From: Lepisosteus oculatus
Taxonomy: Eukaryota > Chordata > Actinopteri > Semionotiformes > Lepisosteidae
DNA length: 64,000 nucleotides
Assembly (NCBI RefSeq): GCF_040954835.1
Contig: NC_090698.1
Coordinates: 41,159,501 to 41,223,500 of the forward strand
Direction: 5' to 3'
Shown here in pieces: positions 1 to 64,000 of the stretch (the stretch's first letter is position 1; each line of letters opens with the position of its first letter). The translations under genes were made by a program, and so were the position numbers. Below the pieces are notes generated by a model. It was not told the DNA's origin and did not search any database. It worked only from the letters and a program-made list of their open reading frames with translations.

Positions 1-229
1 CTTCGGTCACATACAGATTGTTTTGCAATTTTAATTTTAGTAGAAATTCATATATATGCTTTAAACAGTGTTCAGATACTATTTTTTTCTATTCATGAGT
101 TTAATTTTAGCAAAAGTTGTGTAACACATTTCCTCTGAATGCATTTCTTTCAATGCAAAAGGCAGGAACATTAAAAGCAGTCAGTTTCTGGTCTTTAGGT
201 AGACAGTAAACAATGATTTAAAATCTTAC

Positions 230-538
230 CAGTCAAGTCAGCATAGTGTTTGCTGATAAGCATTGCTGTGCTCTTGTAATTCACAAAGCAGGTGTAAGAA
301 TCCCATTCATTTGAGGCAACTTCAATGAGTGAAATAGCACTGTGCGTCCCATCTTCTTCCTTTGCAACATTATAGGTTATGTAGTCTGAAGATCCTTTGG
401 ATCCGCTGGAGAGCCAAGTCACCTCAACATCATTATGAAGGAAGTCACTAACCAGACACACCAGAATAGTTCTGCTTCTGCCATCTGGATTGTGAAACGG
501 TGGTGCTAGTGTAGCGAAGATGTTGGCATCCACTCCCA
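230..538 (-). CDS. ptcra: ptcra-like exon 2 (Ig C1-type domain)
   Basis: The acceptor AG is at 540-539 after a T-rich tract, and the donor GT is at 229-228 within GGTAAG. The 309-nt exon encodes the whole Ig fold, with Cys40 and Cys96 as the expected intradomain disulphide and Trp54 as the core Trp. Both ends are phase 1, as is usual for Ig-domain exons. Confidence 0.75.
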
Positions 539-1603
539 CTAGTGCAACACATTGGCAAAAAAATATGATTTTAGGGTTGTGTTAATTTGACTCTTGGATG
601 GCTGTATTCAGAGACCTATGATAGAGGTTCCCTATCAAATCTGTCATTTCGCTGAGATGGCATAGGGGATATGTGATCCTTCAACACTTCATAAAGCATT
701 GAACCACAATCACTGGCTTTTTGAGGAAAATGGAGAGTCAAGCAGGGTGTTATATTGCAGCATTAAAATGCGAGATCACTCTTTGTCCTCTGCCCATCCA
801 CTACCGGAACAGACTTTCAACCTCTACTATATCTTCCACTGTCTGATTTTCTCCTCCATGGAACTCTGAAAGACGGTCTATAAAGTCGGTGATCACAAGG
901 TCCAAAACACAGTGCAGTTATGGCTTAAACAACAAATTAAGCAAAGAATCTACAACAGTATCAAGAATCTTCTGAGTATCTGGTTCCTGTATATGGATTT
1001 TTATTTTCAGTCTTTTCAATGACTATAGTACTCAACACTATGATGCTGTAACGAAATGCACATCATGTTTACTGTTTTTTTAAATAGTTGTCTCATGTGT
1101 TGACAGAACTGCTATATGAAAAAAACTTTCCAATAAATTAAAGTGATTGCTTGTTTAATTTGTGAATTACTTTAGTTTTTTAAATACTCTGTGAGAAGAT
1201 GAAACATTGCAAGCTTACTACTGTAACTTCTATAGCATAATACTGTATATCAAGAGCGAACTACTACAAAAATAACAAAATGAAGCTTTCTCATTCACAA
1301 TTCCTCTTATATTTCACTTCAGACTGACTCTTTGTAAATGCTGTGCTTCACAGCTCTAAATGCCATATAAAACCAATACATGAAACATGCATAATCCATA
1401 TTAAAGCATCACACTTTCTCCATTTGCATATAATACATGACTCAAACGTGGTGAATGTGAAATGAGATTTAAGTTGTCATGTTTTTTAATTAATTAAGAT
1501 AAAACACGTCATGTTTTTGCTTTAAAAGCTATGAAATATGTTAGTACAAATAATATTGCTACTTACTTGCCATGAGCTCTATGATAAGGATGCTAAGCAG
1601 CAT
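230..1603 (-). CDS. ptcra: Pre-T-cell-receptor-alpha-like single Ig-domain protein, 5' part (partial gene)
   Basis: Two minus-strand exons join in frame. The signal exon (1603 down to 1567, 12 codons plus 1 nt) joins the Ig exon (538 down to 230, 309 nt, phase 1 at both ends). The product begins with a hydrophobic leader, MLLSILIIELMA, followed by one C1-type Ig domain: Cys40 in VCLVSDF, Trp54, and Cys96 in YTCFV. There is no V domain. The order LAPP, then a DG, then VCLV.D, then a Ser/Gly-rich S.G...D..TY stretch, then DGT, follows my recollection of mammalian PTCRA, whose product pairs with TCR beta on immature thymocytes. The Ig exon ends at LTG with a GT donor at 229-228. Connecting-peptide, membrane and tail exons would lie left of the window. 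Alternatives are another Ig C1-type gene such as a TCR or Ig constant-region relative. The Ig domain is certain; the PTCRA name is a moderately confident inference. Confidence 0.55.
1567..1603 (-). CDS. ptcra: ptcra-like exon 1 (signal peptide)
   Basis: Read on the minus strand, ATG at 1603 opens twelve mostly hydrophobic codons and then one extra base before the donor GTAAGT (1566-1561). The leftover A joins TG at the start of the Ig exon to give ATG (Met13) in frame. The leader is short for a signal peptide, and residues from the next exon may complete it. Confidence 0.55.
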
Positions 1604-1659
1604 CCTGCTGTACTGTGCAGTTTTAATGAGGTCACTGTGTTGTGAGTGCTTATGAAGTC

Positions 1660-1680
1660 AGGGTCAGGTGACATTATACT
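1660..1680 (-). promoter_or_regulatory. Candidate promoter of the ptcra-like gene: TATA-like site and E-box
   Basis: On the minus strand a TATAAT-like hexamer lies about 70 bp before the ATG and is followed at once by CACCTG (1670-1665). CACCTG/CAGGTG is the preferred site of E proteins (E2A/HEB), which are known to drive mammalian PTCRA. A single six-base match is weak evidence alone. Confidence 0.3.
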
Positions 1681-1759
1681 CACTTGCTGGAAAGCAACTT
1701 AATCTGATGGCAATCTGCCAAGAAAAGGAAGGTTTTTATAATGGGAGAAAGAAAAACTT

Positions 1760-3945
1760 CAAAAGACACTTTTAACAGTTTCATCAACAGCACTCTGAAC
1801 ATCTGAAGAAAAGAAGCATAATTTGTTAAAATATGTGTTAACTAGTCTACAACTGCTTTCTCCCTGGCTGGAAACAAAACCTCTTAGGTAAATAGTAACA
1901 ACAATTTGCAGTGCTGATGTGGCCTATTTATTACAACTAAGGATCAGGAATGATCTGAACTAACCACTATGTGTTCAAATGGAGCACATCCAGTACTGTA
2001 AATGGATAATTCTCAAGTGAAAATTAAATACGTTAGGAAGGTTATCCACTCACAATTGTGTTAACTGTATTAAGTTTGAGAACACTCTGCTAATATAAAC
2101 CCCTATAGTTACACTATAAACATTATAGACACTCACAGGTCTGTGAGTTCTAGAACCCAACTTTCTAAAGATTCTAATACAGTATATACAAAATAAACAT
2201 AATATACAAAACACTTTAATAGGTGAAAGAGCAAAACCCTGCATCTTAATAAACTAAATAGATCCTAATCAGAACTAAACCTTCACATCTATACAGTTGA
2301 TCACAATTGAATGAGAACCAACTTCCCTATTCACACAATGCATCACTTAAATTGGAGATTTATTTTTAGACTGCAAATTCCACAATAAAGCAATTTAGAA
2401 TTTTTTATACAATAAAGCTGACACTCTGGTACTCTTTCAGCATTTGGATTTCCTGGACAGAATCTGATTTCATGCATGATTGGAAAGAGGTACACGCTCA
2501 CAGCATTTGATGAAGTTGAGGATGCTGAATAATGATGATGAATGATACTGATGTCCTTGCTTCCTCTTATATTTCTTCCTTTTTTGTCTATATGTCTGTT
2601 TCTGAATTTATGCCATGGTTCATCTCAAGGCTGGCATAAGTAAGTATATTCTGGTTACTCTATATTTGATAAGGTGGAATTAATGATCTAACAGTGACTT
2701 CATTTAACTTGAGTTAATTATTAGCAAAGCCCTTTGTTCAAATGTGTTTTCCTCAATGTTTACTTTCCTCATTGTCCGGGGAGAGCTATGTAAATACACA
2801 AAAAACATCACACATTGTCCCAAACTTTCAAAATAGTGCTATTTTTGCTGGGAACTACAAAGTTGATTCTAGTTGAGAAACAACAGCCCCCATTTACTGT
2901 AAGTGTTAAATAAGAAGTAATCGAGATAAGGAAAAAAAAACAAGCCTCTGAGGCTATATTTGAGAACTGACCCTTACTGAAATCCCATAGATATTGCCTG
3001 GAGCATGCTCAAGTGCAGCTCACTGTCTAAATTGCTTTTTTAGACTTCAGAAGTTCAGTGGTGGCAGAACTACATGTCAATTAGCTTTAGAGATAATACT
3101 GACAGAGGGTTGTTCAATTTTAGAGTAGGCAGAAAATTCCAATTTTAAAAGAGTAGATGTTGGAACAACATGACTGTTAAGGTCAACACAACTCTTTGAA
3201 CACCAACATAATGATACCTTTCTGAAGTAGATAAGAAAGTATGCTTCTGTTTAAATCCCCATTGATTTCTGTTTTTGGAACAGACATTTGATGTATTTAA
3301 CACATGTATATATCGCGTAACTAGTTTTTTCTTGTCAACATAATTTAAAGATATTATGTGGTACTTGTCTTTTCTAAGTGTTATGCTAACTAAGAGATAC
3401 ATCTGTTTAGCTTTGTTAAGCACAATTCTTCTTTGAGGTTAGAGACTTGGTATCACCCATTTGATCAAAGGTAAACACTGTCTTGTACTTTTTCATTTCC
3501 CACAAGTTTCACAAGAACATACAGCCCATCACACCTGCTCTTTACAACTGAACATCTTCAAAAGAACCAAATAATTTACAGTATGTGAAATTGAATAATT
3601 TATATGAAAATTAGTGTATATGTATATATTAGTGTATATGGATTTAAAACGTCATTTTCATTTCAAAGTCTTCTTTTTACTCAAATGTAAAGCCTGTGTA
3701 AGTGTGGATTTTTGAAAAGAAAGTCATTCCACTTGTAACCTGGTACTCATGAACCTTGCTTTCTCAAAACTGCAATGAAAAAATCAGCTGCTATCTTAGC
3801 TTATTTTTCTATGACACCCTCTCACTGTAAACAACGAACTGGAGAAGAAAGAGACAGAGAATCACACCATTTTGGGATTCTGTCTGAGAAAAGTATTCCC
3901 AGAAACTGAGGCCACACCTACATTTCCTGGCAAATTCCCTACAGT
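1760..3945. other. Intergenic, no gene seen
   Basis: AT-rich sequence upstream of the ptcra-like gene. Only short random open frames occur on both strands, with no domain, splice pattern or RNA recognised. Confidence 0.5.
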
Positions 3946-3949
3946 ATAA

Positions 3950-5217
3950 GATAGATAGATAATACTTTATTAATCCCGTAAGGAAAATTGATGTGTTACA
4001 GCAGTCTAGCCCAAGACAAGCAAAACAGACATCAGAATAGTTATAAAACAAAAAACAACAAATAAATAAAAATAAATAAATACATAAAGCTCCTATATTC
4101 CTCCTCCCTCCCCTCTCTAATACACCCCACAATTGCAGAGTCATCCGAAACCTTCTGCAGATGACACATCTCAGAGTTGTACCTGAAGTCAGAGGTGTAA
4201 AAGGTGAACAGGAATGGAGCAAGGACAGTCCCCTGTGGAGCGCCAGTACTGCTAACAATCTGTTCAGACACACAGCTCTGTAGCCGTACATACTGTGGCC
4301 TGCAGGTCAGATAGTCTATAATCCAGGACAGCAGGGGAGTGTCCACTTGCGCCGCCCTTAGCTTATCTCTCAGTAAAGGTGGATGGATGGTGTTAAAGGC
4401 TCTGGAGAAGTCAAAGAACATAACTCTCAAAATGCTCCCCGTCTTCTCCAGGTGAGAGTTAGCTCTGTGTAGCAGATAGATGACTGCATCCTCCACTCCC
4501 AGGTGTGACCGGTAGGCGAACTGCAGGGGGTCCAGTACTGTACTCACCAGGGCTCTGAGGTGGTCAAGTACAAGCCTTTCCAGAGTTTTCATTCGATGTG
4601 ATGTGCCACTGGTCTGTAGTCATTCAAGACTTTAGGGTGCCCCTTTTTGGGTACTGGCACCAGGCAAGATGTCTTCAAGAGCATCGGAACCTTTTCTAAT
4701 CTCAGGCTGAGGTTGAAGATGTACTGTAGCACTGAACCCAGTTGGTCCGCACAGATCTTTAGCACCCTGGAGCTGACACCATAAGGACCCGTTGCCTTCC
4801 CTGCGTGGAGTCTCCTCAACTCCCTTCTGACCTGGTCAGGTTGATTAGGGCAGGGGAAGATGGAGTAGGAGTAGGCGGGATCACATGATGGGGTGACTGA
4901 GGACATGAAGAGGGTGTCTGGGGTGAAGGCCTGTGAGGTGAATGGACAGTGGACCCTGTATCGAATCTGTTAAAGAAAAGATTCAGCTCATTGGCCCTCT
5001 CCAGGCCTCCCTCACTCTGTTGGCCGCCAGACAACTAGTATCCGGAGATCTTCCTCATGCCATTCCACACTTCTCTCACATTGCTCTGCCCCAGCCTGTC
5101 CTCCATTTTCCTCCCATAAGCCACCTTGCTCTCCCTAACTCACGCCTTCAGCTCTTTCTGTGCTCGCTTCAGCTCCTCCTTGTCACCTGCCTGGAAAGCC
5201 CTCTTTTTCCTATTTAA
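3950..5217 (-). mobile_element. Degraded, 5'-truncated non-LTR retrotransposon (Rex1/CR1-like LINE)
   Basis: The minus strand reads through broken reverse-transcriptase reading frames. The upstream part (about 5034-4600) has the GKATGP..VSSRVLK type of RT N-terminal block and LVPVPKKG..LNDYRPV. The next frame (about 4592-4040) has LDPLQFAYR, the region around FDFSRAFNTI, and SSTGAPQGTVLAP. The frame breaks near 4590 and there are further disruptions, so it is inactive. The left (3') end carries a short repeated GATA/ATCT tail and the AATAAAGT-type terminus common to fish LINEs. The clade is judged from motif style only. Confidence 0.8.
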
Positions 5218-5295
5218 AGAACTCTGGTTTGAATACTAAATATTTTCTACAAGACAAAGAAACAAGACAACAAAAAAGGCATTTCAATGAAAGCA

Positions 5296-5301
5296 TTTAT
5301 T
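5296..5301 (-). terminator. Polyadenylation signal of the beta-defensin gene
   Basis: AATAAA on the minus strand, about 140 bp after the stop codon. Confidence 0.6.
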
Positions 5302-5438
5302 AACACAGAATACAACAGGCATGTCTTGTTAAATACAAGTCATGTCAATTCTCAAAGCAAGAAAACCAACAGGTTGAACTTGTGTTTGGTTCAGTGTTAA
5401 TGAAGGCACATGAGAATCTGGTTGTTCTATGATGTTTT

Positions 5439-5569
5439 TCATTTTTGTTTACAGCAGGCCCAGAGTCCATTGTTGCAGGTTCCTATCCACTTTTCATATG
5501 TAAAGCAGGATCCTGAACGCCGGCAGTCTCCCCGGTCTGCCTTGCATTGGAAGGTGTCACGTATTATGC
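5439..5569 (-). CDS. Beta-defensin exon 2 (mature six-cysteine peptide)
   Basis: The acceptor AG is at 5571-5570. The exon completes Gly20, then runs 42 codons to a TGA at 5441-5439. All six cysteines are in this exon. Confidence 0.87.
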
Positions 5570-6683
5570 CTAAAACCAGAGAAGGTCACAATAGTAAAAT
5601 GCCACCACACCTTGTGCGCACTGAGGTTTAGCCTTCAATGTGCCTTCAACCACCCAGGAAATGGAGATATTATCTAATAGCACTCTGGAGTGTATGCATT
5701 TGAAGATAGACTTTGATATAAAAAAAAGAATGGGATATTTTTCAGCCCATCAAAATAATTTTCTGATGCAGCTTTGGTTTTACAAATTAAATACATTGTT
5801 AATGGATGTGCAGAATTTGTACAAGACAACTTTTAAAACTGTAACAGCTCCTTTTTTAAAATAATCATGATGGAAAACTACTTCAGAAAGTAGATTATTT
5901 GGCCATAGCTTAGTTTTAGCATGACATGGTTTAGTTTGCATCGATTTTAAAATTGAGTGAAAGAGTGAATATTTTCATGTAACAAGATATGGAATTCTGC
6001 ATTTTGAAAGTGCCATGAAATGACACATAGCACATCGAAAGTAAGAGTGATTCTTGTAAATTGTATGATAATATTAGTATTACAAGCATTATGACATATC
6101 TCATCCTTTGCTTTTTGAACTCTTTAATTTGGGTATGTGACACTATTTCACTGCACTCTCAAGAAAAGTTTTATTTCACAATGTCAAGTATATTTATATG
6201 TTGAATATTTTAAACAAAATAAATGCAATAATTGTATTTAAAAGAGAATATAGTATTAACAATTCTCCATTATAAATAGCAAAGTCTTCATGCTTGCCTG
6301 AAATGTGGTTACTTTTGTTATTTATGTTAAAAACTGTTTTAGATTTCCCACAGTATTTCAAGCAAGGAGAATAAATTATTTCAACTTATTTCACCTTCTC
6401 TATAACAAAAAGAAATACCTGTCATGTCACCAGCATTTATTACTTATATATCAAAAATAAAAGCGAAAAAAAGAAAACAATATCAGTATTTCCACAAATG
6501 AACGCAAAGAAATATAATGTCTTGGTACCAGTTTCTAATAATCAAATATCTGATGTGTAGAACCACATTAATACTTCTTGTATAATAAGGAAATAGGATT
6601 GAGTTCTAGGTTCCCTTTTGCTTACCTGTAACAGGCTCCATGATGAGACCACAGAGAGTCAGGAAAAGCAGTACCTTCAGCAT
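5439..6683 (-). CDS. Beta-defensin (two-exon antimicrobial peptide gene)
   Basis: Exon 1 (6683-6626) encodes a 19-residue hydrophobic leader, MLKVLLFLTLCGLIMEPVT, and ends phase 1 at a GTAAGC donor. Exon 2 (5569-5439) starts after a TTTTAG acceptor and encodes the mature peptide and a TGA stop. The 62-aa precursor has six cysteines at 28, 35, 41, 51, 58 and 59, spaced C-x6-C-x5-C-x9-C-x6-CC. This is the beta-defensin pattern, with expected pairing 1-5, 2-4, 3-6. The mature part has about four excess positive charges and a GTC..GLW.CC end typical of the family. It should be a secreted cationic peptide that disrupts microbial membranes or signals to leukocytes. The two-exon layout with almost no propiece is more like tetrapod beta-defensins than the usual three-exon teleost ones. 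I cannot name an ortholog. Confidence 0.87.
6626..6683 (-). CDS. Beta-defensin exon 1 (signal peptide)
   Basis: ATG at 6683. There are nineteen codons plus one base, then the donor GT at 6625-6624. The leader has an n-region Lys at position 3 and a long Leu/Phe/Ile core. Confidence 0.85.
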
Positions 6684-6750
6684 TTTCAGCAATTCAGCAC
6701 AGATGTGGTGATTCTAGTACAGAAGTGGTGATTTGACTGTGGAACACACC

Positions 6751-6760
6751 AATATATACA
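6751..6760 (-). promoter_or_regulatory. TATA-like box of the beta-defensin gene
   Basis: TGTATATATT on the minus strand lies about 70 bp before the defensin ATG. That leaves room for a 5' UTR of some 40 nt in the same exon. No clear NF-kB site was identified by eye. Confidence 0.45.
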
Positions 6761-6761
6761 A

Positions 6762-7425
6762 AATCAAAGCCTAGTATTGCAAATATTGGAAAGCATAGTA
6801 TCAACATTTACAAAACGCTTGACACATTAGTGTGGACTTTTCCTGTGAGTTACTGATTACCACTTGTTCCAGCTGTGATGCAATGTTTGCAAAAGGAAAC
6901 ACTACAGATTCCAGTAAAATAACATTAGTAACCCGGATTTAGTGATTACTACAATATCTTTCCACATTGTCACTGACGGGAAAGGTATTATTTGCCAAAA
7001 AGATAACAAATTAAGTCTACTAGGTAGGATCTGAATTAGTTGTGTTCTGCACTTTTGACCATTGTAGACAACTGTGCCACATTTGTGGTGTTGAAATATT
7101 TGCAAAACAGGCTCAATTTGTCAGTTAGAAACCATTAACATTTCAGGATCTTTACAGTTCGACATATGTTTAATTTTTGTGCGATGTTTGTAAGTTCTTA
7201 ACAATAACATTTGTCCTTCACCCCCATGGTCACTCCATGTCCATTGCTAAATTACTAAAAAATGGAAAATAGAGAAAACCATGCCAAGGACATCTTGGTC
7301 TGGGAACAAGGGTTGTTTTTGAAGTGTGCTAAGACATTACTCATTGTAAAAATTTCCTTTATATCACCGGCATGTCTCTGTATGTTCATTTCTGATCAGC
7401 GGCATACTCCGCATTTCTGTGTGAT
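6762..7425. other. Intergenic, no gene seen
   Basis: AT-rich sequence upstream of the defensin gene. Nothing was recognised. Confidence 0.45.
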
Positions 7426-7428
7426 ATT

Positions 7429-7455
7429 CAATCAATCAATCAATCAATCAATTTT
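7429..7455 (+). repeat. (CAAT)n microsatellite
   Basis: About six tandem CAAT units followed by TTTTATT. This resembles the head of a dispersed repeat, but the remainder is not recognisable. Confidence 0.8.
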
Positions 7456-7796
7456 ATTCTTACATACTGCCTTTCAATCAGAGTATTCTCTAGGCTCTAT
7501 ACATTATCACATGAAGACGTGTATCAGTGTGTTTTTGAGCAGACACCACTAGAAACAATTGATTTCCATTCCACACTCCCCAGGCCTTTCAAGATGACAT
7601 TTTATTTTTCAGTGAATACTTTGTGAGTACAGTTAATTAAATTCTAAATTGCAAGAAACTGAGACTCATATATTATAGATCAGCTACAATATTTTGTGCA
7701 CTAAGCAAAAAAATACTTATATAAAATTTCATATGTTACATTTAACTCATTTAAGAGCATGTTGGTACTTACTCTAACTGAATAATGTATGTACCA

Positions 7797-8165
7797 ATAA
7801 TTGATAATAATAATGATAATAATTGCTTACACTTATAAAGCGCTTTTCTGGACACTCCACTCAAAGCACTTTACAGGTAATGGGGACTCCCTTCCACCAC
7901 CACCAATGTGCAGCATCCACCTGGATGATGCGACGGCAGCCGTAGTGTGCCAGAACGCTCCAGCTATTAGTGGGGAGGAGAGCAGAGTAATGAAGCCAGT
8001 TCATAGATAGGGATTATTAGGAGGCCATGATTGGTAAGGGCCAATGGGAACTTTGGCCAGGACGCCGGGGTTACACCTCTACTTTTTTTGAGAAACGCCC
8101 TGGGATTTTTAATGACCACAGAGAGTCAGGACCTCGGTTTTTCGTCTCATCCGAAGGACAGTTAT
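7797..8165 (-). mobile_element. 5S-derived SINE (SINE3-like), 5'-truncated
   Basis: The (ATA)n tail is on the left, then the conserved 3' region (AAGCGCTTTTCTGGACACTCC and what follows) in reverse orientation. It matches the full-length copy starting near 12562 and the copy near 60203. The 5S-like head is missing. Confidence 0.75.
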
Positions 8166-8261
8166 TATTAAGTTAATAATTATTGTTTACTTATATTTGT
8201 TAATGGAACTTTCATTCATCATTTATTCAGAACACTGGATACAATTGCACATATATAGATC

Positions 8262-8330
8262 TATCCATTTTCTAACCGCTTTATATAATGCAGTATCATG
8301 GGGAGCCAGAGACATATATATTATAAATAA
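8262..8330 (+). repeat. Fragment of the CCATTTTCTAACC dispersed repeat
   Basis: It shares ATCCATTTTCTAACC...CTTTAT...GGGGAGCCAGAG with better copies at 34117, 37798 and 61849. Only the head is present. Confidence 0.5.
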
Positions 8331-8789
8331 GTAAAAAAAATCAATATTATGACAATATGGATTATATACTGTAAATACTGTATTATCACTTGAATATACA
8401 TAAGAATTTCTCTCCCAAATTAAAAGTTTCTTATAACAAATTGTAAGTATATGATATAAATATAATGTGATAAAAAATGTGGGATGGCACAATATAAACA
8501 ATATTGCTTTACTGCCTTAAGGATTTTTTAAAAGTAATTTCAAGCATGAAAACCTTTCTGAAGCATATTTTACTAAATGCACGCTTTAATTTGATTTTAT
8601 GGTGCAGTGGTCACCAGCCCTTTTCCCTGAGATCCTTAATCCAGTTATTCTTATAGGTAACCCTAAACCACCTGTTGTTTAAAGATCAGGAACACTTGTG
8701 AATGTAATTGTTCACTTAAGCAAGTAATTTTTAAATGAAGGGGCACACTGGTCCTTGAAGAATGATTTCTGTTCCAAATTATCTTTAAA

Positions 8790-8990
8790 TTGTTTGGCAC
8801 TGTGGTTGGCATTGCTACCTAATGCTAGCACTGCCATAGGTTAAATTCCTGGCGTATGGAGTTTGTGAGTTCTCCCCACGTTTGCGTGGGTTTTCTCCCA
8901 CACTCCAAAGACGAGCTGGCAGGTTAATCGTCTATCAAATTGTCCTTTATGAGTATGTCTGTGTGTGCCCTGCGTTAGAAATTAATGATT
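8790..8990 (-). repeat. CCATTTTCTAACC dispersed repeat, central/right part
   Basis: Reverse-orientation copy: CACTGTGGTTGGCATTGCTACC at the left, then a degenerate TTCGATTCC-like block, TGGAGTTTG, GCGTGGGTTTTCTCCC and ACACTCCAAAGAC. These are the reverse complements of blocks at about 16900-17050. Confidence 0.65.
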
Positions 8991-9264
8991 TAAAGGCTAC
9001 CTATAAACCCTACTGTTTAAGGGGCTCTTATGAACCAGAGTTGTTTAACGATTTCTGACGAAGATCTTCAAGTTTCATTTCTTATTTATTTGTGGTACAG
9101 GTTTAATATGTGACTAGAAATGTCATAAAGATACAGCATTGTTTTTAAGTAGCAAGGAAATAACGTAGTGTGGAGCACTGCGCATTTAAATTGGCGATTA
9201 CGGTTCTTTTGTGATATATCACGTGCTTCTGAAATCCACTAGCAGCAGGAAGGGGATTGTGGGT

Positions 9265-9290
9265 CCAATAAGGGAAAGTGAAAATGAAAG
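9265..9290 (+). promoter_or_regulatory. Interferon-response-like promoter element of ERAP copy A
   Basis: GAAAGTGAAAATGAAAG at 9274-9290 holds three GAAA cores at 6-bp steps, the IRF/ISRE arrangement. A CCAAT box lies just upstream at 9265-9269. A likely untranslated first exon ends at a good donor only 50 bp downstream (9341). Mammalian ERAP1 and ERAP2 are interferon-inducible, so the location fits. Binding is inferred, not shown. Confidence 0.6.
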
Positions 9291-9294
9291 CTCA

Positions 9295-9340
9295 GTGCTT
9301 CAGTAGATGTCTGGGCCTGAGTGATGTAGCTGAAATGCAG
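9295..9340 (+). other. Candidate 5' untranslated exon of ERAP copy A
   Basis: The sequence ends ATGCAG|GTAAAT, a strong donor at 9341, just below the IRF-like element. A matching acceptor near the start codon is CATTGACAG at 10252, or TATAG at 10263. The transcription start is not defined by the sequence. Confidence 0.4.
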
Positions 9341-10275
9341 GTAAATTTGCTAACACTTTCGTTACGAATTGAAATTACTGTTTTGCATTATGTTACTAAA
9401 AGCTTGGGTGTTTAATGCACAGTGTTAGTACTATGCATCTTATAAATCTAAAGCAAAGCACAGCTGGACCAACATATGAAAAAGTTCATAACCCATACAA
9501 CTTAAACTGTAGAAATGAATGGAACGTAGATGCACATTGCTAGCATTAGGAATATATACTATTTTATGAGTCCAGTAAAGCTTACAATTATGCGCGCTTT
9601 GTTCGTTAAAAATAAATCCATTGTAGTAAGGGACAAATTAATAAGAATAAGGTAATAAGGTAATGTGTTACTTTGCATATGGTATGTCCGACATTCTTTT
9701 TTAAAATACAGTTAACAGTAATCGTGTATTCACTTGATCCAGATTCTTCAATTTATTCATTGGCGTGTATCTATAGGAAGGTTAAAAAAGTTGCGATAAT
9801 AGTGGCGAGTATGGTGCACCTGTTACGTATCTTGATCATAATCCGCTTAAATACGCGCTAACGCCATTTCCATATACTGTATGCCATAGATGCTGAACTA
9901 ACTTTTTTTAATCCCCCTACTTCTTAATTATTAAGGACCTTGTAACTGTAATAGTTTTTTTTTAATTTCCTCAACATTGTTGAGTCTTTTTCTCCCTAAA
10001 AATTCAAGTTTTCTGCCCACCTACAGAAGAAATTCGTCATCCAGTCGTGGAACTTGTATTACATATCTACTGTATAATTTCATTTGCTGGCAAAGAATTT
10101 CTGCATGCATATTTAAAAAATAATTTATTTTCTTACAGGTTTAACTTCTACACGTTAAAGTATGTTGCTGCTCATTATACATTAACATTAACCCCCACAT
10201 GCCGATAGTCTCTAACCTTTACATCAACACCAATACTTCTGTTCATTGACAGTTGTTTTATAGCACATCACCACA

Positions 10276-10778
10276 ATGATAGTTTTATTCATTTTGGCAT
10301 TTTTATCACATTCTTCTACTGCCACAAGTAAGACGCACGAGGTTAACGGCTCTGTCAGCGAGCAGCCTCGTGTGGATATAAACGGTCTTCAGTTTCCATG
10401 GAACAGAATCCGGCTTCCAGACCACGTCATACCTGTCCACTACCACCTGCTCATCCATCCCAACCTGACATCCCTGACTTTCACTGGATCGGTGAAGATC
10501 GAGATTGATGTCAAACATAACATCACCTCGGTTGTCCTGCACAGTAAGAATCTCCAGATTACCGTGGCTACCATTCAGGATGAGTTTGGTCACTTTCTGT
10601 CACACAGGCCACTGCAGGTGCTAGAGAACCTGCCCCATGAACAGATTGCTGTCCTCTCGCCTAAACCTCTGCTCACTGGGGAAAAGTACTTTGTTCACAT
10701 TGAATACAAAGCCAATTTGTCGGATGGTTTTTATGGGTTCTACAGGAGTACTTACCAAACAAAAAATGGTGAAACAAG
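10276..10778 (+). CDS. erap2-like: ERAP copy A exon 1 (signal/anchor, N-terminal beta domain)
   Basis: Residues 1-167 plus 2 nt. ATG follows CACCACA. The hydrophobic segment FILAF lies near the start. [20 protein letters not shown] and the region after it are typical of the M1 N-terminal beta-sandwich. Donor AAG|GTACAG. Confidence 0.93.
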
Positions 10779-13700
10779 GTACAGTACGTGTTCTTCAATT
10801 ATACTTTTGATATTACTGTAAATGTAAAACTTAACCGGATGCCTAAATTGCTTTTTGTACTAAATGTAAAATAGTGTTACTTTTTTAAAACCTGGTACAG
10901 ATGTATTTTATTTCCTATTTAATACCTTTGGAGAAGAATACTATAATATTGATTATTTGTGTCTTTTTGGAGTTGATGTTTGTAGGATCTTATATTCTAA
11001 CTGTTCTAACTGTTCTGTTCTTTTTATGCAATGGGTAGTTGTCATTTTATTAATCAAAATTTTGTCATGTGCTAACATGAGTACTTTTTTCTGTCTCCGT
11101 TGTTTAGAACGCTGGCATCAACTCATTTCGAACCTACATCTGCAAGAATGGCTTTCCCCTGCTTTGATGAGCCACATTTTAAGGCCAACTACTCCATTAA
11201 AATAAGAAGGGATGATTCACACATCGCGCTGTCTAATATGCCTATTGTATGTACAGCCAATGAATAATGAATATACTAGATATTAAAAACTATTGCATCA
11301 AGCATAAAAAAATCTCTAAATGATTGTTATAATCATAATTGTACCACAGTCATATAATTTGAATTAAATAGGCTCTTTAAGAAGGAGAGAACTTGGAATA
11401 TTAAACATTTTTGCCATTAGACCCACTTGTTGCTTCTGAGATTTCTTTAGACTATGTTGAAATGTTTTACCATACTGAAAGCAGCATGTCTTTCAGTAGA
11501 ACATTTGACATGCTGTGGTTTTAGAAGCACTATCAAATAAAAATATGAATGAGACTTGTCTGTGTTCGAATGAAATCTTATTTAGTGCCCGGTACAGTAC
11601 AGTGAGCCTGAGAATGAATTAATGTTTATGTTTTGCTAGGAACGGACAGTTGTTTTGGAAGGTGGACTCTTTGAGGACCACTTTGAAGTGAGTGTCAGGA
11701 TGAGCACTTACCTGGTGGCCTTTGTTGTGTGTGACTTCAAGTCTGTGAGTGGAAGAACCTCCTCTGGAATTGAGGTAAACTTTTTATCAAATGCTTCTCC
11801 CTGTATTTAGGCTCTAAACTTTCAGTAATTATAGTTTTGCTGACAGATTCAGTTGAAAATGTAAATGCTTTTTGGTGCCACATACTTATATTTTTCAATA
11901 CAATGATCACAGTTCCAAACAATTGTAACTTCCTTGTGGTATTTCTATATTCCTCTATATTCTATATTTCCTCTAGTATTTCTATTTTCACAGAGAGTAA
12001 GTAAGTATAGATATTTAGACCTTTGTGAAAGGTCATTCCCTGGCTTGTGACTTCAGTTTTGTACGGTGTACTTGGAAGATGGTCATAGGATGCACAGACT
12101 CAGACAGGTCTGTAGGAATGAAGTATTTTGGAGTAATGACTGTTATTCTATGAACAGATAAGCTGTATATTCCTTAATTTGATCATTAAAGAAATACCCT
12201 CTTCCAATAGGATTTATGATGCTTTAGAACATCTCAGAATCTATGATGCATTTCTAAAGCAGGTCAATATTTTCTTTTCAGAATAACAGTATACTAATGT
12301 AATACAAATACAGTATTGTTGAGTGGGCTTCCCAGCTGTGTTGCTTGATGCCAGGCTGGCCAACCTTTAAAATGTTGATTTCCGAGATTGTGGCATTTGG
12401 GAAGAGCTAAAGCTCCTTCTTCCAAATAGTTCTTATTTTCATTTGTTAGAACATATGGTCCATGCCAAGGGTACCTATATTTCTGTTATCTCAGCACTTA
12501 TTTTTACTAATATGCCACTGAAGTAATACATACTAATAAATACTTGCAATTTTATAATTCTGTAGCCAGCAGCTATATCACCCTGCAACTCACAACTGGC
12601 AACCCACTGAAACTACGCAGGTGTGAGCCTGGTCAGTACCTGGATGGGTGACCTCCTGGGAAAACTAAGGTTGTTGCTGGAGGCAGTACAGATGTTAGTG
12701 GGACCAGTAGACGGCAGTCACCATGTGGTCTGTGTGGGTCCTAATGCCCCAGTATAGTGACAGGGACGCTATACTGTAAAAAGGTGCCGTCCTTCGAATG
12801 AGACGTAAAACTGAGGTCCTGACTCTCTGTTCATTACAAATCCCAGGGTGTTTCTCAAAAAGAGTAGGTGTGTAACTCTAGTGTCCCAGCCAAATTTCCC
12901 TTTGGCCTTTATCAATCATGGCCTCCTAGTAATTCCCTCTATGAATTGGTTTCATCACTCTCTGCTCATCCCCACTGATAGCTGGTGTGGTGAGCGTACT
13001 GGTGCACTATGGCTGCTGTTGCATTATCCAGGAGCTGCACATTGGTGGTGGTGGAGGGGAGTCCCCATTATCGATAAAGAGTTTTGAGTGGAGTGTCCAG
13101 AAATGAGCTAGAGCAGTGGTTCTCAAACGTTTTGGACCAAGTACCACCCCTAATCCAACCAAAGCATCCAAGTACCACCTACAAGTCATCTTCTCATAGG
13201 AACCCCAGAAATTCTCAATGACCAACATGAGCGCGCGTGCACACACACTCACACATACATATAATAAATATTATAATAATAAACTTTATTTGATATAGCG
13301 CCTTTAAAGGTGGCTTCTCAAAGTGTTTTACAGAAAAAAAAAACATTATCAACAACTAATAAAAAAGCACCATTTCAGTGAGAGGGGTGAGCATGTTTAG
13401 TTGAGCAAAGCAGATGTGAATTAATTTTTCGAGCCTTGATACAATTCATAACCGAGTCTAACAGATATATTAAATCGTCAGGCATTTTCTTGACGGCAAA
13501 GGTCTCGCGGTGGATGTTGTAATGCGTACATTAATTTCTGGAGCAACCTCTCTAATTCGTGCAACTACACTGTTATGTCGGCTTGTCATCGCTCTAGCAC
13601 CGTCTGTACAAACTCAGACGCATTTTATCCAGTCGAGGCCATTCTCTTCGATAAATTCATTCAGAAGCTGAAATATGTGCTCTCCTGTAGTTCCTGTTGG

Positions 13701-16700
13701 TAGCGGTTTACAGAGTAGAAAGTCTTCATGGGACATGCCCTCAAACTCATATCTAACAAACGAGCAAATTGGCCAAATCTACTACAGACTCATCTAATTG
13801 CAGTGAAAAACATCTGTTCATCTTAACGCGCTCTATCACTGTACTTTTGATATAATCCTTCATTTCAATAATTCTATGAATGACTGTGTCTTTCAAGGGG
13901 AGGGGGGCAGCAGGTCGAGCTGTTTAGCAGCTTTTTCTCTACACATAATACATGTCAGGTCTTTTGCCAACAGTAAATAAGGTTCTTCAAAAATAGTGTA
14001 GCTTACCTGCTTTAGCAATACGCAAGCTTGCATTTTTCTGCGTTTCCGTTTTTATTTCCGTATTTATTTAAAGTTTTTATTTCATGCGCATGGGAGCGAA
14101 ACACAGAGATGCTCGGTGTATTTTTCTCAAATTAGAACAGTTCTTAAATATTTTTCTGTTATCACGCTTTCCTGTGCTCACAAGATGACCTGCGTTCGTA
14201 GCACGCATTCCTGTGTTTACAACGTTGGCATTGTTCCAAAATCACGCACATTCTCCTTTCTCCCTATTTGCTGGAGATACAGTAGCTTTTTTTAAATACA
14301 ATTGGTCACTTGCATCCGTAGAACGTATTCCCATAGAGTGGTATAGAATTACAGAGTATCTCTTGTGTCCACCGAAGTATTAGCGCGCACTGTATCGTAG
14401 TACGTAGGCTGCGTATTCGACACGTATTAAAATACAAAATATGAAAACCCGTCCCGATTTTTCAGCGCACACGACACAGTTCCAGGGTCATTTGGCGTAC
14501 CACTTGGCGGCACTCCACATACCACTGCCGGTACGCGTACCACAGTTTGAGAACCACTGAGCTAGAGTATATAAGTGTAAGGATTTTTTTTCTTGTTCCT
14601 TCAGGTTTCCATTTTTGCTGTCCCAGACAAATGGGCCCAAACCCATTATGCCCTTGAAGCTGCTGTGAAACTCCTGGAGTTCTATGAACAGTATTTTAAC
14701 ATCTACTATCCACTGCCAAAGCAGGGTAAACATAACTGTGCGGGTTGAGGAAGGCTTTGATTTTCTTTGATTTAATTCAACATCTGTATGCTGCTGTGTT
14801 TTTAAGCTGTTCATCATAAATCATTGTTAGCTTTCACAAAACACTGTGAAATAGTGAAAATCATCAGTAATAACAAAAATAGTTCGAGTTCATGTGGACA
14901 GTTTCTGCCCATGTTGAATAAGATTTTCTATACATGGTTAGTACAATTGTTTCTTCTAGAGCATAGGGTGTTTTAAACATCAGTGATCTTTGTGTTATCA
15001 TTCCAGCTGAACTCTCATTTGCATATTGGAGTCAGCAGTGAGATCAATCAAGATTTATGTGGCCTTTGATTAAAGATTAGATTATTTTTGTAAACTGTAC
15101 TTGCTTCTCTGTCCTCTCCTGTTTTAGATTTGATTGCTATCCCTGACTTCCAGTCAGGAGCCATGGAGAACTGGGGTCTGACCACATACAGGGAAACTGC
15201 TTTGCTGTTTGATCCTGAGACCTCATCTGCCTCAGATAAGCTTTGGGTCACCATGGTGATAGGACATGAACTGGCTCATCAGGTAGGTGTTGCGTTTTAT
15301 TGATGTAGACCTACAGATAGAGGTGAGACTAAAAAAACCTTTTATCTCTAACTTGACATCAGATTTGTTTATTGCAGTCATTTTAGTACTTTTAAACCAG
15401 AGCCAGAGATTTGTTTTTAATTCAAATGATGACATTTAACATATGTTTGGCTTTAGGACCTTCTGTCTAAAGAGTTAAGATTTGTTTTTGTACTTGTTCT
15501 AATGGCAAAGTTAAAAACCTGCTCTAAGTTCTTCAGTAAGTACAGATATTTGGATACAAAAGTATTAAAAGGGGAACTGCAGTGCTATTTTTATATTTGG
15601 GGGGTTAGAAAGAATCTGCATTTCAACCCACAATGAAAGAAACATGTACACGGTAACTTGTAAAACCTCCAATTTACATCACATAATAGACAAAATTTCC
15701 CGGTATGTCCAGCACTATATTCTGCGATGATGGATGAGGCAATCAAACTTCCAATGAGTTGAAGTGGCCCTATTACATTGTAAACAAGCAGTCTTGTGAA
15801 TACATCTCCTTTAATCCAATAGAAATATTACTCTCGGGTTTGAGACGGTTTTGCCAATAAATACAGTACCTGCTAACTCTGCACGCTGTTCACATTGGAG
15901 CATTTCTGTAGTGAAACGTCTTCTGCACAACCTTACTTCTTTGCACTTATATTCACATAACATCAGTGAATTACAGTGAATAGTGAGCAGGAAGGGCTGC
16001 TTCACATTACAACTTTGTCCATGGCAAAACCAGCAGTTTGTGTCAACATGGCGACCACAAGGTACTTGTTCACTACTTTGTGTTCACTTGGGAAATTGTT
16101 TCTGCTACTGAGACAGATCTGAAAAATTTAGATTGTATTTCCCTTTTAAATCCCTTGTAGAGAACTCAGAAAGACCCCTAGAGGGAGCTAAAGGTCAAAA
16201 GAAAAATGTATCCCTTTAGTTGTTAGTTAATCTAATCTACTGTGCTACCATCCAAGAAAGCTACAGATTTAGTTTAGTCAGAGTGGTCATGTTTTTGCTG
16301 GTTTGTCCTTTTGTTACCAAAAAGTACAAAATTGAAATGGTGTTCTACTGTTACATTTGCAAACTAAGCACCAAGCCATACAGTTTTCTGGAAAAGATTA
16401 CATTGGGAAGATGGATAATTTTAATTCCAATAAACTAACCCCTAACATGGGAGGGCTGTTAAGAAAATCACAGCTCTTAGCTAAGTGAAAGTAAATGTTG
16501 TCAACAAATATAGTGTTTATAGCTGTATATGATTTTACTCCTCGGCTTAGAGAGAACTGCTTGTGATTTCACTTTTTTCTCTTCCCAGTGGTTTGGCAAC
16601 CTTGTAACAATGGAGTGGTGGAATGATATCTGGCTGAATGAGGGATTTGCCAGATACATGGAATTTGTTTCAGTAGATGCCACGTACCCTGAGCTGAAAG

Positions 16701-19700
16701 TGGTGCGTTGCATTTCTAGTAACCTGTAGATTTTGTTTAGGATAATGATGAAACAGAATGCATCATTATTCCATATTTCAAACATCACATCTATCCATTT
16801 TTTAAGCACTACTTCCCATTCAGGGTTGCTGGGGAGCCGGGTACACAATGGATGTGGGCACACACCCAGACATGCATACACTCACACAGGGCCAGCTCTC
16901 CCAGAAGTCAATTAACATACCAGTATGTCTTTGAACTATGGGAGGAAACCCACATGCAAACAGGGAGAATATGCAAACTCCATGCAGATATCATCCCAGG
17001 GCCCCAGCACTGCAAGGTCCTAATGCTAATCATTGGGCCACTGCGCTGTTTCAAATATCAAATAAAAGTTAGAATTAATTACAATAAATAACTTTGTTGC
17101 AATTCAGTGCGTGGTGAAGTGAATTGTTTGTCGTGTTTCAAAAATTATGTGAAATATTGAAATATTTTAATTCTCATTGGTAGTAGTTAAAATTGTTTTA
17201 GAAGACCTTTTGAAAATGGATTTTTAGAACTCCAGGATCCTCACTGAATGTATTATTATATCTATTTCTCTGCAGGAGGATTACTTATTGGACACTTGCT
17301 TTGCAGCAATTGGCAGGGATTCCCTGAACTCCTCACGGCCCATATCCAGCGCTGCTGAGAACCCCACTCAGATAAAAGAGATGTTTGACACTGTCTCCTA
17401 TGACAAGGTACCATTTGTTTTATTATAATAATCATAATCATAATCATAATAATAATTGCTTACACTTATATAGCGCTTTTCTGGACACTCCACTCAAAGC
17501 GCTTAACACGTAACCAATGTGCAGCATCCACCTGGAAGATGTGACAGCTGCCATAGTGCACCAGAACACTCACCACACATCAGCTATCAGTGGGGAGGAG
17601 AGCAGAGTAATGAAGCCAATTCATTGATTTTTTTTATTCAGGAAAAAAAACCTTTATTCAGGTTTTGCTTTATTCAGGAAAGGAATGAAGTGTTAACTTT
17701 CTGAAAGCTTCCATCAGATATTTCTTCATTAAATTTTTAAACATTATACTAATGTGTGTATTTACCAGTTCTCCAGACTTAAGATCATTAGAAGGCTAGG
17801 ATTGAATGAAGTCCATTCAGCCTGTCTTCTTAGTCGGTTTAGCTTGCAAATAGTCTAGTGATCTCAGAAGCCATCTATTCTTTTTAAAGGGGTTGTCTTC
17901 TATCGTTGTAAAAATGACAGTTTCCTTTTTGTTGTAACATGTAGGCAAGAGAATGTGTTGTATTTTGAGATGTTATTTGTTATAGGTTTGTTGGTGGTGT
18001 GTAAGAAGGGCTTTTTTAACTCTGTCTCTTCTGGATACAGTTGTTCAGGCTTGTTGTAAATACGTCTATTCTGTATTTAGATAGACGCAAACATCTATTT
18101 GCAAATTTACTGTTATACTCTGAAACCAATGTTTGCTTCACATCATGTCATGGTTAGCATGGTATTTTACGTTCTCTTTTATAAATGTTGTAACACTGAT
18201 CCTGTGGTATTCCAAAAGTATGTTCTCTCCAGTCTACAGCAACAGCTTTTGTTTGTACTGTTTTCTGATCTTTAACCAATTGTTTATCCATGTAAGCACA
18301 GAAACTTGAATTCCTTAGCTATCCTTAGTGAAGGATTAGTCTTTCAGAAAGGTTTTGATAAATTACTGTTTGCAAGTCAAAATACATTGTCTTGTGCCTT
18401 ATCTTTTGCATGTGGTGCTTGTTTAAAGAAATCTAGTAAGTAGTTTAGGAACAATTTGCATTTTCTAAATATGTGCTGACTATCTCCTATTTAATGGTTT
18501 TCATTTAAATGCTCTGCTAATTTGGTTAAATTTTAATTAAAAGATATAATTGAGGTAAGGCTGATTTGGAAATCACTGTCTCTGTTTTATTCCCTTTAAG
18601 AAACATTAGGTACACCCCTCCTTTAAGAGCCAATTCAAACTTAATTTTTCATTTCTTCAAACAAAAAAGTATACAATAACTGCTTTTAATTTTTTTGTTT
18701 GTTTGAAACTTCAGGGAGCTTGTATCCTTCACATGTTGAGGAACTTTCTGACAGATGACGTTTTCCAGAGTGGAATTGTCCGTTATCTCAGGAAATTCAG
18801 CTACAAAAATGCCAAGAATGAAGATCTATGGAACAGTATTGCAAATGTATCGTTTCCTCTTTTGAGTGTTTGTACTAGAAAAACAATAGATAATCAATAA
18901 CAAGGCATTCACATGACTACAGCAGGTTTAAAAAAATATATTTACACATAATATCAGATAGCAAATAGCAGGGCAATATAAACTCCTTTAAAGAATGAAA
19001 TGTTATGATAAAATATGAAAAAAGTGGGTGTCATTCCTTATATACTGTATAATACATAAAGTAAACAAACTGTGATAGTGAAACAAAATAGTTTGTATAA
19101 GGTATCTAAAAAGGGACAATAAACTGTAAATTTTAGTCAGTATTTTATTTGAGATATTGTGGTTTGATTTATTAAATTTACTACATCAATAAAAATGAAT
19201 ATAGAAAACTAATGTCATTTTCAGTCTCATAGAGTACATTAAATCTTGCTTGTCATTTCAGACTTGCAGTGAGGAAGACTTTACTTCAGGAGAGTTTTGC
19301 TACAGCAGCAGTCAAGCTACAAAGAATGCAGTAAGTAAAATCTTAAATGGAAGGCATATGCTTTGTGAATTATTAATTAAAAAAATTGGGGATTGAAATT
19401 CTTAAATTATGAAGAACTGGAATATTGTATGCTGTTGATTGCTGCATGGTATTATTGGTCTGGAAATGTATGCAATTGGTTTCTGTGTGTTTTCCAAAGT
19501 ACCGATATGCTGGGGAGCACCTTGACTTGAAGGAAATGATGAACACATGGACTTTGCAGAAGGGAATTCCCCTGATTATTGTGAATCGCATAGGAAATGT
19601 GGTCACACTCAGACAGGAGAGGTTCTTAAAGACTGTTCTACCCTCTGATCCCTCATGGAATTCTGAGCAGCAGGGGTAAGAACAAACCTTAATCTTACAA

Positions 19701-22700
19701 GACAAGGTCGTCTGTACAGAATGTAGCGCTATTGCTGTGTTGAATTTCCCCTGTGCAGAGCAGCTAAAAACTGGTCAGTGTCTTTTGAATGCGTTTATCA
19801 CATTTTAACTTCTGAATACAGTTCAACATAGTGGGACATTATCTGAATGAGGTTAATACTTTTGCAAGGCTCTGTATATTTATAAGAGTTAGAGGAGAGG
19901 TGATGGAATACAAACAGGGTGGAAAGAGGGGCTTCAGAATACACTGAATATTAAATGCTAATTTCTAAAAGCAATTTAGCAAACTTGTTTTTGTGTTTTA
20001 AAAACCATTCCAGTTACTTGTGGCATGTTCCATTGACATACATGACAAGCAACTCCAGAAAAATTGGAAGATATTTGCTGGAAACAAAATCAGGTAATAG
20101 CACTTTTATATATACAGTAAAACATTAGACCATTTTAAAGGCTTACTTTTACAATACTCTAGTTGTCACATGCTTTTAGTTGTTTGCAGTGAAAGTCGTA
20201 AAATTGACAAAATTGCAATAAAGGTACCAATTTTGCTGGAAAAATGTATAACAGTTGCCATCAGCAATACTTTCCTTGTACCAATTTTATGTTATAGACC
20301 TATCCAATTTGTAATGGCCAAATTGATTTAAGCTTTGACATTATAGCAAGAGTTGCATACTGCAATGGGAAAATGAGGACTTGCAAACAAGCTCCGTTGA
20401 CTCACCCATCTGAAATAGCTTTTCCTCCTGTCATAGGCAATAAGCTCTGCAGTGCCCAACAGGAGAGTTAGTATTCCCTGGAGGAGCAGACATCTTTGGC
20501 TGTAGCGTCACTGCAACCCTGCAGATTGCAGAACGAACCCCAAACATTTTTAGTTTGCAACTACATATCACTTACTTTGTTTCCGTAGATACGGTTGAAA
20601 TGGAGGAAGAGGTGAGCTGGGTAAAGTTTAACACAGATATGAATGGATATTACATTGTGCACTATGAAGGGGATGGATGGGACTCCCTGATAAACCTGCT
20701 TAATAAGAACCACACTGCTGTGAGCTATAAGGACAGAGCTAACCTTATCCACAATGCATTTCAGCTTGTCAGGTAAGATATATACAGTGTAATGTACACT
20801 CACTGGTCCGAATCTGCCATAGTAAACCTCATCAGCTATAACAGTTGTGAGCAGCAGGAACAGCTTGAACGAGACCTGAGCACAGTTGGTGTTCCAACAT
20901 GATTTTCCATTTTGAATCCCAATTTGAATCTTGCAGAATAACCTGCAAGCGTATTAGTTATAGGTGGCACTGAACAGTTTTTTCCCCAAAAGCTATAGAT
21001 TGAAGGTGATTTCTGGAGGTCTGACTCCTGCTTCACAAGTTAGCCGTGCATTAGTTGCCACTGAGAGTCTATTCATTTGATGGAAGTTCCCTACTGTCAT
21101 TGATTTACTTATTGGTTTGATGAGACTGTTCTACTTTTTACAGGGTTTTCTCCTATTTTTCTTAATTATCTCTGTGTAAATGTCTTAATTGATCAAGAGA
21201 CATCCTGAAAAACATTTTCAGCCTAAAAAGGCAGTGCCCACCAATGACAAGAAAATGAACACCTATATGATGTAGAAAAAAATCTGAAAGTACTTTAAAA
21301 AAATGTAAATCAGGTAGTAGTGGTTAAATAACTACATATGTGCAGTTTAAAAGTAGTTACATCTTTGGGAAATGAAAAGCAAAAAGTGAGTCTTGTTTAA
21401 ATACTTCCCCACAGACTTGGTTTTTCTTTAGGTTTACAGTTTTTAAGACATTGTGTAAACATTTGCAGTTTTATCTCAAGATGTATTATTTTAACGTGAT
21501 GATGAATGAGAACATGCTTAAAACAATTCTGTACTGAATACTTTAGTATATTTTGTGTTTAACAAATTATTATCCAGTGCAGGGAGGCTGTCACTGAATC
21601 AAGCCCTTGATCTTACTCGCTATCTGAGCCATGAAACTCACAATGTCCCGCTGCTGCAAGGTCTTGGTTATTTAGAGGTCTTCTTCAGAATGATTGAAAG
21701 GAGGAACATCCCTGATGTCACTCAAAACCTTAAGGTATGCTTTAACATAATGTGCTAGCACTATTGCATCTTTGCTTAATTGCTATTACCTGCCTCTGTT
21801 TTGTTTTGAGACAGGTATAATGAAATGAGTCCATTATTGGTCTCATGGGTAAATGCATTTCAAGCTATTTTCATTTTCCTAAGGATGAGCTATGTCTCTT
21901 CATCCCTGCTAATATAATGTTTTAATAAAATCTGAATACTATTTACTTGCCTTAAAATTTGAAGAATTCTAGCATTTGATGCTTTAAAGACCAAAGCATT
22001 ACAATATGTGCTTTGGTAACCCTCGTGTCACTGTTTTATTTCTTTATTTGACTTTGAATTCAATCTGGCAATTTTGCCCCCTTGCAGTTTTTATTGCAAC
22101 ATCTGTGGATCTGTGAATGTTGTTATAGCTAAGGTTCAGTTTCCTTGTACAACACAAAATGCAGAAGGATTTTGTTCCTCTCTACTTTTATAGTAAAAAG
22201 TATACAATGTATACTACATTTTTTCAATAAATGTCTTTAAGCTTTACAGAACTTTACTGTATAAACAAGTAGTTCACGTTAAAATGCACTGCATCTAAAA
22301 CAACTAAAATTTTCCTTAAAAGGTTTCCTAATCTACTAATCAAAGATATTTAGATGCTTATATGAACAGTTCTTCTCTTGGTTTTCACCAAGGTTTTGCT
22401 GGTATTTAGAATCACATCTGAAAAAAACTTAAGAAAATAAATGGTGAAAGTCAGACAATTAGATATATCTAGATAGAAATATCAGCCACAAAGATACTCA
22501 GATCAGTTTAATATTTTTGTATTTGCTGGATCTTTTAGACCTTGTTCTGTTTTCATTAGCTTATCAGAGAACGTATTGGGAACATTTCAATCAATGAAAC
22601 AAACAGCAGTGTGGACCAATGTTTACTTGATAAATAGATCAAAGTTCACTTTCTTGCTCAAACAGCACATTACTACTTTAATACATGATTTGAAAAAGAA

Positions 22701-25700
22701 ATAATAACAGAAATTAGGCAACTTTCATTCACTTGCGTGATTTGTGGCTTTGGGTTGTGTAACAAAGCAGCTAGATGTAAACTGAAGGCCTGAACATTTT
22801 GTTTGGGTAGTGTTGGAATGAATCCTGTTCCTGCATTTCAATTAAAGTGACTGTCACTCTTGTACAGAATTATATCTTGCAGTATTTTAACCATGTGATC
22901 GACAAGCAAACATGGAGTGATGAAGGATCGGTGTCAGACAGGAGGCTTCGTTCAGCTGTCCTCGAACTGGCATGTGACCTTGGATATCCTCCATGTGTAA
23001 AAAAGGCAAATCACCTCTTCAGTGAATGGGTTGGATCTAACAGCACAATCAGGTTCTTGAACATCAACCCTCTTTTTAACTATGGAAGTTATTTTCTTAT
23101 AGCTACTTTGTATACCACTTCTTTCTAAAAAGTCTAATACCATGTGCACTGTAAGTTATAGAACGAATGAGATGTATTGTAGTCCTCTTAGTATCAGAAG
23201 TCTTCCTGGTGTTGTTGCACAAAATAGTAAATGCATATCGGCCACTTCTGAGAGTCTGTCCTCTTTTTAAATAAAAAGCAAAAAGCATTATTTTTTGGTT
23301 TTTATTGCTAAAGCTTTACAGTTTCTGCACCCTCTTTAGTTCCAATGGTTTGTGTTGAGTTTAGTGTATTTGAAGTTCAAGTAGGTATCTGCGTCAGCAT
23401 GCGTAGGCTACAAAAGAAAAGAAAAGAGAACCAATGTTTCAGCTGTGGAGCCTTCTTCAGGTGTCTCGCCTGTGTCACACCTGAAGAAGGCTCCAAAGCT
23501 GAAATGTTGTCTGTTTTCTTTTCGGCATAGAATAAACCTTTACTTGTTCCTTTAGTGTATTTTTGTCTTGACTGTTCTCAAAAAGCACACCATGCTACTA
23601 TTAAAAACTGAAATTTCATCAAAATCTTAGACATAAAATAGACTGAGTTTCACTACTTCCATTTATGCTAGCTTTTTAATGTTTTTAATGGTGCTCAGTA
23701 GCCATTTACTATTCCATATCTATTTATACTGGTAATTTAAAGAGGTTATATGAGATGATTAGTTACAGGAGGTGTTTTTTTGTTTTTACAGTTTACCCAC
23801 TGATGTGACTGAAACGGTTTATTCTGTTGGAGCTCAGAGACCAGAAGGATGGACCTACCTCCTAGACAAGTATCAAGTATCCTTATCAGGGACTGAGAAA
23901 GACAAAATTTTGGGTGCATTAGCAAGCAGTATGGATTCTGAGAAGCTATCAAGGTATATAAGAATTTCACAATATCTTATTAAATATTCTTTAGTTTTAT
24001 TCTTTGTTTAGTTTTGTTTAGTAAGCATAAATCAAGCAAAATGTATCTGCCTACCAATTAAAGTGAAATATGTGGTACAAGATTAATGAGAAGGAAAAAA
24101 AAATTACCTCCCATATATCCGAAGTGTATTCCGAGGCAAAATTAAGCCCTGCAACCTTGTTGAAATACTGTACAAAAAGTGATGGATGCTTTAAAGTAAT
24201 GCTTCCATATTGAGCTGCTCAGTTCCTAAATTGACCTACTCGTGTCACAGTTCCTTTTAATGCTGTTATTTTGGACTTTCCCCAATGTCAGTTCAGGAGG
24301 CTTTTTTTCATAACCATATTAACTATAAGAGCTGTTATTTTGACTCAATTAACCTTTGGTTTGGGAAAATATAGGTGATTACAGTATAGATTGCGTACAC
24401 ACTAACAGTGAATCTGGTTTCTTTGTAGATTGCTTGATCTGGGATTGGAAGGTGTTGTGATAAAGACACAAGACCTCTCCTCACTTATCTACAGAGTGAG
24501 CAGAAATCCTACCGGACACTTCATAGCTTGGAATTTTGTTAAGAAGCACTGGAATCAGTTGGTGGAAAAGTATGTATGATTATTACTTTTTTTATAATTC
24601 TTCACGAATCTTACTATGTCTGAGCCTAAATAAAGCTCATGAACATCTTTTAGTTAAGCACTTGGGGTGAGTTTGAAATCATGGAACATCCAAATTGTTT
24701 TAGATGTCTGTCTTACACCTTTTCCCCTGATACCATAACCACGGTACTTTCAGTTTTGAGGCAGTAACATAACTATGAGCAGGGCAGTGAGAGTTTGTGG
24801 GAATAGTGAATACTGTAAGTGGACCTCAGTCTTCCAACAATGTTCATAATAAAACTGATGTCATTTTCCTGTAAGACTTCTTCCTTATTACACCGATGCC
24901 AGAAAGGAGGAACATTTTATGATAAAGACCAATAGGACACTGGAAATTATATACTCTGTGCACCTGCCTTGTTTCCTGATTATAGGGACTGAGATGGGCA
25001 AGTTGTTAAGATTCAAAACTGCATCCTTTCTGCTTTTTTAGCATTCTGTTTTTTTAAACTTCATTTTAAAGTGTTTTGCAAAAGACACGTTGACTATCCT
25101 GCAGTTCCCAAAGGTCACATTTGACCCCTGAAAATATAATCACTTCCTGCTTGGTCAACAGGGACAGTGCTAGAAAATAGTCAACAAGAGATGACTTGAT
25201 GCCATAGTGCATTAGTTCTCAAACTTTTTGGACCAAGTACCACCCCTAATCCAACCAAAGCATCCAAGTACCACCTACAGGTCATCATCTCATAGGAACC
25301 CCAGAAATTCTCAATGACAAACATGAGCGTGTGTGCACTCACACTCACACATACATATAATAAATATTATAATAATAACACTTTAAAGGTGGCTTTGCAA
25401 AGTGTTTTACAGAAAAAAACAGTAACAACAACAAATAAAAATAATAAAAAAGCACCATTTCAGTGAGAGGGGTGAGCCTGTTTAGTCGAGCAAAGCAGAT
25501 GTGAATTAATTTTTCGAGCCTTGATACAATTCACAACAGATTTTAAATCGTCAGGCATTTTCTTGACCGCAAAAATCTCACAGTGGATTTTGCAATGCGT
25601 CCATTCTTTCTGCAGCAACCTCTCTAATTTGTGCAACTACACCGCTGTGTCAGCTTGTCATCGCTCTAGCACCGTCTATACAAACTCCGACACATTTTAT

Positions 25701-28617
25701 CCAATCGATGCCATTCTCTTCGATAAATTCATTCAGAAACTGAAATATGTGCTCTCCTGTAGTTCCTGTTGGTAGTGGCTTACAGAACAGAAAGTCCTCA
25801 TGGGACATGCCCTCAAACTCGTATCTTACGTAAACGAGCAAGTTGGCCAAATCAACTACAGACTCATCTAATTGCAGTGAAAAACATCTGTTCATCTTAA
25901 CGTGCTCTATCAACATACTTTTGATATAATCCTTCATTTCAATAATTCTATGAGTGACTGTCTTTCGGTGGGCAGCAGGTCGAGCTGTTTAGCAGCTTTT
26001 TCTCTACACATAATACGTGTCAGCTCTTTTGCCAACGGTAAATAAGGTTCTTCAAAAATAGTGTGGCTTACCTGCTTTAGCAATCCGCAAGCTTGCATTT
26101 TTCAGCTTTTCCATTTTTATTTCCGTATTTTAAGTTTTTATTTCATGCGCATGGGAGTGAAACACAGAGACGCTCGGTGTATTTTTCTCAAATTAACTTA
26201 GAAAAGTTCTTAAATATTTTTCTGTTATCTATCATGCTTTCCTGTGCTCACAAGATTACCAGCATTCGTAACACGTATTTCTATGCATTCCTGTGCTTAC
26301 AACATTGGCATTGTTCCAAAATCACGCACATTCTCCTACCTCCCTATTTGCTGGAGATACAGGAACTTTTTTTTAAATACAATTGGTCACTTGCGTCCAT
26401 AGCACGCATTACTATAGAGTGGGATAGAATTACAGAGTATCTCTTGTGTCCACTGAAGTATTAGTGCGCACTGTATCGTAGTACGTAGGCTATGTATTCG
26501 ACACGTATTAAAATACAAAATATGAAAACCCGGCCCAATTTTTCAGTGCACACAACACAGTTCAAGGGTCATTTGGAGTACCACCTGGCGACACTCCGCG
26601 TACCACTGCAGGTACGCGTACCACAGTTTGAGAACCACTGCCAAAGTATATTAATAAAAACTGGGAATGTAATGCTTCAGTGATTGACCACTTACAGTAT
26701 GCTTGTATTGCATAAATAGTACAACTATTTAATAAATCATCAGATATTTTCAGTGATAGTGTAAAAAAACAGTGCCTGTGAAATAGGTTCAAGATCCTCA
26801 ACAGGGTCCTGCAATATCATATTTTTTTTTCAGCTAAAGCAGTGCTTTCCTAATGTTCCATCAAAATAGACTGTTAGAATTATACAATAAAGATTTCCAC
26901 TACAAATTTCAGCACAAATAAGACATGAACTGGAAATATTCCTTTATATGCCAGATGAGCATATAGCATTTGCCTAGGGGTATCCAATCAAAGTGTGAAA
27001 ATTGCTCTTCAATAACTGGTTTCATTTCTTTCCCTCCATATATTATTCTCTGTTTATTATAAACCTGTTTATTCAGAGGTGCAGTATCATACCAAATGCA
27101 GTCCTACATAGAGGATCTAGGAATTACTATTAAAAAATGTGATCCTAATGATCTTAGGATCTGATCTGTTTTTAATGTATCTGTTCTGCATCTGGTGATT
27201 ATGATCTTAATTCATTTGCAAAGCTCTAATACCTACAGTAATACAGATGTGGTAAAGACTATCTAATCTAAGGATCTAAGTTCCTACAGTAAGTTCCTCA
27301 TGCGTCTTATTCACATTGTCAACCACATGCAATTTGGAGGTCCATGAAATCAGTACCATATATTGTCATAATATTATGTTTGTAGTATTTGTGAAACAGC
27401 AATAAAGGTGTGTAACGGCAATAAAGGTAGTACAGTAGGATCTCTTGGAGATTACACGAGGGTAGCTGTATTTTGTAGTTGTAAGAAAAGTAAATTGATG
27501 AATTTTATATATGGTTATATAAAGCATATACTTAATTCAAAACAAACTATATCAACCAAATATTTAAAATAAATGATTAATACTTGATTTACCATACTGA
27601 CGCAGCTGCTTCATATGAAAAAAATCTGTGTTGTTTTAAAAAGTTGTTACATCACATTTCGGAAATGTTTTTACAGATACTTTTATTGTTTGCATTCTTT
27701 CTAATGGAGTTATGTAATAACTTGAAATCCTCAGGTATTTACATATATACATAAACTCTCTGGTTAAATAGATATCACTGAATTGTTTTATACAAAAGGC
27801 TGTATTTTGAACATGCACATAATTTTCCCACTGGATCTTTTAAGTTCATGTTCAGAAATTTAGTTTTCTTAAGGTCTTGAATTTTCTGTTTTACTTCCTG
27901 CAATTTATAAAGTGCCCATGTTGTTGCAAGTTTCCTCAGGTTTCACAGTGTATGTGCCTGCCACTTAATTGAGAACCTACAATTTAATATCCACTAAATG
28001 TTGGACATTGGCAGTATACCTCTTAGGACATTGGCTGTATACCTTTATAGAGGCGTTTTGTAACACGGTATCATATAGCATTGTCTCTGACTGGTCTTCA
28101 AATTTGTCTTAATCTGTCCCCACAGATTTCAGCTGGGATCTTTCTGTATACGGAATATCATTATTGGCACAACAGCTCAGTTTTCCTCTAAAGAAGAGCT
28201 TGAGGAGGTAAAAATATCAAATTGGTTTAGTTGTATCCTGGCTCCAGTGAGAATGTGTGTCAGTTAAACACACAGCATACTTAACTGGAGTCATTGTAAA
28301 AAGAACCTAAACAGTGAGAGGAAAGAAGTGAAAGACACAGTGCTAATCAAAATATATTTTTTTGTCTTCTACGTTAACTGAATACCAAATAAGTTGTATA
28401 TAAAGTTTTCTGTTTTGCAAGTGCACATCGCAGCATAAATTGAAATCTTGTTTTTTTTTTCCAGGTGAAGTTGTTCTTTGAATCCATACAGGAGCACTCT
28501 TCTCAGCTTCGGGTTACACAAGTTGCTCTGGAGAATCTTGAAAAGAACATCAGGTGGCTGGAGAGGAATCTGGAGCCTATGAGGAGCTGGTTACTGAAGA
28601 ACTTGCAGGAAGCATAA
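10276..28617 (+). CDS. erap2-like: ER aminopeptidase, ERAP2/ERAP1 type, copy A (18 coding exons, 939 aa)
   Basis: M1-family zinc aminopeptidase. It should sit in the ER lumen and trim N-terminal residues from peptides for MHC class I. Joining 18 exons, all with GT/AG junctions and compatible phases, gives 939 aa, close to human ERAP1 at about 940. The N-terminus is a hydrophobic signal/anchor (about residues 1-16). GAMEN is at 310-314, zinc ligands His346 and His350 in HELAHQ, catalytic Glu347, third ligand Glu369 (19 after His350), and catalytic Tyr431 in SYDKG. The C-terminal alpha-helical ERAP1_C domain spans roughly 580-930. Exons 2-5 and 9 read closer to human ERAP2 than ERAP1 (for example [10 protein letters not shown], and the Cys479/Cys490 loop). 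Ser179 occupies the S1 position that is Gln in ERAP1 and Asp in ERAP2. No frameshift or stop was found. It is a tandem duplicate of copy B, about 3.2 kb upstream of it. Orthology to ERAP1 or ERAP2 needs a tree. Confidence 0.93.
11108..11246 (+). CDS. erap2-like: ERAP copy A exon 2
   Basis: Residues 168-214, including [16 protein letters not shown]. Ser179 is the S1-pocket position. Acceptor TTTAG, donor GTATGT, ending in phase 0. Confidence 0.93.
11640..11774 (+). CDS. erap2-like: ERAP copy A exon 3
   Basis: Residues 215-259, with EDHFE, then [13 protein letters not shown]. Acceptor GCTAG, donor GTAAAC, 45 full codons. Confidence 0.93.
12562..14581 (+). mobile_element. Full-length 5S-derived SINE (SINE3-like) split by a hAT insertion
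   Basis: The head GAGCCTGGTCAGTACCTGGA closely follows the internal promoter region of 5S rRNA (CCTGGTTAGTACTTGGATGGG in the RNA gene). The SINE body runs to 13113, is interrupted by the hAT element 13114-14559, and resumes at 14560 with the 8-bp target duplication and then TATATAAGTGTAAGG. It lies in intron 3 of ERAP copy A. Confidence 0.82.
13114..14559 (-). mobile_element. hAT (Charlie-like) transposon copy 1, transposase remnant
   Basis: Perfect 15-bp terminal inverted repeats, CAGTGGTTCTCAAAC and GTTTGAGAACCACTG. It is flanked by the 8-bp target duplication AGCTAGAG (13106-13113 and 14560-14567), as expected for hAT. The interior on the minus strand carries relics of a hAT transposase core, better preserved in the copy at 58743. 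Length is 1446 bp and it is unable to code. Confidence 0.9.
14605..14725 (+). CDS. erap2-like: ERAP copy A exon 4
   Basis: Residues 260-299 plus 1 nt, with [20 protein letters not shown] and ending YPLPKQ. It follows the long repeat-filled intron 3. Acceptor TTCAG, donor GTAAAC. Confidence 0.93.
15128..15282 (+). CDS. erap2-like: ERAP copy A exon 5 (GAMEN and HELAHQ)
   Basis: Residues 300-351. It carries the exopeptidase motif GAMEN (310-314) and zinc motif HELAHQ (346-351). Acceptor TTTAG, donor GTAGGT, ending in phase 0. Confidence 0.95.
15567..16155 (+). mobile_element. Non-autonomous DNA element (about 590 bp), copy 1
   Basis: The ends AAAAGGGGAACTGCAGTGCT and ATTTCCCTTTT are imperfect inverted repeats. 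A related copy lies at about 50872-51470. The shared blocks are TTTTTATATTT.G..GTTAGAAAGAAT, CACAATGAAAG, and CAGGAAGGGC.TCTTCAC. No coding sequence. It lies in intron 5 of ERAP copy A. Confidence 0.55.
16589..16702 (+). CDS. erap2-like: ERAP copy A exon 6 (third zinc ligand)
   Basis: Residues 352-389, [20 protein letters not shown], with zinc ligand Glu369. 38 codons, acceptor TCCCAG, donor GTGCGT. Confidence 0.95.
16788..17052 (+). repeat. CCATTTTCTAACC dispersed repeat
   Basis: TCTATCCATTTTTTAAGC head, GGGTTGCTGGGGAGCC, ACACCCAGACATGCATACAC, ACCAGTATGTCTTTGAACT, ATATGCAAACTCCATGCAG, and an end with CTAATCATTGGGCCACTGC. This is the most complete early copy and is in intron 6 of ERAP copy A. 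Confidence 0.7.
17276..17407 (+). CDS. erap2-like: ERAP copy A exon 7 (catalytic Tyr)
   Basis: Residues 390-433, with SLNSSRPIS and FDTVSYDK. Tyr431 is the transition-state tyrosine. Acceptor CTGCAG, donor GTACCA. Confidence 0.94.
17420..17625 (-). mobile_element. 5S-derived SINE, 3' fragment
   Basis: A tail of (ATAATC)/(ATA) units is followed by TTGCTTACACTTATATAGCG and the conserved 3' region, in reverse. It is truncated at about 17625. Confidence 0.75.
18715..18846 (+). CDS. erap2-like: ERAP copy A exon 8
   Basis: Residues 434-477, [12 protein letters not shown] through [13 protein letters not shown]. 44 codons, acceptor TTCAG, donor GTATCG. Confidence 0.93.
19262..19330 (+). CDS. erap2-like: ERAP copy A exon 9 (disulphide loop)
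   Basis: Residues 478-500. This small 69-nt exon has Cys479 and Cys490, the ERAP-type loop, and its spacing is like ERAP2. Acceptor TTTCAG, donor GTAAGT. Confidence 0.9.
19500..19675 (+). CDS. erap2-like: ERAP copy A exon 10
   Basis: Residues 501-558 plus 2 nt, with [16 protein letters not shown]. The acceptor CCAAAG is unusual (purine-rich just before AG) but matches the boundary in copy B. Donor GTAAGA. Confidence 0.9.
20014..20093 (+). CDS. erap2-like: ERAP copy A exon 11
   Basis: Residues 559-585. It opens by completing Gly then YLWHVPLTY. Acceptor TTCCAG, donor GTAATA. Confidence 0.92.
20589..20772 (+). CDS. erap2-like: ERAP copy A exon 12
   Basis: Residues 586-646, with [16 protein letters not shown], which marks the start of the C-terminal domain. 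Acceptor CCGTAG, donor GTAAGA. Confidence 0.93.
21578..21734 (+). CDS. erap2-like: ERAP copy A exon 13
   Basis: Residues 647-699, helical repeat with [14 protein letters not shown]. Acceptor ATCCAG, donor GTATGC, ending in phase 0. Confidence 0.92.
22868..23052 (+). CDS. erap2-like: ERAP copy A exon 14
   Basis: Residues 700-760, with [18 protein letters not shown]. The donor is GTTCTT, a weak match to consensus, but the length (185 nt) and phase equal those of copy B. Confidence 0.88.
23375..23555. repeat. Palindromic foldback repeat, copy 1
   Basis: The arm CAATGTTTCAGCTGTGGAGC...CTTCTTCAGGTGT pairs with ACACCTGAAGAAGGCTCC...AGCTGAAATGTTG across a spacer of about 12 bp. It ends with GAATAAACCTTTACTTGTTCC. 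It lies in intron 14 of ERAP copy A. Confidence 0.7.
23792..23953 (+). CDS. erap2-like: ERAP copy A exon 15
   Basis: Residues 761-814, [15 protein letters not shown] onward. Acceptor TTACAG, donor GTATAT. Confidence 0.92.
24429..24569 (+). CDS. erap2-like: ERAP copy A exon 16
   Basis: Residues 815-861, with [17 protein letters not shown]. Acceptor TTGTAG, donor GTATGT. Confidence 0.92.
25210..26640 (-). mobile_element. hAT (Charlie-like) transposon copy 2
   Basis: Same family as 13114-14559. The left end is CATTAGTTCTCAAAC (mutated inverted repeat), and the right end GTTTGAGAACCACTG is intact. The target duplication is degraded, CCATAGTG against CCAAAGTA. The minus strand at 25937-25650 encodes part of a hAT transposase catalytic core ([35 protein letters not shown]). 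1431 bp, in intron 16 of ERAP copy A. Confidence 0.88.
28126..28207 (+). CDS. erap2-like: ERAP copy A exon 17
   Basis: Residues 862-889, with [17 protein letters not shown]. It follows an intron of about 3.6 kb that holds a hAT copy. Acceptor CCACAG, donor GTAAAA. Confidence 0.92.
28465..28617 (+). CDS. erap2-like: ERAP copy A exon 18 and stop
   Basis: Residues 890-939 and TAA, with [16 protein letters not shown]. No ER-retention tetrapeptide at the end, as in other ERAPs. Confidence 0.92.
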   Translation: MKLFFESIQEHSSQLRVTQVALENLEKNIRWLERNLEPMRSWLLKNLQEA

Positions 28618-29393
28618 GTTATTTTGGAAGATGTGTAGTGGATTGTTATTTGCCGAATTTGTACGTAATTTGAATGCTACCGTGAGACATTTCAGGGCTT
28701 AAAAGTAGGACGTTAGGTTTTTTGGCAAACAATACATGATAGGTTTCTAATTTAAAATCTTTAGTTTATGAGATACAGAATAGATCTACAGCCATTTATT
28801 GGATTTTTCTGAATACACAACCCCAATTTAGACATTGCTTCTGGCTTAGAAGTTTGTCATGTATAAATTCACTATACAGAACATATTTTTTTAGCTAAAG
28901 GTTAAGCACACAGGTATTAAAATTGGCACTAACTAAACATTAGCAGTCTTAAAATAGGTTGGTTTCAGTTAATTGGTAACCCAGGACTACATTGGTTTTC
29001 AGTTTTGTATATTTTGGAGATTTGCTTTACTTTTTAATAAAACATGATGCGATAATGGTAATCAAGGTCATTTTATATGCCTTAGAAACTGATGTCTTTG
29101 TATTAGAAACAAAAGCAATAAATGACGAATGTTTGATATGGGGAAAAAACATGGCAGGTTGCAAAATGCGCTGTTTTTTTTCTTGGATGTGCTTTAATCT
29201 TTACTTTCTTCTCTTCTGCTTTTGACATCAAAAGTCTTTATAGTAATTTCATTTATTTTTGATTTACAGAAAGTCATTCTTCACTATTAATGAATCACAC
29301 TCCAAACCTGTCCTATGACAGTATTCTACCTATTTAGAGATGTTCTGCTTTTGTGTAGAAGTGTTTAAGTTTCATAATGTTTTATACAATAAA
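28618..29393 (+). other. 3' untranslated region of ERAP copy A
   Basis: Non-coding sequence from the TAA to an AATAAA at 29388-29393. Earlier AATAAA sites near 29035 and 29117 could give shorter transcripts. Confidence 0.5.
29388..29393 (+). terminator. Polyadenylation signal, ERAP copy A
   Basis: AATAAA within TACAATAAAGTTCTGTG, with GT-rich sequence after it. Confidence 0.5.
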
Positions 29394-29399
29394 GTTCTG

Positions 29400-30700
29400 T
29401 GAAAATATACAGTAGCTGTCTCCCATCTTTTTATATACTTTAGAACGTTGCCTTTTTTTGCCTTACATTTTTACCATCTTCTTGTTTCTTAACTTTGTAA
29501 TAGGTTCCAACACTTAGGCACAACTCTCAATGCAAGTATGAAATTTATGGGTTTTGGAGGTGTGCATGTTTTGTCGTTGGTGGAAAGATTGTATGCTGTG
29601 CCGAGAAAATGGTAATCTTTAACTTTGGTTTGATTCCCTTTCTGCTGCTTTTTATACAATTGTGTTGTACAACTGATAAAGAAATATGTGGTGTGCATCA
29701 GCACAAGCCCTTATGGTATTTTTGTAAATATTGCTCTGAAAATGTATGCAACAAACCTGATTAAAATTCTATTTGTTTATATGCTTCCCTAAAGACTGTT
29801 TTTCTACATTCTCACAAATACAGAGGCTAGATTTGTGTGTATTATATAATTTTGTACTTGGCATAAATTAGCTGACAATGTCTACGAACTATAGAATACA
29901 GTCATAATTTAGTGCCTTTTTACATTGAACATTAAGAGATCAATCTGTTACCTTACTCCTAATTTAAAAATTGTGACCAGTTTAAACTGTCAATGAATCA
30001 ATAATTCTTCAACGATGCAGGGTTATTTGTAATTTGAGATGCTGTATTAAAATGGGCATTACCCCCTATCTGTAATATTTGATTCTGTTCTTCCTTGCTA
30101 ATAAATATTCTTTACCTGTTATTTTAGAGGTATGAAGCCTCATTTTAAAATGGCATGTATCTGGAGACGTTATCTCCACAAACCGGTTCCTCTTCCGCCG
30201 TCTGCTGTTCACTGACTGCGTGGTTTAAAACATTCAGTATCCTCCTACGGCACTTTATTAATACAGCAACACTCAATGGAGCCTTAAGCTTTCATTACCG
30301 TAAATAACAGAAGCGGCACACTTGGTCTCTGATGTTATGTATACTGATTTCTTTATGAAGTGCATACCCTACCGAGAGGAAAACTTAACCAAAGCTATCA
30401 CAACAATTAATTCCTACAAAATTATTTTTAAAATATTATTTGCATCTGTAAAAGGAATCCAAAATGGAAAGAGTCTTCAGACGGATTCGATTTTGTTAAG
30501 TTTTAGTTTAAAAATGTAGGAGATTACTATGCCTTTAAAGTCTTTTTAACGGCTTCCGCATGCTGTAAAGGTTAAAGGTCATGGTACACAAATTATATAA
30601 AATGTTTTCTTGTTGAATCGCGAAAGATACATTTTTGTGGTCTCATTTGGAATGAATCGCTTGCACCTCTGACACTAGAAATGCACTGCGAGCGTTGCAG
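29400..30700. other. Intergenic spacer between the two ERAP genes
   Basis: No gene seen. A small GC/CpG-richer patch at 30175-30225 (ACCGGTTCCTCTTCCGCC) contains ETS-like sites and might be an alternative promoter of copy B. Confidence 0.4.
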
Positions 30701-30710
30701 TGACAAGGCT

Positions 30711-30729
30711 GAAAGAAGTGAAAGTGAGA
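30711..30729 (+). promoter_or_regulatory. Interferon-response-like (PRDI-type) element of ERAP copy B
   Basis: GAAAGAAGTGAAAGTGAGA contains AAGTGAAAGTGA, the IRF-binding PRDI core type known from the interferon-beta promoter. A likely untranslated exon ends at about 30781 (AAAAG|GTACTG), and the next acceptor TTTCAG at 31781-31783 precedes the ATG by 26 bp. This parallels the layout in copy A. Confidence 0.55.
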
Positions 30730-30744
30730 TTACTGTAGAGCTTA

Positions 30745-30781
30745 GAGTCATCGTCGAGCGAGGAAACCAAGGCATGAAAAG
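30745..30781 (+). other. Candidate 5' untranslated exon of ERAP copy B
   Basis: A short CpG-containing segment ends at a possible donor GT at 30782, below the IRF-like element. The start point is not defined. Confidence 0.3.
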
Positions 30782-31809
30782 GTACTGCACAGGAGAATAT
30801 TTCATTTACATTTTGATTGTTACCCGGTATTATATTTTTTAAGTCAAAGAAAACACTTAAAAACATTACAGGATATACTGTACCGACGATACAAGTTTTG
30901 CAGGTGCTATTTTAGTAAATTCAAACTCGCACCGTACAGTTAAAAGACTTCCGGATTGTCTGTTGAAATACTGACGTTCCAGCATGAAGTATTTGTCATG
31001 TTTTATATGATATATTCATTATATTAGATATAGAATTACATTTTTGTTAGATCATCTGTCATGTAATAAAGCACATTTGTATACGAAACGTTTACTTCTA
31101 TATACAGTATGTGTACCAACACAATGGTGTTTGGTAGTTTTGTTCTGTGATAGTATTGTAAAAATGCTTTTAGGTTTTTTGACTATTATGTCTGTTGTAA
31201 GGCAAAATAATACGCAAAATAGTATTTAGGACTTAGCAACATATTTTTTATGCACAGTTGCCTTTAACAGCCCGAGCAATTGTGTGTGGGGTTAAGAATT
31301 GTATACAGTATTCCAGCGGAACCCTAAGTTCCTAAGTAAATCATTTTTGTAAGTAAGTTTAAATAGCTGAGTAACTGTAAGTAGGGCAACTCAGACCAAA
31401 AATAAGTATCACATTTAGTACCTTGCAAGAGTAGGTTTAGGGACCTAGTAATTCAAAAGTCCACTTGTCCTCACTCAGACCTACACTATTTACAGGTCAA
31501 GTTCATAGTCAAAGCTCAGAGTGCTTTGGCCTCTGTATTCCAGGCTGTTGCAGTATAATCAGAAGGAAAGCATGTTACATATGATTTATAATGCATCTAG
31601 CCTGGGAAATTCAAAATGATGTGAATTTGGTACTATAAATTAAACACTGTTGCTAAATGCAAATTATTTATTTCACATATTGATCTTTTTTTTTGCAGAA
31701 ACAACATTGGATATGTACATACTTTTAAAGTTTCCATTTTTATGAACCATAGAATGTTCTTAAAAATTACATTTTAATTTCAGAGGATAGTTTTTGAACA
31801 CCAACAACA

Positions 31810-32297
31810 ATGGAAATGATGATGTTGAAACTAGCAGCGTGGTTTCAGCTGATGTTGGTTTGTAAAGGTAGTTCAAATGAAACTATGGCTACCAATGGTC
31901 AGCTGTTTCCCTGGAACAAAATGAGACTCCCTAGGAGCATAGTGCCAAACCACTATGACCTTCTGATTCATCCCAATCTGACCACTTTGAACTTTACTGG
32001 ATCTGTGACAATTGAAGTTGATGTCAAACATAGCACCAGTTATGTCATCCTGCACAGTAAAGATCTTGGAATAACAAAAACAACCATCATACCTGAGGAG
32101 GACTGGGGGTCTGGTGGTCTGGGCCAGACTGTAAGAATACTAGAATATCCGCCACATGAGCAGATTGCTTTGCTGGCCCCCGAGCCTCTGAATGAGCAAA
32201 GGAAATATCGACTGTACATTGAATTCCAAGCCAATCTTGCAGACGGATATGATGGCCTCTATAAAAGTACCTACCAGACCAAAGACGGTGAAAAAAG
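31810..32297 (+). CDS. erap2: ERAP copy B exon 1 (signal/anchor, N-terminal domain)
   Basis: Residues 1-162 plus 2 nt. ATG follows CCAACAACA. It contains [20 protein letters not shown]. Donor AAG|GTAAAT. It is 15 nt shorter than exon 1 of copy A. Confidence 0.93.
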
Positions 32298-35200
32298 GTA
32301 AATTGCTTGTCTACTGTATCAGGGCTGGCCTACCCTGGTCCAGAGGAGCCACAGTCCAGCAGATTTAACAGACTACCCTTAAAATAGTCAAATTTCACAA
32401 TTGAAATTGCTAGTTTAATTTGATATGCTAACTTTAAGGTAGTTTAAATAAATGAAGGGCTGTAAAGCTTGAGAGCTACTTACATCTGCTTAAGTGTTCA
32501 AAACAAAAATGTTTCAAGCCCTTAAATGATCTGTAAGTGACCCATAAAACAACTGCAGGAGTGGGGATCTCTAGGACCAAGGCTGGTCTTCCCTGCTCTA
32601 TACACATGCTCTATACACATTTCATGAGAAAACATCTAAATATATATATATATAAAGTAAGCATCATCATATATATTTTGACTGCATTTTGGATAAAGAG
32701 TAGCATAAATTCTTGAGGAGAAGGTTTTTAGAATAGTTATGGGTTACTATTTTATCTTGGATTTGAAGATATTTAATTTGCTTATAATGTTATTGTTTAA
32801 ATGTGATTAAAATGCTAAAAAGAGTGTAGTAAAAGTACAGAAAAAGACCAACTCTAAAAATAAAATCAGGCATATTAAAATCCAAAATGCTAAACATGTT
32901 TTAGCTAAGACAAGACAAGAAATTTGGATCGACATACCCGCCATTTCAAAATGGATAGGAAACATTATGTTTGATATGCAAAAATTACAATTAATACAAG
33001 AGTTTTCAGGTTATGAATACCACTTCTTGATAAGAAATAAGTGTTAAGTAATTAATACGAAGATTCATAATCAGCATTAAAAAGCTCATAAAAATAATAA
33101 AATGAATGCTGTGCTTGATTCGTGATAAATATTCTAGAGGATTCTAATATTTTTTCAGTCACACTAAACAAATTTACATTGGTGCTTGAAATGTTAGCCT
33201 GAATAATACAGTATAGGCTGGATTGCTTGGCAAGCATCTTATTAACATGCTGTGATAATTTCCTTGTTTTGTTTATTCCCAGGATACTGGCGGCCACAGA
33301 TTTCGAGCCTACTGCTGCACGGATGGCTTTTCCCTGCTTTGATGAGCCCTTTTTCAAAGCCACATTCTCCATCAAAATAAGAAGAGAAAAGCAACACATC
33401 GCCCTGTCCAACATGCCCAAGGTAAGAGCTGTTGGCTTGAAGGAGTAGTTTTCATAACATGAAATCTCCTGGCTTTACCTTTTATTTGCTGTTTTCTGTT
33501 TGTTTCATTGGCTTTACATTTTAAGCAAAAGAGTAAGTTTTTGAAGAATTTGAGGAGAGGGCAATAAGATGAACACAGTATTTCATTTCTAATGCAGTGA
33601 GTTACACTAATGCCACACTATACCACATCCTCACATCTAAGCAGCCATGAATTTCAACATGGGCCCATGAAGATGGGCCTCAAATAGAATAAATGTAGTC
33701 CAGCAGGAGTACTATTACTGCCTTTTAGAACCTACATGAAGTTGGGCCTGGTCAGCTTTGAACTGGAAGACGTCTAATGAACCCAAGGCTGCTGTATTAA
33801 GAGGTGTAGGTTACCCAGTTAGTGTGGTTCCTCTGGTCCACAATTTCTAAACTAGTACCACTGGCAACTAAATACATTGTAACTATAGGAAGTGTCAGCT
33901 TTTGGATGAGACTTTAAGACCCCTTTACTGACCGTTTTGTCCCTGTTTGTAAAAGAAGGATGTTAAGTAATTTCTCACTTATCCACCTGATCTGTGTAGT
34001 GAGGATACTGGTGCATAAAGACTGAAACATTGGCAGAAAATGGGAAAAGCTAAAAAGTGTTAGCTATTCAGCATTCTTCAGGCCTGAGGATGAAAGAGGA
34101 AAGTAGCATGGATATATCCATCCATCCATTTTCTAACCACTTCATTCATTTCAGTGTTGCGAGGGAGCCAGGACCTAGCCTGGCAAGTAATAGTAATGGC
34201 ATGCAAAGTGTAACCCAGATCCCTTTGAGACAGCAATACTAACCACTGTGCCACTGTGCTGCCCCCATAAATGAAACTATTTTTAAAAATTAAATAGAAA
34301 AATTAAATGAATTGACTGTTTTTTTCAGCACTCACTATTGTTGTTGTTGTTGTTGGTGTCCTCAGGTGCGGACTGTGGAGCTTGCAGGTGGTTTGCTCGA
34401 AGACCACTTTGACAAGAGTGTCAGAATGAGCACTTACCTGGTAGCCTATGTAGTTTGTGACTTCATGTCAGTCAGTGCCACCACATCATCAGGGATAAAG
34501 GTATGTACAGTATATCCATATTATTGAAAGCAATACAATTATTGTAGCTTGTAGTTACAACAATAATAATATTCCTCTCTGCCATTTTTATACTTTTTTT
34601 CTTGCATTTAGTACAGTTTGTCCTTTCCATGGTTTCCCAGAGTCCTGCCTAAATATTTGTCTGTTCTTCTGTTTAAATGGACAGTAAAGTGGAAAGCCTT
34701 CTGATTTTAGTTTTGAATATTAACAGGTTTCAGTATATGCTGTTCCTGAGAAGTGGAATCAAACTCACTATGCCCTTGAAGCATCAGTAAAATTGCTGGA
34801 GTTCTATGAACATTATTTTAACATCAGTTATCCTTTGCCTAAGCAAGGTAAGGACATAAAATGAAATTGAAAGAGACACTATAAATGATCTCAATTAAAT
34901 ACATAGGAGAATGGAACAAGTAAAGGTTTATTCCATGCTGAAAAGAGAAGAAAAAAAAATACAATGTTTCTTCCCACTTGAAGAAGGCTCCACAGCCAAA
35001 ACGTTGTGTTTCTTTTCTTATTTTTTCAGCTTGGAATAAACCTTTATTTTTGAACTTTTGAACTGTACATAGGAGAGTTTTTAATTCCTTATATTCCATG
35101 ACTTGAAGAAGAGGTGATATTTGGTAACAGCATGCTTCTTGGACTGTTGTTATGAAATAACATGTTTCAGTTAAAAAGTGTTTTACATTTAGAAAATCAT

Positions 35201-38200
35201 GAAAAAAATGTAAGAAAATAGCTTTTCATTGCATAAAACATCCTGCCATATTTCAGGATTGGAGGTGTAATGTATGAATGTACAGTAGGGGTTCTTTAGA
35301 CTTGGTGATACTTAATTTATAATATTTTTACTATTTTAATAAATCTGGGTCCTCTACCAGATTGACCAATCAGAAAACAGCATTCTATCCTGCTGTTGTC
35401 TAACAAGACCATGATATTAACTTTCGGTATTTTATAAAACATCATTGAAGTGTTACTAAAATTCTCTTTGTTTCAGGTTAAAGAGAACTCTATTAACTTG
35501 TGCCAGGGCAGGATTTTCTTGGATAAAACGAATACAGTATTGAGAATATCTTTCTGTAATAGCCAACACAAAAGGAACAGTATTTTTTGGTATGAGGAGT
35601 TTATTTTTTGTTTTTAAACTTGATGATATATGAGTGTGTTTTTGTCTTTCCCAGACCTTATTGCTATACCAGATTTCCAGTCAGGGGCTATGGAAAACTG
35701 GGGCCTAATAACGTACAGAGAGACTGCGCTCCTATATGATCCACAGACATCATCTGCTTTAGATAAATTGTGGATAACGAAAGTCATAGGTCATGAATTG
35801 GCACATCAGGTAGTGTACGAAATCATTACTTAATGACTTTAATGCGGTTTAGTACCTTAACTGCAGGTTCTTTATAAACAATCACTTTATTACTGAGTTA
35901 GAACAGAGCTCCTCCTGGCTTTACCAGAAAAGACGCTTTTCCCTTCTAAGTAGAGGTCATACTGTAAGTAATGGGATTTGTAGTTAGTATCAGATCTTTC
36001 TCCTACTACCTTCTATTCCATTCTTATTTTCTGGTATAAACATTTTTGTTTTATAAACCAAGCCAACAAACCTGTACAGTTACAGTAGTACTATACCTGG
36101 TATTCAGACCTGGGGCCATATTCACAAAGCTCTAAATGTGCACTTAATTCACTTATTGAACAAACTCTAATGGGAGTTACATAATAAACTAGGGTTGAAC
36201 TTTAAGACAGCCCTAGATGAGTATGAACATGGATTTTCTACAGTTGAGGTATAAATGTTAGTTTATACTGTATATTTAAAGTATGTCAATGATAATTGGT
36301 AAGAGTTTTTATTAGTAATAGCAAAATTAGAGTAGGAATATTTTAGAATAAATCCCATGGCAATTTGTAAATAAATAGTGCTAAATAGTGATCATGTGTT
36401 GGTTACAATTGATGAATCATTTTTGTTCTCACAGATGACTTTATGAAAGTAAAGGTCAAAATTATATGATTAACATTAAAGTACCCTTATGTTGTTTTTA
36501 TATATTAAAAGCAATAGTTTACACGGAAAGCGCATGGATGTCACACACCCAAAAGCACTTGGGTGTTATAGTTATTCAAGAAAGTGTCACAAATACTGCC
36601 CATTTTACCTGACAAAATCAAGCTGAATCTGAAATAATTTGCTGTTATCTCCTGGTGTTTATTGTTCAGTGGTTTGGTAATCTGGTGACAATGGAATGGT
36701 GGAATGACATCTGGCTGAATGAAGGATTTGCCAGATACATGGAGAGAGTTTCTGTGAACAACACCTACCCAGAGATTCAGATTGTAAGTACCTGCACAGG
36801 TTATTCCCCTGAATACGTACAGTAACTATTGCTATTCAGCTGGAGTGTGCACCATAGACACCACAATCTAGGAGGTCTGCAGTATCGAGAAAACAGTTCC
36901 TTCACAAATGTGTCAATCATTTAGATTAGTTTGGATTTTATTCTAGTATTATAATTTGTGTATTTTTACATATATTTTTGCATATAATCAAATTAGTAGT
37001 GCATCACTGTTTTTTTTGTTCATAGCAGGTGCCTTATGAAACCTTTTAGCAACTTTTAGATATAAAAAAAATAATGAAATTCTTACCTATTTTCCAGGAG
37101 GACTACTTTCTGAATGTGTGTTTTGGAGCCATGTCAAGAGATTCTCTAAATTCTTCTCATCCGATCTCCAACCCAGCAGAAACGCCTGTGCAGATTATGG
37201 AAATGTTCAACACCGTCTCCTATGATAAGGTCGGCTTTCTTACACATTCATATTTAATCTGCTTTTCATGACAGTTGGTCTGGTAGTTTGGATGCACTAT
37301 TCCAAAGACCTTCTTGTCTGTTTGTACATACTGTAATAAGCAAGTAACCAATTGACTGCTGGAGGTTTCATGCACATCATGGGAATACCATCTTGGTTGT
37401 CAAGATTAGTTAAACTGTTGGGACATTTTCAACTTTAAGAAAAAAGTAATACATTTAAGCAGCAGATGAACATCTTAAAAAAAACCATAAATGTTTTTTT
37501 TTCTTTAGGGAGCATGTATTCTGAATATGTTGAAAGATTTCCTAACGGAAGAAGTCTTCCATAGTGGGATTATTCGCTACTTACACAGGTATAGCTACAA
37601 GAATGCAAAGAGTGATGACTTTTGGAACACCATGGCGAATGTAAGACCCCATGAATCATATGTTGTGTGCTTCCTTCATGCTAATGTTCGTCTTTTTTTC
37701 AGCATTTTAACATCAGGTATCCCACATTTCAAGGCTAACAAAGAGGATGTAAATATAGTTAAAAGCAGTTAACTTTTTAAAGAATCAGTTAGTTAACATT
37801 TTTAACCACTTTATCCAATACAGTATCACAGGGGAGCCAGAGCCTATCCTGGTGAGCAATGGCCACAAGGCAGGATACATCTTGTTTGGGACAGCAGTCC
37901 ATCACAGGGCACACACCAATACAGACACCCACACACCTGCATTAGGGCCAGTTTTCCCAGAAACAAACTAACCTACCAGCATGTCTTTGGACTGTAGGAA
38001 GAAAGCGGAGCAGTTAGCGAAAACCAGTGATAACACGAGTAGAACATACTGTACAAACTCTGCACAGATATGGTCCCAGTTCCAAAATCAAACCCAGGGC
38101 CTCAGCACTGTGAGACAACAATGTTAACTATTATGCAGCCATTCCACTTGAGACTATTAATGTTCATTTAAAAGTACCTTAGTACCTTATTAAGTCAAAA

Positions 38201-41200
38201 GGTCACTGTCAGTGAAAGAGTAATTTCTATTGGTAATTTGTCCACATTTGTTTTCAATTGTATATTTAGTTAGAAAGATTGTTTATCTTTGGAGTTCTGT
38301 CTTTGATGGTTTCTGTCTTTTGGGGATTAAGAGATAATTTACTTATTGTGTATATTTCCTGGTTGTTTGCTCTCCACAGACGTGCGCTGAAAGGGATTTT
38401 TCTTCAGGGGGATTCTGTTACACCTCCTCAGAAGCAGAAAGGAAGGCTGTAAGTAACTTGGAGGCACTGTGAGTCAGTTTGGACTCTTTAGACAGTGAGA
38501 CAGAGAAAACAACTCTACAAATAGAGAATTGGGTTTTTTAACATCAGGTAAAAGATAACTACCGGAGACAATATAGTTACTAATTTAATACTTTTTATGC
38601 CAAAAGGCATACAGTATATAGTCTACAAATATCACAGTCTGGAGCTAATATAAAGAGGACCTGAATGATTTTGGAAAATTGAGAATCTCCAAGTAATGTA
38701 CTTTAAAATAAATGTACTGTGTTATACTGAATTTTCTGAAAGACGTGTCCAGTAGATACAGGACATAAACAAATGCCGATTGGTGTGATTTAAGTTTTGA
38801 GTTTATTAGCAAGAGCTTTGTGTTGTGCGACTTGAATGTACTGAATAAAAAATAATTAATTTATTGGATTTGCACAATAATTAATCTGGAAGTTTGGAAC
38901 ATCACTCTGGTAGCACATCTTCATTTTAAATGAAAATATCAATAACACATTGACGGTTGTGCTCAAAGAAGTTAAATTACAAATATTTGTTACCTTTAAA
39001 ATATATTTTTAAGTCTCTTGACTTTGTTGTTACAGGTACGTGCTGTATGTTTAACCCTGTTTCCTGAAATTTCAGCACCGGTATGCATGCCAGCACCTGG
39101 ATCTGAAAGAAATGATGAACACTTGGACCCTGCAAATGGGAATCCCTTTGATTACTGTAGAAAAAAGGGGACGGCAAGTCAGAGTTCATCAGGAGCGATT
39201 CCTCAAAGGAGTGCTGCAGGAAGACCCTGAATATGTGGCACTACAGTCAGGGTATACTTTGTTTAAATGGGACCAATGTGTTGTCTATTTTTATAACCAA
39301 CTTTTTTTAACCAACTTACCTCTTACATTTGCTCACAAAAAGCCTTCCTCAGGAGCAAAGGTCTGCAAATGTACTTCACCATATGTTAAAAAATTAAACT
39401 TAGGAGGAATGCATTCTCAACCCCGAAACACTTAATAAGTGATTAACAATTTTTAAATAAGTAATGCAGTTTCAATTTCATTGTACTGTACCTTTTCATT
39501 GCCATGACTCTGCTTTAAAGGAAAAACATCATGACCTCTATTTCCCACAGATACTTGTGGCATGTTCCTCTAACCTACTCTACAAATAGCTCCAGCAGTG
39601 TTCGGCGGCATTTGTTGAAAACAAAATCAGGTACCGTAGAGATTAATCCAGAGATTTATGTTTTTAGGAGAAGAGAGGGACATTTTGCTATGATACTGCA
39701 TCAATAAATATTATTATATAATATTATATTAAATATATTTGCACATATATTTGCACAAAAGGCACTGGCAGACGTGATTTTAATGCAGGTCCTGGAGAAC
39801 CTTGATTTGGTTAGTCTAATAGACTTCAAATCAACTGTTTTTTAAGGATTAAGAACAATTGTAAATTAATGATCAGATTAGCAAGCATTTCTATCCCTCC
39901 CATGTCTATCTAAACTATAGACATACTGTACTACAATATACAGTATCTGTACTATCCCATAGGATAGTTGATCCTGTAGTTTAGTTCTAATAATTGTTTC
40001 CATGTCCCCGCTACTGCATTAGCCCTGATATCCCGGCCAGTACTTTTTGATACAATCCTAACTGATACTGCTTTATCAAGTTTTGTGAAGTTTACGGCGG
40101 CATTGCATATTAAGCAGACGTTTCTAAAAGTATTGCCTTTTTTAACTCTTTTGTAACATAGACACTATTCAGCTAGAAGGGGAGGTGAACTGGATAAAGT
40201 TCAATGTGGACATGAATGGATATTATATTGTGCATTATGGAGAAGAGGGATGGGACTCGCTGATTGAATTACTAAATCAGAACCACACAGCAATAAGCAA
40301 TAAGGACAGAACAAACCTTATCCATAACGCAATACAGCTGGTCAGGTAAATATGTTCATGGAGAAAGCTACAGGTCTGTAAATTCGTTAAATATATTTGC
40401 TACAGTGTAATTTATAATGATAGTTATAATAATCACTGCAGTGCCAGTATGCAATTATAAAACTGGGGGCTCAGTGGGGAAACAGTGTTATGGCGGTTGG
40501 TGTTGCTGTCTTACAAATCCGAGGTTCTGGTATGGATCTGGGTTTGGGCATCTGTATAGAACAGGTATATTCCCTCATTTAGCATGTGATTCTGCCAGGT
40601 GTTCTGGTTTCCTGTCACCTCTATTTTAGTTAAATAAATGCTACAAATCAGTCACAAACTGCTGGTGCACAATTCACTATTGCTTTGTGCTGATATTTAG
40701 TTAAAACGTGAATCAGCAGATTTTTGAAAACAGCCTTTGGATTAAAGCTCAACTGCAAAAATACACTTTACCCTTTAGAATTGATTTTATAGGTCCATTT
40801 CACCTTTTAGGCCATAAATTCAAGTTGCTAGAGATACTGAGAAAAGGAGTAAGAGTGCTCTTAGGAGTACTTTAGAGTGGAGATAAACATTTTGTAAGTT
40901 TATTTTAAATCTACTGTACTGTAGTAGGATCCTGGGCTTCCTCCCTCATTACCTGCTCATTAGCTTAATTAAGAGGTTATGACTATGTGTCTTTGTGTCT
41001 TTCCCTACCCATTGTTGTAGGAATATGTAAAAAGTGCACCACTTACGATAATTACTTTTGTACCAAGCTGGTGATATGTGTAAAGAGAGATTTTATCATG
41101 TTCCTGCTACCAAGTTCATTGTAATTTGAGCATTTTTTTGTAATGTCATTCTGCTTTCAGCACAGGGAGACTTTCACTGGACAGAGCCCTTAACTTGACA

Positions 41201-44200
41201 CGTTACCTGAAGAAGGAGGTTGACAGTATCCCATTAATGCAGGGTGTACTGTACCTGAATGTCTTGCACTACATGATGGAAAGGAGAAACATTTCAGATA
41301 CCGCGAAAAGTTTGAAGGTTGTCTTTATGTCTTGTTTTTTTCTTTGTTCCCTTTTATTAGAAAGTATTGTCATAAAGTCCTCTATAAACTTTCATAGTTT
41401 GTCATACAACAGCAATTATAAGAAAAACTGTATTTATATTTTTATAAGAACAGTGCATATGGACAGTGGGAAGACCAGTTTAAAAACTCTCTTGGTCCTT
41501 AAGATCAGCTTTTATCCTGAATTCATTTCCAGTTAATTTCTTTTGCAGCGTTATATCTTAGAATACTTCAAAGAAGTGATTGACAAGCAGATGTGGAATG
41601 ACGAAGGCTCAGTGTCAGACAAGAGGCTTCGCACTGAACTTTTAGAACTTGCCTGTGAACTTAGTTATCCTCCCTGTGTCCAAAAGGCAACCCAGCTATT
41701 CAAAGAATGGGCAAAATCAAATGGCACCAAGAAGTAAGTAACTATCTCCTTCATGTACTTGTTAATCACAAAAAACCTCCTAAATTATGTTATCTGTGCT
41801 GATAAATTCTGACTATGAAAAGTTAAATTAAAGCACTGTGCACATGTTTTACATCTCTCTTGCTTTTATAGTTTTAGTTGTTGTGTACAATTACTTAAGG
41901 TAGTAAATCTTTTGTTTTCGAAACGTTTGTCAAGGCTGAATACTGTAATGGCCTGTCTGAACATGACTAAAATTGATAAAGATAGCAGTGTGAAATATGC
42001 CCATAGTAGCTGGATCCTTTCTTTTTCAAATAAAAAATATCAGTAGTATGGATTGTTGTTTGCCATTTTGTTTAATGCTGTTTTAATTGTGCTAAAATTT
42101 TGACTAACACTCTTCCAATATTCTCTCAGCTTGCCAACGGATGTGCTGAGGCCAGTGTATGCTGTTGGATCCCAAAATACAGAAGACTGGAACTTTCTTC
42201 TGGAAATATACAAGCATTCTCTGTCCTCTACTGACAAAAATAAGATTTTATATGCACTGACACGTAGCAAAGATACTGAAAAACTGAACAAGTAAGTGAC
42301 ATAGGCTCAATATTTTTTTAAATAACTTTTATTCTGTTAACAAAGTTGTTTAGTTTTACATTCTGTACATGCATCTTTAAACCAAAAATCACTCTTTTGT
42401 AATCAAACCATTACTTTCCTTCATGTTGAAAATGTTTTCAGAAACACAATTAATGAAAAGCTGTAAGAAAAACTTTGACCATTTTGGGAGTAACCCCAAT
42501 GAACCCAATAAAGAACACCAGTACACCCAAAAATGAATTGGAGACAATTTGAAAACTAGTCCTGGAGAGCCACATGGCTTTCTGGTGTATGTCTTAGCCA
42601 GGTGATCAATAGCTAATTAAAACAGCTATTGCTTTAATCAGATATGATTTTTGGGGACTTTTCAGGATTAGGGTTTTGAATTGCTGCTCCTGGTGTTTGT
42701 CTGCCCTCTAGTGGGTTACTGGGTGAGTTTTTCATCTGCTTGATTTGTTTTACCTTACATAAAAGCAAATCAATGTTTTGTTTGAAGAACTGGAGCTGCA
42801 CTTGATTTACATTAGTGCTAAAAGTCTGCAAGGCTGAACTACACTGAAGTCCTAAATACAAGAAAATACAGAGTGCAGGATGTTGTTATCTTCATGTATA
42901 TACAGTACTATAGACAACATATAATAGGTTATTTCATGCTGAAAAAAAGAAGCAAGAGAACACAACGTTTCGACCGTGGAGCCTTCTGACCAGCCCAGTC
43001 CTCTTCCTCAATTACACCAAGCAGGGAGAAAACTCTTGTCCTTGGCAGTCTCAGTGCCTGCTCCCTAGTCCCTGAGTATTATGGACGACAACAGAAAAAG
43101 ACGAGTAAATGTATGGAAAACTATTAAGAACTTCTTCAATTCCATGTAAAAGAAACGTGGAAATGTTATTTTAATAAGTATCCACTGATAGTTTATATGC
43201 TTTTGTTAAATATTTTCTAAGACTTATAACTCAGTGCAGTTAACTGTGTGTATATTTTCTGTTCTGCTGTAGACTAATTCAGCTCAGCATTGAAGGAGAG
43301 GTGATAAAAACACAGAATCTTCCTGCTGTAATTTCCACCATTAGCAGGAATCCAGCTGGTCAGGCTCTGACCTGGGCTTTTGTCAGACAAAACTGGGGAA
43401 AACTGCTTGAAAAGTAGGTGATTCAGTTCTGCATAAAGTAGACTTTTACTAGGAATATGTACTTGCATGTGTGTATGAGATATACAGTCTTTCACAAAAC
43501 AAGAAACGCTATAAATAAACATCTTCCCAGGGCACAAGACTTGCATTTTCCTGTAAAATGATCTCTGAATATCTGTCACAACAGAGAAGCATTTACTTAC
43601 AGGGCATATTTGTGACAAATTATCTGCATGTGATGCCTGAAAGTTTAACAGCAAAACCTTTCATGCTGGTTTTAAACTCTACATCATGTTGAAATGTTTC
43701 TCAAATTACTGGGTGTGACTGCTTTTACACTGGGTTTTATTTTCAAATAGTATTTTAAGGTTAGAAGTAACAATTCAATCTATAGCATCATTTTACATAC
43801 AGCTGGCATTAGTATATATCAGATATTTTGGTGTTTAATAGGAAATATAATTGTTTTTTTCAAAAGGAATTCTACAGACTCATTCTGTATGTGCACTATC
43901 CTTGACTTCATAGCAGTAATGACACACAGCCATAGATTTCAATTTATGATATCCTAGGGACTATTTCTGCCCCGTTTGCCCTTTTGAATAAAGGTTTCAA
44001 CATTATTCAGAAAAAAAATGTTTTCTTACGGCACCAAAAACTTCAAGTAAACTTGTGAAAATGAACTGAGAAACCACATATCAAGATATACTAAATGTCT
44101 TTGACATTTGTTTCATCTTCTAAAATTAGGAATACCCTTTGATTCCTGTACTAACCAAAAATTTTTTTAAAAGTTTTTTCAGATTTTTATCATCACGGTA

Positions 44201-45262
44201 AGTTCATCGTAGGATGCTGTTGAATCACAATTTATTTCACTTCAGTTCATTTTTTGTTTGATATAACACTTTTTAAAATTGGTAATCGATATGGCCATAT
44301 CATACATCCGTGTTCTTTCCTGGCAAACCACAGGCAAAAGGCAGGATACACCCTGTGTGAAACGCCAGTCCATCACAGGGTACACAGACAGAAACAGACA
44401 TGCATGCACTCACACCAGGGCCACTGCACCAGCTTGTCACCCATGACCATATCAGTGCAATCCAAGTACCCACAGAGGAAAGATGAAAAACCCCAAAGGA
44501 GGAAACTAAATTTCTGAAGAACCAAGGCCTGATGGGCCAGTCGGATGGGCCAGTGTACAGTCTGGGTCTTTTAGTGGGAGCAGATAATTTTCCTGTTTAT
44601 GTTTAAGGGTTATGAAGACTCTGTAGTGAACTGCAGCACCAGTGCAAATTTAATTTGGCATTTGTGTGTGTTGTATTTTTTCCCCCAGGTTTCATTTGGG
44701 ATCATCAGCTATTAGAGGCATCCTAGTTGGAACCACCTCTCATTTTTCTTCCAATCAAGAGCTGGAAGAGGTTAGCATTTGCTTATTTTTTTGTTTCACA
44801 TTTTACTTGGATATGTGTTTTACACAGGTGTCACTTCATTTTAGGACTAATGTAGTGGAACCTAATTATGCTTTTTCCTTAATCTCTCATGTGACAGAGA
44901 TTTTGTATTTTGCAACCCAGAGATTAAACAATTATAGTCATCATTTAGTCTGGAAAATAAGGTTTTACACTGTTTGGATGAGATGTACAGTACATATACG
45001 TGGAATGAAAACCAGAAGGCTATCATTAGGATGAGCAATATCAGTTAGGCAGAATACTAGAATGATTAAGTTAAGATTTCCAGATTCTAATGTATGTTTT
45101 TGTTTTTGTTTACAGGTTAGAACTTTCTTTGCTTCATTAAAAGAACAAGGGTATGAATTAAAGGTTACTGAAGTTATTTTAGAATTGATACAAAAGAACA
45201 TTAGGTGGCTAGAGAGGAATCTACATGTACTAAACAAGTGGCTAAAGGACAATATTCCTTGA
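31810..45262 (+). CDS. erap2: ER aminopeptidase, ERAP2/ERAP1 type, copy B (18 coding exons, 932 aa)
   Basis: Second M1-family zinc aminopeptidase, predicted to be ER-resident and to trim MHC class I peptide precursors. All 18 exons join in frame to 932 aa. The N-terminal hydrophobic segment is at about residues 6-18. GAMEN is at 305-309, HELAHQ at 341-346 (zinc His341 and His345, catalytic Glu342), third ligand Glu364 and catalytic Tyr426. Ala174 sits at the S1 position that is Gln in ERAP1 and Asp in ERAP2; Ala is what I recall there in LNPEP. Several segments favour ERAP2: DYFLNVCF in exon 7, the Cys474/Cys485 loop in exon 9, and NKILYAL in exon 15. Exons 2-17 have the same lengths as copy A. 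It lies directly upstream of the candidate LNPEP first exon in the same direction, as ERAP2 does in human. No inactivating change was seen. Confidence 0.93.
32315..32600. mobile_element. Non-autonomous DNA element with CCTGGTCC-type inverted ends
   Basis: The left end CAGGGCTGGCCTACCCTGGTCC and the right end GGACCAAGGCTGGTC...CCCTGCT are imperfect inverted repeats, with no coding between them. It lies in intron 1 of ERAP copy B. It resembles the element at 54293-54632. Confidence 0.5.
32640..32656 (+). repeat. (AT)n microsatellite
   Basis: A short AT dinucleotide run in intron 1 of ERAP copy B. Confidence 0.8.
33283..33421 (+). CDS. erap2: ERAP copy B exon 2
   Basis: Residues 163-209, [16 protein letters not shown] with Ala174 at the S1 position. 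Acceptor TCCCAG, donor GTAAGA. Confidence 0.93.
34117..34266 (+). repeat. CCATTTTCTAACC dispersed repeat with internal deletion
   Basis: The head CCATCCATCCATTTTCTAACC and GAGGGAGCCAGGACCTAGCC join directly to the tail ACTAACCACTGTGCCACTG. It lies in intron 2 of ERAP copy B. Confidence 0.7.
34366..34500 (+). CDS. erap2: ERAP copy B exon 3
   Basis: Residues 210-254, [19 protein letters not shown]. The acceptor CCTCAG follows a (TTG)n run. Donor GTATGT. Confidence 0.93.
34727..34847 (+). CDS. erap2: ERAP copy B exon 4
   Basis: Residues 255-294 plus 1 nt, [20 protein letters not shown]. Acceptor TAACAG, donor GTAAGG. Intron 3 is only 226 bp here, against 2.8 kb in copy A. Confidence 0.93.
34915..35058. 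repeat. Palindromic foldback repeat, copy 2
   Basis: The left arm AAAGGTTTATTCCATGCTGA and the right arm TCAGCTTGGAATAAACCTTT are inverted copies. Inside are a degenerate CAATGTTTC and GAAGGCTCCACAGCCAAAAC. It lies in intron 4 of ERAP copy B. Confidence 0.7.
35655..35809 (+). CDS. erap2: ERAP copy B exon 5 (GAMEN and HELAHQ)
   Basis: Residues 295-346, including [19 protein letters not shown] and VIGHELAHQ. Acceptor CCCAG, donor GTAGTG. Confidence 0.95.
36670..36783 (+). CDS. erap2: ERAP copy B exon 6 (third zinc ligand)
   Basis: Residues 347-384, [20 protein letters not shown] with zinc ligand Glu364. Acceptor GTTCAG, donor GTAAGT. Confidence 0.95.
37098..37229 (+). CDS. erap2: ERAP copy B exon 7 (catalytic Tyr)
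   Basis: Residues 385-428, [20 protein letters not shown] and VSYDK with Tyr426. Acceptor TTCCAG; donor GTCGGC, a weak match. Confidence 0.93.
37509..37640 (+). CDS. erap2: ERAP copy B exon 8
   Basis: Residues 429-472, [12 protein letters not shown]. Acceptor CTTTAG, donor GTAAGA. Confidence 0.93.
37798..38150 (+). repeat. CCATTTTCTAACC dispersed repeat, near full length
   Basis: Runs from TTTTTAACCACTTTATCCAA through GGGGAGCCAGAGCCTATCC, CAGTCCATCACAGGGCACAC, CAGCATGTCTTTGGACTGTA and AAACTCTGCACAG to AACCCAGGGCCTCAGCACTG. It lies in intron 8 of ERAP copy B. Confidence 0.75.
38380..38448 (+). CDS. erap2: ERAP copy B exon 9 (disulphide loop)
   Basis: Residues 473-495 with Cys474 and Cys485, an ERAP2-like spacing. 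Acceptor CCACAG, donor GTAAGT. Confidence 0.9.
39076..39251 (+). CDS. erap2: ERAP copy B exon 10
   Basis: Residues 496-553 plus 2 nt, [17 protein letters not shown]. Acceptor TTTCAG, donor GTATAC. Confidence 0.92.
39551..39630 (+). CDS. erap2: ERAP copy B exon 11
   Basis: Residues 554-580, [15 protein letters not shown]. Acceptor CCACAG, donor GTACCG. Confidence 0.92.
40162..40345 (+). CDS. erap2: ERAP copy B exon 12
   Basis: Residues 581-641, [20 protein letters not shown]. The acceptor is ACATAG with a short pyrimidine tract upstream; donor GTAAAT. Confidence 0.92.
40455..40640 (-). repeat. Possible dispersed-repeat fragment, reverse
   Basis: GGCTCAGTGGGGAAACAGTG, TTGCTGTCTTACAAATCCGA and TTCTGGTTTCCTGTCACCT resemble the reverse complement of the right half of the CCATTTTCTAACC repeat, strongly diverged. 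It lies in intron 12 of ERAP copy B. Confidence 0.4.
41161..41317 (+). CDS. erap2: ERAP copy B exon 13
   Basis: Residues 642-694, [16 protein letters not shown]. Acceptor TTTCAG; donor GTTGTC, a weak match. Reading continues open into the intron for about 70 codons. Confidence 0.9.
41549..41733 (+). CDS. erap2: ERAP copy B exon 14
   Basis: Residues 695-755, [20 protein letters not shown]. Acceptor TTGCAG, donor GTAAGT. Confidence 0.93.
42130..42291 (+). CDS. erap2: ERAP copy B exon 15
   Basis: Residues 756-809, [15 protein letters not shown]. Acceptor CTCAG, donor GTAAGT. Confidence 0.92.
42925..42990. repeat. Foldback repeat fragment
   Basis: TTATTTCATGCTGAAAAA and ACAACGTTTCGACCGTGGAG, with one arm only. 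It lies in intron 15 of ERAP copy B. Confidence 0.6.
43273..43413 (+). CDS. erap2: ERAP copy B exon 16
   Basis: Residues 810-856, [20 protein letters not shown]. Acceptor TGTAG, donor GTAGGT. Confidence 0.92.
44320..44520 (+). repeat. CCATTTTCTAACC dispersed repeat, central part
   Basis: It keeps CAGGCAAAAGGCAGGATACA, CCAGTCCATCACAGGGTACA and GACATGCATGCACTCACAC. It lies in intron 16 of ERAP copy B. Confidence 0.6.
44689..44770 (+). CDS. erap2: ERAP copy B exon 17
   Basis: Residues 857-884, [17 protein letters not shown]. Acceptor CCCCAG, donor GTTAGC. Confidence 0.92.
45116..45262 (+). CDS. erap2: ERAP copy B exon 18 and stop
   Basis: Residues 885-932 and [19 protein letters not shown]. 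It is two codons shorter than the last exon of copy A. Confidence 0.92.
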   Translation, partial: VRTFFASLKEQGYELKVTEVILELIQKNIRWLERNLHVLNKWLKDNIP

Positions 45263-45464
45263 GAGAAGGCAGCTACCCACCTGAACTACTAATTCCTTGA
45301 GAGAAGCTCCACAGTATCCAATTGCAATTTAAATATTGCTGATATTTGAAAATGCAAATCCTTTTTATTTTTTGTATGAAAACATGTACAGTCACAAACA
45401 ATTGTACTTTTACACCCTTAATTTGAAACAATGTTATTCTGTAATTTGTTTAGTTTAATATTTT

Positions 45465-45470
45465 AATAAA
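45465..45470 (+). terminator. Polyadenylation signal, ERAP copy B
   Basis: AATAAA about 200 bp after the stop codon, giving a short 3' UTR (45263 to about 45490). Confidence 0.6.
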
Positions 45471-45494
45471 TAATACAAATGAATTAACAAACAA

Positions 45495-47460
45495 TATATT
45501 TTGTTTTGATCTCTAATTTATCCTAGAGAGTGATATTAAAATTCCAGAGGAATTAGCTGTGGTTGTAAATACTTGAGATTATATATCTTGACAGGTAGTA
45601 CATAGAATAATTACCTGTATGTCTACATCAACATTGTTACTCATGCCGTTCTGAAAGTATGTCTTTTTGAAATGTTCTGAAAGTGTATAAATAGGTGTGA
45701 ATGGTTTTGCCTTTTCATAGTACAAAATACCTTCATATACAAAGACCTAAAATGTCAAAGATCATAGAATTATAATTGCAAAGTCATTATTAATATGCCT
45801 TCTGCTAGAATAGATTTAATCTTCTAAGACAGTTATGCTTTTTATCATTCTTAAATTCTAATTTTGATGCTTTCGATAAAATAAATACTCGTATGTCCTG
45901 GGAACATTCAAAATGGTTGGCAGCATGAGGTAAATTATTTTATGGACTCCAGTATTTAATAAGAGAATATAATCATGTGTACTAATACGGTATCTTATAC
46001 TTTAGTATTTAGATATAGCTTACATTTCTATAGTCATTTTATTTTCAATGTTGACAAAATATTTACATATGGGAGGAACCCACTTCATTCAACACAGAAG
46101 TGGAACACCCACTTAAGTGATACACTGCAACTATTATGTGCCAGCAGCCCCACTGTACTGCATGTCAGGTGGAAAAATGAATTAAGGGGCATATTCATAT
46201 TGATCATATTGACTTTGTCATCCAAAGTGACATTTACCCAAAACAACAGGATTAACACTCCTAACCTCGAAACAGTGTCATGGGATCTGACCAATGACAT
46301 CAGTTTAACATCTCATTTGAAGGACAACACCTCCAACAGCACAGTCTCCCTGGTCAGTTTGCTGTGGCATGGGTTTGGGAATTATGGTCTGAGTGAAGAG
46401 TATCACCTACTAGTCCACCAATACTATTCTACTATTCTACTATTCACAGTAGTGGCCTGATTTCCCTAGGTTACTCTGTGAATGATTTTGAAAACTTAAA
46501 AATATTAACTGTTATTGTGATGGTGCAAGCTTAGGCCTGTTTGAAGCCTCCCCTCCTACTTCAAAGTGGACACACCTGGAATGACATTCCACAGGCATAA
46601 AGGGGATCGTTTGATTGGCTCTGTAGGAACATTCCTCAGGATTAGCAGCAGTCAGGTGTCTAGGGTAGGATAGTATGGACTGTAGAGAGTTTAATAGCAT
46701 TGGGAGTACCTTTTATTCCTGTGCTCTGAGTTCAGCAAATAAACCTGCAGTCTTGCTATCAGTCAAAATGTGTGAAGGGCTGAGATGGTTTAAGAAGAAC
46801 TTGCAAGCATATCTTTAATGTGGTTATTAATGAAAGAGAGATTGAATGGTAGCAAATTCACTTGATAATGTTAGTTCTGGAATTTGTTCTTAAACTCCAG
46901 AGTCTCACTGAGGAAGTTGATTAATATTGATTAAAGTAGAGATGGAAAACTGGGTGTGAAATTTTAAGCAAGGTAAAGGATGTCAGTGAGGATACTGGGA
47001 CAAATTTCATTCAGTTGACACAAGGACTGGATGTAAAATGGGTGAACCCAGTTAAGTGTGCTAGGTGTTCCAGAATAAGAAAAAGACAAGCTTGTTTTAG
47101 TTAATTGGGGGGAAGGGATTTTAAGAGGAATTCACCAGTTCTTGCCCTTCTGGTTTTACTGAAGATTAAAGAGGATTTCTGCAGGAGACGAGCACCTTCA
47201 ATGGTGCTCCTTTCCTACTAATGAGTGTGTGCAAGTTTGTGTCTGTCTGCCCTGCAATGGACTGGCGTCTTGTCCAGGGTGTTGTTTTGCACCCAATGAT
47301 GACCAACTCATTGATGACCTGGCAAATCCTGTATTGTACAAAGCAGAAGACGGAAGGATGGATTGTAAGACCTTTGGCCCTCTGAAGTCTGATGTTCTCT
47401 ACTCTCATCATATTTTATCTCAAGTTTCACCAGCTATTTGTTGATCTAATAATAACAATA
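45495..47460. other. Intergenic, no gene supported
   Basis: There is an open frame on the plus strand at 45975-46460 but it has no domain signature or splice context. The stretch at 46520-46760 (ATAAAGGGGATCG, then AATAAACCTGCAGTC) has a TATA-like and an AATAAA-like site 150 bp apart and could be an old LTR or SINE. Not supported further. Confidence 0.35.
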
Positions 47461-47464
47461 ACAT

Positions 47465-47735
47465 CACTTTATTAAGCCTTTACAATTTCTTGCATTAGGA
47501 ATTATCTTTTCACATACCCCAGCTTGCTCTCCATGAGACACACAGACAGGGAGAGAAGCATAAGGTCAGAGCACAGGGCCTGCCATTGTAAAGCACCCCT
47601 GGAGCAGTTGGGGTTAAGGGCCTTGCTCAGGAGCCCAACAGAGTAGGGTTCCTCTGCCAGCTGCAGGATTTGAACTGGCAACCTTCTAGCCACAGGTGCA
47701 GATCCTTAGCCACAGAGCCACTGCTCTGCCCGTCT
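47465..47735 (-). mobile_element. tRNA-derived SINE, copy 1
   Basis: Reverse copy of the element at 51036. The RNA-polymerase-III box B (GGTTGCCAGTTCAAATCC) is at its right end. GGGCCTTGCTCAGGAGCCC and the tail AATTCCTAATGCAAGAAATTG are shared. Confidence 0.75.
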
Positions 47736-47831
47736 ACCTCAGCTTCATTTGAAGCCGTTTTTTTCTTTTTCCCAGAAGTACTGTTAGCATTTCCTACTCT
47801 TTCTGGTTATATCCAGCACTGGTTAATTAAG

Positions 47832-47960
47832 TTCAAGTAGGTACTGTAGCTGCGTCAGCATGCATAGGTTGCAAAGGAACATGTAAAGGTTTATTCCATG
47901 TTGAACTGAAAAGCAGAGGTGTTTCGGCTGTGGAGCCTTTTCTGGGTGTGTGGGAGAGAG
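47832..47960. repeat. Foldback repeat, left arm
   Basis: GCTGCGTCAGCATGCATAGG, GTAAAGGTTTATTCCATGTT and TTTCGGCTGTGGAGCC, as in copies at 23375 and 61072. The right arm is missing. Confidence 0.65.
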
Positions 47961-48099
47961 GGTTAAATGGTTAAATACAAAAGTTACAAAGCTTTAAATA
48001 AAATGCGGTTTAGCACTAAATAAAGCACTTGCACTCTGCTTTTTGCAGGCGTTGGTACTAATGCTCATTCACTAAAAGCAGTAACAACAATGTAAAAAT

Positions 48100-48709
48100 G
48101 ATCACATTCTTTGATGTTGCCATGACCACGTGCATTTTACACTTATAGGTTTAGCGCTGTATTTGAAATGGTCGGCTATTCTTTAAAATCGTAAGGCTGG
48201 ATTGAATTATTCTTATTAAATGAATAGAAAAATATACTGTAACTGTAGAACACGTCACTTCGCCAGTGCTACTGTAAAAGCGACACTCTGCAGAGATTTA
48301 AATGCATAGATAGGCGATCGTTAGCTACTGTCTTAACAAAATCACATGGTAATGTAGCTTTCGGAAAGAGGAAGGAAATGTAGCTGAGCTTAAAATGGTC
48401 GGCTAAAACCAAGTACGTGAGAAACAGCTAAGGAAATTATTTTCGGGGATTTGTACGAAATTCAAAAAACAAAAATCGCATTAGCCTTTATCGTACAGTA
48501 TTTCTGCATTCTTTGATCAAACAATGGACATAGGAGCTGCCAATAGAACGTGGACAGGAATACAGTTGTTCAGTTAGATATGTTTTGGCTTTTTAGATAG
48601 CCTGAGGATCTTTGTATTTTGTTTTTTAATTATTGTGATACGTAAATTTATTGCAAAAAAAAAAGTGGATATCAGCCTCAGTTGGGAAGTCCCAGACAAC
48701 TAGAGCGGA
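48100..48709 (+). promoter_or_regulatory. Candidate LNPEP promoter region and 5' UTR
   Basis: Richer in CpG than its surroundings. It contains CACGTG at 48127-48132 and two copies of AAATGGTCGGCTA (48166-48178 and 48393-48405). It ends at the ATG of the candidate LNPEP first exon. No TATA box was seen. Confidence 0.35.
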
Positions 48710-48734
48710 ATGGAATCGTTTCAAACTCAGACGG
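48710..48734 (+). CDS. lnpep: Candidate first coding exon of LNPEP (IRAP), partial gene
   Basis: ATG GAA TCG TTT CAA ACT CAG ACG G, then the donor GTGAGT. The product MESFQTQT resembles the short N-terminal exon product of LNPEP (which starts MEPF in human) and ends in phase 1. LNPEP lies directly downstream of ERAP2 in the same direction in mammals. In mammals this exon is followed by a very long intron, which would explain why no M1-type exon appears in the remaining 15 kb. LNPEP is a type II membrane M1 aminopeptidase of endosomes involved in cross-presentation and oxytocin breakdown. Evidence is eight residues, a donor and synteny, so it is tentative. Confidence 0.45.
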
Positions 48735-50870
48735 GTGAGTGTTACAATCAGATATCGTTTTTTGTCTTAAGCGAAGGGAGCGAGGATTGTGCACTTTTTA
48801 CAGCAAGTGGTATTTTGGTGCTGACATCAAGGAGTACACAAAGTTGCAACCACAGGGGCCTAACTGAGCGACATACAGCTAGATCATTGCAAGACAAGGT
48901 CATCGATTATTTTTCTAGTGTGCTAAATGTGAAGGAACTTTTTTGCGTTTAGTTACTTTGACTGCGCCGGAGCACTTTTGGGACTCCTGCAATTTTATTA
49001 ATACCTAATTTATAGACGTCACTGGCGCACTAGAAGAACTTATTTGGTCAACAAAGCTGCTCGAAGTTATTCGATTTTTTTGTAACTAATAAAAATTCTC
49101 AAAGGATTTAAAGGTGTTATGGAAAACATTTTAAAAACTTACCTTTAGGACAAGAATATTTAAAGTCCGATTTGTTTAGCAGATCGCTTATGTTATTGAG
49201 GTCAAAACCGCAGGTGGTAGCTTTGGGTACAGTAGTTGGCAATACCAGCCTTCGTTCGGTTTTTCAACAGAAGGAAATTTGCTTCTGTTGAAAAAAATCC
49301 ACACCCATGTAGCTAATTATTTTAGGATTGTGATTTTAAAGGCAATGAAAATAATTCATAAATGAAAAGTTGGGCTTTGCAAAATGTAGCTTTATTTATG
49401 GAGGTCCTCACAAGATTAATTAAATTTCTTAAATTCAATTTGTTCTTTGTAATTGTACGTCCTGCATTAAGTAATACATTGATTTATCATAGTCTGTGCC
49501 TAGAGTCCTTAGATTGTCAGGGCTAAAAATGAAAAATATACAGTAACTCTTAGACCTGCTTATTTAAAATTATGAACCTTAAATGTGCTGTGTGTTGTTG
49601 GCCGTCTTTTTTATTACCCATTCGTTTTTGAATAAAGCCAGTATTTTAATATTTTATGTAGCTCACACATTTATCCGAAGCTGCTTATATTAAATACGAT
49701 TAAGGAACTTTAGAAACAAGGTTTGGGATTTATACACGTATTATTAAATCCCTTACAGCTCAGGTTCAGGTGTTTTGTACTGTTGTTACAGCAAAGTTCA
49801 GTAAATACACTTTCAATAATTGTTTCAGAACATTGGCCTCTTTACTGATCTCCCTTATCCCTTTTTACTTCACTGCTTTTTAATACCTTTTTACAGATTT
49901 TATAAACCCAAGTCGTGTGTCAAGCACATGGTCTTTGGTTCTGTTTAAATCACATAGTGATGTCAAATCCTATGGAAAAAGTAGTTTCTAAATTATAGAT
50001 AGTTCCATAATCTTCTGTACGCTTCTGATACAGAAAGCACCAAAATATCCACAGTCAACTTGAAACCATGACTAATTTACTGCCTTCTAAACGCTAGATT
50101 TGTTTTTCTGCTGTAGTATATGAATTCATAACAGAGGCAGTGAAAAAGAACTGGTGTTTATTGCACTAGAGTACCTTCACATCATTCCAAGAAAAAAACA
50201 GCTTAGTTGTATTCTCAAATGTGAATCCTTTGTTTAGTGAAAAAGTCCATCCTTGAGTCTAACTGCACACTTACATCAAGTATGCACATTCCATTTAAAT
50301 GGTGCATTACAAATATCAATTTTAATGCACAACAATGTTCTGCAGGTTTCAGATGTATAATATAGTGAGCGTCATAAAAACATTTGACTCTATATGTGTA
50401 TGTTTTTCATGTAGTTGATCATCTTGAGAAGTTAATTATTCTCCATATGTATGGAGGTTGTACAGTGACAGGTCCACATCCTCAGAAATGCCAGGTTTGA
50501 TTGCAAGAAGTGATTGGCAACTATATGAGGCTGCATTGTTGCATACTGGAACCTCACTTCTTTAAGACTCATCCTGACATGAAAACAACCTTGTGTGTAA
50601 CATTGTGGTATAGTGTAATAGTGTAACATTGATGATCGTTAGAGATGAGACGGTTATCATGTGAATGCCCTTATCTCCACACTTGAACTCCATTGATCAT
50701 TTGTGGGATGAGCTGTGGCAACATGTTATCTAGGGTTTGTGAACTGACACATGCTCATAAGCTCTGCAAGAAGCACAATCTCACAAGATGGCAACTGCAT
50801 GTGTCACAGATAAGCAGGTTGTATTGCTTGTAGGAATGGCCACACACTATTGCCCAATGACTTTCCTTGT
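48735..50870. other. Probable LNPEP intron 1, no feature seen
   Basis: AT-rich sequence without recognisable repeats or genes, apart from short random open frames. Confidence 0.35.
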
Positions 50871-50871
50871 T

Positions 50872-51470
50872 AAAGGGCAATTGTAATGCTGTTTTTATAT
50901 TTCAGAGTTAGAAAGAATTGGTGAGTGCATTTCAAACCACAATGAAAGTAAATGTACACGCTCACATTGTACATAACCTGTTCCATTTCACTTGTTCATA
51001 GCATTACATTAGTCATTACGGTGACTAGCTACTGGGCAAAGTGGTGGCACTGTGGCTTAGGATCTGCGCTTGTGGCTGGAAGGTTGCCAGTTCAAATCCC
51101 ACAGCCGGCAGTGGAATCCTACTCCAATGGGCCCCTGAGCAAGGCCCTTAACCAGGGTGCTGTACAATGGCTGACCCCGCGCAATAACCCCAAGCTTCTC
51201 TCCCTGTCCATGTGTCTCATGGAAAGCAAGCTGGGGTATGCGAAAAGACGAATTCCTAATGCAAGAAATTGTATATGGCCAATAAAGTGATCTCTTCTCT
51301 TAGCGAACAGGAAGGGCTTCTTCACGTAACAATTCTCACAACTCTCTGCAATAGGGTGACTATTGGTACTTTTGTTCAGTATTTTGTGTTTTGATCGGAA
51401 TTTGTAAAATTTTGTGATACTGTCAATTCATTTGTTGTTACTGAGACTTTATAACAGCATTTTTATTCAA
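50872..51470 (+). mobile_element. Non-autonomous DNA element, copy 2, split by a SINE
   Basis: Left part TTAAAGGGCAATTGTAATGC..., with TTAGAAAGAAT and CACAATGAAAG. Right part ACAGGAAGGGCTTCTTCAC...TTGTTACTGAGAC. Both parts match 15567-16155. The middle is replaced by the tRNA-derived SINE at 51036-51300. Confidence 0.5.
51036..51300 (+). mobile_element. tRNA-derived SINE, copy 2
   Basis: The head GTGGCTTAGGATCTGCGC (box A-like) and GGTTGCCAGTTCAAATCC (box B) are tRNA-like. The body contains CTGAGCAAGGCCCTTAACC. The tail ends AATGCAAGAAATTGTATATG then GCCAATAAAGTGATC. Confidence 0.8.
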
Positions 51471-51864
51471 ATCAAAGTTTATTTATTAAATACCCATCCC
51501 GTTGATGAGCACTACGCAGTTTACCTGCAAGAAGAAGTCGATTTTCACTTTTTTTCTTTTGTGAGAAGTATTTGTGAAAGTATTATGAGTAAATTTGTGC
51601 AAATATTAAAATCAGTGGCAGTTAAGTGTAATGCAATGAATTAACTGGCTTATATAGTACAGAAAACTGCATTCTGTTAAGTAAGTCTTAAAAGGTGCAA
51701 CTCAAGATTCTTATTTATTCCTTACAAGAGATTGCTTGGTTTCTTCTAGATATATATTTTCCCCAAAGGAAATGCTTTCTCTTTGAAAATACAGTTTTAA
51801 GTAGGGAATAGCCATAGAACATATTGTAATAGAGAGTATTTTTTGTTCAGTGTTGGTCCTAGTT

Positions 51865-52080
51865 CAGAGGTGGGCAAATGTTTTTGGCCCACGGGCCACA
51901 TACAATTTTGAAACTCTATAGTGGGCCACTTCAGGCTGATGCTACAGATAGCCTATCGGTTTATTTGAGCTTAACAGTTTTAAAGTGCAAAACAGTTTTA
52001 AAGACAGTAAATGTTTGTCTGGAATTTGATTAAAGATCTAGTCTTATTTAAACAAACCTCAGGTTGAGTGCTATGCTGTT
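51865..52080 (+). mobile_element. hAT-type element fragment, second family
   Basis: It starts CAGAGGTGGGCAAATGTTTT, followed by TGGCCCACGGGCCACAT and GTGGGCCACTTCAGG. This is a well-known hAT/Charlie terminal sequence style. The right end was not located. Confidence 0.55.
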
Positions 52081-52099
52081 TGCACACCTTAAGTCTATA

Positions 52100-54290
52100 A
52101 TAAAGCAAACGTTTCTTACTGTGTATGTCTGTGAAAGTAGATCAAGTTTTGAGCAAAGTCTGTTCTCCAACAATAAGATAAAGCTCATGTAACACTGAGA
52201 GGTTTTTTTTATTTATTTTTGTGAACAATAAGCATTTAAAAAACTATAATAGAAAACCAGAATAAAACCGCACTCCATTGTTTTTGTTAAATCACTGTTT
52301 TATTCATGGTTATATTCATCTCTGTCATTGCAGTCATAGAAAACATTTCTGAATCAAAAAGCCTATGATTGTATTGTAATAAGAGTCCATACAAACCGTA
52401 TAATCTCGTATTTTTCTTAACTTTTGTTTCCGAAGGTGTTGACATATGCTTTTACAATGTCCCAGCGTTTCTTTTGTTTTTCTAGAAAAGAGATTGTGTT
52501 GGGGTTAGAGGATAGGCTTTAGGTCAGATAAGAGCTTCGTGTTTTATACAGTACTGACATGAAGTAGGTGCCACATAAACATATTCCTTTTCAATTTAGT
52601 AGCACAGCTTAAGGCGGTATTATAGACCTGAGGCAACCAAATGGGTGTTCTGTTTCCCTGTGCTGTGTTATTCACTGTTCAAAAAAACAATGTGAATTAT
52701 AAATGTGCTTCTTTTTAAAAAGAGCATAATGCTTTGTTTTTAACTATATACAATTCATACATATGGGTTTTTTGTGCAAAATGAAGTAATTTACTAAACT
52801 ATTTGCTCCAAATTGCTTCAATTTTACTTATTTGATAATGCAGTTTAAGTTACTATAGATACGATTGTTCAAACTGATTAAAGAGTAGCTGTGAAAAACA
52901 TGTAAAGTTAGCTAGGCACAGTGTAGACATAAGAGCTGTACAGAGTTGATGATATCAGTTAACGATAAATGCTGAGCAGATAAGATGTGGGTTGTGTTTC
53001 TTACCGGAACACCTTGAAACTCTTAGGCAGGTGTTAACATCCGGCAGTTTGCCAAGGTCTGTAGTTACTATACTGCAGAGTGAAAGGTTGTCTTTAATTT
53101 AACTGTAGCTTTTAAGCTTGCACGAAAGAATGTTCTAAGTTAACATTAGTTGAAAATGTATGTTCTTAGAGAACCATAGTTTAATTTTCCAGAAAAATTA
53201 CATAAGCAGCAATTGGCTGATTTTGTTGTTGTTGACAATGTGAACCCATAGTTCTACTTGTTGTTGCCTGAGTGTTGCCTTTAGAGGTCATACAATGAAG
53301 ATGATGTGCAATTTTCATCAATTTCATGGAACATTAAAATGAGACTATGTTTGAGTTTTCCATTTCCCCACAGTAATTTAAAAAATATTCTGTTGGTGCC
53401 TAATGTGCTTTGCTTCTTGCTCAAAAAGCATTAATGACATGGTGTGATTAATCCTTTTCAAATGCCTGATAATTATCTGGTAAAAACAGTATGATTAAAA
53501 ACAAAAGCATTGTATTTGAAGCATGTGTTCTGTTTATGTATTGATGTATCCTTCACTGCTGAAAAATATTGTAATGCAATTTACAATACATTCTTCTTTA
53601 TAGTATAGCATACAATTACATTAAATACTTACAATATAGATATTTATATTCACAAACTCAGAAAAAACACTAGAAATTTGAACTTCCTTTTGGAAACAAA
53701 TGAAGTCATTACTAATGGAGTCCTAAAAGGAAATTAAAGAAATCAATCTTAGTATTGTACCACGTGTACTGATACATTTATTATATGCAATGCACAACAA
53801 GGTGGTTTCTTTCAGTAAAAAGGCAAGTGGACAAATTTACAACGTTTGTTGCAGCTCTTGTATGTTTTGATCTTAGACGAGCACTCGTTTAACTGGTTCA
53901 GAGGTTTTCTACTTCTCCAAGAAACCCACTCTTCTCTCTCGTGAATCAAGAGCCAGACTGACAGCTGTGCAGCTCTGCTAAGGAAGAGGATAGACTTATG
54001 TCATTGACTGCAGTAATGCTGCTGCATCACCACAGTGTATTTTAGCCATTCTGTTTATAGCAGGTGTGAATCACTCATTTTGTTTTGTGCTGATCAGTTT
54101 ATATCTTGACATAATCTGTTGTGTCGCCAGTTAGCGGAAGAGCATGCAGTAGGTGGTGAGACAATGTGAAGTATTTTTTGGATCATTGGCATTTGTGTTT
54201 AGATGCCAGTCATCAAAATGGATAACACATCTTAAACAAAATCACCACTTTCAATTTTTTTAGTTTATAAGTAGGATTCCTACTTATATA
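52100..54290. other. Probable LNPEP intron 1, nothing recognised
   Basis: AT-rich, with no coding or repeat signature found by reading. Confidence 0.35.
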
Positions 54291-54292
54291 CT

Positions 54293-54632
54293 AAAAGGTT
54301 CCTAATCCTTGTCCTGGAGGCCCACTCACCTGCTGGTTTTCATCCCATCCCGCCTTAATTAGATAATTTCAGCCTTAATTGATCTCATCTGTGGCCTCAT
54401 TTCAATATTTGCATTTTGTTTCTGGTCACAGGTTTGGGTTTTATTTCTTTTACAAAAAACAATGGTTAAAGAGCTGGGACAACAGTTAAGGGCTGTGAAC
54501 AAACAGCTCAAATTAGTCTTATTATTAAGTCAATGAAGGGTTTGTTGTGTAACTGAGGGCTCGGCTGGAACAAAATCCAACAGGTGTGTGGGTCATCAGG
54601 ACCAGGGTGGGGAAACACTGTATGTAATGCCA
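54293..54632. mobile_element. Non-autonomous DNA element with long imperfect inverted ends
   Basis: The left end is AATCCTTGTCCTGGAGGCCC then CACCTGCTGGTTTTCATCC. The right end AACAAAATCCAACAGGTGTG then GGACCAGGGTGGGGAAACACT is its imperfect reverse complement. No coding sequence. Confidence 0.6.
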
Positions 54633-57224
54633 ACTTTTGTAAGTGGCTGCAACTGCTCTATCTCATTTTTAACCTCTCTGTAGTCCACTCAAATCCACTA
54701 TGCCATTGCTACAATTGGAATTGGAATTTATGTCTTTATTCCTAAAATTGCAAAGATCAACCCGTGAGAGACAAATTGTCTGCATACTACTCAGTAGTTT
54801 AAGTGTATGGATTTATCACATTTAAGTGTTGTCCACATAATTCTGTGATTCTAGATTGAGGAAACTGGTTTTCGTGTTGATTACCTTGTGGAAAATGCCT
54901 GTGAAGATGGTGTAAACATGCACTTCACTTCAAAGATTTCCAAAATGCTTTGGAAATGGAGGTGGAAATGTAAGAGTCTTTATATCACCGTCCGCAACTA
55001 ACTTGTAGTAGCGAACTTTTGGATATGGCACTAAAATTCGGAATGCTTTTTGTTTCATTGTGCATGCTATACATTTGAGTTTTATGTCTTTTAAAACAAG
55101 GCTTCTGAAGTGTCTCTTAAACTAAGGATTAAGTATTTGCTGCAGTTTGATTGCCATCTGCTGTAAATTGTATTATATTACTTTGTCCATAAAAAGTGGG
55201 GAAATTTGTTTACACACCTGACTGCCCATTTTACACTATCTGATAGCATTCATATACTGATTGCTCAGGGTGCAAGAGATTTCTTGTATACATTTTTCTT
55301 TGACATAGGCATTATAAAACCCCTGCTGAAACTAGCAGTTGAAAAGGGGAATGGAGAGGGTAGGAGGGGTCATTAATGATAAGGTTAGCTTTCCTTTGAT
55401 CTTTGTTTTTTATACGGCTGTTTAAGCAGTTTCTGTCGTTGATCAATTATTTTGCTAGCAATATTCACAATTGAGTACGGTCCCCGGAGACTAACAGGAC
55501 TTTTATTATACAGTGTTCTATTGCTGTTTTACTTTTTATTCTGTGTCTCTGGTGTACTGGGCTGACTGAGCAAGCAGTAATGAAACAGCACCTACTGAGT
55601 GGGGGGCAGGAGTGGAGGAACCCTTGGCTAAGTTGATGACCTTTGGAAAGGCGTCTTCCTCCCTGTCTAAAAAATAATTGAGTGAAGCTGAAAAGTAACA
55701 TGACAGCTGATTTCAAACTACTTTGTGTGCTGTAATGGAGGCAACAGTAAAAAAGGTCATCGTGTGTGTAATCAACCTGCTTTTGTTATGACAAGCTCAA
55801 ACTTAATATTATACATAGATTTTGATTTGGCCATTTATAATAGTTATTTTGACCATTTCCACATTTACTCAGGCTTCCTTGAAGACTGTTTTATTCCTAC
55901 TATTATAAATCTAATCTACGCAGACTACAGGCACAAGTATCTTATCTGTCTGTGAAGTTTTGTGACAATTAATAATCTTTACCCTTGTAACTGATCTGCT
56001 TGCTTGCTTTTTTTCTTGGTGTAAGAAATACCCTCAGCATACAGGAATTTATGTACAGTAATCTCTCATTATTTTAAAAAAAAGTCACTGTATGTCTTAT
56101 TGAAAAGCTCACACATGAATGAGGGCAGTTTTGTGGATTGAGCAAAAATCAATCGGAGATCATCGTAGATCAGGATAGAGAGCCACTCTTCTGTTGTGAC
56201 AAAACTTCCAAATGTCTTCCAAAGTTGGACTTTTTGAGCCACCTAGGCAAAGTTAGATTCCAAGCTCTTTGAATATATAGTAGCTTCAGTTACAGCTTGG
56301 TGTTTGATACTGGGAAATCTGCATGTGAGTTTTGAGTGCTTGGGCTTTTTCTCACTCAGTCATCCGTTTCTCAGTCTGTCCGTTAGCTTGTCACATTCAC
56401 TTTTACACATTGGAATACATGAATGTTCAGTCTGGTAAACTGTCTTTTCCTTGGCTTCATTTGGCTACTGATCTTACCCTTCTGTGTTGAAGATTCCCCA
56501 AAGAGAGAAAGCCATCTGTTCATTTTTTAAGCTCTTGGCTTGCCAAATTGACATCTTTATCTTGGTTACCATGGCTCATGGAAGGTCCAGCTACAAACCT
56601 GATATCACACACATTAACCATAAGAATGTTTGCACTGTCTGTTTGCAAAAGGCTTTTTATGACAAGATCTACAAATACTACCTGGGAACTGGAAGAGCTG
56701 ATAGGGAAATGTATAACCAGAGTTGCTTAGCTAGCTGTCAAAACGTTTTGTAACTTCCTTGGTATTTATTTTGAAGGACTCAAAGCAACACTCTTCCTGC
56801 TGAAGTGTATTGAAATCTTTTTAAATTACTAATAATGATCTAGAATCAGTTTAGTCTACAAGTCTTTCAGAACTCTTGCAAAACACTGAAGTTCTACTAG
56901 GTTTGTATATTTATAACAGCTATTGATAATTGGTTGATTAGCATGAATGCTAGGGATGTTAATTAGAAATGGCCATCCTTGGAAAAGGAAGTTTTTATTT
57001 TGCCTGTTTGCTATAAAAAGTTCACTCCCATCCTACCCACTTTAAAAATAATGTAAAGTTCTTTTTAAAGGTTCATTTTCCTTTGATTAAACTATGAAAG
57101 ATTAATAAATTCTTAACAGATCAACTAATGTATTGTGGCACCAATTTTAAATTGTGCCATTTGTAGGAAGCCTGGAAAGTACAAAAATGATCACTTGGAA
57201 TGACCACATCTCAGAAAACCGAGA

Positions 57225-57236
57225 GAGAGAGAGATA
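57225..57236 (+). repeat. (GA)n run
   Basis: GAGAGAGAGAGA. Confidence 0.8.
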
Positions 57237-57295
57237 CTTATTCTTCACCTCCGCCTATACCCTGGATACACTGAGCTGGAGCTCAGTGAGGAAAG

Positions 57296-57607
57296 TCATC
57301 TCTTGGTTAGCCAATTGTTGCTGCTGCTCTGGACTTTCTCAACTTTGTTTCTTACTTCATTGAGATGCTTCTGCAGTGTGTGTTTGCTCAACCTGCCTGG
57401 ACTGCAGCTGCTGATCTGTCTCTCAAAGGCAGCAGCCTTGATCTCCAGGGTCTTCCTCTGTTGTTCATTGGACTGCAGGGTCTTACACTTCTTACTCAGC
57501 TCCCTGGCCACTTTGGTGAACTCGGGATGCAGTTTGTCCAGCTCAGTGTTTTGCTTGCTCCTGTTCTGGCTGGTGGCCTGGCATGGGTTATACTGCATTA
57601 GGGCCAT
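57296..57607 (-). other. Unassigned open frame, 103 codons, Lys/Gln/Ser-rich
   Basis: Minus-strand frame from ATG at 57607 to TGA at 57296. The predicted product is hydrophilic and likely helical (heptad-like KLHPEF, KKCKTLQS, LNEVRNKVEKV). The region is less AT-rich than its surroundings and is also open on the plus strand. No family recognised. It could be a retrocopy of a coiled-coil gene, a small gene or chance. Confidence 0.3.
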
Positions 57608-58294
57608 TCTTCATCTACTCCTGCATACTGCGGTCTTTTCATAGATAGGTCTCAGACTACAGACATAGTAACATTAAAAAAACAGTACTTTTTAGTAGAA
57701 TGCACTGAGAGAAATTCAAGCACAGTAAATCCCAAATGCCCTCTTTAGATGTATAACCAGTCCCATGCAGAAAGAGATTTCTCTTTATGCTCTTAACACA
57801 ATTTGTTGCTCCCATGAATTTTTATGTGCAGTGCTTATGCTTATGTTGAAAGAAAAAGGTCTCTCTACTTGCCTTACAACCAAAATAAGTAATGTGCAGT
57901 CTAATAAAGATAAACACATTCTTCGGTTGAAATGTTACAGAGACTGGCATAAACAGATTCCCAAATTTGGGAGGAAGAAGGGCAGCGACTTCTTACACGA
58001 TTGTGTAGACAAGTACAGCAATTCCGGTCTGTGAGATATCAGCTCTTCACTGTTACATTTTGTGTTAGCCCTTGATTGGGGAAGGGGAAGGTTTAATGGT
58101 GTATAACTGAGGCTAGTTCATTTAGTTAGTCTAGTTGTGGGCCTGGCCTTGACAAACCTGTTGTGTCTTTATACAGGCAAGCAGTCTATAAGAATAACCT
58201 ATCAGAATGTATAGTTCATTCGTGCAATAGAACAAACCACCATTTATGTTTGTGCAGTAATGACAATTGACCATTTTACCACTGAGACATAGAG

Positions 58295-58421
58295 CAGGGG
58301 TCCCCAAAAAGCTGTTCAACTGGTTCACTTAAGCTAAAACTGATCCAAGTCGCTAAGAGCACAGCTGGACTGAAAGTGTGTAGACACACTGGCCTTCCAT
58401 AATTAGAACTTGGGACCCCTA
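58295..58421. mobile_element. Short hAT-like MITE (possible)
   Basis: The ends CAGGGGTCCCCAA and TTGGGACCCCTA are near-inverted and resemble Charlie-type termini. The flanking 8-mers ACATAGAG and ATGTAAAG match at 5 of 8 positions. Weak. Confidence 0.4.
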
Positions 58422-58742
58422 ATGTAAAGGATTAATATAGCTGAAACAGCCAAGAAACGCAACCTTAAGTTTAAGACAAGTATTAGATGAGGTAAAAATG
58501 TAGTAAGAGCTGTGTATGCATGAAAATCATCCACAACACATTTGATTTCTGGAGTTTGCATTAATGTACGCCTCTTTGACAAGGTCATCATTGCAATTGA
58601 GAATTCTTTCTCAGACCTGATTAAATAAAGCATTGCTACAGACCCCTCCCCATTGCAGAACCTTCCCAAAATCATGATGTCACCTTGAACAGAAGTCAGC
58701 AAGTCTTTCATTGTCTTTCCTGTAGTGTATAATACACTATAA

Positions 58743-60173
58743 CAGTGGTTCTCAAAGTTTTTGGACCAAGTACCACCCCTAATCCAACCAAAGCATCCAA
58801 GTACTACCTACAAGTCATCTTCTCATAGGAACCCCAGAAATTCTCAATGACCAACATGAGCGCGCGTGCACACACTCACACATACATATAATAAATATTA
58901 TAGTAATAAACTTAATTTGATATAGCGCCTTTAAAGGTGGCTTCTCAAAGTGTTTTACAGAAAAAAAAACATTAACAACAACTAAAAAAAGCACCATTTC
59001 AGTGAGAGGGGTGAGCCTGTTTAGTTGAGCAAAGCAGATGTGAATTAATTTTTCGAGCCTTGATACAATTCACAACGGAGTCTAACATATTAAATCGTCA
59101 GGCATTTTCTTGACGGCAAAGATCTCGCGGTGGATGTTGTAATGCGTACATTAATTTCTGGAGCAACCAATCTAATTCGTGCAACTACACCGTTATGTCG
59201 GCTTGTCATTGCTCTAGCACCGTCTGTACAAACTCCGACGCATTTTATCCAGTCGAGGCCATTCTCTTCGATAAATTCATTCAGAAGCTGAAATATGTGC
59301 TCTCCTGTAGTTCCTGTTGGTAGCGGTTTACAGAGTAGAAAGTCTTCATGGGACATGCCCTCAAACTCGTATCTAACGTAAACGAGCAAATTGGCCAAAT
59401 CGACTACAGACTCATCTAATTGCAGTGAAAAACATCTGCTCATCTTAACGCGCTCTATCAGTGTACTTTTGATATAATCCTTCATTTCAATATTTCTATG
59501 AATGACTGTGTCTTTCAGGGGGAGGGGGGCAGCAGGTCGAGCTGTTTAGCAGCTTTTTCTCTACACATAATACGTGTCAGCTCTTTTTCCAACGGTAAAT
59601 AAGGTTCTTCTAAAATAGTGTAGCTTACCTGCTTTAGCAAGCTTGCATTTTTCCGCGTTTCCATTTCCATTTTTATTTTAGTTTTTATTTCATGTGCATG
59701 GGAGCGAAACAGAGACGTTCAGTGTATTTTTCTCAAATTAGAACAGTTCTTAAATATTTAAAGTTAGCACGCTTTCGTGTGCTCACAAGATTATCTGCGT
59801 TCGTAGCACGTATTTCTATGCATTCCTGTGTTTACAACGTTGGCATTGTTCCAAAATCCCGCACATTCTCCTTTCTCCCTATTTGCTGGAGATACAGTAG
59901 CTTTTTTTAAGTACAATTGGTCATTTGCATCCGTAGCACGCATTCCTATAGAGTGGTATAGATTACAGAGTATTTCTTGTGTCCACTGAACCATTAGCGC
60001 GCACTGTATCGTGGTACGTAGGCTGCGTATTCGACACGTATTAAAATACAAAATATGAAAACCCGTCCCGATTTTTCTGCGCACACAACACAGTTCCAGG
60101 GTCATTTGGCGTACCACCTGGCGGCACGCCACGTACCACTGCTGGTACGCGTACCACAGTTTGAGAACCACTG
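58743..60173 (-). mobile_element. hAT (Charlie-like) transposon copy 3, best preserved
   Basis: 1431 bp. Ends CAGTGGTTCTCAAA and TTTGAGAACCACTG, flanked by a perfect 8-bp target duplication CACTATAA (58735-58742 and 60174-60181). The minus strand at 59485-59090 has a 131-codon fragment of a hAT transposase core, with [38 protein letters not shown], and ECVG-type [12 protein letters not shown]. There is no complete transposase, so it is non-autonomous. Confidence 0.92.
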
Positions 60174-60202
60174 CACTATAATATTAAATTAGACACAAAA
60201 CT

Positions 60203-60735
60203 GGGCAGCTGTGAGCCTGGTCAGTACCTGGATGGGAGACCTCCTGGGAAAAAACTAAGGTTGCTGCTGGAAGAGGTGTTAATGGGGCCAGCAGGGGGCG
60301 CTCACCCTGTGGTCTATGTGGGTTCTAATGCCCCAATATAGTGATGGGAACACTATACTATAAACAGGCGCCGTCCTTCGGATTAGATGTAAAACCGAGG
60401 TCCTGACTCTCTGTGGTCATTAAAAATCCCAGGGCGTTTCTTGAAAAGAGTAGGGGTGTAACTGGCCAAATTTTCCATTGGCCCTTACGAATCATGGCCT
60501 CCTAATAATCCCCCTCCATGAATTGGCTTAATTACTCTGCTCTCCTCCCCACTGATAACTGGTGTGTGATGAGCGTTCTGGCACACTATGGCTGCCATTG
60601 CACCATCCAGGTGGATGCTGCACATTGGTGGTGGTGGAGGGGAGTCCCCATGACCTGTAAAGCGGTTTGAGTGGAGTGTCCAGAAAAGCGCTATATAAGT
60701 GTAAGCAATTATTATTATTATTATTATTATTCATG
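60203..60735 (+). mobile_element. 5S-derived SINE, near full length
   Basis: The head AGCCTGGTCAGTACCTGGAT then GGGAGACCTCCTGGG matches the 5S rRNA internal control region. The body ends GCGCTATATAAGTGTAAGCA then an (ATT)n tail. It starts only about 20 bp beyond the hAT copy at 58743-60173. Confidence 0.85.
60716..60733 (+). repeat. (ATT)n tail of the SINE
   Basis: Six or more ATT units. Confidence 0.85.
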
Positions 60736-61071
60736 TAACATTGAAACAGATGAGGAATGTTTCTTATGTGTAGTAGTGAGGTTTTCTGTTTTAGGCTTGT
60801 CAAACAACTGTAACGAGGTTAATATCTCCCATGAAGTCTGTATTAGCACTCATAATTGTTGTGCTGAAGCTATCCTTCAGGGAGTCTCTTCAGATATGAC
60901 TATCCTGCCTTTAGCTCATTGAGTTCAGCTCACAGGTTATGAATTATTATCATAAGTGTTTTCTGTGAGTTGGCAATGATGTTGAAATTTGGCAGTGAAA
61001 TCTAATGATGCTGGATGGCCTCTGACTGCCCTAGAGACTTGCCTAGTGTTGCCAGAAGCAGTATTTTAAGT

Positions 61072-61145
61072 AGTTAGCTGCGTCGGCATGCGTAGGCTGC
61101 AAGGGAACAGGTAACCGGTTTATTCCATGATGAAAAGAGAAAGGA
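61072..61145. repeat. Foldback repeat, left arm fragment
   Basis: GCTGCGTCGGCATGCGTAGG, CTGCAAGGGAACAGGTAAC and TTTATTCCATGATGAAAAGA, as in the other copies. Confidence 0.65.
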
Positions 61146-61848
61146 AAGGCAGTATTTTGTCAACTATGATAAAAGCTGGTGAATTTGTGTGCCTTACAAA
61201 AAACATCACCTTTTATGAGCAAACACACAAGCACACGCATGCTGTCACATTTATTGTTAATTCATATTGTGATCCGTATAAAGTGCTTCTCAGACCAGTT
61301 AATTGGTTAACACTGTATAATTAACAATAAAAGATGGAAAAAATGATTTTTGTTTTATTTTTCTAAAGTAGTTCGATGTATATCTTCAAATCAACTGAAC
61401 TTTTCTTGAACTGCAGTGTTGCACTTACTTTATCCTAAACTGAAGTGTTTTCAGATGTTAGTGTAACAAATCATTATTGACATCTAGATTACTTTCCTCA
61501 GATTTATAATTGGATTGAATCAGTTTGAAACAGAAAAAAAATCAATTCCTTGGTTTCTTTTTAACATTATTGCACTTTGCTCCTAATAACGTCACATGGA
61601 CCACATTAAACATTGCATAACTTTTATTTCATTTTTGTGTTCTTTTAGTAAAATATTTTTTTTGCAAAGACACAAGTCAAAAATACAAATTAACCTTTTC
61701 CCTTGAAGAATAGTTCAAACACCAGACTTTTTCAGATTTGCATTCTTTAGATAACTGAAAAGCTGAAAGATGTCTGTATTTTCTTTGATATAAGAATTCA
61801 ATTCAGAATGTCTTCTCGGCAGAAAACAGAAGGCAGTTCCTGCGTTTC

Positions 61849-62118
61849 CATCCATCCATTTTCTAATCCTCTTATCCAGTAGTGGGTTTCGGAGGGAGCT
61901 AGAGCCTATCCCGATAAGCAAAGGACACAAGACGGGATACACCCTGGACAGGACAGAAGTCCATCTCACAGACACAAACACACGCTGACACTAGGGTTAT
62001 TTTTTTACAGAATCCAATTAACCTACGAGTATGTCTTTAGACTGTGAGAGGAAACCAGAGCACCTGGAATAAACCCATGCAGACAAGGAGAGAACATACG
62101 AACCCCACACAGAGAGTC
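61849..62118 (+). repeat. CCATTTTCTAACC dispersed repeat, near full length
   Basis: TCCATCCATTTTCTAATCCT, GGAGCTAGAGCCTATCCCG, GGATACACCCTGGACAGGAC, AATTAACCTACGAGTATGTC, GAGAACATACGAACCCCAC. Confidence 0.75.
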
Positions 62119-62119
62119 A

Positions 62120-64000
62120 TTTTCAAAAAATATATTTTATTACTATTGATTAACTGATCATTCATGACTGACCGTGTTATACTTGAGTGACTGTGCCTGT
62201 TGAATAAGCACTAAATCACCTCCTAGTGAAAGAGTTTGTTTGGCACCGACGAGGAGGTAATAAAAAGGACCTGTACAACCTTATTTATGGTGAAGACACT
62301 AGTGTGTTGGAGCCATACTTCAGGTGGATTTACAAGTAGTAGAGCTGAGTCCTGTTTAGCAATGATTCCAGGTATTGTACAGTCCCCGATAGATGTCCAT
62401 GTGGCACGGATGTGCAGAATGATACAATTGTGGTGCACAGTGAACAAATCAAAGGGGAGCTGCCAATCTGATGGGCACGAGTGTTGTTACTACGGAGCTC
62501 CCCAGTAATTGCTGGCAGCTACATTTAACCTAAGTTGATCCTAATTCTTGCTTTGGTAATTTGTTACAGCTATTGTTTATTTCTCAGTACAGTATAAAGT
62601 TGGATTCAAATAATGGAATTATATCACTTAACTGTTTACAAATACAAATATAATTGTATACAGTAGGTTCCATCTCTCTTTTTTTTTTGCTTCAGAGCTC
62701 TTAATTTCCATAAAGTAGTTAAATATGAAGATGCCAATCAAGCTGTTGTCAAGAGGGAAGATAAGTCTTAGAAAAACAAAATGATACAAATGGATTGTTT
62801 GGAGAGCAAGAAAGTGGGATATATTTTGCAGTGTAAATTTTATTCTTGCAAATATTAGAATATCATATATATATATACGTGTGAAGGTAGTTTATAACGA
62901 TTTTACAGTGCAGTACAATTCTTCCAGACAGCTTCTGTTTTTCTTACTTCTAAAAATGTAAGTTGACATCAGGGCACAGTGTTGCATGAAGTTAACAGAT
63001 TTTGTGAGATAGAGAGAACCACAATATAAGAAGTATTTCTTATTTGTGCAATAAATCATATCAGCGATCACTGTTGTGAACTACTCCGTAGTATGATGAC
63101 AATTTGATAGCAGCAGTTTTAAACAGTAGAATTCTCCAATTTTTTTACCTTAACAATGCCTTCAGTATCATTTCTAGTTTTGGATTTGTCATTTCGACTT
63201 ATGCTTTAATTTTGTCTTACCCTCTAAAGACATTTTAGGAAGCAGCTTTTGTGCAGTTTTAAATTTAAAGGTTTCAAAACTTTTCTGCTCCAAAGACCAC
63301 TTGTGCACATTGCATTTTCTTAATAGAGAATATTTAGGACTTCAGTTCAGTGTATACATTTTTTAAAATGTATTTATTAAAGACTTTTCCCATATGGCAC
63401 CAAGTATCTGAGGTACTATTTAATTAAAACTTGCAACAGGGAAGAGTCAGAATTGTACCTTGCCTACATGAGCAACTTGCTGGCTGAATAAAAGTAGAGA
63501 TAATGATATGGCATACATTTCAGACTTCTGGATGGGTGTGTCTGTTCAGGACAACGTCTTTGTCTTTATCTTCATAAGTTTCGTAAGAAATGGCCTTGGG
63601 TTATCTCTGATAAGATGTATAACATCTATTACTTGCATATTATATAGGCCGGGTATTGACAGCATGATAATGAATAAAGCAGTGCCCACTTAAATTGATT
63701 AAGATAATAAAGATATCCTTCTAATAAGAAGTATTGTTCATAATAACCTCAGTCTCACCTTTTATGCTTTGAGTCATTTTTATTTGTTTGATATATTAAA
63801 ATGTACCAAATAGCAAAACCTCAACTTTAGTTTAGCCAGAAATGATAGTGCAGTTACTCTCTGTTTTGAGTAGTGGGTTGTGCTTTGTTTAGCTCCTCAA
63901 AAGAAAACACAGTTTCAGGTTAGTTTAAATTTGGCAAAAAGGTTGCTTTTAGACTCCCAAACGTTAGGATGGTGAAAGTCTTAAATTATTTTCATTCACT
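62120..64000. other. Probable LNPEP intron 1, nothing recognised
   Basis: AT-rich. The stretch at 62223-62510 has open frames on both strands and somewhat higher GC but no family signature. A short (AT)n lies near 62862. Confidence 0.3.

Follow-up and report, generated by a model that had tools for sequence, protein, structure and literature searches.

Whether a ray-finned fish carries a gene for the pre-TCR alpha chain, PTCRA, is the question raised by a locus of Lepisosteus oculatus. At the left end of the window, which is the whole stretch of 64 kb analysed here (C3:41159501-41223500), an open frame of 128 aa with an Ig domain lies on the minus strand, and a preliminary description had proposed a pre-TCR-alpha-like gene at this place. 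It had also held that PTCRA is described in mammals, birds and reptiles, and the published surveys, in their available text, place the gene only there: PTCRA is recorded in amniotes and was found neither in amphibians nor in teleosts (PMC9614664, PMC12529555, PMC6747487, PMC8559430, PMC10464911, PMC11759298), and three of these papers state that fish or teleosts have no known PTCRA (PMC8559430, PMC10464911, PMC11759298). From this absence it has been argued that lineage decisions in lower vertebrates may follow other rules (PMC6747487). The terms PTCRA and pre-TCR are absent from the main text of the bowfin genome paper (PMC8423624), and no published PTCRA of a ray-finned fish was found among open-licence papers, in part of the matches listed.

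Exons of the predicted gene

The features of the locus are collected in Table 1. On the minus strand, a single exon with a C1-type Ig domain (exon 2) was confirmed, and the residue order that had been listed for it (LAPP, DG, VCLV.D, W.S.G, D..TY and DGT) is present in the translation. The exon is bounded by the acceptor CTAG/TGGGAG and the donor ACTG/GTAAG, and the phase 1 claimed for it was found at both ends. It matched the Pfam C1-set with 53 bits (E 4.6e-14); the presence of an Ig domain is far beyond chance.

Table 1. Features of the locus; positions are those of the window, and negative positions lie to its left.
Feature	Position	Strand	Remarks
Exon 1, signal peptide	6683-6626	minus	58 nt, candidate by scan; MLKVLLFLTLCGLIMEPVT + G (first base of split codon); phase 1; donor ACAG/GTAAGC, score 7.4
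Signal exon of the preliminary description	1603-1567	minus	37 nt; MLLSILIIELMA; donor score 5.3
Exon 2, single C1-type Ig domain	538-230	minus	309 nt, phase 1/1; Pfam matches
Exon 3, connecting peptide	-265..-315 (C3:41159185-41159235, L002:9685-9735)	minus	51 nt, phase 1/1; ENDLDNTCYADLWNVTQ; read left of the window
Exon 4, transmembrane	-847..-952 (C3:41158548-41158653)	minus	GIQNHSESVFILALRILLWKSIIFNFMMTVILIME; read left of the window
Probable 3' UTR exon	-1165 (from C3:41158335 downward)	minus	
RGM-family gene	left of the window		RGM_N and RGM_C exons
ERAP1-like neighbour	10264..24011	plus	M1 and ERAP1_C domains in four frames; best PDB match ERAP1; outer limits are reading-frame limits; last frame assigned by reading alone
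ERAP2-like neighbour	31798..45259	plus	M1 domains in three frames; best PDB match ERAP2; outer limits are reading-frame limits; last frame (45035-45259) without Pfam match
LNPEP-like first exon	right of the ERAP2-like gene		M1_N match; LNPEP by reading

The signal exon probably lies elsewhere. Candidates were sought by an ATG, a length of 31-99 nt, a donor score of at least 5 and a hydrophobic core, with thresholds fixed beforehand and with assumed splice weights. Two phase-1 candidates were obtained in the 10 kb upstream of exon 2. When the scan was modified slightly and extended to both strands and all phases of the 64 kb, it gave three candidates, the short exon of the preliminary description among them; only the one listed as exon 1 is 58 nt long. 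The short exon named in the preliminary description exists as a reading frame, but the upstream candidate fits better in length and has the stronger donor. The available text of PMC10958617 places the end of human PTCRA exon 1 at c.58, in the codon of Gly20 (c.58G>C p.Gly20Arg, c.58+5G>A), and the candidate therefore agrees with the human exon in coding length and phase. If joined directly to the Ig exon across a predicted intron of 6,087 nt, it would make a fitting exon 1, as judged from its letters. The shorter frame is probably a decoy, or might serve as an alternative first exon; the interval 230..1603 first assigned to the gene thus holds the Ig exon and a probable decoy. A LINE reverse-transcriptase fragment is located at 4041-4969 (minus strand), inside the inferred intron 1, with RVT_1 in 4041-4619 and no Pfam match in the frame 4592-4969 (minus strand).

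The 1.2 kb to the left of the window (L002) completes the predicted gene. There the connecting-peptide (CP) exon with an unpaired Cys and the transmembrane (TM) exon with a basic residue, both anticipated in the preliminary description, were observed: the peptide encoded by exon 3 has one Cys, at CP residue 8, and the membrane segment in exon 4, FILALRILLWKSIIFNFMMT, has Arg and Lys 5 residues apart. In human PTCRA the membrane Arg and Lys are likewise 5 apart. The cytoplasmic tail that had also been expected was not found. After exon 4, either splicing to the exon at -1165 gives TGA, or readthrough gives W and then TAA; the stop comes directly after the membrane segment, leaving almost no cytoplasmic tail and no long proline-rich one. 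According to the available text of PMC9614664, the long proline-rich tail of PTCRA is a eutherian feature and the tail is shorter in non-eutherian mammals, so that a long tail is not defining for PTCRA.

In a six-sequence alignment, the CP Cys is aligned with that of human EASTARTC, and ALRILLWKSIIFNFMMT with VLRLLLFKLLLFDLLLT of human PTCRA and GFRILLLKVAGFNLLMT of TRAC. When CP+TM was used as query, TRDC scored 13.5, TRAC 11.3 and human PTCRA 10.5 bits; with the human PTCRA tail region as query, the fish CP+TM scored 10.3 bits against 6.1 for TRAC. Against PDB at E<=10, CP+TM matched only three TRDC chains, with a best E of 0.55. As read from these letters, CP+TM alone does not pick between the PTCRA and the TRAC/TRDC families.

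Specificity of the match to PTCRA

Exon 2 scored 44 bits (E 2.2e-11) on the Pfam PTCRA model (PF15028), whose curated cut-off is 23.1 bits, and human PTCRA itself scored 233.9 bits. The profile search proposed in the preliminary description was thus borne out as far as the PTCRA model is concerned; the general C1-set scored higher than the PTCRA model on the same exon, which is expected for any C1 domain.

The same profile library was run on 27 control Ig/TCR constant domains in three sets of nine. None of them passed the PF15028 cut-off, the best score being 22.4 bits, and weak scores are hidden by the HMMER filters. No PTCRA match was reported for the first set (human TCR, Ig and B2M domains). 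For the second set, further domains which included shark UrIg and a horse light chain picked as the top non-PTCRA PDB match of human PTCRA, four matches were reported, with the horse chain at 22.4 bits as the best. For the third set, C1 exons of the same genome, one was reported at 16.9 bits (L030, a light-chain constant by reading).

A search of the whole genome with PF15028 (1,200,105,466 bases on 813 contigs; 9 candidates scored) gave two matches at E<=1: exon 2 of the window scored 43.4 bits, and an exon at C32:3622162 (L013) scored 20.7 bits. The window exon was the only match over the cut-off, so that the PTCRA-specific model passes its cut-off here alone in the genome; the preliminary description had named best profile hits to Ig or TCR constant domains as the outcome that would speak against its claim. 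The exon at C32:3622162 scored below the cut-off and reads as an Ig light-chain constant with a Cys-stop end. The TRBC-like and Ig light-chain-like exons of this genome in the third control set, named as such by reading, also stayed below the cut-off. The C1-set had at least 149 matches in the whole genome, the window exon included (190 candidates, 150 scored).

A side observation concerns contig C18, on which 28 of these at least 149 matches, many with identical scores, are spread from 3.26 to 17.76 Mb, that is, over about 14.5 Mb. One of them (L026) looks like an Ig light-chain constant. The pattern may reflect light-chain genes that are dispersed to an unusual degree, or it may stem from the assembly.

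Pairwise comparisons were also made. The human PTCRA ectodomain aligned to exon 2 by BLASTP with 27 of 88 residues identical (E 2e-12). With human PTCRA as query, 31 PDB sequences were found at E<=0.1; apart from PTCRA itself, the 30 others scored 20.1 bits or less, and exon 2 of the window reached 31.9-32.6 bits. When 21 further C1 exons from this genome (L013 among them) were compared, the best score was 19.0 with human PTCRA and 13.1 with mouse PTCRA. In the reverse direction, exon 2 as query scored about equally on the C3 domain of shark UrIg (34.3 bits), PTCRA (32-33 bits) and IGLC (31-32 bits). The TRAC model DUF1968 (PF09291) gave no match on exon 2 and 131.6 bits on the human TRAC control.

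The residues that bear the function were then compared in a 26-row alignment. Two positions of human PTCRA, Asp51 and Tyr76, touch TCR-beta, and variants of them allow only very low surface TCR-beta/CD3, as given in the available text of PMC10958617. Both positions are kept in the fish exon; among the 23 other rows, the Tyr76 residue occurs in none and the Asp51 residue in 7. The Asp of Val-Asp-Gly occurs in 1 of the 23, and an Asp-Gly-Arg/Lys pair is common to the fish exon and PTCRA. This pair presumably has a role in mouse pTalpha. From the second Cys to the end of the exon there are 21 residues in both fish exon 2 and human PTCRA; the human junction assumed here agrees with the primer for exon 2 that PMC10958617 gives.

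Kinship and competing readings

The fish gene resembles human PTCRA in its single C1 Ig domain, its short CP and TM segment and its predicted leader, with no V domain. Also the same are the CP Cys at residue 8, the TM Arg and Lys, the phase-1 junctions, Asp51 and Tyr76, and the candidate exon 1 has the 58 nt of the human one. The two differ in that identity across exons 1-2 is about 28% (34/121), the fish chain has almost no cytoplasmic tail, and its Ig cysteines are 4 residues fewer apart. With TRAC/TRDC the gene has in common the exon order C - CP - TM - UTR, the TM motif LRILL.K...FN..MT and a very short tail, but it has its own predicted leader exon, no V/J was found, and its C1-type Ig domain is unmatched by DUF1968. 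Ig light-chain constants (IGLC; in this genome L013 and L030, by reading) are similar in C1 sequence and, together with the horse chain, were the runners-up on the PTCRA model, but exon 2 lacks their Cys-stop end and is followed by membrane exons, with no V/J near. In shark UrIg (PDB 9dmx) the C3 domain was the top pairwise match of exon 2, but it belongs to a V-C1-C2-C3 chain and scored only 12.5 on the PTCRA model. The surrogate light chain IGLL1/VpreB shares the idea of a germline-encoded stand-in, but its chains are those of the pre-B receptor and, to our knowledge, have no membrane exon. They are reported in eutherians only, according to the available text of PMC9614664.

In a first tree of single Ig domains, the window exon and PTCRA were grouped with 79/86 support and in 76% of 200 bootstrap trees. 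In a second tree, to which a fish light-chain exon was added and from which the very long human TRAC row was dropped, the PTCRA group was lost and the placement of the window exon was unsupported; under constraint, grouping with PTCRA (p-AU 0.478) and with light chains (p-AU 0.362) were both retained. Since they are built on one domain of about 100 residues, the single-domain trees settle nothing.

At the DNA level, the case is made by the exon anatomy, the PTCRA profile, the TCR-beta-contact positions, the CP Cys, the TM Arg/Lys, the minimal tail and the fact that no V/J was found. We consider it quite likely that this locus of a ray-finned fish, with four coding exons, specifies a member of the PTCRA family, a TCR-alpha-like chain that is encoded in the germline and does not rearrange. 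The pre-TCR-alpha-like gene of the preliminary description is thus upheld by its profile, its CP and TM exons and the search for V/J, and amended in its signal exon and its locus. From its predicted product, the gene probably works as a pre-TCR chain. It is a likely ortholog of amniote PTCRA, short of proof because the locus differs.

The alternative that survives best, although we regard it as unlikely, is that a pTalpha-like chain had an origin of its own: a constant gene of TCR alpha/delta or of a light chain, lacking V, would have been duplicated into the ERAP-RGM locus, acquired a leader and come to serve in a pre-TCR-like role without being an ortholog. The membrane segment, marginally closer to TRDC/TRAC than to PTCRA, and the trees, which leave kinship unsettled, would allow this, but the only match over the cut-off of a PTCRA-specific profile in the genome is this exon, which DUF1968 does not match and which was the best match of PTCRA outside its own family in all comparisons made. 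It is also true that the locus is not common to amniote PTCRA, and that a common origin requires losses, since reports find no PTCRA in amphibians and teleosts; against this, the length of the predicted exon 1, the phases, the distance from the second Cys to the junction, the CP Cys at residue 8 and Asp51/Tyr76 are all as in PTCRA.

That the gene is a decaying or unexpressed relic of a PTCRA-like gene is very improbable. The donor of exon 3 is weak (score 3.1), as a relic might have it, but the four coding exons are open and of consistent phase, the junctions are GT/AG throughout, no frameshift or internal stop is present, and both Ig cysteines and the Trp of exon 2 are kept.

The preliminary description had further stated that a V or J segment upstream or more Ig exons downstream would argue against its reading. 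A phmmer search that used five V domains as queries and took in 2,146 frames found no V domain in the 64-kb window (best E 0.8), and no V or J motif, no RSS with up to two mismatches and no second C exon were found there. A motif search of 164 kb (the window and its flanks) gave no V or J motif; a single RSS-like site, which has two mismatches, is at -38774, 39 kb downstream of the gene. Among the C1-set matches listed, one other is on contig C3, at C3:9471412. With no Cys-stop end and no V-J found upstream, exon 2 differs from a light-chain constant; with neither a DUF1968 match nor V/J upstream, it also differs from TRAC, for which the human chain served as control. It is hardly credible, then, that exon 2 is the constant exon of an ordinary rearranging light chain or TCR with V and J outside the stretches read: its C1 domain has the C1-set as top Pfam match and light-chain constants among its nearest relatives, but these searches found a lone two-mismatch RSS-like site, RGM and ERAP genes stand on either side, and exon 2 continues to CP and membrane exons where the light-chain-like L013 ends with Cys and stop.

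Locus and age of the pre-TCR

The order of the genes is RGM - PTCRA-like gene - ERAP1 - ERAP2 - LNPEP, the PTCRA-like gene being head to head with the ERAP1-like, ERAP2-like and LNPEP-like genes and having the RGM-family gene on its opposite side. We take this order to resemble human 5q15. In the available text of PMC9614664 and PMC12529555, amniote PTCRA adjoins CNPY3. The fish gene has RGM on its left and the ERAP1/ERAP2/LNPEP-like genes on its right and differs from the CNPY3 block, so that conserved synteny gives no support for orthology; CNPY3 synteny is a sign of orthology and not of family membership. In this part of contig C3, whose flanking genes span -29036..-16196 and 10264..68446, the putative T-cell checkpoint gene adjoins class I peptide-trimming genes.

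If the PTCRA-family gene works as we propose, early thymocytes would make the chain before TCR-alpha rearrangement, and its Ig domain would pack on the constant domain of the freshly rearranged TCR-beta. The CP Cys would form an interchain disulphide with TCR-beta, and the membrane Arg and Lys would recruit CD3 dimers. The complex would signal without ligand and, given its short tail, through CD3 alone. In this beta selection, cells with a productive beta chain would then divide, cease to rearrange beta and make the alpha locus accessible.

We lean, with some reserve, towards a scenario in which the pre-TCR, and beta selection by a dedicated surrogate chain, were present in the common ancestor of ray-finned fish and tetrapods. 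The chain would have been a tail-less TCR-alpha-like form, encoded next to class I peptide-trimming genes in the ERAP/LNPEP region. Teleosts and amphibians would later have lost the gene, and in amniotes it would have shifted to the CNPY3 locus. A fish PTCRA gene would reverse the order of events, for loss and not gain would explain teleosts and amphibians. The pre-TCR checkpoint may be far older than thought, and the age of beta selection would become testable in a living fish. A pre-TCR chain that naturally lacks a cytoplasmic tail would also bear on the purpose of the mammalian tail.

Several other elements were noted around the locus. A 5S rRNA-like element lies in an intron of a neighbour at 12565-12682 (plus strand; 48.6 bits), perhaps a pseudogene or a 5S-derived SINE. 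Two closely similar stretches at 25650-25988 and 59090-59545 (minus strand), the latter without Pfam match, presumably encode a hAT/ZBED-like protein. The 104-aa open frame at 57299-57610 (minus strand) has a weak Sec3 coiled-coil match below the cut-off, and a 350-aa open frame (L011) at 98394-99443 (plus strand) presumably represents a Tc1-type transposase.

Elsewhere in the genome, 17 of 18 globin matches are clustered on both strands of C19:16.207-16.258 Mb, where two beta-type exons (L045 and L046; IVYPWTQRYF..FGNL) and two alpha-type exons (L047 and L044) were read. A shared cluster of alpha and beta genes, with exons of this sequence, is typical of ray-finned fishes and very probably marks the genome as that of one. 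The alpha-type exon L044 needs a gap against the human sequence and has the length of the 142-144-aa chains 1la6, 1v4u and 1hbh, which we take to be fish globins and which were not the top-scoring chains.
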